From Aquila chrysaetos chrysaetos (Eukaryota; Chordata; Aves; Accipitriformes; Accipitridae), in contig NC_044009.1 of NCBI RefSeq assembly GCF_900496995.4, forward strand, positions 54,338,964-54,402,963: 64,000 nt of DNA. The letters run 5' to 3'. The stretch's first letter is position 1. Each line of letters starts with the position of its first letter. Positions 1 to 64,000 of this stretch are shown piece by piece. The notes beneath the pieces are model-generated. The model worked only from the letters and a program-made list of their open reading frames with translations. It was not told where the DNA came from and made no database searches. The position numbers and the translations under genes are program-made.

Positions 1-1919
1 ATAAATTTGAAATGAGAGTGCCTTTGCAAGTATCCATTTAAGAAGAAAAAAGGAGAGGGTGATTAGAATCTCATACATGTTATAGTCCTATGGATGGCAA
101 AATTAATACCGTTTATACTCAGCTTGTTCCATCAGGTATTTCTAGGGGGTGTGTTTTTTGGATGGTACCAGCTTTGTGAGTTAACACAAAGTTCATGGTT
201 TTGGAGACCCGCTTTAGAAAACTTAGTTGTGGAGGAGCAGTTCATAGTCTGACTGTGCTTACTTACATGCTGCTTACAACATACTGTGAAAGAAAATGGA
301 GGCTGAACTGTCACCTGACTGAGATCCAAGGCTCAGGCCTTAACAGCTTGTCTTAACTGGGCTCCAGAATGTGCCTTCATAACTCCAAAAACAAAGTAGT
401 TTGCTGCTTTGACGTGCTTATGCACCGTAGAATGACAATAAAACACTTCCAATTGCAGTAGAAATACTAAGATGGAAAAAGCAGAAAACTCTGAAGATGC
501 TTGGCAGGAAGATAGTGAACAAGTGAAAATTCTGGTCACTTTCAAACTGAAAGATGTTTGGGTACTTGAGACTGCTCGCACCTTAGATAGGTGTTTGTTT
601 TGTTACTGTGACTTAAAGGTGAAGAGGGTTTGAGATGGGGCGGGGGGTGGGAAGTAGTGCGGAGATGCTGGCCTTCAGGGGAAGTCATGGTAGGTGTCTC
701 TACGTATAGTTGACATGGAAACGGAGTCTGGTTATAAGTGGCCTACGTATCTAGTTAAGTTGGTGCTGTAGAGTTTTGAAAATGACACCTTTTTTTCCCC
801 AGTAAGTTTAATTTTTCTCTTAAATTAAGTTCTAGTGCAAGAGAACATTGCAGGACACACTCTGAAACTTCCACTTATCAAATAGCAACTGATTAAAAGA
901 TAAGTTACATGTTAAATAGATGATTCATGAGGGAAATTAACCTGGCTTTGTCCTTCGTTTGTGATGTTAGTTGCTGTGTCTCCCCATCTGGCTTTTATGA
1001 TGGGATAAGAGAAATACTTGGATACTTCTTAGTTTTAAAGAGTAAAAAGTAGTGGCCTAAGCTTACTAAAAAACATAACAAAAGTAAACCACAACTATAA
1101 CATCTACTCTAATTTGGTTGATCCTTAAAGGATCTTGGTTGTAGATACTTTCTGGGAGGATAAACAGCTCAACTGAGCTTTTTGATTGAGCTCAAGTTTT
1201 GTTATGTATCAAAAAATAAAATCGGAACATTTCAAATAGAAAATGAATGCCTTGGCTGCAAGTAACCAGACTAAGAGCTTTATAGGCTATCCCAGTTTGT
1301 ATTTGTTTAATTTATTTTTTTTAGTACTAGTTTCTGAAAACTGTTTTATGTCAGTGCTGTACACTGCTAAAATTGTTTTATTCCCATTCTTTACTCTGAA
1401 CTGTTTCAGTTGCAGTTGAGCTTGATGTAATCAGAGTATATCTGGTCTAAACAGCTTAGTAGAAGCTAGAACTGACTCCTTAGCCAAGTATATCAGACTG
1501 GTAAAAAATAAGCTGGATTAGTTAAACTGTTAAGTAAAACAATGAAGCTGATCAGTTTTGGCCATTTCTGGAGAGCAAAATTATGTTTCCTTGGAGACCT
1601 GTAAAGCTATATTTGGTCATGTTTATAGCATCTTACAAGTCAGGAATATCTTTTTCCCCTGTAAGCCACATCTATCTATAAAGGAAAAATAATGCTGATT
1701 GTAGTAGAAAGCAGCTTTTTTTGTGGGATTGTCTTGAGTAAACCTGGGAGTACTGATCAAGAGCACAAGCATAAATCCTACGTTATTTTTAAATAAAAAA
1801 GCTTTGCATCTTAAAGTTATTCCTTACTATTTTTGTAAGTCTTACATTATGTACACTTTTGTTCAGTGTAAGTACATCTGAAATACTGTGTCTGTAATTT
1901 TTTTTTAATGTTATTTCAG
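1..1919 (+). other. MARCHF7 intron, no other feature seen
   Basis: AT-rich unique-looking intron left of the first visible exon. The two minus-strand ORFs here (132-581) show no family resemblance and are treated as chance. Confidence 0.6.
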
Positions 1920-2091
1920 TCTACATCTTCTTCCTCTCATTTTACATCTGGGTGTTATGGTGACTCTGAGAGAACTCAGGGAGCATATTCAAGACTGCAT
2001 AGCCAGCAGCGAGATAGTGATTCAAAGAGACCTAAGCTGTCTTGTACATCTACCTCTTCTGTGAGAAGTAATGGCTTGACTGCCTTTTCAG
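1920..2091 (+). CDS. MARCHF7: MARCHF7 exon a (N-terminal Ser-rich segment)
   Basis: The acceptor TTATTTCAG ends at 1919 and the donor GTGAGA begins at 2092. It opens in phase 0 and encodes a Ser-rich stretch containing KRPKLSC, which is conserved with mammalian MARCHF7 and resembles a short basic nuclear-targeting patch. It ends with one base of the Asp codon completed by the next exon. The 1919 bases to its left are intron with no other gene seen. Confidence 0.93.
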
Positions 2092-5000
2092 GTGAGAGGT
2101 TGATTACTACAGCTGAGTTGCATGAGAATTGTCTGAGTAGTAAGATTGGGTTTTATCAAGTTTTAAAAGACTTGCTTTGAAATATTATGCTTTTATTATT
2201 CTTAAATATTAAAAACCTATGCTTAACAGAAGAGTATGTTCACACCGATAGCAGTATCCAAAATACTGAGAATGCTGTTAACGTGGTCTTTTGAAAACCC
2301 AATTGTACTTTACGCCGTTTCAAAATTACTACCTGTACCTATTCTATTTGCAGTAAAGCTGAACTTCGTGGTTCAAATATGTCTTAATTGGTTAAGATTT
2401 CAAGGAGAGAATGAGTGCAGCTGCTGTTATTTCATGAGTCAAATTGTGCTGGTAAACCTACGTGTGCCAGGGACAGCAGAAAGGAAGTCATTACCTACTT
2501 GGCTCTGTGTTCCAAGAAGCACAGTGTCATGGCTAGAGCACTGTTGTTAGGGGTCAGGGAAGAAAGAGTTCTTTTGAAGCAGGGCCTCAACTCATTATAT
2601 AGGCCAGGCAAAAAGAAACATTCTACACTAGGAGCTCTTTCAGGAAGAACTGAGATTTTCATTAAAGCTGTAAATAAGTATATGATACTTGGGTAGATGT
2701 AAGTTAAGCAATATGCTAATGGAAGTCTAAGGGTCAGGAAATAACAGTCAAAAACTTATATTGAAAATATTTTTGGAATGTTTTGAAACAGACCATTAGA
2801 TCCATTCAGATTACCCTTGTGAGTATGCATCAGCGTTCTCTTTATGTACCCTTATGGAACCACACAGCCATCCAAATAAAAGTTAATAAATTCTTGCTCA
2901 AAACCCGGTATTGTTGATGTTTTCTTACTCTGTTAATAGAATGACCACCGTTAACGTTTCTCATTATGGTGTAGGACTATCTGTCTTTCCGTTTCTAGAT
3001 TGGTTGGTCATCACACTGTGTTGTGGTTTAACCCCAGCTGGCAACTAAGCCCTGCACAGCCGCTTGCTCACTCCCTGCCCCTTGCTCCTCACCTCCTCCT
3101 GCCCTGGTGGGATGGCGGAGAGGATCAGAAGAGTAAAAGTGAGAAAACTTGTGGGCTGAGATAAAGACAGTTTAATAGTTAAAGGAAAAGCCACGCACAC
3201 AGGCAAAGCAAAATGAGGAATTCATTCACCACTTCCCATCGGCAGGCAGGTGTTCAGCCATCTCCGGGAAAGCAGGGCTCCATCATGCCTAACGGTGACT
3301 TTGGAAGACAAACACCATCACTCTGAATGTGTGTGTGTGTGTGTGTGTGTCCCGCCTCTTTCTTTGCCCATCTTTATATGCTGAGCATGACTTCATATGG
3401 TATGGAATATCCCTTGGGTCAGTTGGGATCAGCTGTCCTGGCTGTGTTCCCTCCCAACTTCTTGTGCATCCCTAGCCTACTCCTGGTGGGGTGGTGTGAG
3501 AAGCAGAAAAGGCCTTGACTCTGTATAAGCACTGCTTAGCAGTAACGAAAACATCACTGTGTTATCAACACTGTTTTCAGCACAAATCTGAAACATAGCC
3601 CCATGCTAGCTACTGGGAAGAAAATTAACTCTGTCCCAGCCAAAACCAGCACAGTCCTTAAATTTGGATTTGTGAGTTAGCAGTAAAACAAAATCAAGGT
3701 GGATTATTCAGAGCCGTTGAAGAACACTTTTTTTGGAACAAGTTTTTTTGACAGCTGAAGTATGTACAGTTCCCTATTTAGTTGTTGGAGCTGTTAGCAA
3801 AAAACAAGATCCCTTTTTGAACTGAAGTGTTTTACTCTTCAATATGAGCAAGAACAGTATTAGTCATTGTTCTTAAAGTTGTGTCTAAGCTGCATTTAAG
3901 CTTCATCTGTCTTTCTGGAAAATGAATTTTAGGAGCGTTTAAGAAGCATCATTAAAATGGCAGCATTTACTAAGTCTCAAGCTGCTATTTTGCCATGTTC
4001 TGAAGCCTATTTAATAACTAGCTACCATTAGAAAGCAAGATACTATTTCTCTTCCTCCTCCTGTCCTGTACGAGTGTTAATGGGTCTGACTCTTCACAAA
4101 AGTATTACTACTTTTTTCTGGTTTAGCTTTCAGAACTAACTCACTGCAAGATTAAGTAAGCGTCAGCATCAGCAGAGTGCTGCTTGCTCTTGACTTTGTG
4201 TTGGCAGCTGGCCACTTGATCAGCCTAATGGTATTGTTAAAACTCGCCTGTGATACGGTATAACCAGAATGCCTGCATAAGTACTAGCTTTAATGGATTT
4301 TTAAATTATTACAAAAACAGGGGATTTATTTACTTTTTCTTTCTAGATTCCTCTTGGAGGTATAGCAGGATTCCTAGATCTTCATCAGTGATGCTTGGCT
4401 CCCTTGGAACTGAGCTGGTGAGAGAGCGAAGAGAGTTGGAAAGAAGGACAGATCTGTCCGTTAATAACCTGGTGGATCACAGCTACAGAAACAGTGACTT
4501 TTCATCTTCAACATGTATGTATTGTACAGCTGAAAGCTTGTAAACCCGTAGGTTGCATGCCTGTTAGTTTCTTCGCGTGTTCTTTTAATACTTTCTTCAA
4601 AACATAAAGCCAAAAGATCTATTTAATTTTAAGGTATCCTTTTAAATAAAGTTGGTTGGCCACTTTCCATGCATTGGCTAAACCATTAAAGGATACATGA
4701 ATGGTCTAGCTTGTAGGTGCATTCAGTATAAGAAAATGGTATTGGTGTAAATATATAATATTAATTTGACTCATGAAAGGGTTTTCATGAAGATGCCCAT
4801 ATCGTATTATCTCTTTCCCTTTAGGTTCTTGAGTTATTATTAGGGAAAACTGCTAGACTACCATAAAAAGGAATAAACACGTACTTTGCATGAGGTGAGA
4901 GGTTTGTTCCATGGTAAGTGCTAGGACTAGTATGGACTTCAGCACTGTCATGACCCGGGCTGGACAGACATGGGAGTCACGTTTTGTTCAAAATTCCCTC

Positions 5001-8000
5001 AGTCTAAATTAAGCTGAAATGACACCAAATGATCAGTTAAACATTTTATTCATGGCAGAAGCAAACTGAACTTAGAAGGCGCTAACAGTAGGTGGTGTGG
5101 TTTCTCTCAACAGGAATTGGCATGGAACTACCTCAGTAAACTGTGTAACCCATGGTAACGATATACATCCATTCAGGGAAGAAGGAGATCCCTCCTGTTG
5201 AGTCAAGAGGTTCAGAGCGGACTCCCTTGCTTTCTAGACTCCTTCTATGAGAGGAGCCGAGGGGTGACTAGATCCACTCCTAGTCCCAGACTTGGTCAAT
5301 GGTTTATGTCTAAAGGGATGAGGTGTAGGGATTATGAAAAAGGAAAGAAAGAGAGATCAAGACGGGGAGAGAAAAAGGAAGAGAAAAGAGAAAGGTGTCA
5401 CCGGTCCTGGATTCAGCATTGGTCCAGTCAGCCGAGGGGTCCAGTTCCAGTGGGCGCGTGTGTGGGGCTTCAGTTTGTGTCCTTTTATCATCTCCTTGCC
5501 CCTCCTTCAGGCAGGCACTCAGACTCATTAGGCTAATAAGGTGTCATGCGCAGTTTGTGCTTTCAGAACCTTTGGGAAACGGGTCGGTGCTGTTGCTGAT
5601 GTCCTGTGCTCATCTGTGCTGATCTGCTTCTTTTAACCTGTGGTTCCAGGGTTTGTTGTTACACAGAGTTGGTCCTTATGCAGAACTTGCCCCACCACAA
5701 TGTTTGAGACATTAACTCTTTCAGTCTCTCACACGCTGTCATTTTCACTTTCTGTTCGGAGTTGTGGCCTTTTAGAGCTGTGTTGGGGGAAGCTTGTCAC
5801 CAGTCTTGATCTGCCACCTTTTGCAGATGTATTAATGGTATTTTTGTAATGCAGAAGTTTAAAAAAAAAAAATTAACATTTTTACAAGTATAGAAGATAA
5901 GCAGAAAAGATAAAAACTAGTTCCGGATTTCCTCCTGCATTATTGCCTTACCAGAAGAGTATGTTTTAATGTCATCATACTCCACGCTTCTTTAATAAGT
6001 GGACAGTTGGAGTTTATGTGGTAGAGCCTAATGGGAGAAATGAATGGGTGTACAGCCTTGCTTTGTACTGTTCACGCTGCGCTTCTAGCAGTAGTGCCAC
6101 TGTTAAGTGCTATAAAAATAACTCCCAACTGTGTTCCCTGCTGTGTAATCAAAACCATGTGGCAGATGCTTGGCATCTGTGCAGACGTTTCTTTAGTTAG
6201 AATCTGGCAGATGCATAAACCTCAGCTTCAACAATAAATGGTGATTGCAATGCAGAACCCATTTAAAAAAAAAACAAACCCCAAAAGCCACCCACCAAAA
6301 CTACAAACATGAAAGGTTTCAATTCTAGAATACATAGAGAAAGCTTCTGCCTCCTACCTTAATCTAACCTATGCTTGTTAAGCAGTTAAAATATTGAAGA
6401 AGTTTCTGTTCTTATGAGGTTAGTGGGCTTCAGCTGCTTCCTCCTTCCCCCTCTTCTCTCCCCCATGCCCCCCAAATCTAGCCATTTGAGGAAGGAGACT
6501 AGCTGATGTTAGCCTCCTCAGCTGCTTCATGTAATGTTAACTACAGTTCAGCTACAGTAGAATTCTTCTCAGTGTGTTGAGGTACTTACACAATGTTTAC
6601 AGAAAATATGCTTATAAGAATCATAGAATTATTTGGGTTGGAAGGGACATTTAAAGGTCACTTAGTCCAACCACCCTACAATGAGCATGGACATCTTCAA
6701 CTAGATCAGGTCGCTCAGGGCACCCCTCCTACCTGACCTTGAATGTTTCCAGGGATGGGGCATCTACCACCTCTCTGGGCTACCTGTTCCAGTGTTTCAC
6801 CATCCTCACTATAAAAAATTTCTGCCTTATATCTGGTCTGAATCTACCCTCTTTTAGTTTAAAACCATCACCCCTTGTCCTATCGCTACAGGCCCTATTA
6901 AAAAGTCTGTCCCCTTCTTTCTTACAAGTCCCTTTTATATATTGAAAGGCTGCAATCAGGTCTCCCTGGAGCCTTCTCATCTCCAGGCTAAACAACGCCA
7001 ACTCTCTCAGCCTTTCCTTATAGAAGAGATGTTCCATTCCTTTATCATTTTCATGGCCCTCCTCTGGCCCCGCTCCAACAGGTCCATGTCTTTCTTGTAC
7101 TGAGCTGGACGCAGTACTCCAGGTGGGGTCTCACAAGAGCAGAGTAGAGGAGCAGAATCACCTCCCTCAGCCTGCAGGCTACTGGGAAGTATTGGCTGAT
7201 CAAACATACACTTAAAAAGCAGGGAAGGACACAACAGTGTGGTGATGGTTATCTAATTGACTATAGGTAATCAAGGTAATTGGGAGAGCAGATGAGATTA
7301 CTAATCCAGAATGGTTAAGTCTGATTGTGCTTAAACCAGTTGCCTAGCTGAACATGTGAACTAACTTAGTTGTTGCATTTCTTTGATAAAAGCAACAGCT
7401 AGATAACCCTTTTGGGCTGGAGCAGTGGAATTACAGTATTTCTAGGCTATTCTTTTTATTTTTGAGTTCTTGGTTTAAAACATTATTACAGTAAGATACA
7501 CATCTAATTTAGGTACTATTCAATTTCTGTTATCCAAAGTCAATAATTTTGTTACCTTTAAGTAGTGTTTGTAACTGCAACTGTCGATGCTCTTATGATG
7601 AGAAGAATAAGGGTAGGTAGTTGTAATAGATGGGGAATATACTTGGCTTTATCCATGCATTTGTTTCAGGTGCTCTGGCGTCTGCTACATTGCTGAAATT
7701 TTGATTAACCCGTCTTTTTCAGTCTACAGGCAGAATGGACCTTTAAATTATAAATGGTATTGTATATAGTTTGCCATTTTTGATTCATATGCTGTTCTTA
7801 TGTAACTTCTGACAGATGGTCAGAATTTTCATATTTGCATATAAGAAAATGAGGCATACCTTGAAAATTTGAAGATTTGGGGCTGTAAATCCAAATGGAT
7901 TTACCAGACTGAAACCAGTCTAGGTTTCAGTTCCACTTTAGAATTCTGGTAAGTAAATTTAAACCTAACATTGCTCTGGAATCTACCTGCCAAATTTGAA

Positions 8001-11000
8001 ACAATTTTGAGTAAGGATCACAAATCCTGAACTTTTGCATTTACCCTTTAGAGTTATCCATCTGGAATGTAACAATCAGAGCACATCTTGTCATAGTATT
8101 TTCCTCTGCTTTTCTACAACAGATCTTCAAGAGAGGCCTGCCTCTTCATATGCAGAGGGAGCAAGACCAAAAGAGAACTCATTAAGCACTTTGAGGCTGA
8201 ATGCATCCATGAACCGCCAGTTGTCTTCTGATCATCAGCCATCTTTTTTCAACAGAGACTCTAACATGAGCTCTTCAAGATCCAGCTATTCTTCAAGACA
8301 AAGGAGAAATGAATTGGAATCTCCCCAGAGAGGCATGCAGCCAGCATTTTCTCTTACTGCCATTAGAGATGAAACTCCTTCCTCAAGTGGTTCTGAAAGG
8401 GTTTTATCTTCTCAGAGGTCATTGAATGAGCCTGTAGCTGACAGTGAAGGGAGGCGCACAACCAGACAGCTGCTATCTCGTTTAGCATCTAGTATGTCAT
8501 CTACATTTTTCTCTCGAAGGTCTAATCAAGACTCATTGCATACAAGATCATTAGGCTCTGAAGAGTCAACGGTGGTCCCAAGAGTTCAAGCATCGACTCT
8601 ATCGAGCAGTAATGGAGCTGCAACTCCAGAAGTTCCAGGACTTCAGACATCTGAAGCTTCTCAGGGATTTAGTTTTCTTAGACGAAGATGGGGTTTATCA
8701 GGAGTTTCACAAAATCATAACTCTGATTCAGACGGGGAGAGTTACAGACCAGACTCTGAAAGTAGGAGCACAGGATCCTGGTTATCATCATCTTTGAGGA
8801 ACAGATGTACACCTCTCTTTTCCAGAAGAAGAAGAGAAGGAAGAGATGAATCCGCAAGGATCTCTACCTCTGATACAACTGCCAGATCACAACATGTCTT
8901 CAGAAGAAGGGAGTCAGGTGAGGAGGCCTCTCTTGAAGCATCAGATAGCCCTCCTCGGGCTTCTGTTAGCAGACCACCAACACCTGCAGTATCTGGTATT
9001 CCTACAGCTACTGCCTCCCCACCAGATTCAGCCCACAGTAGGAGGAGTTCTGGAATTCTGCCTGGTTCTCTCTTTCGCTTTGCAGTGCCTCCAACATTAG
9101 GAAGCAGTCTGTCTGACAATCTTATGATAACTGTAGATATTATTCCCTCTGGCTGGAATCAGTCTGATGGACAAGAAAGTGGCAAGTCTAAAATACCACC
9201 TTCAAGAGATCCAGAAAGACTCCAGAAAATTAAAGAGAGGTAAATTAGTATGTTCTTTGGAGATAATAAAATGTACCTGACTTAACATGAGAGGGTTTTC
9301 TGTAACCATGACATTAAAAGGAAACTTCCCTTCAGAGAAGGCGGCAACTCATTCCTCTGTCACCTGTGTTCTCGCTTTTGTCTTTAGAGAAACTTGTTTT
9401 AATCCATGTAGGTTTGAGAACAGTTTGATGAATGGAATTGTCATTATTAAAAGTTACATGAAATGCATCATAACGTTTGTTGATATTCCTTCCTATTCAG
9501 CTTGCTTTTAGAAGATTCTGAAGATGAAGAGGGTGACTTATGCAGAATCTGTCAGATGTCCTCTGCAAGTTCTGACAACCTTTTAATAGAGCCTTGCAAA
9601 TGCACTGGAAGTCTGCAGTATGTTCACCAGGAGTGCATGAAAAAATGGCTGCAGTCCAAGATTAATTCAGGTAAAGCAGACTCTAGAGCAAGGTAGACTT
9701 CCAGTTACATTAGGAGGATTACTCCTACTAATATTAAGGTATTTATTTGAAAAATGAGCAGTTGGGGATAAACAGCAGTGTGGCACTTCCAGGCTTGTTG
9801 TGTGTCTGTGCAGCTTCTCATGTCAGTAGTTCCAAGAACTGTATTTGTCATTCAGAGAATTATATTTTTGGGATTGTCTACTAAGACGTTAGTCAAAATA
9901 TAACATCGCGGAAGTGTAGCTTTAGAGCTACTCTACCAGTTTGGGTGAGTTTTTTTCCCACCCTTCCTTGTGCATGTGGTTCTAGTTTTTAAGACTTTTA
10001 TAGGTGACTGGAGCAGAGTGATAGGAATTTGAAAATCCAAAAATATTTTTGTTGTAACTATACTTAAATCTTTGTTTGTTTGTTTGTTTGTTTGTTTGTT
10101 TTTAAGATACTAACTCCTGTTCAAGGCAGTTAAAACTGCTTGTTCAAAAAACTACTTCAAAGTGCATATAGAACTTTTTTAAGAAACACTTCAGAAATTG
10201 CATACCGTACAAATGTTTTTGTAATAAATTGATTGACCAGTTTATAACTAAGTTATCTGTAGTATTTTTAAGACTTAAAAATAGGTGGCTCGGTAGAAGA
10301 CGTCAAGACCATGGAATACTTTTTACCAAAGCAATGCGCTAGCATCTGTTTACTTTTTCAGTCAGTATTGGAGAACCCACATCAGAGTAGGGATGTATTA
10401 GAAGCCTCAGCCTGTAGGAGGAATTAGAAGTATTTAACTATGCAAGACATAAATCCACCATAAACGTGCTTTGTTCATCTTGTTGCTTATGGAGCAGCTT
10501 GTTTTAAACCTAGCACCTTAAGACAAAATGTTACTCTGACAATAACTTTAAGCTATTCCAGTATATTTATTATTACTTTTGTGTATATTTGGATTGCACT
10601 GTAGAATTCAAACAGCCCAAGCAGCGATTTTATGCCAGACTTTCAGTAAGAGGCGTATGGTGTCCAGAGTGAACATGAGGCAAAATATGTGGAGCTGGAT
10701 AGAGAATAAACATTCTATAGCATTTAAATTCTGACAGTAGCAGATAGTCACTACATACCAATTACAGGCTTTCTTTTCTTCTAACCTTGCCCTGCAAAAT
10801 AAAGCCAAAAATTAGTTACAGTTTGTGATGCTTGTATAATTGTGCCCTATGTTATAGATTGTTGCAACTTGACACTGACTTTCTCCCTGCCCCTCCCCAC
10901 CAGGTTCTTCTTTGGAAGCAGTAACAACTTGTGAACTGTGCAAGGAGAAGTTGCATCTGAATCTGGAAGACTTTGACATTCATGAACTCTATAGGGCACA

Positions 11001-14000
11001 TGCAAATGAACAAGTTAGTATATTTTGCCTAATTTGGTAAGTGTTGGTTTAGTGCTGGGAGGGCGCTCTTCTTTACAGAAGGAAATTGCATCTCCTTTTC
11101 AGAAGGAATGTTATGCACATAAAGTAATGTCAACATGGAACAGATTTTTCTCCTCAGTATTCAGATAAATTCTATCTCCCTGCTGTGTTTCCTATAGCTG
11201 AGCTTTCAGTAAGTGTAATATATCTCTTATCCTTTTCTTAGTTGCAGATCTGTCATCTAGCTTTGCAGTCCAGTGTCTCTGCTACATAGCTGCGGTGGGA
11301 ATAGTAGTATGATTAGATTGAATTTCACATTAAGTCATGAATTGTTTTTAGCTGTTTTTAACACACTTAAGCAGTTGGTTTAAACATAGCATTAAAAACT
11401 TTTTTATGTTTCATTAGAGTGGTGGAGACTAATCTCTTTCTTACAGCTTCCTGCTGCTCCTTCAAGTCCTATCCTGAATTAAAAATAATTAAAGGCCCAT
11501 TACTATTACTCTCTTTATGTAAAATACATTATTTTAGAACTACTGGATTGTGTAGCATTTAAAAATGAACAAATAACAAAAAGCTGGTGTTATTTTAATG
11601 AACTTTATTCAGAGGGTTTTCCTTCTCTGGGTTGTGTTGTGTGAATATAGAAAGACTACTGAAATTTGCCTACCTCAGAAGCTGAAAGAAAATAGAAACG
11701 GGTGCCAGTTTTGCAGCCAAACATCAACCTCTAATTTTATTACTTGGAGTAAGCTCTTACTCTAGTACTCCAGTTCCTGTCACTTGGGCCAGACTCTGTG
11801 TCTTTCTCGAGACATTTTATGTTTTAGCACTACTGATTGTTGGTTACTGTCACTACTTTGATAGAAATAAGAGCTTTGAAACTTCTTAAAGAATTGACTC
11901 TAAATGATCAGTTCAGCAGTAGTATTTTGAAAGTTTATCTTGGAAGGGAAGATAATTTCTCAAAATATTTATAACATCATAAAGTTCTTATAATATGTCC
12001 CTTTATTTTGGTTTTCTGTAAAGCATTGGGACCACTGAAAAGAAACCAGCAAAGTATGTTGTTTATTTTCCCCAGTGGTATAATATTCTGATTCTCAGAT
12101 TCCTTCCTGTGAACTGATCATGCTGACTGAGATTTTCTTTGTAGAACTCTTTCTATTTATCTTCAAGGATAACATGTTAGATCTGGGCTGGGTGGGAAGA
12201 ACCAGAAGTACAAATAGCTTTTCAGTAATTCAAGTTTTTTAGTATTACATTTCCCTAATTCTCTTGCAACAACTAGAGATCAAATATATAATGTTTGTAG
12301 TAAAATTTTGATTCTGCTTCTACTTCTTGAGTTGTATATGCAGACATATCACTGACATTCTGAATGTTTCTTTTGATCTCCTTTAAGGCAGACTATGAAT
12401 TTATCAGCTCTGGTCTCTACCTTGTAGTGTTGTTACACTTATGCGAGCAGCGCTTTTCTGATATGCTAGGAACTGCAAGTGAGGCCAGCACACGTGTCAG
12501 AGTAAGTATGCAGTGATTTTATGGCAGGAATTGCTCGTACAGAGAACTTGGAACTAGATTGCTACCTTGAGCAACCTAGGAGCTATATATCCAAGAAGCA
12601 TGCTTATTTAATAAATCTAGGTCTAAAATGGTCTGGGTTTGTCAATGCAGTAACACCATGTTTGATTTGAAACTGAAGGTACTACTTTGCAAAATTATTT
12701 TTGTCAAGGTTGTTGGTAATTCATTGCTTTGCACGTATGTTGTCATGATTATTGTGAATTTAAGCAAAACTGGAAGGTTAACCTCCCTCTGTACAAAACA
12801 TGCAGTTGAGAATGTTGGACTATCTTATTTGATTAATTTTTCTCATTATGCCGGTCCATATTGCAAAGGTCTAGACCTTGCAATGCTTTTCTGCTGGATT
12901 GCGCCTAAATATGTACTTGAATATTACATTCTGAAACTGCCTAGCTGTAGTCTGATTTTGTGGCATTAGTCAAAACTCTTATTAGTTGTATTTGACTGGA
13001 TTCTTGATACTTAAATGGCTTGGCTTAGAAGTACAGTAAGTACGCGTTTCACCAGTAAGAGATCATTGTACAAAGTTATTTCTGCAGTGATTCATTCCGA
13101 AATCCTGTATTCTACATGTTTATTTGATACTAGATAATGAATTAGTGCTCTTCGTCAATGGAGCTCCTGAAAAGCTGATTTTTTTTTTTTTAATTACATA
13201 CAAAGGATTGACAATATTAACTTTATCGAATGCTTATTGGGATGGTTGCTAGCAGGTACTAGGCCCTTGGGGTAGAGGCAGGACAGTGCTCTAATCTCTT
13301 ACTGTATTAGAACAGTGGTCCTCTTTTCTGTACACATCTAATGTAGCGCTTGTATTCCATGATCCACAAACGAAATATCCAGTTTTCTCTGCTACAAGTG
13401 TAGAGACATAAAAGACATATAATCTAATAGTAGCAAGCATCCAGTACAGGTTATTAGCTTGAGTGTATTGCAGAAATAAGATGTTTTTACTGTTTTTTCA
13501 TCAGAGGCGGCATTACACAGTTGTGTGACACTGCATTTTAAACCAGTGAGAGCACTGATGCATGTTTTGATGCTGAGCGTACAGCTGAGCTATGGAAACT
13601 GTAGCATTACCTTCTCGTTTCATTTTTGCTGTATCTAAACATCTGAACTATCACTGAAACAGTGATGTAGATTGTCATTGACAAAACAACGCTTGGCTGA
13701 GACTTTCAAAGTTGCCTAAGGAACTTCTGTTCCTGGGGATTTTGGCTTTGGGTTTTTATACCGTGTACTTCCAACATCAAACTGCCACCATTGCCTGATA
13801 GTAATCCTGCTCTGAAAGTTTTTATTTACAGTTAAAATCTTAAGTGTATTTATGCATTTTTTTATTAACCTTATTCAGTCAGAGGGCTCTGTTTTGTCAT
13901 ATTAATAGTGAAGTAAATTAAATGGATCCAACTAATGCAGTCCTTACAGATTATGTTTTTCTGCATTGCAATTTCTAGGAATGGTTTTAATAAAACTGGC

Positions 14001-16285
14001 ACTTGTTTATGTGTGCTACTTTCAAAATTGATGTGTTTTACAGACTGTAGAACATGAAGGCGATGCCACTAACTGCTACCAGAAACATTTGACATACAGT
14101 GGAAGCTGAAATAACTGTGCAATAGCAATTTGAAGTCTAATGTGTGGGGATTTGTATTAAATTTTGCACTGATTTTTGTAAGTTGGGCAAATGGGTTAGG
14201 ATAACTGAGGTCTGGGATGAAGCTTTGGGATGTAAAAAGTGAAGAAAAAGTGAAGAAAACTTTGCTAACTTGTTGCAAATTTCTGCAGATAACTTTGCAA
14301 CTTTTAAACTACTTTCTCTCTGCCTTGTTTCTAGTTTATTAACCTTGCAAGAACTCTTCAGGCACATATGGAAGATATTGAAAGTAGGTGCTTCCCCTCT
14401 TCCCCTCCCCTCCCATTAGGTCAACTCAAAGTTAAATGAGTACAATCCTCCTTGCCAAGATTCATAATACTGAACTTAAATACTGAAAATTTGACTTTTA
14501 CCCAGCAGTGCTTTTTCCATTATCAGTAGAATTATTCCGAGAGGGAACTGGTTTTAATTCTCCATGATTAATTTCCCAACAGCGTAGGGCTGTTTAGACC
14601 ACAGAAGTGTTTTCTGCAAGTGATAAAAAGATTCCTCAGTATTTACAGTTTGGTTATTGTAATTCTAGTAGTACATCGTTATGGAGTTGGTGGTGACCTT
14701 CAGGTTGTAGCCTTTTACATGAGTCCTAGTAGAAAAGAAATACTTAAAGTTGAATTTCACTGCACTTAAATTACCATACATCTCTTGCCATTTCCTCTTC
14801 TCCCCTTTCTTTTTTTGCTCTCTTCTCCCCTTCCTTTTTTTTGATCCACACACAGTTTTTGGTTGTGTGTATTCCTTGATCAGACCTATCCACTTGAAGA
14901 ATGAAATTTAGCTGTGCCAATTTTGGCAAAGGACTAGCCTACTTTTCACCTAATTGCTTCTTCAGTATGCTTAAATTTAAAACTATATGTTGATTTCTGG
15001 TAAATATATCCTGAATCTAAGTCTAAGTATTATTTCTGGGCATGATGAATAGGCAGTAGAAGGGTAGCTGATCTACCTTTTTTTTTTTTTTTTTTTTTCC
15101 CTAGTGTGCATGTGAATGTCTATCAATAAAGTTTGTGTATGAATTTTCAGTGCATAGGATGTATCTGGAGTATGATAAGGAATGTTGTGTGTGTGTGTAA
15201 GTTTTAGCTCAAGGAACAGATGATTATTTCTGCATTTGAAGCAGACAGTGGTGGACTTGAGTTCAGAATTTATTCCAAAGTTATGTGCATCCTTATTAGA
15301 GTAAAAATTAATCTTAATGAGTGCCATTCTACACAGTAATTTAATCTATATTCGAATCAGGCTTTATCTGACTTGCAGGTGAGGAATACTGAGTTTTAGA
15401 TTTATTACTGGTGCTACTTTAGTTACATTTCTCTTCTAAGAACTGGAGAAGTGAGGAGACAGACCTTGCTTCTTTCTGCATTCAGAGATGGAACAAGTTA
15501 CTCGAGTGTAAATACTTTCTTGACTACAGAGTTTGCTTAAGAGGACAGATTAAATTTCTGTTACGGACAAGCTAATGCTTTACAACCCTATTGTAGATGT
15601 GTGTACTGACTTTTTTTATCATAGTTGACAAGTGTGTATTTGTCTTTTCATTCACCTTGGAACAACAAAATCCTATGCGTATATGGGCTTTATGTTCATT
15701 TTGCATGTGCTGAAAGAATGGGGGTAGAGAGAGGAGCTGCTTCCAAGTAGGCCTGACTTAATTGGATTAAGCAACATATATATATATATATGTGTGTATA
15801 AAAATTTAAGAGCCTTTCTGTTTGTTTAGACTGCTGAACCTTTCTAGATATTATAGTATCCAAATTGTTAACTTTGTGAGTCATTTCTTTCCCTTGTGTT
15901 GGGTGCTGCTGTCATGGATTGAATATATTCTCCTCTGACTACTGTTGGAATTAGCCACTGTAAACACTACGTAAAAGTTGAATCTCTGGCGTAATTAAGT
16001 TTTCTTCCTTTTATTTTGAGGAAGAACAGCAGGAGGACACTGCATTTTGTAATGTAAAGTTTTGATTTGGAAATGGTATGTTTTTCAGACATGAGGTGCA
16101 TTTAAAAATTAAGCTATGTCATTACGCAAGGTTTGGGTGGGTATTACAATGTGCTATTTAATACTATAAAATTACCTTTATTTCTACTACTCATCTTAAA
16201 GTGGTCTAATTTCACAGACCTTTGTCAAAGCTTCTGATTATACTGTGTTGTTCCAACAGCTTCTGAGGATGATTCTGAAGACTGA
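1920..16285 (+). CDS. MARCHF7: MARCHF7 (axotrophin) RING-CH E3 ubiquitin ligase, eight 3' coding exons, 5' partial
   Basis: Joined exons 1920-2091, 4347-4514, 8123-9239, 9501-9670, 10904-11013, 12388-12501, 14335-14383 and 16260-16285 give 641 codons plus stop. Every intron is GT-AG and the phases agree (0, 1, 1, 2, 1, 0, 0, 1). The product follows mammalian MARCHF7: a long Ser/Arg-rich disordered region, the conserved blocks [11 protein letters not shown] and [12 protein letters not shown], then a C4HC3 RING-CH domain (CRIC, CKC, HQEC, CELC). The family transfers ubiquitin from an E2 to substrates; MARCHF7 is a soluble member without the transmembrane pair of most MARCH ligases, and none is seen here. 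About 80 N-terminal residues and the promoter lie left of the window. The last exon ends in TGA after EDDSED, slightly earlier than in mammals. The identification is secure; whether this copy is the functional one is not. Confidence 0.95.
3019..3653 (-). mobile_element. Solo LTR, ERV-L-like family A
   Basis: The + strand runs from TGTTGTGGTTTAACCCC to CCAAAACCAGCACA, the same ends as the LTRs of the provirus at 29.7-37.7 kb. Sense is therefore the minus strand. It contains the family's TTTATATGCTGAGCATG block (minus-strand TATA region) and a TG microsatellite (about 3326-3350). It sits in an intron of MARCHF7 in antisense orientation. No clear target duplication was found. Confidence 0.85.
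4347..4514 (+). CDS. MARCHF7: MARCHF7 exon b
   Basis: The acceptor TTTCTAG ends at 4346 and the donor is the consensus GTATGT at 4515. It encodes the [13 protein letters not shown] to NSDFSSST segment, clearly alignable with the mammalian protein ([11 protein letters not shown]). The last base begins a Tyr codon finished in exon c. Confidence 0.93.
4946..5700 (-). mobile_element. LTR-like element, family D, in MARCHF7 intron
   Basis: It begins TGTCATGACCCGGG on the + strand. Read on the minus strand it has a TATA-like GATAAAAGG near 5484 and an AATAAA near 5045-5050, in the order expected for an LTR. It includes a purine-rich stretch at 5335-5395. The right boundary (near CCCCACCACA) is approximate and no target duplication was seen. 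The recurring + strand start and signal layout support an LTR; the family name is not known to me. Confidence 0.55.
6618..7200 (-). mobile_element. CR1 LINE, 3' end fragment
   Basis: The + strand begins AATCATAGAATTATTTGGGTTGGAAGG, the reverse complement of the CR1 3' tail. Minus-strand reading gives the decayed C-terminal CR1 tail residues ([18 protein letters not shown]) over 6780-7037, then 7007-7190. It is 5' truncated near 7200, as usual for CR1, and sits antisense in a MARCHF7 intron. Confidence 0.9.
8123..9239 (+). CDS. MARCHF7: MARCHF7 exon c (large central exon)
   Basis: A 1117-nt exon between the acceptor CTACAACAG and the donor GTAAAT at 9240. It encodes the disordered Ser/Arg-rich centre ([37 protein letters not shown]) and the conserved [12 protein letters not shown] and [12 protein letters not shown] blocks just before the RING-CH domain. 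There are no internal stops or frameshifts. The long open reading frame extends 88 bases left of the acceptor by chance; alignment to the family places the true exon start at 8123. Confidence 0.95.
9501..9670 (+). CDS. MARCHF7: MARCHF7 exon d (first part of RING-CH)
   Basis: The acceptor CTATTCAG ends at 9500 and the donor GTAAAG begins at 9671. It carries the first six metal ligands of the C4HC3 finger: CRIC, then CKC, then His and Cys in [11 protein letters not shown]. The spacing between CKC and His is seven residues, as in RING-CH domains. Confidence 0.95.
10070..10101 (+). repeat. (TTTG)n microsatellite
   Basis: About eight uninterrupted TTTG units in the MARCHF7 intron between exons d and e. 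Confidence 0.9.
10904..11013 (+). CDS. MARCHF7: MARCHF7 exon e (end of RING-CH)
   Basis: The acceptor CCCCACCAG ends at 10903 and the donor GTTAGT begins at 11014. It supplies the last two zinc ligands (CELC) and the conserved [19 protein letters not shown] segment. Confidence 0.94.
12388..12501 (+). CDS. MARCHF7: MARCHF7 exon f
   Basis: The acceptor CCTTTAAG ends at 12387 and the donor GTAAGT begins at 12502. It encodes the conserved helical segment [19 protein letters not shown]. This is moderately hydrophobic but short of a convincing membrane span. Confidence 0.94.
14335..14383 (+). CDS. MARCHF7: MARCHF7 exon g
   Basis: A 49-nt exon with acceptor TTGTTTCTAG ending at 14334 and donor GTAGGT at 14384. 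It encodes [16 protein letters not shown], as in mammals, with one base carried over to the terminal exon. Confidence 0.93.
15078..15098 (+). repeat. Poly-T tract
   Basis: A run of 21 T in the last MARCHF7 intron. A TA/TG microsatellite follows at about 15776-15798. Confidence 0.85.
16260..16285 (+). CDS. MARCHF7: MARCHF7 terminal coding exon with early stop
   Basis: After the acceptor TTCCAACAG (ends 16259) the frame reads the acidic tail SEDDSED and stops at TGA 16283-16285. The mammalian tail continues about ten more residues. In the frame that starts at 16284, codons for Arg-Thr-Phe appear at 16293-16301, like the mammalian tail. This suggests a one-base indel relative to the ancestral frame, either real or a sequencing error. 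Upstream function is unlikely to be affected. Confidence 0.85.
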
Positions 16286-17890
16286 TGCGGGTAGAACTTT
16301 CATACTGCAAGAGATAAATGGAATTGCTGCAGAATTGTTGAACTGGCAAGAACAACTTCAACATGCATTTTTTTTCCTCTCCTTAGTAAAAAGCGCATTG
16401 AATATTACTGTAGTTTTTGAAGCGTTGTTGAATTCAAAATCAACTGCTGCACAGTGGAACTCAGTGGACTTGAGAACTACTCAGCATGTGTGAGGGTTAG
16501 ATACACATAAAGCAACTTCCCTTTTTAAATGATGAGGATGATGTGCTTTGTTTTGGAAGACATCAGATTTTGAATATTCAAGGAAGCTATTATCTCCCTT
16601 TATGTTTCCTTCTTACTGTAGTCAGATTTCTGGTTTTGTCTTATCAAGTTTTGCTCCTCTACTGGCACTAAGTGGTTATAGTGGGTTTCAGGGTGAGGGT
16701 GGGCAGGGAGGGTGGGAATGTCCATGTACTTAAATAGGTTTTGTTTGGATTTTTTTAAATGCCTCTGCTGCCACATCATATAATAACTGATTGCTTCCAG
16801 TGTTAATGAATGAACAGGAGGATGAGCAAGATACTGTAGAGATTGTTTGGGTTTTGGTTTATTTGAAGATTATTATTTAACTCAAAAAGCAATAAGAACT
16901 TGCAGTGGTCTTCTAATACTTAGTGTTAGTGATGGCTTTTTTATGTACTGGTTTGGGAATTGGAGATTATATTTGATATTATGTGGCTGTTCCATTATGG
17001 AATATTGCAGGTGTAAACTCTTGCATTTCAGCATTCCTGGCAGATATGCAACTTGATAAAGACCTAAGGTTGTTTAGTTTAATTAGACTTTTTTAGATCC
17101 CACCTTCACTGTTCAAAGCACTGGTTATCAATGTGTTTTCTAGTGTTGTCACTTCTTTATAAATAAAGACGATAGAGGTATCCATCTCTACTGGTATTGT
17201 CCATTTTATTTAAACATGGATATCTACCAGAACTTACACTTGAAAACTTAGAAAGCTATAGTCTGTGGTATATCTTTACTAATGTTTGTAAATTCTTATG
17301 CAGATATTTAAGATTGTTTCTGACCATTTTGGATTGAAATGCTTTATATGAATGGTGGTACAATAAATTGTCATACATGTATTGGAATTGTATTTGCTAT
17401 AAATATTTATGTTAGCTTTTTTAATTACTACAGTAACAATGTATCTGCAAAGAGTGCAGTATGTTGAAATACCTTGAGTTTAGTTTGTTGTTACAGTATG
17501 TAAAACTAACTTGTGCAGAAGAAAGGATGTGCCTTAACAGCTGAAATGAACTCATGTGATTTTAAGAGTTAACTTTGCTAGCATTACATGAGATGGCCTG
17601 TCATCTGTAAGACTTGAAAGAAAATGGAACGCTAAGGAAATTGCACATTTCTGTGCTCATTCTGGTAACCTTAGTCATTGGGTATTCAGTGCCAACACTC
17701 AGAAGTATCATTCCAAGAATTAGTTGAAATACAGCTCTCTTTCAGACATTCATTTGAAAAGTGAAGGTCCAGGCATACGTGAAAATATTTCTAACTCACT
17801 TCTGAAGAAAGTGAATTCAGGTTTGTAATAAAAGTTCAATGTTTAATCCTTTCTGATTTAGTTGGTATAGCTTAATAAAACATCATATAC
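16286..17890 (+). other. MARCHF7: Probable MARCHF7 3' untranslated region
   Basis: AT-rich sequence after the stop codon with no supported ORF or repeat. Canonical poly(A) signals AATAAA occur at 17162-17167 and 17362-17367, with a further AATAAA near 17873, so the transcript probably ends between about 17.2 and 17.9 kb. The exact end needs RNA data. Confidence 0.6.
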
Positions 17891-19224
17891 AGTGAAGCAG
17901 ACAGTATTTCATATGCACTCAATACATTTAGAGTTATAAGCGTGAGTTCTGATAGCCTAATAAATTGATGACTTGAAGGATATTTTTAAAATTTTTTTCT
18001 TACCTCCGTCCAAATAAATAGCATTCCATGAAGGTGAGCAATTTAAGTAGCTGCAGTTCCATGTACAAATTTGGTTCAAGTGAATTGTCACTTTGTTGTC
18101 CTGCAGTCTTGCTGAGCTCCAGCGTGAATGAAGGGGTGACATGAGGGAATATTGTGGAATCAGTGAAGAGCAGAGGGTCTGAATGTGTCAGCTGGGAAGA
18201 ATGCTACTGCGAGCCCCAGCTGCCTCCCCGAGGAGAGCTCTGCCTTGCAACCCAGACCCGCCCGAGCTATGGAAGGGTAGAGGCTGGGAGCAGCCAGGAT
18301 TTGTTGTCTTCCATATACCTGTGCTGTGAGATCTCTGTCCCTGGGAGCGTCTGTCTGTGCAAACTTTTGTGGATCCATGCAAGTGTATTTGTGTCAGCAC
18401 AAAGCATATATGTGTTCATGCAAGCGTCTGTGCAAGCATGCATTTGTCTTGTCTGCTGGTGCTGTCTTGTGCCTGCACCATGTTTTTTCCGGGGGTTTAG
18501 GGACACAGGGAATGGCCATAGCTTGTTGCTGGTTCTAGCTGTTCCCAGGTGTACCTGATCCTCAGTGGTGGTCCCACGTCTCCCCAGTGAGGCCAGCGAT
18601 GACAGATCCAGGTGTGGATGGCCTCATGCTGATGGGAATAAGCTGCAGAGTTGAGTGCCTCATCTCATACTGGGGCCAGTTGAGAGCTGCGGGGTTGACA
18701 GGGCCCAGAGGTGTTACTCAGTGCCATTGTGAGTCCTTAGGGCTGTGGCTCTCTCAGATATCCTTGGCACCCTCAGATGGAGGTGCTTGCAGGCATCCAT
18801 CCTGGGGTTCTGCAGCTGCTTCTGTGTTGAGGGTGAGGGAGAGAGTATGTTTTTCCATGTCACAATTCTGACTTTTGCTACTGTGTGTATACTAGTATTT
18901 TGTTGTGTGCCACCTCATCTTCCAGGTTGCTTGTGCTGCACTGAGCTGTATTGTTTCAAATGCCCTTCATCTTGTGCATTGTTAGGCTTTTCCCAAACCT
19001 GGCCATGGTTCTGGCTTTTCTGCCACTCTTTCATTATGAGGAAGTGACTTCAGGCTTGATACCACTCTCTTTGGACAAGTGTCTTACATAGGAGATCTAG
19101 AAAGATGCTGGAACAGCAAAGGATGAGCAGTGTCAGCTTTCAGTGAGCTTAATGAGCTCAGAAGAACAGAAAAGCCTGGAGTTCTGGGTCATCTAGCATG
19201 TAATAAGGTAGTACTGGAGTTGGA
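17891..19224. other. Intergenic stretch, nothing recognised
   Basis: Moderately GC sequence with several overlapping ORFs on both strands (for example 18154-18558) that lack family resemblance. A short region at 18340-18450 repeats TGTGCAAGC-like words. No gene is called. Confidence 0.5.
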
Positions 19225-19325
19225 AGGGTAGGGGTTTAATTCTAGCTATGGTATCTGTTTTCAGGCAGTTGGACTAGATGATTGTTGGAGGCTGCTTCCC
19301 AACTGAACTATTCCATTCTAGAGTC
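19225..19325 (+). mobile_element. CR1 LINE 3' end remnant
   Basis: Contains GGACTAGATGATTGTTGGAGG followed by a degraded CCATTCTAGAG tail, characteristic of the CR1 3' terminus on the + strand. Only about 100 bases are recognisable. Confidence 0.7.
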
Positions 19326-19719
19326 AGGTGGGTTATGTGTGTGGAATTGTGCGTGCTTCTTGTTTGGAAAATGAAGGGGGGTGTTCCCTGTGAGTCACTG
19401 TGGGTGCTTGATAGCTATGTGGTACAACTGGTGCAATGTTGAAATCTTGGGACCTCTAGTAAAGGAAGTGGGTGCAGGCTTTGTTGTTGGTTTTCTGCAT
19501 ATGTATGTAACTTTGTGTGTCTGCGATAGGTCGGTGGCTTGAGAATGGAATTGGATAGGAGACTGCAATGTATTTCTATGTCACAGAAAATTACTTGCAG
19601 TCTTGGCTTTTTTTGCAGTCCGAGCACTCGAGAAGAATTGTCAGCCGAGGCTGGCTGAAGGAGTTCCCGAGTTGTGCCTTTGATTTCCAGCAAATGTGGA
19701 AGTGGGTAAATACAAAGAA

Positions 19720-20037
19720 TGGACTTGGGACTGCCCCATTTGCCACTCTTTCCCCTCACACTCCCTGTGTTTGCCTTCCAGTGCATTGCAGAGCCCTCTA
19801 TTGGCCCGTCAGTCCCTTCAGATGTCCTCGAATGTTTCACTCAGATTCCCTTGTTATCACTCCATTTTCCTTTCCATTTCCCCAAATCCCTCTGTTTGCA
19901 TTGCAGTCTCCGTAGAGACTTCATTTTCCCTCTGACCCCTTCGAAAGCCCTCCAGCGGTCTTTTGGTGCACCCCACACAGTCCTCCAATTGCCTTTTGGT
20001 TCCCTCAGTACCCCTCAATTTGCTTTTTGGTGCAAAT
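19720..20037 (+). repeat. Degenerate CCCTCC/TTTGCC minisatellite, first block
   Basis: Repeated words such as AGAGCCCTC, CCATTTGCC and CCTTTTGGTGCACCCC recur every roughly 30-40 bases. The same family continues at 20385-20905, 25040-25310, 26150-26300 and 26960-27600. The ORFs across it are by-products of the repeat. Confidence 0.65.
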
Positions 20038-20385
20038 TCCTCCTTCTTCGCTCAGCTTTATATACTGAGCATGACATCATGTGGTCTGGAATATCCCTAT
20101 GGTCATTTGGGGTCAGCTGTTCCAGCTGTGTCCCCTCCCAACTTCTTGTGCCCACCCAGCCTACTCCCTGATGGGGTGGGGTGAGAAGCAGAAAAGGCCT
20201 TGGCTCTGTGTAAGCACTGCTCAGCAGTAACGAAAACATCTCGGCATTACCAACACTGTTTTCAGCACATATCCTTAACTCTATTGCAGCCAAAACCAGC
20301 ACATTCTCCACCCCTTATTCCATACCATTTACATCATGCTCAGGTATCACACTGTCCAATACATCTTCATTGTGGCCTCCATTAT
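20038..20385 (-). mobile_element. ERV-L-like family A 3' LTR fragment with polypurine tract
   Basis: The + strand has the family blocks TTTATATACTGAGCATGAC and AACTTCTTGTGCCC, ending in CCAAAACCAGCACA at 20303. The next bases (TTCTCCACCCCTTA) correspond on the minus strand to the polypurine tract seen beside the 3' LTR at 30.3 kb. It is a truncated LTR plus about 80 bases of internal sequence, inserted in the minisatellite. Confidence 0.8.
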
Positions 20386-20905
20386 GCGCCACAGCCCTCC
20401 ATTAGAATTCAGACCCCCTCAGGGCTACTTCATTGTCCTTATAGTCTGCCAAAGAGCCCTTTTCTTTGCCTCTGTTGCACCCCAGACGCCTTTGCTTGTG
20501 CTCTGATATCTTCAGGCCACCTTCACGTGCTGTCACTCCCATCAGGATTCCCGCTTTTTGTTTTCTAGAGGACCCCCTCTCATTGATCCTTGGATCCCTT
20601 TCAGGATCCTTCCATTTTAGTGTTCCCTAGATCCCGCTGGTTGTCATCTAGTTCCTCCAGGGCCTGTTGATTTGCCACCCTGTCTTCTCATGACTCATCT
20701 GTCCTCCTTGTACCAGGGCCTTCTGTTCCTCTGGTGTCCTCCAATTCCCTTATTACCTCTCTATTTGCCTTTCTGTCATATGTCCCACTGTTGCCCTTCT
20801 GCATGCCCTAGAGCCTTCTGTTTGCCACGAGGATCCTCCATCTGCCCTTCAAACTCTTCAGGACCCCTCCATTGCTCATTTGGTATGCCTTAGAGCCCTC
20901 CAATT
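20386..20905 (+). repeat. Degenerate CCCTCC/TTTGCC minisatellite, second block
   Basis: Continuation of the family on the other side of the LTR fragment, with recurring CCCTCCA, TTTGCC and CCTTCTG words. No coding function is supported. Confidence 0.65.
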
Positions 20906-20909
20906 CATC

Positions 20910-21372
20910 GAATGGCAGAATGGTTGAGGGTGTTCAGGATCATGAGTCCAAACATCACCACCACCGGCCCCCACGCATACACACGTACTGCTTAAAGCTG
21001 TCAAGTGGAGCAGGTTGCTCAGGACCATGCCCAGTCAGGTTTTTAATATCTCCAAGGGTGGAAAATCTGCAGCTTCTCTGGGTAACCTGTTCCACTGTTT
21101 AACCATGCTCACAATAAAAAAAAAAAAAAAAAAGATTTTTTCATGTTTAAGTGGCATTTCTTGTATGTCACCTTGTGTCCGTTGTCTTTTCTTCTGTTGC
21201 TGGGCACCACTGAGAAGAGTCTGGCTCCATCTTCTTTACTTCTCCCATCAGGTACTGATGTACATTGATAGGATTCACCCCACCCCTCCCCGAGCCTTCT
21301 CTTCACGAGGCTAAGCAATCTCAGCTCTTTGAGCCTCTCCTCATACGATGCCCCAATCCCTCAGTCATTTTA
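20910..21372 (-). mobile_element. CR1 LINE fragment
   Basis: The + strand shows a decayed CR1 3' region in reverse complement: AATGGCAGAATGGTTGAGG, GGTAACCTGTTCCACTG, then an A-run at 21115-21133, then CTCAGCTCTTTGAGCCTCTCC. It parallels the copy at 6.6-7.2 kb in the same order, so it is on the minus strand. Confidence 0.8.
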
Positions 21373-22089
21373 GTGCATGCATGATTTTAACTATGAAGAT
21401 AATAGAGATAAAATATTTGTATAAACATAATGATTATACAGCTAATGGAAAACTAGTTTTGTACACTGTGAGTGAAAATCAGTACCACAAGTGCAAAATT
21501 TCTTCCCCCACTGTCAATATAACGGTGTCCATGATGAATGGAGGGACTGGGAGGGGGGATGGGGCAGGACAAGGCAGCTCAAGGGTTTGTTGCATCTCCA
21601 AATACCTGTGAGGGCTTGCTAAATTTGTGGCACATTCCTTTGTAGAGTCAGGTACTCTGTGATGACTTGATGCTGATTTTGCATTGCCTGGTGTCCTGAT
21701 AGAGGGTTCCAAGTTCCTATTGTGATTTGGTCTTTCTGAGGTGGAGAAAAAGGGTAGGAGGACAGGGACTTTGGACTGCTAAGGGCTGCTTCATTCAAGC
21801 TTGTTTTCTCTACTGACCTGACTGCTCCGAGCTTCGTTCCCCAATCCTTGCACATGTGTCCTTTCTCAGGCTGCCAAGATGTCATGAAAGCCCCTTCTGC
21901 TGCCTTTCTGTGAGTGCCTTCCAGAGATGTGTGGCTGGAGACATAGTTCTTCCCCGGAGACCCTCAGTTCATCTGTTTAAATAATACCTATATCCTAAAG
22001 AAGCTGCTACTGTTAAATGGTTAAAGAATATTTAGAATGAGGTGCTTTGCAAGTAATTAAGCCCATATAATTCTCCATTTTGCCTTGTT

Positions 22090-22188
22090 AGGAAGGCCGA
22101 TGGAAAACCTTGGCAAATGATGGTGGATTACCGCCAGATAGGCAAGTTCACCCAGATGATGGCTCTTATTGCAGCAAGCATACTTTAA
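22090..22188 (+). pseudogene. Retroviral reverse transcriptase remnant
   Basis: The 32-codon stretch contains KADGKPW and MMVDYRQI, the fingers-domain words that precede the first catalytic motif of retroviral RT, and is closed by TAA. It is flanked by AG and GT, so it could be mistaken for an exon. Nothing else of pol was recognised around it, although 23.8-24.3 kb may be LTR. Which retroviral class it came from is unclear. Confidence 0.6.
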
Positions 22189-22199
22189 GAGTATTGGTA

Positions 22200-25039
22200 A
22201 GTTATGAACAGAACACGTGATTTTCAGTTACAGATCTGTTTCTTTGCCTTCACGCTAACTGAAGAACCAGTCTACAGGTTTGCTTGTATGTTTAGAGACA
22301 AACACCTTTACTCAGGTAAAGGGGTTTCACAACACACTTGCAGTAACGCATGGTCACGTTCAAAAAATGTTAGAAAAGCTGTTTCCAGAGAATAAAGAAA
22401 AGATGTGGTCTTATGGATGATATTCTAGTGGCCAGAGATACAGAGAGCATTATAAGGCTGAAGCTGTAGGCTTTAGGTGAGTGATGTGTGTGCCAGAGGC
22501 AGTGCAAATCTCAGTGATGTGCCAAGTAGTTAGGTAGCTTGATCTACAAATAGTCATCATGTGAGTAGCATGCTAAAAAACATCTGTTCTACATCATAAA
22601 AAAACTCAGCCAACAACAAACAAAAAACATTTCCCCAGCTGCAGTGTTCCACCCTTGTTCTGGCTACTCTGTGAGGCATTTTCCAGTTAGTCTTGAGGGT
22701 TGAATTTACTGGCTGGAGGAAGGGGTTTTTGAGGTGCTGTTCATGACTGCAGGAGGAAAATTACCAGTTGTTACAGATGTTTCTTTGTCTCTCAGTAGGT
22801 TCTGCTTTCCTTAAGGAAAGGCTGGTTGCTGGTAATAAATGTGATTGGCTCTGGATGTTTGCCTGTGGAGCTGGGAGGTCCCCAAAAAAATTATCTTAAT
22901 TGTCCCTAATGCAGATGAATTAGGGCTTGCGGTGTTGCAGGTAGGTTCAGTGGGAGTGCATTCTGCTGCATGTCTTCCTTGGAAACTTTTAAAGCTGTGG
23001 GCAAAAAATTCCTCAGGTTCTCTTTACTGTTTTCTTGCTCGTACGTGCTTTGGTGTTTCTTACTTGAAACTGAGAGTTCAGAGTCTTTCACTTATGGTTT
23101 ATATTTTAGAGTTTGTAGCTGAGGATTGCTTACTCAGAGGCTATAGTTTCTTTTGTGAGGTGCAGTATATGTCAGTGTTTATAGTTTATGCATTTATTGA
23201 TCACACATCAAGAGTTTAAAATCTATCATCATCCATAAACTCTAAATCCCCAACAACCATTTTAAGTTTAGAACTTAGATTCAGGATTGATGACTTACAA
23301 AAATGGAAATGTCTAAATCCTATGATAATAGACTGTACACCCTGAACTCAAAACACTAGACTGTGAACCCTTCTGTGTGGTTTGTAACCTTCTCCTGTGC
23401 AAACCAGGGTTCAGCTCTGTGCTCTCATCTAGGGTCTGGATTTGAAATGGTACAGCTACCTCACACAAAGTCAGACTGCTAAGGTGACGAGTGAGCTGAG
23501 AGCTATGAAAATTTCTTGCGGGGCTTTATTCCAGAGGTAGGGCAGAAGTACAGACAGACAGGTGAAATCAGAGCTTTTCCTCTCAAATACCAGAGCTGAA
23601 TCCTATCCCTGAAGGAAAAAGGGCATGGGTTTGACAGCTACCTAAGTTTCTTGCCTCATCAAGGGCAGGAGCAAGAGGCGATCCTTCCCTACTGGACTGA
23701 TGAACAGTGGAATGGCTCCTCAGGTGTCACAGGGGAAGGGGGAGCATGCTGGCACTGAGCCATGTGATACACTCACTCCTGGGTGTAATTTATGTGCATT
23801 AGTTAATAAACAATTGTTTTATTCTTTCAAGTCATGTCCATATGATGGAGCTGCCACAAAGGTGACCCAGTAGACATACTGACAAAGAAAGATATCCTCC
23901 CAAGATGCCCCTGATAAGTTCAGCTGAAACATCCTTGATGAGAAGTAGTCGGCAGGACAAAAAAAAACTTGATGGGTGCAGGACAAAGAAACTGTGATAA
24001 TGAACTGACTGTCTAGGACAACAGGAGTCAGCAACAACGATTCCAGGAACTAATGTCCTACACCCACTTACGTATTCACACCAGAAAGTTATAAAAAGTA
24101 ACTTGCTACCTACCCAAAATGAGCTTCTCAGCCTGAGCTTCCTTGCGTGAAATCTACTGGACAGACTGGACCCTCGCCAGGGACGCATGGCTGGCTCCAG
24201 ACTCCACGATACAGACCATCTTTGAAGTGAGACTTTTCTGTTGTTGTCAATTAGCCTCGCTCCTAGAGGCGTTTGGTGAGTGTCATACCAGTCATGCCTC
24301 ACATAATATATTTATAGGCATGCACATAGGTAAAGGTTTATAAATGTATACTTGGTTCACTAGTTAGAATTCTGTACTATCAAGTAATACACATATATGT
24401 GCTTTGCTCTTGTAATATATATATACTTGCTTTCCTAGTGGTAATTTTGTAGTGACTTGTAGTCTGTGTATATATATACACCCACTATACATACTAATTT
24501 ATATACATATATATATATATATTTGGTTTTAATAGTAGTTTTGTAGTAATTCATAATAAATTCTCAGAAACCCAGATGTCCACAGCCTTGTGTATTGCAG
24601 AATTCTGAGAACCCCATGGTCATGATCTTTACACACCTGCAGGTCAGGTAACCCTCACAGGTCGTGATCATGACTGCTATACCGTGTCCCTTAGCGCTCT
24701 GTAAAAAGTGCCTCAACGCAGTGCTCCAGGGAGGAGGTTACAAATCATGTCTGAGAGGGTGGGGACCAGTCCCAAGGGCTCTTGGACCACTTAAAGGTTC
24801 CTCAGTGTTCCAGGACAAGCCCAGTGCTGTTTACAGGGCTGCAGGGGATTTTTCTCGCAGTGCCATCGACACTCGGGTGTTAGAAACGCCTTGCATCATC
24901 CTGGGAGCAGCCAGGGTTCCTCCACTGCTGTGCCCTAAGGTTGCCTCTGGGTTTGCCATCAGCATCCCGAGATGTTCTTGGTGTTTCTGGTGGCAAGGGG
25001 GGGGGGTGCCTTTGCTGGCAGGGGTGGGAGATGGAGTTT
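22200..25039. other. Intergenic, with a possible LTR remnant and AT microsatellites
   Basis: The stretch at about 23.8-24.35 kb has a TATA-like GTTATAAAAAG near 24089 and no supported ORF; it may be an LTR, but ends and target duplication were not found. TA-rich microsatellites lie at about 24414-24424 and 24468-24521. No gene is recognised. Confidence 0.35.
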
Positions 25040-25309
25040 GCACGATGATAGCTGACTTCCCCTTGGTCCCGCTGAGCCCCCCTGCATGCGCTAGGAGCCC
25101 TTTGGTGTGTGCCAAGGCCCTCCATTTGCTTTTCCTTGCTCCCAGAGCCATCCATTTGCCCCATCACCCCATAGTGTTCCCACCCCCCACCCCCTTTTGT
25201 TGCACTGCTGGGCTCTCCATTTGTTCTCTTGTCCGCTTAATACTACTTCTCCTTCCCATTTGTGCACTCCAGGGTACTCTCTTTAGCTTTCAGCAAGCTG
25301 TTCTCGGGA

Positions 25310-26150
25310 GCCAGCCCACGCCTCATGGAAGATAATGGCTACGGACCCGAGTTCCTGATGGGCTGCAGCTGTGAACCAAGGGGCCGGTGGGCCAGGCTGC
25401 AACTGGGGGCAGATGAGCGTGTTACCATGTTGCCCCCGGGGGGCAGCTGCACATCGCCCGCTGGCGCCAGAACTACGGCTGCAACTGTAAAGCGGGTGAG
25501 TGCGGGTGGGCGTTTCGTGCTTGGGCGGCGGGTTCAGACAGCGGGGAGCCCGACGGGTGAACCGGCGTGGAGCTGTGCGGCAGGCAGCGGTACCGGGGCC
25601 GCAGGGGGCAGGGATGAAGGGCCGGCGCCACCGTGGGGCCACACCGGAGCGGTGCGAAGCGGCCGGAGCGCTGGGGCTGCGCCGGGAGCCGTGGTAGTCC
25701 GGGGTGCGTTGGGACGGGCCCGGGTCAAAGCCGATGGTCCGGGGCGGGGAGGTGAGGGGCGGCGGGGTCTGAAAGGGTTGGAGCGGTTCGGGGCCGTTCG
25801 GGCAGCACAGCGCGGTGCCGGAGAGCAGCGGCGGAGAGGCTCGGGCACGGCCGGAGCTGAACCGCAGGCCGGTGGCGGTGCTGCCGGGGCCCCCCCAGGC
25901 CGGTGCTGTAGTCCTCCGGCACCGGGACCCCGGCCGGCCAGGTTGTCCTGCACCGGGCACTGTGCTCCCCGTCGGCCATCTTCTTTCGCACAGCATGGCC
26001 GGAGACGTGGTCTTCCTGAACGGACTTCCGGTCGGCCATGTTGTTTCGGGCAGCACGCCGGGAGACGTAGTGTTCTGGCACGGGGATTCCAGTCGGCCAT
26101 GTTGTGCTGCACACCGTGCCGGGAGATTGCCACGCAGGTTCCTGTTGCCT
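25310..26150. promoter_or_regulatory. CpG island with about 60-bp repeats of YY1-like and ZNF143-like motifs
   Basis: Dense in CpG and open in several frames, as expected for GC-rich DNA. On the minus strand, units near 25974, 26034 and 26095 contain AAGATGGCCGAC or AACATGGCCGAC (YY1-like). Between them lie ACTACGTCTCCCGGCG (26048-26071) and diverged copies near 25988-26011 and 26109, like the ZNF143/THAP11 element. A CCGGAAGT ETS core occurs once. A diverged fourth unit begins at 25936. Motif direction suggests minus-strand transcription, although a GTGAGT donor-like site on the + strand at 25497 leaves the other direction open. The target transcript is unknown. Confidence 0.6.
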
Positions 26151-26300
26151 GACTAGTCCTCTTACAACCCCTCCTGCATCTGTTATTCCGTCTCAGAAAT
26201 TTTTATTTACTCTCTTATTCTGTTTGGGCCAGAGTAGTCCCCTTGGGACCCCTCCCGAGACCACCCTTGTACCCCATAGTGCTTTTATTGCCCTCTACAC

Positions 26301-26940
26301 TGATACTGAAAAGCCGGTCGGAGAAACTCTCTAAGACTCATTTTGGAGTTTTAGAAAGCAGGCATTCTTTATTGCAGCACTGGATGCACGGGGGATAGTT
26401 CCACCTAGCGTGCGTGCCACAGCTTCAGCACAAAGAGGTTATATGGAGTAACAATTACATATTAATCAGGTTAGTATACATATACATAAAAATTATCATA
26501 ACTGATTATCATAGTACTGCCTACATCCGATCATGCACAATGAAGAATTCATTTGAGTCGAAGGGCTGCTTTTACGACCACCGATCCATTTGAGATTCTG
26601 TTGGCTGTCCTTGAAGTCTTTGTTCTTGTCCTTGTTCTTTGATCTTGAAGCTTAATGCAGTTTCAATCACATGTGGTCAGTTTCAGCATTGTTCTCATCT
26701 AGCGTACAGGAACGTCTAGTCATAAGAGGAAAGAACTGCAAAACTTATGAGTAACTACCTCTACTAGCTTGGCTATACTTTTGTCTATTGTTTCAATCAT
26801 AGTGTTCTAATAATTATTTACCAAATCTCACTTTTACAGTCATCTAGCAGCAAACCAGTTTCCACGGCTGGTATAAAATATTAAAAACATCAAAATATTT
26901 AGACGTACCCTACAGGATGTATGGAAATATGCTATTGACA
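26301..26940 (-). mobile_element. LTR, family C, copy 1
   Basis: About 640 bases nearly identical in layout to 60556-61213. The + strand runs from TGATACTGAAAAGCCGGTCG to GCTATTGACA. On the minus strand AATAAA at 26368-26373 lies about 70 bases from the 3' end, as in an LTR. No target duplication was recognised, and no internal retroviral sequence is attached, so it is probably a solo LTR. Confidence 0.75.
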
Positions 26941-26959
26941 CCATCTAGAATACCTCTGT

Positions 26960-27600
26960 TGAGTCCTTTCTCCCCGATGACATCTGTACTCATCTCACAG
27001 CCCCTCCAGAGGCTCTCATTACGTCTCTGAGCCCTGTAGACCCCTTTTGACCCCTTTTGACCTTTGTAGTTCTCCCAGGACCCCTCTTGAGGCCTTCTTT
27101 GTACCCTAGAGCACTCTGTTCTTCATCTGTGCCATCTAGGATGCCCATATTAAGTCCCTGGCCCTCTGAATATATCTATGCTTTGCTCTAACTGCCTCCC
27201 AGGTTACCATTTTTTCCCCTGAGCCTTTGTTTGCCATTGTAGCACCCTTTGACTTCCCTCACAGCTCATTCTCAGGCTTTCCTTGTGCCCTAGAGCACTC
27301 TGTTAGCCTTCTACCCCACCCGAGATCCCTGTTTTGGCCTTTGAACCCCTCTAGGATCACTTGCATTGCCCATAGAGAAGCGGTCCAGAGGCTGTCTTGT
27401 GCCCCAGAGCCTTCTGTTGCCTGTCCAGTCCTTCAAGGACCCCTCTGGTGTCCACAGGCCCCCTCCTGCATCCCTCATTGTGTGACTGGGCTTTCTCTTG
27501 CCCCCCTTACTCTCTTTGGACCCTTCTAATTCCCTTAGCAGCACTCCTGAAGTGCTTCTTATTTTGTGTCGCTATTTATTGGACTCCTAGCTGCTTAGGT
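26960..27600 (+). repeat. Degenerate CCCTCC/TTTGCC minisatellite, distal block
   Basis: The same word set (CCCTAGAGCACTCTGTT, GACCCCTTTTGACC, GCCCCAGAGCCTTCTG) as at 19.7-20.9 and 25.0-25.3 kb. The 100-aa ORF at 27227 is a by-product. Confidence 0.6.
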
Positions 27601-29722
27601 ATTCTCTGAGGTGTTAACTACAGTTTCTGAGGCACTGTTTGTGCAGTCCAAACTAATTTTTATTTTTTGTACCTTTCAGGACTCTTCTAGTTCTCTTCAG
27701 TGACTAGGTCAGACAGACATCCTAGGAGTCTTGGTGACCTGGAATTGTAGGTGCTGTACAGGAAGCAATTCCCTCAGGAAGTGGAGGTCTTGTAAATGAA
27801 GGCTTCTTCCAAGACATATTTCTGTTGTCTTATTCAGCGCTATACAGAATGCACTCCTGGTGTAGCTTTGGTAGCATGTGTGGCCCAACAGAAATGAAGG
27901 GCAGCAGTATAGAATTTTTTTGTTAGAAAGAAAACTAAAGCCTTACACTTACGTTGCAAATACTGTTACAAATTTCAATCAACTGTTTTCCAGTGTAGCC
28001 TCCAATAACCACAAATGCTTTTACCAGCTTAAAAGAAAGGTTTGCATTTGTCAGAGTAAAAACAGGTTTAAATTACCTACCTGTTTATGTTGTTGCTGTG
28101 ATATATACAGTCATAGTCAAAAAGCAGATACACTCTTTTATAGTAGGAGTTTATTTCCCTTTTCTGCACACTGTATGGTCTAAACCTAAGACAGAGTAAA
28201 AGACTTAATTCCACCCAGCGGGCTGTCTTTATGCATTTTGCCAATTTTCCTCTCCCCTTTCTCAGGGGATTGTGGGTGGGGTGGTAGGTGGGGTTTAGTG
28301 GTATATCAGCCTCAGGTTTTGCCCCAGGGATCTCATTCTGCTTATGGCTTCCAAAGAGGTTAGTAGTCTGGGTTTGTTTTTTGTTGATAGCAGTCTTTGA
28401 GCTAGCCAAGATATCTGGGAAGATATGTTTTCAAGCTCAGGGAAGCCGAGGTTCCTCTCTGAGGTAGGAGCAACAGGATGAGTCAAGGCTGAGCAGTAGG
28501 CATAGCACAAAGTGTGTTTATAGGGTGCAGTTGTTTCTCAGGTCAATATGTGAATAAGGGGTGTTTGGGGTGGAAGATGCTACAGCTACTTTTTTTTTTT
28601 TTTTGACAAGTGTAGATGATATTTTCTTAAACTTCAAAGTTTACTCTAGAGGGAATGTTGTTTTCTTACTGGTTCTGTTGGAGATAGTGAAAGCGGGGAT
28701 CATCCTCATCACCTATAGGACTCATTGTAAGAGAACATAGTGGGGGTCAGGGCAAATCTGTTCTCTACACTTGTATCCAAAGTTCCTTTGCATCCCAAGG
28801 AAGTGGTGGATGTACAAGGCTTTGTCTTTTTCAGGGCACAAGATGCCTCAGCATCTTTCCAGATTGCTCTCAGGGTGCATTGCTGTCCCTAGAGCCTTGG
28901 TAACTGCTGCTCTTTTAGGTAAGGACTATGTAAAATTCATCTAATATGTGCACGTGCAGAGGAGCCTGGACCATGTGTGAGAAGGTAAGGTATGGCCCAG
29001 AAAAACAGCTCCCAAAGAGCATATGGCACAGTTGCTTTGGGGGCGCAGATAGATGAAAGGTGCCATTGGGAGGGAGTGTGAATCTCCTTGACAGCCCAAG
29101 GACAGTTAAAGGGTTTCTTAAATTTTGTTATTGGGGGATGGCTGGGAAAGGGAGGTGGGTTCATCAGCATCTTTAGGCTGGTTTTGCACTGTGATTTTGG
29201 GTCATGATGAGGTGCCTTTGGTTCTTTTCATACCACAGCTGAAGGGAGGAAGGATGAAGTTACAAGAAATGCAGCGTAAGGCACTCTGCTGTTGATGTCA
29301 CCGTCCATGTGGCCGAACAGTGACTGTGTCGTGCCTCTCAGAAAGTGTCCAGGTAGGAGGCCGCACGGCATGGGTTTTGTTAACAGTTGGGTCCACATGG
29401 ATGACCAGTGGTCTAGAGTTAAGTGGGAATGGAGGGGAGAGGGTGATTTGAGGTTAGTTGAATAGGGAGATAGGGTGGCCTAGGTGCAAGTATTGGAAAT
29501 ATTGTGGGAATACTAGGTTGGAGAAATCTCATGGGGCAGAGAATTAGCATAGGCCACACAGAGCAGGCCACAGAGCAAATTGCATGCCTTCTTCATTTAG
29601 TCTGTCAGGTACATTATTATATACTATCCAGAACTCTGATGCCTCTGCTCCCTTTTCCACCATAGGCATGGCCCTCCCTGACATTCTTATCATGTCTGTC
29701 CCATTGTCATGCATCCATATTT
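27601..29722. other. Intergenic, nothing recognised
   Basis: No ORF with family resemblance. A poly-T run lies near 28589-28604. Otherwise it looks unique or too decayed to classify. Confidence 0.5.
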
Positions 29723-29727
29723 CATGG
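29723..29727. repeat. Target site duplication CATGG, left copy
   Basis: CATGG immediately precedes the left LTR, and an identical CATGG follows the right LTR at 37657-37661. A 5-bp duplication fits ERV-L-type integration and fixes the provirus ends. Confidence 0.9.
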
Positions 29728-30296
29728 TGTCGTGGTTTAACCACAGCCAGCAACTAAGCACCAAGCAGCTGCTTGCTCACTCGCCCCCACCCAGTGGGAT
29801 GGAGGAGAGAATCTGGAGAAAAAAAAAGTAAAATTTGTGGGTTGAGATAGGATCAGTTTAATAGGACAGAAAGGAGGAAAATAATAATGATAATAATAAA
29901 AGAATTGGAATATACAAAACAAGTGATGCACAATGCAATTGCTCACTACTCACCGACCGATGCCCAGTTAGTTCTGGAGCAGTGATCGGGCCCCACCCCC
30001 AGCCAACTCCCCCCACTTTATATACTAGGCATGATGTCACATGGTCTGGAATATCCCTTTGGCTAGTTTGGGTCAGCTGTCCCGGCCGTGTCCCTTCCCA
30101 ACTTCTTGTGCCCCTCCAGCCTTCTTGCTGGCTGGGCGTGAGAAACTGAAAAATCCTTGATTTGGTACAAACACTACTTAGCAACAACTTAAAACATCAG
30201 TGTGTTATCCACATTATTCTCATACTAAATCAAAACCAGAACATTATAGCATCTACTAGAAAGAAAATTAACTCTATCCCAGCCAAAACCAGGACA
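29728..30296 (-). repeat. Provirus 3' LTR (family A)
   Basis: The + strand runs from TGTCGTGGTTTAACC to CCAAAACCAGGACA. On the minus strand a TATATAAA box lies near 30016-30025 and an ATTAAA poly(A) signal near 29860. It matches the 5' LTR at 37058-37656 block for block, with indels and substitutions, so the insertion is old. Confidence 0.9.
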
Positions 30297-30312
30297 GCAT
30301 CCACCCCTTACT
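30297..30312 (-). other. Polypurine tract of the provirus
   Basis: On the minus strand GTAAGGGGTGGATGC abuts the LTR start TGTCC. It would prime plus-strand DNA synthesis. The same element is visible next to the truncated LTR at 20304. Confidence 0.75.
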
Positions 30313-30396
30313 CTATACCATTTACGTCACGCTCAGGTCCCATACTTTCCAATACATCCCAATTAATCACCATCAACTTTCCTGTCCTTTGATGTG

Positions 30397-30428
<32 letters not shown>

Positions 30429-30890
30429 GAGGTATCATTCCCTTAGTCTATGGGCCATCCCTATAAAATGTCTGTTGAGTTCATTTAGTCCATGACTTTG
30501 GGCTCCATCTGTCATACCAGTCTTTCTGGGCAGGAGGGATGATGCAAAGTCCACTCAGTCGGCAGAGTGGAATCGGGCTTCAGTGCAGTGTGGCAAGCAG
30601 GTGACACTGGGTGCAGGAGAAGGATGGTGTGCAACGTTGGATTGTTGCATGCTGAAGGCAGTTCTGGTCCCATCACTACTGTGCCTTGCTCAATTTTATC
30701 AAAGTTCATTATTCCTTAATCAAAGTGATTCTTACTGTAATACCACTGATATAGCATGTAACAATTATAGTAATGATGACATACAGTGGCAGGGTTATAT
30801 AGCAATTAACATCATACAGTTTAATTCATTGGCTGTTCTCACCTAAAATTAAATTCCCTTGAAGCACACAGTGGACTTCCCTATCCTTCC
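30313..30890. other. Provirus region between integrase and 3' LTR, no env seen
   Basis: About 580 bases with a TA/CA microsatellite (about 30390-30428) and no recognisable env or dUTPase frame on the minus strand. Confidence 0.6.
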
Positions 30891-30897
30891 TCATCAC

Positions 30898-31592
30898 TCA
30901 CCAAGTGCACCCAGGTCCTTGAGCAAAAGCAATCCCCCAAATGGGTTTGCCTTTGCCTGAGGCAGGCGTAACCCAGACTGTCTTCCCTAACGTGTTTTTT
31001 ATGTACACTACAGGGACTTTATCCTCTTCTACAGTACATAAAAGTTCTGATGGGGCAGGGTCAGCCTGATCAGCAGATCCTCTGGTGTTGACTAACCAGG
31101 TGGCTTTTGTTAAACATGTATCCCAGTGTTTGAAGGTTCCACCCCTCATGGTTCTCAATGTAGTCTTTAACAGTCCATTGTACCGTTCCACTGTCCCAGA
31201 GGCTGGTGCATGATAGGGGATGTGACACACCCACTCAATGCCATGCCCTTTGGCCCAGGTGTCTATGAGGTTGTTTTGGAAATGAGTCCCGTTGTCTGAC
31301 TCAATTCTTTCTGGGGGTGCCGTGTCACCACAAGACTTGCTTTTCAAGGCCCCAGGATAGTGTTCTGGGTGGTCACATGGGGCACAGGATGTGTTCCCAG
31401 CCGCCTCGTGGTTGCTTCCACCATTGTAAGCACATGGCGCTTGCCTTGACGGGTTTGTGGGTATGCGAAATAGACAATCTGCCAGGCTTCCCCATATTTA
31501 TATTTCAGCCATTGCCCTCCACACCACAGGGGCTTTAACCGCTTGGCTTGCTTAATTGCAGCACGTTTCACATTCATGGATGACTTGTGCAA
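30898..31592 (-). pseudogene. Provirus integrase, catalytically altered
   Basis: Two minus-strand frames (31592-31344 and 31347-30898) read the integrase core. The second catalytic Asp (SDNGTHF) and the Glu (VERYNGLL) are present. At the first catalytic position the codon is GTC (Val) in AWQIVYF. A frameshift separates the two halves near 31346. The zinc-binding N-terminus to the right is decayed. Confidence 0.85.
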
Positions 31593-31899
31593 TAGTATCC
31601 ATGGTCAAGTCCACCCCTCGATCACGAGCCCATCTATATGTTCCATCTCTTCCCTGATGGCCTGAGGTGTCATGGGCCTACCAAACCATAAATAGCTCAC
31701 CCTTATGTTGCCAGTCCAGACCTACCTAAGACACTTCAATCTTAGCAGCCCGATCCACCTGTTGGTTGTTTTAATGTTCTTCAGTGGCCTGACTCTTAGG
31801 TGCGTGAGCATCTACGTGACGTACTTTTACAACCAGATTCTCTAGCTGGGATGCAATATCTTGCTGCAGTGTGACAGCCCAGATGGGTTTGCCTCTGCG

Positions 31900-32490
31900 C
31901 TACCAGTTGCTCTGCTTCCATTGCTGTAACCACCCCCACAGGGCATTTGCCACCATCCATGAGTCAGTATAGAGACAGAGCACTGGTCACTTTTCTCTTT
32001 CAGCAATTTCTAACGCTACCTGGATGGCTTTCACCTCTGCAAACTGACTCGACTCACCTTCTCCTTCAGCAGTTTCTGCAACTTGTTGTATAAGACTCTG
32101 TACAGCAGTATTCCACCTCCGATGTTGTCCCACAATGTGACGGGACCCATCAGTGAACCGGGCATATTGCCTCTCATTTTGTGACAGTTTATTATACAGT
32201 GGGGCCTCTTCAGCATGCGTCACCTCCTCCTCTGGTGATATTCCAAAATCTTTGCCTTCTGGCCAGTCCGTGATCACTTCCAAAATTCCTGGGTGACTGG
32301 GATTTCCTATACGAGCTCGTTGAGTGATCAGTGCGACCCACTTCCTCCATGTGGCATCCGTTGCGTGATGTGTAAAGGAGACCCTCCCTCTGAACGTCCA
32401 ACCCAGAACTGGCAGTCGGGGTGCTAAGAGGAGCTGTGTTTCAGTACCAACCACTTCCGAGGCAGCTCGAACACCTTCATATGCTGCCAA
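31900..32490 (-). pseudogene. Provirus RNase H domain
   Basis: The minus-strand frame 32490-31987 includes FTDGSR and FAEVKAIQ, carrying the first Asp and the Glu of the RNase H active site. A stop after EREK interrupts it, and a further Asp occurs in LYTDSWM just beyond. The upstream part (APRLPVLGW) is the connection to the reverse transcriptase. Confidence 0.8.
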
Positions 32491-32811
32491 TGTCTCTTTT
32501 TCAGTTGGAGTATAGCGGGCCTCGGATCCTCGATACCCCTGACTCCAAAACCCTAGGGGTCGGCCTCGGGTCTCCCCTGGTGCTTTCTGCCAGAGGCTTC
32601 AGGTAGAACCATTCCCCCCAGCTGCAGTATAGAGCACATTTTTAACATCTTGTCCTGCCCGGACTGGCCCAAGGGCTACTGCATGAACACTCTCCTATTT
32701 AATTTGTTCAAAGGCTTGTTGTTGCTCAGGGCCCCATTTAAAATCATTCTTCTTCTGGGTCACTTGATAGAGAGGGCTTGCAATCAGACTGTAATTTGGA
32801 ATATGCATTCT

Positions 32812-33585
32812 CTAAAAACCCACAATGCCTAAGAAAGCTTGTGTTTCCCTTTTACTAGTCAGTGAAGACATAGCTGCTATTTTGTTGATCACATCCATTG
32901 GGATCTGACGACGTCCATCTTGCCATGTTATTCCTAAAAACTGGATGTCCCATGCAGGTCCCTTGACCTTATTTTGTTTTTTGGCAAAACCAGCTTTGAG
33001 AAGGATTTGGATTATTTTCTTCCATTTCTCAAAAACTTTTTCTGCTCTGTTGCCCCATATGGTGATGTCATCAATGTACTGCATGTGTTCCAGAGCTTCA
33101 CCTTTTTCCAGTGCAGTCTGGATTAGTCCATGACAAATGGTGGGGCTGTTTCCACCCCTGGGACAGTCGATTCCAGGTGTACTGGATGCCCTTCCAAGTA
33201 AAAGCAAACTGTGGCTGGTACTCTGCTGCCAGAGGGATTGAGAAAAATGCATTAGCAATGCCAATTGTGGTGTACCACTTGACTGCCTTTGACTCTAGTT
33301 CATATTGAAGTTCTAGCATGTCTGGCATGGCAGCACTCGGTGTCATCGTGACTTCATTCAGGCCACGGTAGTCAACAGTTAGTCTCCACTCTCCATTAGA
33401 CTTTTCACTGGCCATGTGGGGCTGTTAAAGGGTGAGTGAGTTTTACTGATCACTCCTCGGCTCTCCAGTTGACAAATCAACTTGTGGATGGGAATCAGGG
33501 AGCCTTGGTTGGTGCGATATTGCTGCCAGTGCACTGTTGTGGTAGCAATTGGCTGCGGTGATGAAAGAGGCACTCGGGATGACAA
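32812..33585 (-). pseudogene. Provirus reverse transcriptase, motif A changed
   Basis: Read in three minus-strand frames (33585-33379, 33415-33098, 33264-32812). It contains LTVDYRGLNEV, the palm block TIGIANAFFSIPL and the catalytic YIDDI. The motif A position usually occupied by the first catalytic Asp is GGC (Gly). Frameshifts lie near 33400 and 33160-33100. The YIDDI form is common in ERV-L. Confidence 0.87.
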
Positions 33586-33915
33586 CGAGATGGTTCCAAA
33601 GCAACAGCAAAAAAGAGCCCTTTATTGTCTCTTACAGCATACTTATATATTACTAAAACAGGAGCGCATATCTGGCTCGGCTGGGATGTTTTCCAGTCCT
33701 CAGAACAGTTAAAGATAAAAACATTCCATACACATACTTGTGACTGTCTTCAGCCATATCTTCCAGGCATACACCAGGCCATCTTCTGACCTGACCTTGT
33801 AAAACTAGTTCTTCAAAGGCTTGGCAAACATGCAGCACAACAAATTCTAACGTTCACTCTTGAAAACAAATGCCAGGTGTTCTGAGCTGCTCCTCCCACA
33901 ACTGGCACTTGTTGT
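33553..33915 (-). mobile_element. LTR-like insertion inside provirus pol
   Basis: About 360 bases interrupt the region between protease and reverse transcriptase. They are non-coding for the retroviral frame and carry AATAAAGGGCTC on the minus strand (signal at 33621-33626), suggesting a small solo LTR of another family. The ends are approximate and no target duplication was found. Confidence 0.5.
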
Positions 33916-33925
33916 TCTTTGACCC

Positions 33926-34275
33926 TCAGCAATCCCAGAATCGGAAGGGTCCTGAGAGAAACCAGGCAGGGTAAGACAGCTGTTTAATTCTCTCCGTCTC
34001 CAAGGCAGCTATACCAAAATCCCACCGATACCCCTCTGGGTCCTTAAAATACCCTCTCCTGAGGTAGTCTACGCCAAGGATGCACGGAGCCTCTGGGCCA
34101 GTCACAACAGGACGTTTCTGCCACTCATTCCCGGTTAGGCTTACTTCAGCCTCCAATACAGTTAACTGTTGAGATCCCCCTGTCACACCAGAAATACAGA
34201 TGAGTTCTGCCCTTTTATAACTTGGTGGCATTAGAGCGTACTGTGCACCGGTCTCTACTAGAGCCTTGTACTCCT
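33926..34275 (-). pseudogene. Provirus aspartic protease, active-site Asp replaced by Glu
   Basis: On the minus strand ALVETGAQ (near 34262-34239) stands where retropepsins have Asp-Thr-Gly, and ILGVDYLRRG downstream is the conserved C-terminal loop. The Asp-to-Glu change would be expected to inactivate the enzyme. It lies between gag and reverse transcriptase in the usual order. Confidence 0.82.
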
Positions 34276-34281
34276 GCGGGT

Positions 34282-35462
34282 CTAATGTGCCAGGCCATCA
34301 AATCCACACAGTCCAATAAACCCAGTTGTCCCTTTCCTCCACCCGGGTGGAAGCAGGGCCCCTCTAATCCTGGTCAGAGTATTCGTTACTCGCTTGTTGT
34401 AAAACTGACTTAGAAGTCCCTTCAGGAGGATCAGAAGTAAGATTGGCCCTTCTACTCTGTCTGGAAACTGGAGTAGTATTTCTCCTGGAAGAATCCCCTT
34501 TTGTGGTTGTTTTCCCTTGCAAGTCATGTACCCGTGCACTTAGGACCGAGGTTTTCCATCGCACTTCCTCATGTCATCTCCATGGTCACAGAGGTGAAAC
34601 CACAGGGTACCCCCGTGGTGTGTATCTTCTATACTCTCTCTTGAGCAGAGGAATGCTCACTCCTAATAGCTGAGGTACTGGTCTGTACAGGTGGGGCGTA
34701 TGAATTTTTGATCAGTTTGATCAGTTTTTTTTGACTTTTTGGACAGTTTTTCCACAGCCAAGACACAGGCTTATAGGGTGGAAGCGAGATTTTCTTCGTA
34801 TTGCTGGAGTTGGCAAGCCATTTCATCCACCATCGGTGCCTCTTTGTCTTTCCAGGTCAGTACTGCCAATGGTTTGGCATACGATGATGGTGTGCTCTGT
34901 ACAAACTTCCGCCGCATGGGTCGTGTGCATTGGACTTCGTCTGGATCTCTGGGTAATTGTACGTTGTCCGGGTCATAATAAATCATCTCTAGCACAGCTA
35001 ATTCCATCAGGTACTGCATACCTTTCTCCATGGTGGTCCACTTGCCCGGTTGACATAAAACATCTTCCTTGAAGGGGTACATTTCCTTCACGCTTGACAG
35101 GAGTCACCTCCAGAGGCTGAGGGCTTGTGTCCCTTTTCCAATTGCCTTGTCAATGCCACCTTCCCTAGAAAGTGATCCCAGCTGCTTGGCTTCTCTACCC
35201 TCCAGTTCCAGGCTACTAGCCCCATTGTCGCAGCATCAGAGCAGACAGGTGATAATGTGCTCACCTGGTCGATGGCTGAAATCTTTCTGCATATCCCGCA
35301 GCTCACTCAGGGGTAGGGATGGGGTGATTACCTCTGGTTCTGCCTCTTCCTTCTGTTCCCGTGATGACCCTTGTTCACCTTCATCCCTCACTAAGCGAAC
35401 TGATTTTTTTGTATATTTCTTCTTCTGTATGGGGGCAACTGATACTGGCACAGGTTGGTTCT
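34282..35462 (-). pseudogene. Provirus gag, middle and C-terminal part
   Basis: Successive minus-strand frames (35451-35236, 35091-34771, 34826-34629, 34564-34364) give hydrophilic gag-like sequence, including SELRDMQKDFSHRPGEH and CTRPMRRKF. At least three frameshifts separate them. No clear CCHC zinc knuckle was found. Confidence 0.65.
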
Positions 35463-36365
35463 CTAGTTCAGCTGCAGTGCCTGTTGTTGGGGTTGGAGTA
35501 ACTGCAGTACCTGTCGCTGGAGTTGGAGTGGCCGCAGTGCCTGTCGTGGGGGTTGAAGTGTGGCCACAGTGCCTGTCGCTTTGTTGTCAGATCCAGAGAC
35601 CTTCTCTTCCCCTTGAGGGTACTGAATAGTGTTGAAGAGGGCTCGATAGGCATGGGCCAGGCCCCAGCACATTGCAGTGATTTATGTCTCTCTGGAACTG
35701 CCAGGGTGACAGCATAGTTTTTCCAAATATTTTACTGGTTTTTCCGGATTCTGCACTTGTTCAGGGGTGAAATTCCAAAACACTGGAGGTGTCCACTGTC
35801 CTAGGTATTTGCCCATACTGTCCCACACACCCTGCTGCTCATAATTATCCAGCCTCGGGGCAGATCTCTGGGTGATATTCTTAAACAGTTGTTTAACCCT
35901 AAACAAGACCTGAACCACGTTCAGGAACATGCTAGCTCCTAGCAATAGGACCACACTAGTTTCAACATCCCAGGGATATTCAAAATTTTCAAAACTCTCA
36001 AACGCTATTGTAATTAGCCTGGAGGAGAAGGGGAAGGTGAAGAAAGGTGTCTTGCTCATAGATTGGCTCTCCAAGGAGGAAAGGTGAAGGGTGTAATTAT
36101 TAATAGTTCCCAACAGATGGCTCCCGAAGTACAGAGGTGATGACAATGCTGAGTACAAATACCAGATTAGTCCCATGACCGATAAGTTTATCATACCATA
36201 AGCCACTGTTACACAATACAGCAAAATGAAAACCTTAATCCACGTCCCATGGATGATAAGCAGCAGCACAGGGACTATATATGGCAAGCAAGGTGATACA
36301 TAACACAACTGGAAGAACGACCGCCACAACTCTAAAAGCCAATAAATCAACATTGTGACCAGCAA
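35463..36365 (-). pseudogene. Provirus 5' ORF (gag N-terminus) with several predicted membrane segments
   Basis: From Met at 36365 the minus-strand frame has about four hydrophobic stretches: YIVPVLLLIIHG, IKVFILLYCVTVAYG, LSVMGLIWYLYSAL and VETSVVLLLGASMFLNVV. A hydrophilic gag-like part with WTPPVFWNFTPEQ follows. A TAA stop near 35680 is followed by further open sequence in the same frame, ending in an imperfect tandem of about 30 bases (35470-35580) encoding a Gln/Pro/Leu-rich linker. A multi-pass start is unusual for retroviral Gag. Confidence 0.7.
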
Positions 36366-36436
36366 CTATTAAACTAATACAATGAATGGTTGTAACAAAT
36401 TTGTTTTAACACGCTCTGGTCAGATCTGTTGTTATC

Positions 36437-37015
36437 TGTCGTGGTTTAACCCCAGCCAGCAACTAAGCACCATGCAGCTGCTCACTCACTCCCCCCGCCC
36501 CCCCCAGTGGGATGGGCGAGAAAATCGGGAAAAGAAGTAAAACTTGTGGGTTGAGATAAGAACAGTTTAATAGAACAGAAAAGAAGAAACTAATAATGAT
36601 AACACTAATAAAATGACAACAGTAATAATAAAAGGATTGGAATGTACAAATGATGTGCAGTGCAATTGCTCACCACCCACCGATTGACACCCAGTTAGTC
36701 CACAAGTGGCAGTTCTCCCCGCCCCCACTCCCCCAGTTTATACACTAGATGTGACGTCACATGGTATGGAATACCCTGTTGGCCAGTTTGGGTCAGCTGC
36801 CCTGGCTCTGTCCTGTGCCAACTTCTTGTGCCCCTCCAGCTTTCTCGCTGGCTGGGCTTGAGAAGCTGAAAAATCCTTGACTTTGGACTAAACACTACTT
36901 GGGAACAACTGAAAACATCCGCGTTATCAACATTCTTTGCATACTGAACTCAAAACATAGCACCGTACCAGCTACTAGGAAGACAGTTAACTCTATCCCA
37001 GCTGAAACCAGGACA
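36437..37015 (-). mobile_element. Nested solo LTR (family A, second subfamily)
   Basis: The + strand runs from TGTCGTGG to AAACCAGGACA. It lies between the provirus primer site and gag and is flanked by TATC on both sides, a partial target duplication. It is more divergent from the two proviral LTRs than they are from each other, so it is a later insertion of a related subfamily. Confidence 0.85.
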
Positions 37016-37031
37016 TATCTCAACCCTTCGG

Positions 37032-37049
37032 GCCCCATGTTGGGCACCA
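37032..37049 (-). other. Primer binding site of the provirus
   Basis: The minus strand reads TGGTGCCCAACATGGGGC eight bases after the 5' LTR. It resembles the 3' end complement of tRNA-Lys, with two differences that look like CpG decay. Confidence 0.7.
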
Positions 37050-37057
37050 AAAAGGAC

Positions 37058-37656
37058 TGTTGTGGTTTAACCCCAGCCAGCAACTAAGCACCACGCAACC
37101 GCTCGCTCACTCGCCCCCACCCAGTGGGTTGGGGGAGACGATCTGGAAAAAAAAAAAGTAAAATTCATGGGTTGAGATAAGAACAGTTTAATAGGACAGA
37201 AAGGAAGAAAATAATAATGATAATAATAATAAAATGACAATAATAATAATAATAAAAGAATTGGAATACACAAAACAAGTGATGCACAATGCAATTGCTC
37301 ACCACTCGCCAACCGATGCCCAGTTAGTTCCCAACTAGCAATCCGCTCCCCCCCCCCCCGGCCAACTCCCCCCCAGTTTATATACTGGGCATGATGTCAT
37401 ACACTCTGGAATATCCCTTTGGCCAGTTTCGGTCAGCTGTCCCAGCTGCGTCACCTCCCAACTCCTTGTGCCCCTCCAGCCTTCTTGCTGGCTGGGCATG
37501 AGAAGCTGAGAAATCCTTGATTTAGTACAAACACTACTTAGCAACAACTGAAAACATCAGTGTGTTATCCACATTATTCTCATACTAAATCAAAAACATA
37601 ACACTATAGCAGCTCCTAGAAAGAAAATTAACTCTATCCCAGCCAAAGCCAGGACA
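37058..37656 (-). repeat. Provirus 5' LTR (family A)
   Basis: The + strand runs from TGTTGTGGTTTAACCCC to CAGCCAAAGCCAGGACA. The minus strand has a TATATAAAC box near 37377-37385 and ATTAAAC near 37188. It contains ATA/ATT-rich microsatellite (37210-37260) and a C-run near 37348. Confidence 0.9.
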
Positions 37657-37661
37657 CATGG
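37657..37661. repeat. Target site duplication CATGG, right copy
   Basis: Identical to 29723-29727; it marks the right end of the provirus. Confidence 0.9.
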
Positions 37662-38941
37662 GCATCGTTTCTTACAGGCATCCAATGAGCGTCTATCACA
37701 GTCTTCCCTGGCATTTCTTGGAGGATGTATCTTATTCATGCCCATAAAGGTCTCAGACCAGGGTTGTGGGTTTTTTTTTCTGGTAGCCTCCTGCCATGTA
37801 AGTGTTTTATATTCTCCCAGTTGGGTGTTTTTTTCCATCACTGTCACATGTGCTTTGCTCTGGTTTCAGCCATGGCGGTTTTGTTTCCATGTCATCATTT
37901 TTCTCTCATTGATTTAGCAATAGTTTTTGTAATTGCAGTCTTCATCTTAGGTCTCTCTTTCAGGTCTCTCTTTCAGGTCTCTCTTAGGTCTCTCTCACCT
38001 TCACGACATTCTGCTTTTTTCTATTGGCTGTCAACCCCATTATTCCATAAAGGTCTTCCTAGACACACCCCCAACCCCCGGTTCATCATTCCATCTTCCA
38101 CGGACGCCTTTGCAGGGATAAGGTGGAGTACACTTGTGTTTCTAGGGTATATCTTAATTGCCAGACACTTTAAATTACTTTTCATGCAATTTTTCCAGGT
38201 GACATGTGAAGGGGTTTGGGTAGCACCCCAAGGGGATTGGACCCGTACATGTGGCTGCAGGTAGTGGGTGCCGTTGCTGAAAGGCAAAGTGGTGGTGTGG
38301 TGAAGTTCTGCAGTTACAGGGATGTATGATGTCTCATTGCTCAGTTATCTACTTTGTAAGCCACTTCTGTCATGTAGTGATGGGGACAGTACTGTTCATT
38401 TGTTTCATTTTATCGAAGGATAACAGCGTGATGGAGCAGGGTATGAGAGTGTAATATTTTCTGTTTTGTTTGCCACTACAGGCGCCTAAAGGCCAGCCCG
38501 CATTCAAGAGAGGGCGTGAGGATCACTGTTTTGACTGTTGGCAGAGGAAGGAACATCTTTCAGAGACCAAGGTGAAGTAGAGCTGTTATTCGGTTCAATT
38601 TTGTGCACAGGGGATACAGTTGTGGTGTGGGAGCTCTGACAGACAAAATGCAGTCAGTAGCTTCAAGGCCACTAGGGACATCGCAGAAGACGTGAGCACG
38701 GTCTTTGACTTGTCAAATGTTAGAACGGATTGTCAGTCTTATCTTGCTGAACTGTATTGCCTTCTGAAGTAACACATACTTATTCTGTACTGGGATTTGA
38801 GTTGCTTGGCCAGCATTGCCTTTGGCTTCTCTTTCTTGAGCTCATATGTTGACAAGAAGCAGCTCTCTCATCGACTGTTTAGGTCCAGGGAAAATAATTT
38901 TTTGTGTCAATTTTTTTGTGTGTGTTGATCTTGTTGTTTGT
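37662..38941. other. Intergenic, mostly unassigned
   Basis: A short GGTCTCTCTTTCA repeat (about 37950-37995) and the zinc-knuckle-like segment at 38482 are the only structures seen. Confidence 0.45.
38482..38580 (+). pseudogene. Small open segment with a CFDC...H zinc-knuckle-like pattern
   Basis: After the acceptor-like GCCACTACAG, 32 codons precede TAG and contain CFDCWQRKEHLSE. This has the first Cys pair and a His in roughly zinc-knuckle spacing, but the last Cys is absent. It may be a retroviral nucleocapsid remnant or chance. No neighbouring gag was recognised. Confidence 0.3.
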
Positions 38942-39783
38942 TGTATTGGGTTTGCGTGGCAAGGTTTTGGTAGTGAGGGTGTTACAGGGGTGGCTTCTGT
39001 AAGAAGCTGCTAGAAGGTTCTCCCATGTCCAACGGAGCCAATGCCAGCCGGCTCCAAGATGACCTGCTGCCGGCCAAGGCCGAGCCAATCTGCAATAGTG
39101 GTAGCGCCTCTGGGATAACAGATTTAAGAAGGGGAAAAAAGTTGCGGCAGGCACAGAAACTGCAGCCAAAGAGAGGAGTGAGAACATGTAAGAGAAACAG
39201 CCCTGCAGACCCCCAGGTCAGTGAAGAAGGAGGGGGTGGAGGTGCTCCAGGCACCGGAGCAGAGATTCCCCTGTAGCCCGTGGGGAAGACCATGGTGAGG
39301 CAGGCTGTCCCCCTGCAGCCTGTGGAGGACCCCATGCCGGAGCAGGTGGATGCCCAAAGGAGGCTGTGACCCCGTGGGAAGCCTGTGCTGGAGCAGGTTT
39401 TGTGGCAGGACCTGCGGGTCCATGGAGAGAGAAGCCCACGCTGGAGCAGGTTTGCTGGCAGGACTTGTGACCCCACGGGGGACCCATGCTGGAGCAGTCT
39501 GTGCCTGAAGGACTGCACCCCGTGGAAGGGACCCACACTGAAGCAGTTTGTGAAGAACTGCAGCCCGTGGGAAGGACCCACATTGGAGAAGTTTGTGGAG
39601 GACTGTCTCCTGTGGGAGGGACCCCACACTGGAGCAGGGGAAGAGTGAGGAGTCCTGCCCCTGAAGAGGATGAAGCGGCAGAGACAACCTGTGATGAACT
39701 GACTGCAACCTCCATTCCCTGTCCCCCTGCGCTGCTGAGGCTTTGGTGGGCACCTGGCCTCCAGCCAGGGTCAACGCACCACA
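38942..39783 (+). mobile_element. LTR, family E, copy 1 (with internal deletion)
   Basis: Begins TGTATTGGGTTTGCGTGGC and ends GGGTCAACGCACCACA. It aligns along its length with 49620-50612. It has a TTTAAGAAGG promoter-like block (about 39122) and internal tandem repeats around CTGGAGCAGGTTTGCTGGC. The poly(A)-signal region present in copy 2 is missing. The flanks TTTGT and TTTTT are a possible decayed target duplication. The ORFs on both strands here are repeat by-products. Confidence 0.75.
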
Positions 39784-40129
39784 TTTTTTTTTTCTGGTTT
39801 TTTTTGGCATTGATCTTATTCTTGCAAACACCTGTTCACCTTTCACATCTGTTCACACTTGGATCTGCTTCCAGTACAACATAGCTATGTTGTAAGACTT
39901 TTTAGTGCCATGTCATCTGACCGTAGTCTTTTGTACATGACTATTTTCCAGCAGCACAGTCTTGCGTTGCATTTCTTTCACAGCCCTCATTTGACAAAGC
40001 TGTCTATTGAGGGGTTCTCAGCACTGCTCTTCATAGAGTTAATTAAGAGCTCTTCATCCATAAAGGAAAAGTCCATGTCATTATGCCTGCCTCTCTCTCT
40101 TCCCCTGCCATTCCCCATGAATAGCAGAC

Positions 40130-41340
40130 TGAAGTAGTGGTTATTTTTGAGGTGTCACTCCGTTGATGTAGTTCTAAGCATCCCCTGTGGTTTGGGTTTT
40201 ACAAGTGGCCTGGCCCTGGCCTCACCACAGCAGACTGAAGAATAAGACTTGGGGCAGGCAAGCAGCCAAGGTAAAAAGAAGAGGGAGAGAAGAATTGCTA
40301 CAGGTGGGCCATGGGTTTGGGAGATACCTCAGCATGCCCTTTTTCCTCTGGCTTTTGCAGGTGCCCTGTGCAATCGTGGAGGGGTGAAGCTGCTTCCCGA
40401 TGAGGAGTCCTAGGAGGTAAGGATGTAGTTGGCTGGGTTGGGGTCCAACTGCAAAGTAGCATGAGGCAACTTGGTGATGTTTTTCCCTTTGGTTTTGTAG
40501 GTGCAGTGGAGGGCTCTCCTCAAAAGTGGCTGAGGATTTCAGATTAGGCTGGGTAGGAAAGAGAGGAGAGGCATGGCTGGTGATCACTTTCAAACACAAC
40601 GGTCACTTTGGTTTTCCAGGTGCCACAGGTAATATGCCAACCACACCAATCTCACTGTAGAATCAGAGTGGAGAAGGTGAGTGGAGTGACATGGTGGTTC
40701 TGAGGAGGGTGTTCTTGAGGAAGAGGTCTGTGGTGGCTGACATGACAGTGACTGATGGTGCTCTATTATTGTAGATGTTGAAGAGGAACGTGGTGATTGC
40801 AGGAACATCCTGGTTAGATGACATGATCCTTATCAAGAATGGGTTCTGATCCCCTGGGCACTCTGAAAGCTAAGTTGAGGGGCAAATGCTATGTCAGGGT
40901 GGGGGAAGGATAGGAATTGGACGATGCAGCAGGCAGGGTCTTTAAAGTCAGTGCTGTGGAGACGGCTGCTCAGGATCAGTTGTGTTTGGGTGCAGACAGA
41001 GGGTGCATGGTCTGTTCCGCATGATGCAAGCCTTTTCTGGGCAAGGCAGTTCCAGCCTGTGTCTGTGTTGCCAGTGTAGTTTGCATAGTCTGTGTTCTGT
41101 CCTATGCCATACTTTCTGCAGGTCTTGATGACCCCATTGCTCTTTGTGCTCGGTGAGCAGAGCAATGAGCAGTGCGACTGAGGAGGCGAGGAGAGTGCCA
41201 TAAGAATGTGGGGTGTCGGAGAGCAGAGCACCACTGCTGGTGGCTGTGACCATTTTATGCTGATTTTGTTTCTGTTTTGAAGGTATGAAGCGACATGGGA
41301 AACGGGATGACTGCGTGGGAGCTGACTCATGCAAGGTGAG
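40130..41340 (+). other. Exon-like module cluster, copy 1
   Basis: Contains exon-like pieces with splice-site consensus: 40361-40416 (56 nt, CAG before and GTAAGG after), one starting at 40501, one at 40620, one at 40775, and 41283-41335 (53 nt, GTGAGC after). The order and sequences recur in 41341-42420. Reading frames are short and stop-rich, so a spliced non-coding or decayed multicopy transcript is more likely than a protein gene. Confidence 0.45.
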
Positions 41341-42420
41341 CGATGAGCAGGAGACTGAAGTAGCTGTTATCTCTGAGGTGTCATTCTGTTGATGTAGCTA
41401 TAATCATCCCTTGTTGTTTGGGTGTTACAGATGGTGCGCAGGCCTCAATGGGGCAGCCTGAAGAACCAGACTCGGGGCCATTGAGCAGCTGTGGTTAAGG
41501 AGCAGGAGAGAAGAACCACTGCAGGCAACCTGTGGTTTTGGGCAGTATGCAAGCATGTGCTTTTCCTATCTTTTTTTTGCAGGTGCTGCATGCAGTACCA
41601 GAGGGCTGAAGCCAGATGCTGATGAGTGGTCTGAGAAGGTGAGTTGGTTGTTGGTCTGGTTGGGGAGTTGAATTGCAAAGTAGTATGAGGCAATTCTGTG
41701 AAGTGTTTTCATTTGGTTTTGCAGGCACCATGCATGTTCTCTTCAGAAATGGCTGAGGATTTGAGGTGAGTTGGTGGAGGTGAGAGCAGCAGCACAGTGG
41801 GCCCTGCAGAGTGGGTGATTGCTTCCAAGCACAGTGGTCATTTTATCATTGTGGCTTTCCAGGTGCCATGGGAGCTGCTGGACTCAACATCTGATTTTGG
41901 GAGGCAAGCAGGTGAGTGGGGTGATACTGCTTCTGAGGAAGGCATTGATGTGGAAGAGGCTGGTGTTGACTGGCTTGCCAGTGACTGGCAGCACTTTGTT
42001 TTGCGGATGACAGAGAAACCTGGCGCTTGCAGGAGCTTCCTGATTAGATGCTGTGGTCCTTGTCGAGGATGGATTCTGACCCCCCAGCAATCTGACAGCT
42101 AAGTTGAGGGGCACATGATGTGGGTGGGTGGGGTGGAGAGGGGTTGCAGAGTGGGACAGATGGGGGTTTAAAGTCAGCGCTGTGGAGAGAGCTGGTCAAG
42201 ATCAGTGATGTTTGGGCGCAGACAGAAAGTGTGGGGTCTGTCCTGCAGGATGTGAATGTGTGCTGGGCAAGGCAGTTCCAGCCTGTGTCTGTGTTGCAGT
42301 GTAGTTTATGTAGTCTGTGTTCTGTTCCTATGCCTTACCTTCTGCAGGTCTTGATGACCCCATTGCTCTTTGTGCTCGGTGAGCTCAGCACGCACCTCAG
42401 TATGCATCCATAGGGTCTTG
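41341..42420 (+). other. Exon-like module cluster, copy 2
   Basis: Tandem relative of the previous block. Exon-like pieces are 41583-41638 (56 nt), 41725-41765 (41 nt) and 41863-41911 (49 nt), each preceded by a pyrimidine tract and CAG and followed by GTGAG. The 56-nt piece matches 40361-40416 in length and partly in sequence. No protein family was recognised. Confidence 0.45.
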
Positions 42421-43330
42421 AACGCCTTGCCTCGTTGGCGTAGTGCCAGTCAAGCACTTCTTGTCTTGCACTTGAAGCTTAAAGTGTGGATCTGTCTTGT
42501 GTGTTTTGCCTCATAGATGTTTCTGGACGGTCATCTTTGCAGCAGTGATCCAGGCTGCATCAGTAGCTCTTCTCTTGTGAGTTCTGTTTCTGTGGGACCT
42601 TCTTCTGGGGGTTTCTTCCCCATGTCCTTACGTGGATCTTGGATCTTGGCGCCCAGCTTCTCACACATCCATCATCCCCGGTTTGATGGCAGCTTTCTGC
42701 CATGGGCTGTAGCATTTGACTCTTCTCTGGAGCTGCCATAGAGCATCAGTACTGTGCTGTCACGGAACTGCAGGTCTTCTTTGCCATTGACGTTTTCCCC
42801 CTGGGAGTCATTCTTCTTGTGTGTGGTCTTCTCGCATCTTTTGGTCACATTGTAGTGTCTGTGTGCAGCATTGGTCTGTGTGTGTGTTTGGGTTGGAGCT
42901 GTCCTGTCTGGTGGTGTAGCAACAGTACTGTGAGGGGCAGTGTAGCAGTACCATGCTGCACATGCTCTGTGTTGATCTGTCCAGTTTTTTTTGCATTGGA
43001 CCATATGGTCCATCTCTGGGTGAGTGGCCAGCAGCAGCCGCGTGACTTGTTTTATATTGTTTCTATTTCAGATGCAGAGTGACAAGCTGCGTGTCAAAGG
43101 GCAATGGAGGAGGCCAGTGGAGTGCTGTAAGAAGGTGGGCTAGCATGTGGTATGGGAGGGCAAGTGCAATTCTTGGTGGCTATGGCTAGCTTATGCTTTT
43201 TTTTTGTTTTATTTTGAAGGTGTGAAGCTACATGTAAAGCAAGCTGCCTGCACTGGAGCTCACTCAGGCAAGGTGAGCAATGAAGAGGTCTGACGTGGTT
43301 ACTGTTGAGGTGTCATGTTGCTGCAGATTG
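42421..43330 (+). other. Exon-like module cluster, partial copy 3
   Basis: 43072-43134 (63 nt, after TTTCTATTTCAG and before GTGGGC) and 43220-43272 (53 nt, before GTGAGC) resemble pieces of the earlier copies; the 53-nt piece equals 41283-41335 in length. The segment 42421-43030 between them has no recognised feature. Confidence 0.4.
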
Positions 43331-46300
43331 AATCATCCATCTGTCTCTGTTTCTCTGTCCTTCTTGTCTTTCCCCCCATTTCTCTGTCCTGTTCCTCCTT
43401 CAGTTTTTTTGTTCTCTGTCACTCTGTCCTTCTCCCGTCACTGTTTTTCCTCACTGCATCTCTGTCCTGCAGCCCAGTGCTGTTTTTTTCTTCTCCATCT
43501 ATCTGTCCCACTGCTCATCCTAGGCTTTTTCCCCTCCATCTCTGTCCTGCTCCCTGTCTTATTTTTGCCTGTCTTTCACTTTGTCCTGCCTCTGTGTCCG
43601 TTTTTTCTCTCTGTCGCCTTGTCTTGTTCCCTGTCCCTGTCCTTCTCTGACAATCTGTGTCCTGCTCCTTGTCCTTCTTTTCCCTCCTCCTTCTGTCCCC
43701 CATCCTTCTTTCTTTTTTGTCTTTCTATCCTTCTGCCTCAATGCTTCTTTCTCCATCTCTGTCCTGCTCCCAGCCCCTTGTTTCCTCTCACTGTCCCTCT
43801 GTCCTGCTTCCTGTCCCTTTTATTTCTGTCTTTATTTCTCTGTCCTGTTGCCTGTCCTGTCATTTCTTGCTATATCTCCCTGTCCAGCTGGCTCTCCCTT
43901 TTTTTGCTTTCTCTCCCTGTCTGTCCTGCTCCCTGGCCTTTTTTTGTCTTCCTCTGTCCTCTAGCCCATTGCTGGTTTGGGTCTTTTTTTCCCTTCTCGG
44001 TCTCTTTGTACAGCTCTGACCCTTTATTTCTCAATCCCTTTGTCCTGTTCCCTGTCCTTTTTCTCTCTCTGTCTGTATGTTCTGTGTCCTGTCACTGTCT
44101 TTGTCCCTCCTTTCTTCTCCTCGCCCCCCCATTTCTGTATCCCTCTGTCCTAATCACTGATCCTACATTTTCTTGCTCCATCTCTCTGCAGGGTTCCTCA
44201 TCCCTATTTTTCTTTATTTTTCTAGCTCTCTGACCTTTTATTTCTACCCTTGTCTCTCTCTCTGCTCCTCAGTCTTCTCCCTTGTCTTATTTTTCTCTTT
44301 CTAGTCCTCAGTTCTGCTCCCCATCACTGTGTTTTCTTCCTCCATTTCTCTGTCCTGCTCCCCATCCCTCTCTTTCTTTCTCCATCCTGCTGTGCTGCTC
44401 CCTGGTGCCCCACCCCTGCCCCACCTTGTGTCACTCATCTCTCCACCCCTCTGTCCTAGTCCCCATCCCTAATCTTCCTTTTCCATTTCTCTGTCCTGCT
44501 TTTGGTCCCTGTTTTTTCTCTGGCTCCATCTCCCTGTCATTCTCCCTGTTGTTCTTGCTTGCTGTCTATCCCAGTATCCTGCTCCCCATCCCTCTCTTTT
44601 TCTCTGTATCCCATTTTCTTGCTCCCTGTCCCTCACTTGTTTTCTGTATCCCTCACTCATTCCTCCTGCCCTTCCTTCCCTGTGCCCTCCTGCCTCTGGC
44701 CTGCTGTTTGTCACAGGTTTGTCTTTCTCCCGCTTTCTGTCTGGGTTCTGTCACTCTCTTTCTCTCTCTGTTCCTCTGTCCTTCCTCCAACCTGTATTTT
44801 CCTCTCTCTGTCCCTCTGCCCCTAATGCTTCTTTCTCCATCTCAGTCCTGCTCTCTGCCCCCTTTTCCCTCTCCCTGTCTATCTGTCCTGCTTCCTCTCC
44901 CTGGTTATTCTGCCTTTATTCCTCTGTCCTGCTGCCTGTCTCATTGTTTCTAGTTATAGCCCCCTGTCCAGCCAGCTGTCCGTTTTTTCCTTTCTATCTT
45001 CCCTACTCTGGCCCTACTTTTTCTTCCTCTGTGTCTATCTGGCAGCCCATCACTGGTTTTTTTCCTTCTCTATCTCTTTGTCTTAATCTGCATCTGGTTC
45101 CCCCCGCTGTCCCCAGTGCCTCTGTCCTGTTCCTTGTCCTGCTTTTTGTCTCTCTGTGTCTTGCACTCTATCCCCATCTTTTTCTCTCTCTCCCTCCTTC
45201 CTTTTCCCTCCTCTCTGTCCAGCAGCCCATTACCATTTTTTCCCTTCTCCATCTCTTAATCTACATCCGTTCTGCCCCCCTGCCCCAGTCTCTGCTTTTT
45301 GTCTCTCCATGTCCTGCGCTCTATCCTCGTCTTTCTCTCTCCCTCCTTCCTTTTCCCTCCTTCTTTTTCTCTGCATCCCTTTGCCCTGTTGCTCATCAGT
45401 ATTTTTCCCTTCCATTCGTCTGTCCTGCTCCCTGTCCCTTACTTCTCTGTCAGTCCCTCTGTCCTGTTGCCTATCATTATTTTTGCTGTCTGCATCCCAC
45501 TGCCCTGGTTCCCATTCATCTCTTTTGGCTCTATCCTCATGTCCTGCTCCCCAGCAGTATTTTTTTCTTTCTCCAGCTCTCTGACCTGCTCCCCGCCCTG
45601 CTGTTTTTCTCTCTGTCATTCTTTCCACTTCCCTGTACCTCTCTCTCTGCAACCTTGTGTCCTGCTTCCTGTCCCTCTCTGTGTATATCCCACTGTCCTG
45701 GTCCCTGTCCCTCTCTTTGCCTCTCTATCCCTCTGTCCTTGTCCTTGTCCCTGTTTTTACTTTCTCCATCTGTCTGTCCTGCTGCCCATCTCTGTCCAGT
45801 TCCCTTTCTGTTTTTTTTCCTCTCTTGGTTACTCTGCTTTTCTTCCTGTCCCTATTTTTTTTCTTTCCTCATCCCTCTGCCCTGCTCTGTGTTCTGTCCC
45901 TCCGACTCCTGCAGTGTGCTGCTGTGTGTTACCCGTCCTTCTCCCTGTTGATTTTTTTTCCCATATTGCTCTATTTTTCCGTCCTGCACCCTAGAAGTAT
46001 TTTTTTGTTCTCTGTATTTCTGTTCTGCCCATCATGATTTTGACGTTCTCCATTTCTCTCTCCTGCTCCCCACCCTTCCCTTTCTCCCTCTGTCATTCTT
46101 TCCTCTTCCCTATACTTCTGCTTTTCTGTGTTCTTGCATCCCACTCTGTCCATCCCTCCATCTCTTTCCATCAGTCTGTCTTGCTCCCCATCCCTCTTTT
46201 TCTTTCTACCTTTCTGATGTCATGTCCCCCCATCTCCACTTTTGTCCCAGTCTTTCTCTCTACATGCTCCTGTCATTCTCCTCCTCTTGCTCTTCTTGCT

Positions 46301-47480
46301 TTTTCTCACTTTTCCTCTATCCTGCTGCCCATCACTATTTTTTCCTCCTCCATCCCTTTGTCCTGCTCCCTGTCCACATCAATCTTTCCCTTTTGTTCTG
46401 CATCCAGTGTTTCTTTGTTTTCTCAATTTCAGTCCTTTTCTCCACACATTTTTCTCTCTGCTCCTCAGTCCTTCTCTCTCATCTTATTTTTCCCTTTCTG
46501 CCATCCCTCTCTTTCTCTGTGACCCTCTGCACCGTTCCTTTTCTTTTCTTTCTCCAATTCTGTGTCTTACCTGTCCCCCTCTCACTGTCTCTCTTCCTCT
46601 GTCCTGCTCCCTGCCCCTATCATTTATTGCTTTACCTCTCTGTCCTGCTCTCTGTCCCCATTTTCTCTCATGCTCCATCTCTCTGTCATTCTCTCTGTTG
46701 CTCTCGTTGGCTTTCCATCCCAGCGTCCTGCTCCCTGACCCTCTCTCTTTTGCAGTATGCTACTTTCTGGCTCCCTGTCCCTCACCTGTTTTCTGTATCC
46801 CTCTGTCTTTCCTCCTGTCTTTCCTTGTCCCTCTGGCCTGCTATGCCTCACTGTCTTTTTTCTTTCTTTCTCCATCTCTCTGCCTCGGTCCCGTCAATCT
46901 CCTCCTCTCTTAGTCTCTAACATTTCTTTCTCCATCTCTGCCCTACTCCCTGTCCCTTTTCTCTTATTTTCTGTCCCCTCCATCCTCCCCCTAACGTTTT
47001 GACTGTATAACTCCATACCACTTCCTATCCCATCGTTTCTCTCTATATCCCTCTGCCCAGCTTGCTGTCCCATTATTCTCCTCTGTCCTGCTCCCTGGCC
47101 TTGTTTCTCATCCTGCAGTCCATCACTTTTTTTTCTTTCTTCATCTCTTTAGTCTGATCCATCTGTCTCTCTTTTTTTCCTCACCCCTCCCTGGCTTGTT
47201 CCCTGTCTCTTTCTGTCTCTCCCTCCTTCCTTATTCCTGTAACTCAATTTCTCTCTTTATCCATCTGTTCTGCTACCTGCTTGTCACTTTCTCTCTCTCT
47301 CCCTCCCTCTGTTCTGCTCCCTGACCCTGTTTTTCTTTCACCATGTCCCTGCAGGGCTCTTCATCCCTTTTTTATTGATTTCTCCATCTCACTGTCCTTT
47401 TCCTTGTACCTTTCCTTCTCTGCTCCTCAGTCCGTCTCCCTCAGCTTATTTTTCTCTTTCTGTTCCTCTGTCCTGCTCCC
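43331..47480 (+). repeat. Pyrimidine-rich satellite, CT-rich part
   Basis: Over 4 kb of strongly pyrimidine-biased + strand built from words such as CTCTGTCCTGCTCCCTGTCCC and TTTCTCCATCTCTCTGTC, recurring about every 40-50 bases. Lack of A and G removes stop codons, so very long ORFs (up to 410 codons) appear in every + frame. They are Ser/Leu/Cys/Pro/Phe repeats without domains and are not called as genes. Confidence 0.85.
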
Positions 47481-47640
47481 CATCACGGTATGTTTGTTCT
47501 TGGTATCTGCTGTTCCAGTAACAACTGCTGAGTTGTTCCAAGGGAAGGGCAAGTGTACAGGCACCGATATCCATAGCAAACTCACTCCTGGGACATACAT
47601 GCATTAAGGAATAAACACTTGCTGTCTCCTTTGCACTTGG
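47481..47640 (+). other. Boundary segment with poly(A) signal
   Basis: Non-repetitive sequence after the satellite, with AATAAACA near 47610. It might end a transcript coming from the left; no ORF is supported. Confidence 0.3.
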
Positions 47641-48880
47641 TGAGTGGCTGTCAGAGATCCCAGGGGGAGCAGGTTACATAGTGGGTGTAAGGGGAAATGG
47701 CTGTAGTTGTGGGCTGGGGCTGGAGGAGCCCCAGGTGGGGCCAGTGAGGCTGATGGTGATGGTGCTTCTGGGGCATGCCTGCCTGAGAGTGCTGATGAGC
47801 TGCAAGGATGTTTCCAACTGACTAGTGCAACAGATTGATGGTCGGTTGGAGTCAGGCCTCATCAGGGCAGCTCCCAGGGGTTTTCTGAGAGCTGGAGGAG
47901 AGGAAGCAGGAAGAGGAGCAGGAGATGGCTGCCCCCACCCCCTGGAAAAGGTACTGGGTGCCTCTCCAACTCAACAAAACTCCTTCTGCCCTGCTCGCCC
48001 CATGCAGCTGTGCCCAGCTACAGCACCTCCCCTGAAGCCTGTCCTGTAGCCACAGACTGCCCCCAAATCCTGTCCTCATGGCAGCAAGTTGGTCTTTGAA
48101 TATGCTTTATTGCACCATAAATGAAGGCCACTGTTAGCATTAGTTCAGGGAAACAATGGCATCTCCAGAAGCTCCTGCAGAAGGAGGGGTTCGTGCTTGA
48201 GGAGAACTACAGTCAACACTGTGGATAACAGTTGCTTGTTCTTTCCCTCTCCCAGAGGCAGCACTGAGGACTCAGTTGTCGGTTCCTCTCCAGGGATGTT
48301 GTTGACTGCCTCTGGCTCAGTTTTGTGTGGGTTGCCTTTGGTCTCATTCTCCTAATGGCATGGGTGAAAAGGGACAGCTGGAGCACTTACTGGCTGTGGA
48401 CAGGAGCTGCAGTGGCTGAAGCTGGAGAGACCAGAAAAAGGTAAAGCAGCTGAAGAATAAAATGAAAGGGATTTGGCCAGCAGCTGCCTCCAGCTGCAGA
48501 CAGGAGACAGCCTGCCTCTCCAGGCGAGGAAGGATCCCTCTTAGTGTAGTCCTCAGAAGATCTGATCACTCATGTCCATGGCAGGGTCTGTACGCATAAC
48601 CAGAAGCACAGTATGGGCATGTAGTGTGTGCGCATGTGAGGCTGCGTACCTAGGAAGCCTCATATTGTAAGAGCTGTAAGACACCAATCTATTCTCTTAG
48701 GTGGATGACAGTCAAGCGACCAGACCTACAGAGGAGGAAGGGAGGGGGGGCGGAGATTGAGAGAGAGGGAGAGAAGGATGCATCTGAACTGTCAAATTCT
48801 CCCAGCAGCTCCAAGAGCGGGAGCTGCGGTGAGTCCTGGACCCCTGGGGCTGTGTTGCCCCTCTTCTGCATCCTCGTCCC
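47641..48880 (+). repeat. Three-copy module, copy 1, with splice-flanked exon 48701-48838
   Basis: Homologous in order and words to 59690-60480 and, partly, to 50690-51200. Shared blocks include CTCCAGAAGC...GCAGAAGGAGGGG, GGCTGAAGCTGGAGAG, GAGGAAGGATCCCTC and an exon-like 48701-48838 (CTCTTAG before, GTGAGT after). That exon reads E/K/R-rich, then SELSNSPSSSKSGSC. The module is followed by pyrimidine satellite, as in the other copies. Function unknown. Confidence 0.6.
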
Positions 48881-49619
48881 CTCCCTTCTCTTTCTCTCAC
48901 TGCTGTCATTTTTTTCACTTCCCTGCACCTCTTCCTCTCCCGTTTGCCAAGTCCCCCTCTTTCTCTGTCATTCTACCTCTCTGTTTTCTTTTTCTCTCTG
49001 CACTTCTGTCCCATTCCCCGTCCCTCTTTTTTTTGTCCTCTGTCTCTTTCCTGCAGTCCGTCATTATATTTGTCTTTCTCCATCTCTCTGTCTGTCTTCC
49101 TATCCCCCTTTTTTTTAATTTCTCCCCATCTGCCCTTTAGCCCTTCACAATTCCCACTGCCCTCACCTCTCTGTCTGGGGCTGTGTCTCTATTTTTAAAT
49201 TCCTCTCTCTCTGCCCTGTATTCTAGATATACTTTTTCATTCTTAGATTTTCTTGTTCCAGGTCCCTGTCCCTATGTTTTAATTTCTTCCCTCTCTGTGC
49301 CACAGCCTATTTTTGTCCTTGTTGTTCTCTCTGTCTGGCTCCCTGTCCCTATTCTTCAATTCCTCTGTCTCTCCCCTTCAGCTCACTGAGGTTTTTTGGT
49401 ATTTCTCAGTTGGTCTCTGTCTACCTCACTGTCCCCTTTTCCAATTCCTCTCTGCCCCGTGGCCCATCACTAATCTTTGTTTTTCTCCATCTCAGTCTGG
49501 TTCCCTATCAATTCCTCCTCTCTGGCCTGTAGCCCATCACTATTTCCTTCATGCCCCTCCCTCTGTGTCTCCCTTTCCCTATTTTTCAACCCCCCCTCTG
49601 CCCTGTAGCCAATCGCTGT
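48881..49619 (+). repeat. Pyrimidine-rich satellite, intermediate part
   Basis: Continues the satellite family with TTTTTCAATTCCTCTCTGCC and GTAGCCCATCACTATT words; more T and A than the block to the left. The ORFs are by-products. Confidence 0.8.
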
Positions 49620-50612
49620 TGTAGTGGGTTTGTGTGGCAAGGTTTTGCTAGCTGGGCTGGGGTGTGCAGGGGCTGCAGGGGTGGGTTCTGTGAGAAGACA
49701 CCAGGACTTGCCCCCGTGTTGGACAAAGCCAGTTCCAGCTCCAAGAAGGATTTGCTGCTGGTCAAAGCTGAGCCAACTAGCAACGCTGGTAGTGCCTCTG
49801 TGATGACATATTTAAGAAGTCCTAAAAAAAATGCTGTGCAGAAGCTGTGATAGAGAAAATGTGAGTGTGAAACAGCCCTGCAGACCCCCAGGTCAGTGAA
49901 GAAGGAGGGGGAGGAGGTGCTGCAGGCACCAGAGCAGAGATTCCCCTGCAGCCCATGGGGAAGACCATGGTGAGGCAGGCTGTCCCCCTGCAACCCATGG
50001 AGGTCCACGGTGGAGCAGATATCCACCTGCAGCCTGGGGAGGACCCCACGCCGGAGCAGGGGGATGCCCAAAGGAGGCTGTGACCCCGTGGAGAGCCCGC
50101 GCTGGAGCAGGTTTTCTGGCACGACCTGTGGATCCATGGAGAGAGGAGCCCACGCTGGAGCAGGTTTGCTGGCAGGACCTGTGGCCCTATGGGAGGGACC
50201 CCATGCTGGAACAGAAGAAGACCGTGAGGAGGAAGGAGCAGCAGAGACAACTTGTGATAAACTGAGTGCAACCCCCCACTCCCTCTCCCCCGTGCTGCTC
50301 AGGGGGAGGAGGTAGAGAAGACAGGAGTGAAGATGAGCCCAGGAAAAAAGAGAGGGGTGGGGGAAGGTGTTTTTTAGATTTGTTCTTATTTCTCATTATC
50401 CTACTCTGATTTATTTTGATTGACAATAAATTAAATTAATTTCCCCAAGTCAGGGCTGTTTTGCCTGTGACAGTGATTGGTGAGTGACTTCTTTGTCCTT
50501 ACCTTGACCCACAAGCTTTTTTGTTGTATTTTCTCCCCCTGTCTTGTGAGGAGGGGGAGCGATAGAGCGGCTTGGTGGGCACCTGGCAGCTAGCCAAGGT
50601 CAACCTGCCACA
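49620..50612 (+). mobile_element. LTR, family E, copy 2 (more complete)
   Basis: From TGTAGTGGGTTTGTGTGGC to CAAGGTCAACCTGCCACA. It contains ATATTTAAGAAG (about 49807), the CTGGAGCAGGTTTGCTGGC tandem units, and AATAAATTAAA near 50425, so sense is +. It is inserted in the satellite, which resumes on both sides. No unambiguous target duplication was seen. Confidence 0.8.
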
Positions 50613-50689
50613 GTTTCCTTCTATCAGGCTCCCTGTCCCTTTTTCTTAATTCTTGCCTATGTTTCTTGTACCCCATTGGTTTTGAAGCT

Positions 50690-51200
50690 TTCTTCTATCC
50701 TGATGGGCTCCGGCTGGGGCTGGAGCTGGGGCAGCGCCAGGTGTGGCCAGTGAGGCTGAGGATGGGGCTGGCCCTGCTGTGTGAAGGGGCTCCAGCTGTA
50801 AAGGGGGCTGCCTGGGTAAGCCTGCCTGAGGGAGCTGATGGAGGGGAGCTGGCTAAGGAGGGAGTTTAAGGGGGTCCTGCTGGCAGTTGCCTCCAGTCCA
50901 GCAAGGAATAGCCGGTTCTTGCAGTGAGGAAGGATCCCTCTGAGCCATGCCCGACAGAGCAGACCACCAGCATGCGGCACTGGGAGCTCGGCGTCTCTGT
51001 TGGCTGTGTGCGTAAGCCGCCACGTATTGAGGAAGCCTTGTGGATGAGGAGCATCGAGGCGTCCGCTGCGTGCTGCCGAGTGGGTGAGGGTCGAGCAGGT
51101 GGCACTATGGAAGAGGAAGGGGCAGGGGCAGAGAGAGAAGCGTCAGGGCGTGCCGGCACCAGGAGCTGTGGTGAGTCACGCGTTCTCTCCTGTGCATCCT
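50690..51200 (+). repeat. Three-copy module, partial copy 2
   Basis: Starts with GGGCTGGAGCTGGGGC, matching 47.7 kb, and ends with an exon-like end GGAGCTGTG at 51170 followed by GTGAGT. It shares GAGGAAGGATCCCTC and AGGAGCTGTGGTGAG with the other copies. A pyrimidine-rich stretch follows, as in the others. Confidence 0.55.
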
Positions 51201-51340
51201 GGTCTGTGCCTGCTGCCCTGCCCCAGATCCCTGCCTGCCTCCTGCTTGTCCCTGCTTCTGTCTCACTCTCCACCAGCCCACTTACCTGTCCGGCTCCCTA
51301 AAACTTGTTTCTCTTCTGCCAGCTCTGCCCTGTACCACTT

Positions 51341-52028
51341 TGTTGAAAAATAACTCAGAGATTTAGAATTGTCTGACTATTTTGTGCAAGATGTATTTTG
51401 TATATGTGAAATTAACAAGTAAGGCTGTAATCAGAAAGGCACACAGTTGGCATTCATAGAGTAGGGACACCCTCGAACAATTAGGCCTTGATGTTTTAAG
51501 GATGCTTCGTGTGTATTGCCAACTTGGCAAGAATGCTCAAGGTCCATCAGAGAGAAAAGAAACGTTCTTGAGTTAACAAGAAGGATAATTGGCCCTAAGC
51601 AACGTAGGATGTGACTGATAAAAGGAAACATCCTGCTCCTGAAGCACGAGCTGGGGGAAGGGTAAAGATGGTGGGGGGAGATGGTGACCTCCGACTCAAT
51701 TGCTGGCTGGAAGAACTTGACCACCCTCCCTTCCACAAGGAGTGTGTGTGCTAATCTACATAGCCAGCGAGGCTGATTTAAATATAACTGGCCGATAGCA
51801 GGTGAGATGGTGACTACTAACCAATGAATGTAAATTTAGGCAGGTTTTTACTAATCATGTAACAGAATAAATACATTGTTTTTCTTTGGTGTGGAGTGCT
51901 AGCTTTGTGGAATTACCACCTAGCACCCATCTTTGTGAAAATATGAAATAAATAATGTCTCTCCTGAGTGTGTGATTATTGGCTGGTTGCACACTAGGAA
52001 ATAATCCGCTTTTTGGACAAAAACTTCA
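51341..52028 (+). mobile_element. Solo LTR-like element, family F
   Basis: A unique-looking 0.69-kb island inside the satellite. It starts TGTTGAAAAATAACTC and ends near CAAAAACTTCA, with AATAAATA near 51866 and AATAAATAATG near 51945 on the + strand. Satellite sequence resumes at both sides. No target duplication was found by eye. Confidence 0.5.
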
Positions 52029-54002
52029 CCTATTAATTTTTTTCTGTTTTCCTCTCTGCAGCTCCCTTAAGCTATTTTTTTAATGCTTTCCTGTGTTTCT
52101 TGTACCCTGTTGTATTCTAATTTTTCTTTCTACGTTTCCCTCTCTCTGGCACCCTGTCCCTATTTTTTAATTCTTCCCTCTGTCCTGTACCGTGTCACTT
52201 TTAAAGTTTTCTTTCTATGTTTCCTTCTATCTATCTCCCTGTCCCTATTTTTTAATTATTTCCTGTGTTTATTGTACCCAGTTGTTTTAAAAACTTTCTT
52301 ACTATGGTTCCTTCTATTGATCTTCCTGTCCCTGTTTTTTTTTAATATTCCTGTGTTTCTTGTACCAGATTGCTTTTTAAATTTCCTTTCTACATTGTCC
52401 TCTATCCATCTCCTTGTCCCTATGTTTTAATTCTTGTCCATGTGTCTTGTACTCGGTTGCTTTTTAAAATTCCCTCTATGTCTCCCTCTATCTGGCTCCC
52501 TTTCTTGATTTTTTTTTTTTTTTTTTTAAATTCTTCTCTATATTTCTTGTACCCCATTGCTATTTAATTTATCTTTCAGCGATTCCCTTTATCTGGCTCC
52601 CTTTCCCTAAATTTTAACTCCTCCCTTTCTTCCATATACCCTGTCACTTTAAAAATTTTCTTTCAATGTTTCCTTCTATTCTCATTGCTGTTCCTATTTT
52701 GTAATTATTTCCTGTGTTTCTTGTAGCCTATTGCTTTAAAATATTTCTTTCTTTGTCTCCCTCTATCTGACTCCCTGTCTCTATTTTTTAATTCCTCCCT
52801 TTCTGTCCTGTACCCAGTTGCTTTAAAAATTTTCTTTCTATGTCCCCATTTATTTAGTTTGCTATACTCCATCAATTTAAAATTTTGTTTCTATGGCTAC
52901 TTTTATCCAGTTCACTGTCTTTATTTTCTAATTCTCTCCTGTCTGTCCCATATCCTGTCACTTCTTTAATTTTCTTTCTATTTCTACTTTTATTGAGCTC
53001 CCTATCTGTATTTTTCAGTTCTTTCCTGGGTTGTGTACCCTGTTGCTTTTAAATTTACTTGTATGTGTGTGTCTATTTTTTCCCCTATTCTTATTTTTTA
53101 ATTTATTCTTGTCTTTCCTTAAAGCTGTCTCATTTTAAATTTTCTTTCTACGTCAAGGTTTACCCAGTTTGCTGTCCCTATTTTTTATGTTTTCCTGTCT
53201 ATCCTGTACCCCGTCATTTTAAAATTTTTTTTCCATGTCTACTTTAACCAATTCACTGTCTGTCTTTTTTATTTGTTTCTTGTTGGTCCTGTACCCCATT
53301 GCTTTTGAACTTTTCTTCCTATGTTTCTCTGTATTTTTTTCCCTATTCTTATTTTGTAACTTTTTCTTGTCTTTCCTCAATGCCTCTGCTTTTATAATTT
53401 TATTCCTGTGTCTCTATCACCCTACCCTTATTTTTAATTTTTTTCTTGTCTTACCTTAATGCCTTTGCTTTTATAATCTTCTGTGTCAAGTTTTATCCAG
53501 TTTTCTCTCCCCATTTTCAATTTTTTTTGTGCTTGTCCTTTACCCAGTTTACCCAGTTAAATTTCCTGTCTACTTTGACCAATTCACTGTCTTTATTTTT
53601 ACATTTTTTTCCTGTCTGTCCTGAACCCTGTTGTTTTTTCAATTTGCATTTTATGTCTACTTTTATCAAGCTCCCTATCCATATTTTTTAATTTATTCCT
53701 GTCTGTGGTATACCCTGTCACTTTTAAAATTATATTTCCATGTGTGCATCTCTCCTTTACCCTGTCCTTATTTCTTAATTTTTTCTTTTCTTTCTTAATG
53801 CCATTGCTTATTAAATTTTCTTTCTATGTCAATATTTATGTTTGCTGTTCCTATTTTTTATTGTTTTCCTGTCTTTCCTATACCCTGCCCCTTTTAAATT
53901 TTCTTCCTATGTCTCCGTTTTTATATCTAGTTTTCTGTCCCTATTTTAATTTTTTTTCCTGTGTTTCCTGTACCCTGTAAATTCTTAGATTTTATTTCTG
54001 TG
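52029..54002 (+). repeat. Satellite, T-rich part, about 80-bp period
   Basis: Repeating words CTGTCCCTATTTTTTAATTC, CCTGTACCCTGTCACTTTTA and ATTTTCTTTCTATGTCTAC recur about every 75-90 bases. It is the same satellite lineage as 43-49 kb, with more A and T. Short ORFs through it are by-products. Confidence 0.8.
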
Positions 54003-54601
54003 TGCGCTGGTTTTGGCTGGGATAGAGTTTAATTTTTTGTCGTAGTAGCTGGTATGGTGCTATGTTTTGGATTTGTGACCAAAGCAGTGTTGGTAGCAGA
54101 GGGATGCGTTAGTCATGGCTGAGCGGTGCTTGCACAGCGCCAAGGGCTGTTCTGCTCCTCACCTTGCCCTGCCAGCCAGCAGGCTGGGGATGCACAAGGA
54201 GCTCGGCGGGGGGACACAGCCGGGACAGCTGACCCCAACTGACCAAAGGGTTATCCCGTACCATACAGCATCCTGCTCCGCAATCAAAGCTGGGGGTGGA
54301 GGTTGATGGTGGGGTGCTGCTCAGGACTGGCTGGGCATTGGTTGGATTGGTGGTGAGCAACTGTTTTCACTTGCATTGGTTGGTTTTCTTTCCCGTTTTT
54401 CTTTCTTGTCGTGTGTCGTCCCCCCCCCCCCCCCCCCCCCCCCCCCAAAAAAAATTCTTTTAAAAGTATTAAACTGTTTTTATATCATCTTATGAGCTTC
54501 TTTCTCACATTTGCCCTTCCAATTTGCCCCCCATCCCACTGTGGGGGAGTGAGCGAGCAGCTCTATGGTGCTTAGTTGCCAGCCGGGGTTAAACCATGAT
54601 G
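54003..54601 (+). mobile_element. Solo LTR, ERV-L-like family A, opposite orientation
   Basis: Starts TGCGCTGGTTTTGGCTGGG and ends GGGGTTAAACCATGATG, the reverse complement of the other family A copies, so sense is +. The flanks CTGTG (53998-54002) and CTACG (54602-54606) may be a mutated 5-bp duplication. A run of 27 C at 54420-54446 followed by 8 A lies inside. Confidence 0.8.
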
Positions 54602-55090
54602 CTACGTCTACTTTTATGAAGCTGCCTATTACTGTTTTTAATTATTTCCTGTCTGTCGTGTACCCTGTCACTTTTAAAATTTGCTTTCTATGTCTACTTT
54701 TATCCAGTTCACTGTATTTTTTAATTTTTTCCTTTCTGTCCTGTACCCAATCACTTCAAAAATTTTCCTTCTATGTCTACTTCGATCAAGCTGTGTATTG
54801 CTGTTTTCTTAATTCTTTCCTGGCTATTATGTACCCTGTCACTTTTTAAATTTTCTTTCTATGTCTACTTTAACCTATTAATTGTCTGTATTTTTTAAGT
54901 TATTCCTGTCTGTCCTGTACCATCTTGCTTTTAAATTTTTCTATGTCTCTGTTTGCTGTCACTATTTTTTAATTCTTTCCCATATGTCCTGTAACCAGTC
55001 GCTTTTAAAATTTTCTTTCTATGTCTAGTTTTATTCAGTTGGCTCTCTTAATTTTTTCAATTATGTCCTGTCTGTTCTGTAGCATATTGG
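54602..55090 (+). repeat. Satellite, T-rich part, distal
   Basis: The same period and words as before the LTR (GTACCCTGTCACTTTTAAAA, TTTCTATGTCTACTTTTATC). Confidence 0.8.
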
Positions 55091-55760
55091 TGTGAAGCAT
55101 TGAAATAGAGACAAATCTCTCATTTTTATATATGTATCAAAAAATAATATTCATTTATATATATATATAAACATTTCAGAATAAAAACCTATACCTACTA
55201 TATTATATAAAGGATTTTAGAATAGTAAAAAAATCTAAATAGAGAGATAAAGGACTTTAAAATGCAAAAAAAAGATTATATATTTTATATATGAAGGAAT
55301 TTAAAATGGAAAAAAGTCTGAATAGGTAGAGCTATCCACACTTGCTATGTGTTACACAGTAAATCTAAATAGATATTATATGTCATCTAAATAGAGATTA
55401 TATGTAATAGTAAATAGATATCCAAGTCTAAATACATATAATAGTAAATAGGTATGTAAGTCTAAATAGATATAATAGTAAATATGTAGGAGTGTAAATA
55501 GAGAAGTGTGAAAATATACTTTAGTGTCAAAATACCTAAGTCTAAAGATATATAGTCTAAATAAACATTCTATATAAGTGTAAATATATAAAAGTGTAAA
55601 TAGAGATAATATATGTCTCAATAGATATTATATAAGTGGAAATAGATAATAGATAGAAAATACATACATATTCCCTAAATAAATATATAAGGGTAAATAG
55701 ATACATAAGTGTAAATGTCTATGATATATAAGGTCTTTAAAGTGCAAGGAACCCTATTCA
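55091..55760. repeat. AT-rich minisatellite
   Basis: Units such as AAGTCTAAATAGATATAATA and AAGTGTAAATAGAT recur with about 25-30-base spacing. Coding is not supported; the minus-strand Tyr/Leu-rich ORF at 55376-55621 is a by-product. Confidence 0.75.
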
Positions 55761-56663
55761 TAGAAAGGCTTTAAAAACTTGACCCCCCTCTATCTCTCTA
55801 CTGAAAATATAAAAGTGCTTTCAAAAGCTGCCCCCTTCCCCCTTCTTCTTTTCCCCCTTTTCCCATCCTGTTGTGGGGCCAGTTCCCCCCAAACAGCGAC
55901 TTTCCCCTGTGGGGCTGTGCAGGCAGAGTAGGAGCCGCTGCCATGGCACAAAGATACCCCCCCAACCCTGATTCTGGGTCTGCAATGGGGGAAAAAAAAC
56001 CAATTTTGGGGAAAAACCCCAACAATTTGGGTCTCCCAGGAAAGTCAAATCTGTCTGTATTTGTGCAGCTAGAAAGCAAAAAACCCATTTTCATGCACAA
56101 AACCAACAGCAAAAAAATCACTAATTTTTATATTGTGGAAAAGTGCCCCCCCCCCCAGTTTAGTATTTTGGAAAAGCAAAAAACCTCCAATCTTTACATT
56201 ATGGAAAAGCAAAAAATCCCCCAATTTGGGGTGAAATGCCAGCAGTTTGAGGGGCACCACTGGAGATTATCTGCTGGGGATTATCTGCTGTGGGTCTGTT
56301 ATCCAGAGTGAATTATCTGTGGCAGGTTATCCCCAGTGAGTTACCTGCTGTGGATGATCCCGGGCGGACCCCCCGGGGTAGGTCATCCCCATGCACGTCC
56401 CCCTCCCCCGTGTCCATCTTTCCCCCTGTCCCACATGAGTTTTCTTTCCCCTGTGACAACTGCCCCCAACCCCTGTGCTCGTATCTCATCCCCCATGTCG
56501 CCCTCCCCACCCTCCATTCTGTACCACTTCACCCCCTGCCCCGTAACCCCTCTGCCTCCAGACCCCTGGGGTGCTGCCTGCACCCCCCCTATTACCGCCA
56601 CCCCCACTCTGAAACCTCCCCCAATTCTCTGCACCCCACTCCCACCCCAGTCTCCCTCTTCCT
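55761..56663. other. Low-complexity region with two short tandem families
   Basis: ATTATGGAAAAGCAAAAAAT-type units occur at about 56128-56225 (three copies), and GATTATCTGCTGTGG-type units at about 56266-56360. The following 300 bases are C-rich. No gene is recognised. Confidence 0.55.
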
Positions 56664-56765
56664 GCATTTTGGATTTGTGACCAAAGCAGTGTTGGTAGCA
56701 GAGGGATGTGTTAGTCATGGCTGAGCGGTGCTTGCACAGCGCTGAGGGCTGTTCTGCTCCTCGCA
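56664..56765 (+). mobile_element. Family A LTR fragment
   Basis: About 100 bases almost identical to 54065-54165 (TTTGTGACCAAAGCAGTGTT and CTGAGCGGTGCTTGCACAGC), then diverging. It is a truncated piece of the same LTR subfamily. Confidence 0.75.
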
Positions 56766-57699
56766 GAAAAGTGCGGCTGTGACGCTTGCTGGGGGGGAGC
56801 GGCAAGGAGTGCGGAGCCACGCTCCTGTACGGAGCAAAGGTGGAACCTCCAGGGCTCTGCGGTCATCTGCCGAGAACATCTACTATCCCGACGCGCCGCT
56901 TTGCTTTCCCTGCTTCACGTCTAATTACTTTGCACGCCGGAGGGCGGGGCGGTAAGTAACACCGTGCAGCGTCTCTTCGATAAGAGACAAGCCCCGCACA
57001 AGAAGCCTTGCGTGCGTGCAGGATTAGGAGAGCAGAGTTGTGATAGCACAGAGGTGAGGAAAGGTGCGCCCCACCCCAACAGAGCCCCAGGATCGCCAGG
57101 GTATCGCTCGCTTGCAGGTGGGCCGCTCGCATCTGGTCCGCTGGGATGCGCCGTTTCCTGCTGAACAGAGCTGCCCCCCTGGCACGAGGCAGCTTTGGGT
57201 CTCTTGTGGCCTGCCTTCAGGCTGTCACCTAACCAGGCGTTATTATTTTTTTTTTAATCTCTCGCCAGCATCTGTTGGACTGGCTGCTGTCACTCCCAGA
57301 ACCCTGATGCTGCATGCAGACGGATACAGCAGTCCCTGGGGCTTGGTCAGGGGAAACCCCCCGTCCCCCTGCCCTTGCAGGTTCCCTGTGCTGCTTCTCC
57401 TGTCTAGATAATGGGGTGGGGGGGCAGGGACAGAAGCGATGGCCCGAATTGTCTGTTCTTTGTGCTAGACTGCTGTAACCGCTCCAGCCACTCGGTGCTT
57501 TTTGGAAGGGAAGCAATGAAGGTGAGCTGCCCGGGCTGCGAGTGGGGAAAGGGCAGGGCAATGTAAGCCCCGTGCCCCCAGTAAGTAGTTACCGCCTGTG
57601 GCTGGTCTCTACTGGGTTCAGCTGTCAGTCATCTCTCCTGCAGCTGATGCTCAGAAGAGGATCGGTGCGGGGATGCGGATGCTGCTGCGCGGCGAGCGA
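56766..57699. other. GC-rich flank of the repeat array, no gene assigned
   Basis: Contains donor/acceptor-like words but no ORF with recognisable similarity. It leads into the CpG-dense array. Confidence 0.4.
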
Positions 57700-58870
57700 A
57701 GGCGGGAACTGCGTTCTGGAGGCGCGCATAGCGCGGTGGCGCGCGTGGCTGGGCCCCCGCTGTTGCCTGGCAACCGAAGCGGTGTACGGCAGGTGCGGAG
57801 GCGCGCAGGCGCGCTGCGCCTTTTACGGCGCTCGCCGCTGTTACCTAGCAACCACAGCGCGACACGGCCTCTCGGCAACCGCGCATGCGCAGCGGCGCGG
57901 TTTACGGCGCCGCCGCTGTTGCCTAGCAACCAAGACGCTGTACGGCAGCTGGGGAGGAGCGCATGCGCGGTGCGCCTTTTACGGCGCTCGCCGCTGTTGC
58001 CTAGCAACCACAGCGCGACAAGGCGTCTCGGCAACCGCGCATGTGCGGCGGCGCGCTTTATGGCGTACGTGCTGTTGCCTAGCAACCAAGACGCTGTACG
58101 GCACCTGGGGAGGCGTGCATGCGCGCTGCGCCTTTTACGGCTCTCGCCGCTGTTGCCTAGCAACCATAGCGCGACACGGCGTCTCGGCAACTGCGCATGC
58201 GCGGCGCGCGGTTTAACGGCGCTCCTGCTGTTGCCTGGCAACAAAGACTCTGCACGGCAAGCGGGGACCGCACAATGCGCCCTGCGCCTTTTATTACGGC
58301 GCTCGCCGCTGTTGCCCTAGCAACCACAGACGCGACACGGGGCGTCCTTCGGCAACCCGCGCATGCGCAGCGCGCGCTTTATTACGTGAGCTCCTGTCTG
58401 TTGCCTAGCACCAAGACGCTGTACGGCGCTGGGGGATGCACTCATGCCGCGCTGCGCCTTTTACGGCTCTCGCCGCTTGTTGCCTATCAACATAGCGCGC
58501 AAACTGCGTCTCGGAAACCGCGCATCGCGGCGGCGCTGTTTGACGGCGCTCCTGCTTTGCCTAGCAACCCAAGGCGCTGTACGGCAGCTGGGGAGGCGCG
58601 CATGCGCGGTGTGCCTTTTTACGGCGCTTGCCGCTGTTGCCTAGCAACCACAGCGCGACACGGCGTCTCGGCAACCGCGCATGCGCGGCGGCGCGCTTTA
58701 CGGCGCTCCTGCTGTTGCCTGGCAACCAAAACGCCGTACTGGCTGTCGGGAGCCGCGCATGCGCGGTGGCGCGTTTCGGCCGCCCTCCTGCTGTTGCCTG
58801 GCAACCACGACGCCGTGCAGCTGCTCGGGAGCCGCGCATGCGCGGTGGCGGCGCGTTTCGCCAGCGCTCT
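57700..58870 (+). promoter_or_regulatory. Tandem 78-bp array of RFX X-box and NRF1-like sites (156-bp A-B higher-order repeat)
   Basis: X-boxes of the form GTTGCCTAGCAAC or GTTGCCTGGCAAC start at 57762, 57840, 57918, 57996, 58074, 58152, 58230, 58311, 58479, 58636, 58714 and 58793. Broken copies lie near 58400 and 58557. Spacing is 78 bases almost throughout. Units alternate: A units continue ACCACAGCGCGACACGGCG, B units ACCAAGACGCTGTACGGCA. Most end with GCGCATGCGC, the NRF1-type palindrome. Because 78 is divisible by three, several frames stay open on both strands with a 26-residue period; these ORFs are probably not genes. RFX factors drive ciliary and germline genes and NRF1 drives CpG-island promoters, so an amplified promoter or enhancer is the simplest reading. 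Confidence 0.85.
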
Positions 58871-59590
58871 CTTCCGCCGCCTATTGACCAAAGTTCGGTA
58901 CTGCAGCTGGGAGCCGCGCATGCGCGCTGGCGCGCCGCGCCAAGCCCTCGCAGCTGCTGCCGTGCGACCAATGTTCGGTACTGCAGCTCGGAGGCTGCGA
59001 GTGCGCGGGGCTGCCCCTGTCCTGCACGTGCCGTCCGACGGTAACGGCAATGCGGCACCGGCGGGAGGTGCCGCCGCGCTCGTTGCTTCCTCCCGGTAAG
59101 GAAACGCCGCTGCCGCCCCAGGCGCGCGGTGTCGCCGGCCGCTGGGCGCGCAAAGCGCGGAACCGCAGCGCCGGGGCCGCCCCTGGGCACGCGCGTCCCG
59201 CCGTCCGCTCGCTGCTGCTGCCGCCTCGTGGCCGAAGCGCGGAACTGCAGCGCCGGCACGGCACAGGTGCGCAGCAGCAGCGCCGCCGCCGCCTCCGCTG
59301 CTGCCGCCTTGTGGCCAAAGCGCGGTACTGCAGCCCGGCGGTCGCGCGCCGGCTCCCACCCCTCCGGCGCATGCGCGGTCCCCGGGGGCAGCGGGCGAGC
59401 GCCGGGACCGCGGGTGAGGCGAGCGATCTCCTCCGGCGGGGGCGAGGGCGAGGGGTGCCTCCTGCCCGCTGGCCGCCCGGGGCTGCCGGGCCGGGAAAGC
59501 TGCGAAGCGGCCGCCGCGGCAGGCTCCCGGTCCGCCGGAGGCGAGCCGGGCCGGGGAGTTCCCCGAGAGCCGCCGGTAGAAGGGAAGAGG
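58871..59590 (+). promoter_or_regulatory. CpG island adjoining the array, probable promoter
   Basis: Very CpG-dense. Two diverged units without an X-box continue (58870-59000: TTCGGTACTGCAGCTGGGAG and TTCGGTACTGCAGCTCGGAG), followed by GC-rich GCTGCTGCCGCCTTGTGGCC pairs near 59214 and 59298. No TATA box. It leads into the exon-bearing module, consistent with initiation here on the + strand, but no RNA evidence is available. Confidence 0.5.
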
Positions 59591-60480
59591 GGATGGAGGC
59601 GCGCACCCCCCAGGCGCGGCCAGCGGGCGCCTCCCCGAGTCGCCAGAGCTCCCCCGGCCGCCCCGCTCGGCCCGTGCGGCTGCCCCCAGCTCCAGCCCCT
59701 CCCCTGGAGCCTGTGCTGTGGCCGCAGGCAGCCCCCGAGCCCTGTCGTGAGGGCAGCGAGCTGGCCCTCAGTGCATCTCCAGAAGCCTCTGCAGAAGGAG
59801 GGGCTCTGGCCAGGGGCGATCTGCGGTAATGAGTCGATGCTTCTCTTTCGCAGAGGCTGCGCTGAGGGCATGGTTGTCTCTTCCTCCCTTGGGGATGCCG
59901 TTGACTGCAGCAGCCTCAGGCTTGCGTGGGCTGTCTCTGCCTGGCCTCCCTCTCCGCGCGGGCGCCGGGAGCACAAAGGGACAGGCGGGGCACTTACCGG
60001 CTGTGGGCAGGAGCTGCTGCGGCTGAAGCTGGAGAGGCCAGAGAAAGGTAGAGAAGAAGAAATGGAAGGCCGGCCGGCCGGCAGCTGCCTCCCGCTGCAG
60101 GCAAGAGAGAGCCTGCCTCTCCGCGTGTGGAAGGATCCCTCCTCGTAGTCCGCAGCAGGTCAGACTGCCGAGGTGCACTGCAGGGTCCGTATGCAGCACC
60201 GACGGTGCCGTACGGCCACGTAGTGTGCGAGCGAGCGAGGCTCTGTGCCTAGGAAGCCTCGTCTTGCAAGACCTGTGAGACACGTGTTCTCCTAGGGGGA
60301 GGAGGACAGCCGTGCAGCCGGAGTTACAGCAGAGGAGGGGAGCGGGAGAGGAGCAGAAAGAAGCGTCTGAACTGGCAAATTCTCCTGGCAGCGCCAAGAA
60401 CAAGAGCTGTGGTGAGCCTCGGGGCCCTGTCTCTCTCCCCTCTTCTGCGTTCCGGTCCCTCCCTGGCCCTGCCCGGCCCC
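59591..60480 (+). repeat. Three-copy module, copy 3, with exon-like segments
   Basis: An ATG at 59593 opens a 79-codon frame ending at 59829, Pro/Ala-rich (RLPPAPAPPLEPVLWPQ) with a degraded counterpart near 47.9-48.05 kb. An exon-like 60296-60411 (CCTAG before, GTGAGC after) encodes EASELANSPGSAKNKSC, matching 48701-48838. It directly follows the CpG island, so this may be the most intact member and the source of the others. Coding status is uncertain. Confidence 0.5.
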
Positions 60481-60498
60481 CTCTCTTTCCCACACCGC

Positions 60499-60502
<4 letters not shown>

Positions 60503-60533
<31 letters not shown>
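60503..60533 (+). repeat. Poly-T tract
   Basis: A run of 31 T. Confidence 0.95.
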
Positions 60534-60555
60534 CTCCTTTCCTCCCTTGTACCTC

Positions 60556-61213
60556 TGATACTGAAAAGCCGGTCGAAGAAACTCTCTAAGGCTCGTTTTG
60601 GAGTTTTAGAAAGCAGGCATTCTTCATTGCAGCGCTGGATGCACGGGGGATAGTTCCACCTAGCGTGCGTGCCACAGGTTTAGCACACACAGGTTCTATA
60701 GAATAACTAATTGCATATTAATCAGATTAGTATACGCATACATAAAAATGATGGCAACCGATTATCACAGTACTGCCTACATCCAATCATGCGCAATGAA
60801 GGATCCGTTTGAGACGAAGGGCTGCTTTTGCGACCACCGGCCCATTTGAAGTTCTTGCTGGCTGTCCTTGAAGTCGTTATTCTTGTCCTTGTTCTTTGAT
60901 CTTGAAGCTTAACGCAGTTTCAATCGCACGTGGTCAGTTTCAGCATTGTTCTCATCTAGTGCACAGGAACATCTAGTCCTAAGAGCAAAGAACTGCAAAA
61001 CTTACGAGTAAATACCTCTGTTGGTTAACTGCTTGGCTATACTTTTGTCTACTGTTTCAATCATTGTGTTAGTGTAAGATTTCTAATACTTATTTACCAA
61101 ATCTCACTTTTACAGTCACCTAGCAGCAAACCAGTTTCCACGGCTGGTATAAAACATTAAAACCATCCAAATATTTAGACGTGCCGTACAGAATGTATGG
61201 ACATATGCTATCA
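60556..61213 (-). mobile_element. LTR, family C, copy 2
   Basis: Starts TGATACTGAAAAGCCGGTCG and follows copy 1 (26301-26940) over its whole length with scattered substitutions. The poly(A) signal position reads TTCATT on the + strand instead of TTTATT, so the signal is lost. No target duplication. Confidence 0.75.
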
Positions 61214-61454
61214 GAGGTGTCCCAGGGGCAGGGGGAGCGTCGGGGGGGGGGGGTCCGAGCCCCGGAGCGGACTCGCTGGCAGGACTCGTTAGGCGCGCGA
61301 CTGGCTGAACGAACACTGGCCGTCCGTCCCCGTTGCCATCCGGGCTGCGTTTGCGCTCCCTTTGCACGGGGCGAGGGGCCGTGAGGGAGCCCAGGGGAGG
61401 AGGAGGTGAGGCGCTGGGGGGGTCGGGCCATGCCCCCCCTGTTCCTGCTGGGCT

Positions 61455-62591
61455 CCAGCTGTTGCAAATATTCTGGTAAAGAAATCAAAATTTAATCACG
61501 TAGAAGAGTTAGGTTTGATTAAGAAGTAAAATTGTGAAGCATAACGTATAGGATTGTTAAGTGTGAAATATATTAACCTGATTCGTGTCAATATAAAACA
61601 ACGATAGGGCCGCATGGTGAAATGTGACCCTCTCTGCATATGTAATCTTTAACCGTTTTGCTTGATCTTGTATAACCGTAGGCCTAAGGGAAGTAGGAGA
61701 GTATGTATATAGTTCTTGCTTCCTGCAAAAGCCATATAACAGTAGGGAATTACAAAAGTTGGAAACGAAATAAAATCAGACATCAAGTAGAAATCGAAAA
61801 ATACTTCACACGGTCTCTCGGAAGTAGCGGAATCCTATAGTTGCAAAGGTTTAAAGAAAAAGGGGGGGGGGATTGATAGAGAGAACAAACTGCTTATTGC
61901 TTAATGATTGTCTCTCTGTAACTTTACATACCCAGGACTGGTGTTTGTCAAGGATTAAGCCTGTCAGAGACTGGTACTTAGGAATGATGAGCAAGAAGGA
62001 ACCAAGAGCGATCACAAGACTTAATTAAGTGTCCGATGAATTTACGATCTTGTTAAGGAAACACAAGTAGAGGCCTTGCTTGAATAGATAAGGCCGGAAA
62101 AGATAAGAACTCCTGCCTTTTGTTCCCATCCTTGTAGATAATTTAGCTTAAACTAACCGTACGGTGCTATACCACTAATGAGAACTTAGATAATAAGAAC
62201 ACTAACAAGCACGAAGGTATCAAAACATGTAAAGGACCATACTGCGCAGAATCACCTGAGGAGGGTCAAATAGCGGACAAGTGAGGAAGACTATGGAAGA
62301 CCACCAGAGGACTCCTGAAGACCACCAGAGACCTTCAATGCGCCTGCGTAAAGGACATTTACATATGTTAATAGTTTCCCGGGAAAACTAATGAATATGT
62401 ATAACATTTCTCAGGAATCTAGTGAATATGTATGTAGAACCTGTACTTAACCTGCACAATTAGACCTGACGGGGTGTGCCTTGGTAGAGCAGAGGCTCCC
62501 GGTGCACCCAGCGCTGTTTGCTTGCCTCTATTCATATAATAAATTGTAAACTTTAATTAGAATCCTGTTTTGGACGTGGTCATTTTTCACA
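61455..62591 (+). mobile_element. Gamma-like retroviral LTR, first copy
   Basis: The 3' part has GGTGCACCCAGCGCTG, then an ATAATAAATTG signal near 62538 and TTTTTCACA at the end. This layout is shared with the LTR that follows. The left boundary (TGTTGCAAATATTC) is approximate. The internal stretch is AT-rich and non-coding. Confidence 0.5.
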
Positions 62592-62634
62592 TTAAGTCTG
62601 AAACGTAGCCGTAGAAACTTTAGGAACTGCATTA

Positions 62635-63128
62635 TGTGTGACTATCGGAACCTTAATATTGTTAAAGTTGGAAATAGCGAACCCTAGAACCCTCACCAGG
62701 AAGTTACTGGTCTTCCTATGTTCTGTTTCAAGAAACTAAGGGAACCGTCGTGGACACCGGTTTGCTGCTTGGAGACCCCCTTACCCTTCCCATCTTGATT
62801 TGAGTATCGAAGATTCCAGTCAGGAGAGCTAAGTGTAACTGACCAATGATTGTTTTTAAATAAGAATATTGATAAGGTTACATAATCAAAGGACCAGTCC
62901 TTATAAAGGTTAAATTTAAGAACGAGCACAGTATGCATTTTTATGGAAAGAGCTTATGTAACAATGACCTGACAGAAAAAGTCTGTAAAAACTGATGGAT
63001 TTTGATACTAGGCGGGACACGCCTCTGGAGGAGCGATCCCCCGTGTCCCCAGCGCTGCGATAAACGAAGTGCCCGCTTCTTAACTTCACGTTGGCGTTAA
63101 GGAGTTTTATTCCGGATTTCGGTAACGG
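62635..63128 (+). mobile_element. Gamma-like retroviral 5' LTR at the window edge
   Basis: Ends just before a primer binding site. It contains GGAGCGATCCCCCGTG and CCCAGCGCTGCGATAAACGAA (signal-like GATAAA, near 63058). The left boundary is approximate. Confidence 0.55.
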
Positions 63129-63131
63129 TTT

Positions 63132-63149
63132 TGGCGACCCAGATGGGAC
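63132..63149 (+). other. Primer binding site of the edge provirus
   Basis: TGGCGACCCAGATGGGAC directly follows the LTR region. The first six bases fit a tRNA-Arg 3' end best from memory, but the match is incomplete. A donor-like AAGGTAAGG at about 63268 lies in the leader. Confidence 0.55.
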
Positions 63150-63499
63150 CTTGCGAGTGAGACTGGACGAGATCGAGTGTCGATCGAACTCCGGCCGGCA
63201 CCGAGGTATTCTCGGGGAGAACCATCACCCTCGACTCGCAAAGCTCCTCGCAGCGTTCCCTGGAAAAAAGGTAAGGCGCTGCTTCTTTGGAATTTGTTTG
63301 GAAAGCCTGCCCCTGAGGCGCGGCGAAAGCTTCGCAGGGTTGGGGGCTCGGAGGGTACCCGTTTGCATTGGAAGCCTAGGCGTCCGCCCGTTAAGTCATA
63401 AGCGAAAGTTATTGCTGGGTTGGACTTTGTGTATTATTTGGGACAACTGTCATTTGCATTTGTTTGGTATTATTTGGTATTTGAATGTATGTAAGTATC

Positions 63500-64000
63500 A
63501 TGGCATTAGCAAAGTTGTTTAAGAATGAGAGCGCAGGAAATATAACTGCTGATGAAAAGGTACCAAAAACATCACCGTTGGGATGTTTATTGGCACACTG
63601 GGGTGAACTGCAGGAAAAATGGGAAACAAACAGAACTTTGAGTTATAATGCTATATCGCAATTACTGTTGTTTTGTAGGAGAGAGAGTAAATGGAATAAA
63701 GTGCCATAGGTCGATTTGCTCTTTTTAAGTGAACGTATCTGACGGGGACCGGAGGGGAGTCTCCCAGCAGAACCTCTGGTTACAGCTAAACTGGGAGAAC
63801 AGAAAATTGAATTTGAATTGACACTAGAGTCACCTTTTCAGTTTTAGATACCTCAGAGGGAGAGTTAAGTTTTGAAGAAATTGGTGGTGTTGGTGCAACA
63901 AGTGAACGAGAAACTAGACCCTTCTTTAAATCTTGAACAATGAAATTAGGAAAGCAACGGGTCACTCAGCAGTTTTTGTACGTGCCAAATTCTCCTAAGC
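63500..64000 (+). pseudogene. Gag start of an edge provirus, interrupted
   Basis: ATG at 63500 opens a frame containing SPLGCLLAHW, the matrix-type word seen in gamma-like Gag. A TAG stops it at 63707-63709, after which the same frame stays gag-like briefly (VDLLFLSE). Further stops and frame changes follow (LSFEEIGGVGATSE near 63870). The element continues past the window. It is probably inactive. Confidence 0.6.

Follow-up and report, generated by a model that had tools for sequence, protein, structure and literature searches.

A dimeric tandem repeat of predicted RFX and NRF1 motifs recurs at golden eagle chromosome ends

Why would a tandem repeat close to a chromosome end be built from promoter motifs, and is it confined to one place? 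The array that raises this question lies in a 64-kb stretch of DNA (the window) with which chromosome 6 of the golden eagle ends on the right. Its units carry an X-box and, mostly, the palindrome GCGCATGCGC, which we take to be motifs of RFX proteins and of NRF1, respectively. A sequence-only reading of the window had described X-boxes at 78-base spacing within a 156-bp higher-order repeat, in which two unit types alternate strictly for at least six dimers. Tandem Repeats Finder, a check it suggested, recovered both periods (78 over 57757-58807, score 719; 156 over 57723-58850, score 1321), and the stretch 57733-58230 matched itself at 0.85 at lag 156 vs. 0.61 at lag 78. The two types, A and B, alternate without exception across the 12 units starting from 57762 to 58636. 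This assignment is the best among all 924 equal splits, with identities of 0.84 and 0.84 inside the types and 0.70 across them. The two units that follow, at 58714 and 58793, form a third type, C, the former being 79% identical to the A reference and likewise to the B reference. Units without an X-box extend distally to ~59386, spaced mostly 80-83 bp apart. Because both margins hold such units (Table 1), the X-box appears either to have spread inside an older repeat or to have been lost at the margins.

X-box starts are spaced exactly 78 bases apart six times, and then 81, 89, 79, 76, 81, 78, and 79. Under the pattern GTNRCC-N0to3-RGYAAC, 11 of the 14 X-boxes are intact, the one at 58555 is off at its first base only, and those at 58400 and 58479 are broken. 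The two broken boxes of the earlier reading therefore stand, and its count of 12 intact ones was nearly right. Allowing up to three mismatches, GTTGCCTAGCAACC gave 21 matches in the window vs. 5.8 in shuffles, and none of 100 shuffles reached 21. The canonical X-box GTTGCCATGGCAAC was uninformative, with 6 matches vs. 3.3 expected and 11 of 100 shuffles reaching 6. With at most one mismatch, the palindrome GCGCATGCGC matched 13 times in the window vs. 0.43 in shuffles. It is exact in 8 of the 14 units and within one mismatch in 11, in agreement with the claim that most units hold an NRF1-like palindrome.

Both broken X-boxes sit in an indel-rich stretch, 58230-58635, and are therefore probably sequence errors. 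The five consecutive units there show 5, 9, 5, 5, and 3 gap events, and one B unit among them has 13 indel bases vs. 2 substitutions. By contrast, 116 units of other loci average 0.77 gap events (72 without any, maximum 5). The remaining units compared in the window copy show 0 to 2, two of these units being the references themselves. Uncorrected consensus error in a long-read assembly explains these indels most simply.

Table 1. Features of the array and of the duplicated segment around it (window coordinates)
Feature	Position	Strand	Basis or remark
Proximal duplicon part	56779..57690	+	Matched at 27/27 other loci (C16R, C26L, C9i partly)
CpG-rich region, array and island beyond	57500..59750		CpG o/e 1.2-1.3 in array, ~0.8-1.2 beyond
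Diverged unit without X-box, left edge (family D5)	57684..57761	+	
Six AB dimers (12 units, nominally 78 bp; ~78+78 bp per dimer), higher-order repeat proper	57762..58713	+	TRF 78/156; A/B split best of 924
Fourteen X-box positions (predicted RFX motif)	57762..58806	+	11 intact by degenerate pattern; starts 57762, 57840, 57918, 57996, 58074, 58152, 58230, 58311, 58400, 58479, 58555, 58636, 58714, 58793
GCGCATGCGC palindromes (predicted NRF1 motif), exact	57881, 57959, 58193, 58359, 58598, 58677, 58755, 58834, 58916		Within 57803..58925
GCGCATGCGC palindromes, one mismatch	57803, 58037, 58115		Pattern scan
Five units with 27 gap events	58230..58635	+	Both broken X-boxes fall here; probably an error in the consensus sequence
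Two C monomers, X-box and NRF1 palindrome each; telomere-side end of X-box array	58714..58875	+	Neither A nor B type
Two diverged units without X-box	58876..59035	+	NRF1 palindrome at 58916-58925
Three more diverged units without X-box	59132..59386	+	CTCF-like sequences 59218-59231, 59301-59314 (within chance)
Island segment of long subfamily	59110..59920	+	Absent at six loci: C13R, C16L, C19L, C104, C89, C37R
Distal duplicon part	59920..62591	+	Common to decreasing number of ends
Dispersed repeat inside distal duplicon, putatively LTR-like	60555..61213		By copy number and length; best 40 of 1524 candidates scored

The array is not confined to the window. Searching the eagle genome with 57918-58230 gave 87 matches, which we grouped into 30 places; 28 of these loci were examined, that is, all except C104 near 46 kb and a minus-strand piece of C92. 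Setting aside unplaced C89, C92, and C104, there are 25 chromosomal places. Of these, 22 are no more than 60 kb from an end and together occupy 21 of the 54 ends; end margins of this width make up 0.32% of the sequence. Distance from array to sequence end has a median of 7 kb (range 0.8-57 kb). Nineteen of the 22 terminal places point outward, on the plus strand at right ends and on the minus strand at left ends, although these terminal and orientation counts come from copies that duplicate one another and so have limited independence. A query with the CpG island gave a similar picture among the best 40 of 86 candidates: 33 of 35 chromosomal places are terminal and 30 of those 33 point outward (unplaced C92, C93, C95, and C104 left out). 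The island adds at least 9 ends, so that array or island is present on at least 30 of 54. Neither the array query nor the island query (best 40 of 86) matched C27, the putative W contig. A genome-wide count of exact GTTGCCTRGCAACC pairs 69-89 bp apart gave 78, at array loci, and none for the reversed pattern. The array is not a locally amplified enhancer of one gene, given its recurrence in 30 places, the chromosomal ones mostly terminal and pointing outward.

The three inward-pointing array copies are at the right end of C22 (two places) and the left end of C26, and together with an inward island copy at the right end of C4 they could reflect local inversions or scaffolding errors. The three interior array copies (C24 at 7.73 and 7.77 Mb, C9 at 28.25 Mb), like an interior island copy at C5:37.19 Mb, may be scars of fusion or inversion. 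Such a scar may also be present at C4:54501932-54501993, an interstitial run that is the only site in the genome with six exact TTAGGG repeats.

The alternating monomer order extends across the genome as well. Adjacent pairs at the 28 loci are AB 63 times, BA 50, BB 9, and AA 2, and C is the distal-most typed unit at 22 loci, with CC at 15. In total, these loci hold 173 intact degenerate X-boxes and 203 exact GCGCATGCGC palindromes. Centromeric alpha-satellite likewise consists of alternating monomers amplified as a dimer, with CENP-B boxes as the protein-binding box. However, both eagle monomers carry the box, and the arrays are subtelomeric, CpG-rich, and short, with 1 to 14 intact X-boxes per locus and ~1 kb at most rather than tens of kilobases.

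These arrays share a wider plan: a run of (AB)n, capped at those 22 loci by C monomers toward the telomere, and then usually the CpG island. The blocks flanking the array are mostly 82-99% identical between ends. At most other loci, mutual homology runs 0.5-3 kb proximal of the point matching window position 56779, which argues for a duplicated subtelomeric segment and against a transposon with fixed ends; the window copy and C13R have a common flank of their own, unlike the other loci. We are confident that the array is the core of a golden eagle subtelomeric duplicon and that its motifs are under constraint. Further island copies (82-90% identity, best 40 of 86) lie 12-20 kb inward at C10R, C12R, C14R, C16L, C18L, C21L, and C37R, and window positions 47910-48915, ~65% similar to 59579-60510, may be an old copy of the island's distal part. 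Counts from a query with 60555-61900 are lower bounds (best 40 of 1524 candidates). Chromosome sequences terminate in repeated DNA, and the tails of C6L, C8L, and C18L resemble retroviral pol by eye.

The CpG island claimed beside the array is there, but the claimed exon-bearing module is not supported. Nine open reading frames in and around the array match no Pfam family, and nine frames are each intact in just 1 to 10 loci, leading us to reject a protein-coding module. A spliced retrocopy was considered because the gap corresponding to 59110-59920 at six loci looks intron-like. However, the donor-like GTAAG (once GTGAG) at 59096-59100 on the plus strand persists in the six short-subfamily loci compared, so the segment is an insertion or deletion and not an intron. 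No structured RNA or tRNA was found in the window by Rfam gathering scores or a tRNA scan.

We then asked which parts of the unit vary least. A unit profile gave 274 hits in the 28 loci, 204 of them near-complete and counted. Mismatch to consensus was 0.029 in the X-box (without column 8) and 0.029 in the NRF1 palindrome vs. 0.211 in other columns, where CpG positions showed 0.162 and non-CpG positions 0.238. The same held within each type: X-box and NRF1 mismatch was 0.045 and 0.030 vs. 0.126 elsewhere in A, 0.024 and 0.031 vs. 0.107 in B, and 0.013 and 0.026 vs. 0.144 in C. Per-type P values range from 1e-5 to 1e-6 but are merely indicative because the units share ancestry and have been homogenized by exchange. 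In the within-type average, no 14-column window of the 74 varies less than the X-box, and no 10-column window of the 74 less than the palindrome. The A and B references differ by 14 substitutions, none of them in the 24 motif columns (P 0.0026); P was 0.009 to 0.10 for five further reference pairs.

Because the profile could favor units with intact motifs, we repeated the comparison with the motifs masked. Among the 159 units used of 219 hits, mismatch was 0.045 in the X-box, 0.030 in the NRF1 palindrome, and 0.175 in the rest (P 6e-5), with the X-box intact in 121 of 159 and the palindrome exact in 121 of 159. The X-box base that varies freely is column 8, which is the purine of RGYAAC and a position where RFX tolerates either A or G. 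It reads G in 108 and A in 96 of the 204 units, and A in 87, G in 70, T in 1, and C in 1 under masking. The spacer T and final CC of the X-box are conserved as well, though the RFX consensus does not demand them. The sequence-only reading of a dimeric higher-order repeat of promoter motifs is supported; the repeat lies within CpG-island DNA, and the two motifs are its conserved part.

The array also retains its CpGs. CpG o/e is 1.27 in the window array vs. 0.25 in window positions 1-55000, and 0.97-1.38 in the arrays of the 28 loci. This high ratio and lack of CpG decay suggest that the array is unmethylated in the germ line. Methylation of an NRF1 site inhibits NRF1 binding (PMC6600276), so a methylation-sensitive NRF1 and a CpG-retaining array would fit together.

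How close these arrays come to telomeres can be judged at one end. In the first kilobase of C19, many degenerate CCCTAA units mixed with CCGTGA-like variants lie at 179-880, on the strand expected of a left end, and G-rich DNA follows within C19:1-5000, which is probably telomere-proximal sequence. A 20-base telomere pattern matches at C19:213-232 (minus strand) and also in the interiors of C9, C18, and C25. C19L is the only array-bearing end with telomere-like repeats found; its array points toward them and lies 57 kb away, not close to TTAGGG as expected of a TERRA promoter, and at the other ends the assembly stops short of the telomere. None of the 28 loci examined contains a TTAGGG pair. 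The motifs themselves give no direction because both are palindromic. GC skew was dropped as a sign of direction since it changes sign past the array, being negative at +500, positive from +600 to +800, and negative again at +900. CTCF-like sequences lie distal to the array at 16 of 28 loci by exact pattern, and the window has such sequences at 59218 and 59301. A CTCF array was rejected because the window's 19 matches vs. 13.6 are within chance (11 of 100 shuffles reach 19).

What might such a segment do? Human TERRA promoters, on around twenty chromosome ends, are CpG-rich 61-29-37 repeats whose 29-bp repeats carry NRF1 sites and contribute the dominant share of promoter activity; the rise of TERRA after demethylation requires NRF1, and a CTCF site lies ~300 bp downstream (PMC6600276). 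The eagle array resembles them in its short tandem repeats within a CpG island at many ends (21 of 54), and in the NRF1 sites of its unit (a likeness at the motif level only). It may also resemble them in orientation to the telomere, since the order of array and then island points outward at 19 of 22 terminal places, and perhaps in a CTCF-like sequence a few hundred bases beyond, which in the window is within chance. It differs in that its 78-bp units form AB dimers, each unit combining an RFX X-box with a perfect NRF1 palindrome, and in not lying beside telomere repeats at the checkable end. By analogy with this plan, the array is most likely a promoter working like those of human TERRA. We stop short of calling it a TERRA promoter, since at the sole end allowing the test it does not lie close to the telomere.

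We propose that the array is the multi-site promoter or enhancer core of the duplicon. NRF1 and RFX proteins would bind its repeated sites, and once bound could help to protect the island from germline methylation. Noncoding transcription would start at the array and run mainly telomere-ward, in the manner of human TERRA promoters. Taken as a whole, including the transcription, we regard this proposal as evenly poised between right and wrong.

Other explanations account for parts of the same evidence. A literal avian TERRA promoter, with transcripts reading from the array into the telomere tract at most ends, would suit the subtelomeric, mostly outward, NRF1-bearing tandem CpG repeats, and telomere repeats are transcribed toward the chromosome end on the lampbrush chromosomes of bird oocytes (PMC3648425). 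It is nonetheless unlikely, since TERRA measures 100 b to 10 kb (PMC6600276), short of the distance at C19L, and at C16L and C16R the sequence runs 33 and 18 kb past the array without an exact telomere run. We also doubt that the array is purely a chromatin element, at which bound RFX and NRF1, possibly with CTCF, would hold a stretch of the subtelomere open or insulated and no dedicated transcript would be made. Motif constraint and the lack of CpG decay need binding and not transcription, and CTCF-like sequences do recur distally, but their number in the window is within chance and the island around them is not unusually conserved.

Shared ancestry offers another account. The array could be a passive minisatellite of the subtelomere that arose from an old promoter and was carried between chromosome ends by exchange, its motifs persisting through recent common ancestry and homogenization. 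The high identity of the array-side blocks fits this, and local amplification does occur, since 32 of 204 units have their nearest relative in the same locus (8.7 expected). However, ancestry and homogenization would not single out two motifs, and variation in the motif columns is 4-7 times lower than elsewhere in the unit, within each type and under the motif-blind control as well, which makes the passive account improbable. Mouse L1 has promoter monomers at its 5' end, and the array could similarly be the tandem monomers of a transposable element, with the shared distal block forming the body of the element. In an initial comparison of seven ends, homology to the window copy starts sharply near 56764-56779 at most of them, as this would predict. 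Yet that sharp start is peculiar to the window copy and C13R, the copies are terminal and mostly in one orientation with just three interior chromosomal places, and no reading frame is kept or Pfam match found beside the array, so we consider a transposable element highly unlikely. The promoter or enhancer proposal has its own difficulties in the 3 of 22 terminal copies that point inward, the 3 of 25 that are interior, and the six loci without the distal island segment.

A bolder version is that eagles, and perhaps birds widely, use this dimeric RFX-NRF1 repeat as an end promoter of their own. Its two sites, spread over at least 21 of 54 ends, would be under selection, and germline RNA would start there toward the telomere. 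We find this conceivable but rather doubtful. If true, birds and humans would have separately reached NRF1-bearing tandem CpG arrays for end transcription, and RFX would be what the avian lineage added. Among transcribed subtelomeric repeats of birds, the nearest in the literature searched is PO41, which has a 41-bp unit, occurs in chicken and quail, and yields transcripts from both strands (PMC4301066). Like the eagle array, it is a subtelomeric tandem repeat and a candidate source of noncoding RNA, but its unit is 41 bp rather than 78/156, and no RFX or NRF1 site is named in the description of it that we used for comparison (PMC4301066). Searches for tandem arrays of X-box, RFX, or NRF1 sites, and for golden eagle and Accipitridae satellites, found no such array in the same literature, in which subscription journals are mostly missing, and no account of the promoters behind telomere-ward transcription in bird oocytes turned up there either. 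The array is a concrete candidate for such a promoter, or for its neighbor, and would show that NRF1-bearing tandem repeats came into use separately at chromosome ends. It also allows constraint on two named transcription-factor sites to be read from ~200 units of a single genome.

Several other features of the window were seen along the way. A RING-variant gene of the MARCH type, presumably MARCHF7, has exons at 8011-9243 and 9484-9693 on the plus strand (RINGv E 7.4e-16) and lies ~50 kb from the chromosome end. A second GC- and CpG-rich stretch at 25500-26935 has a 60-bp tandem repeat followed by an 87% copy of the dispersed repeat at 60555-61211. Broken reading frames at 30898-36365 (minus strand) look like an endogenous retrovirus by eye. 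The strand is strongly pyrimidine-rich at 43000-47600 (AT skew ~-0.7, GC skew to -0.6), with ~40-bp repeats, and AT-rich minisatellites with an 83-88 bp period occupy 52076-55081.
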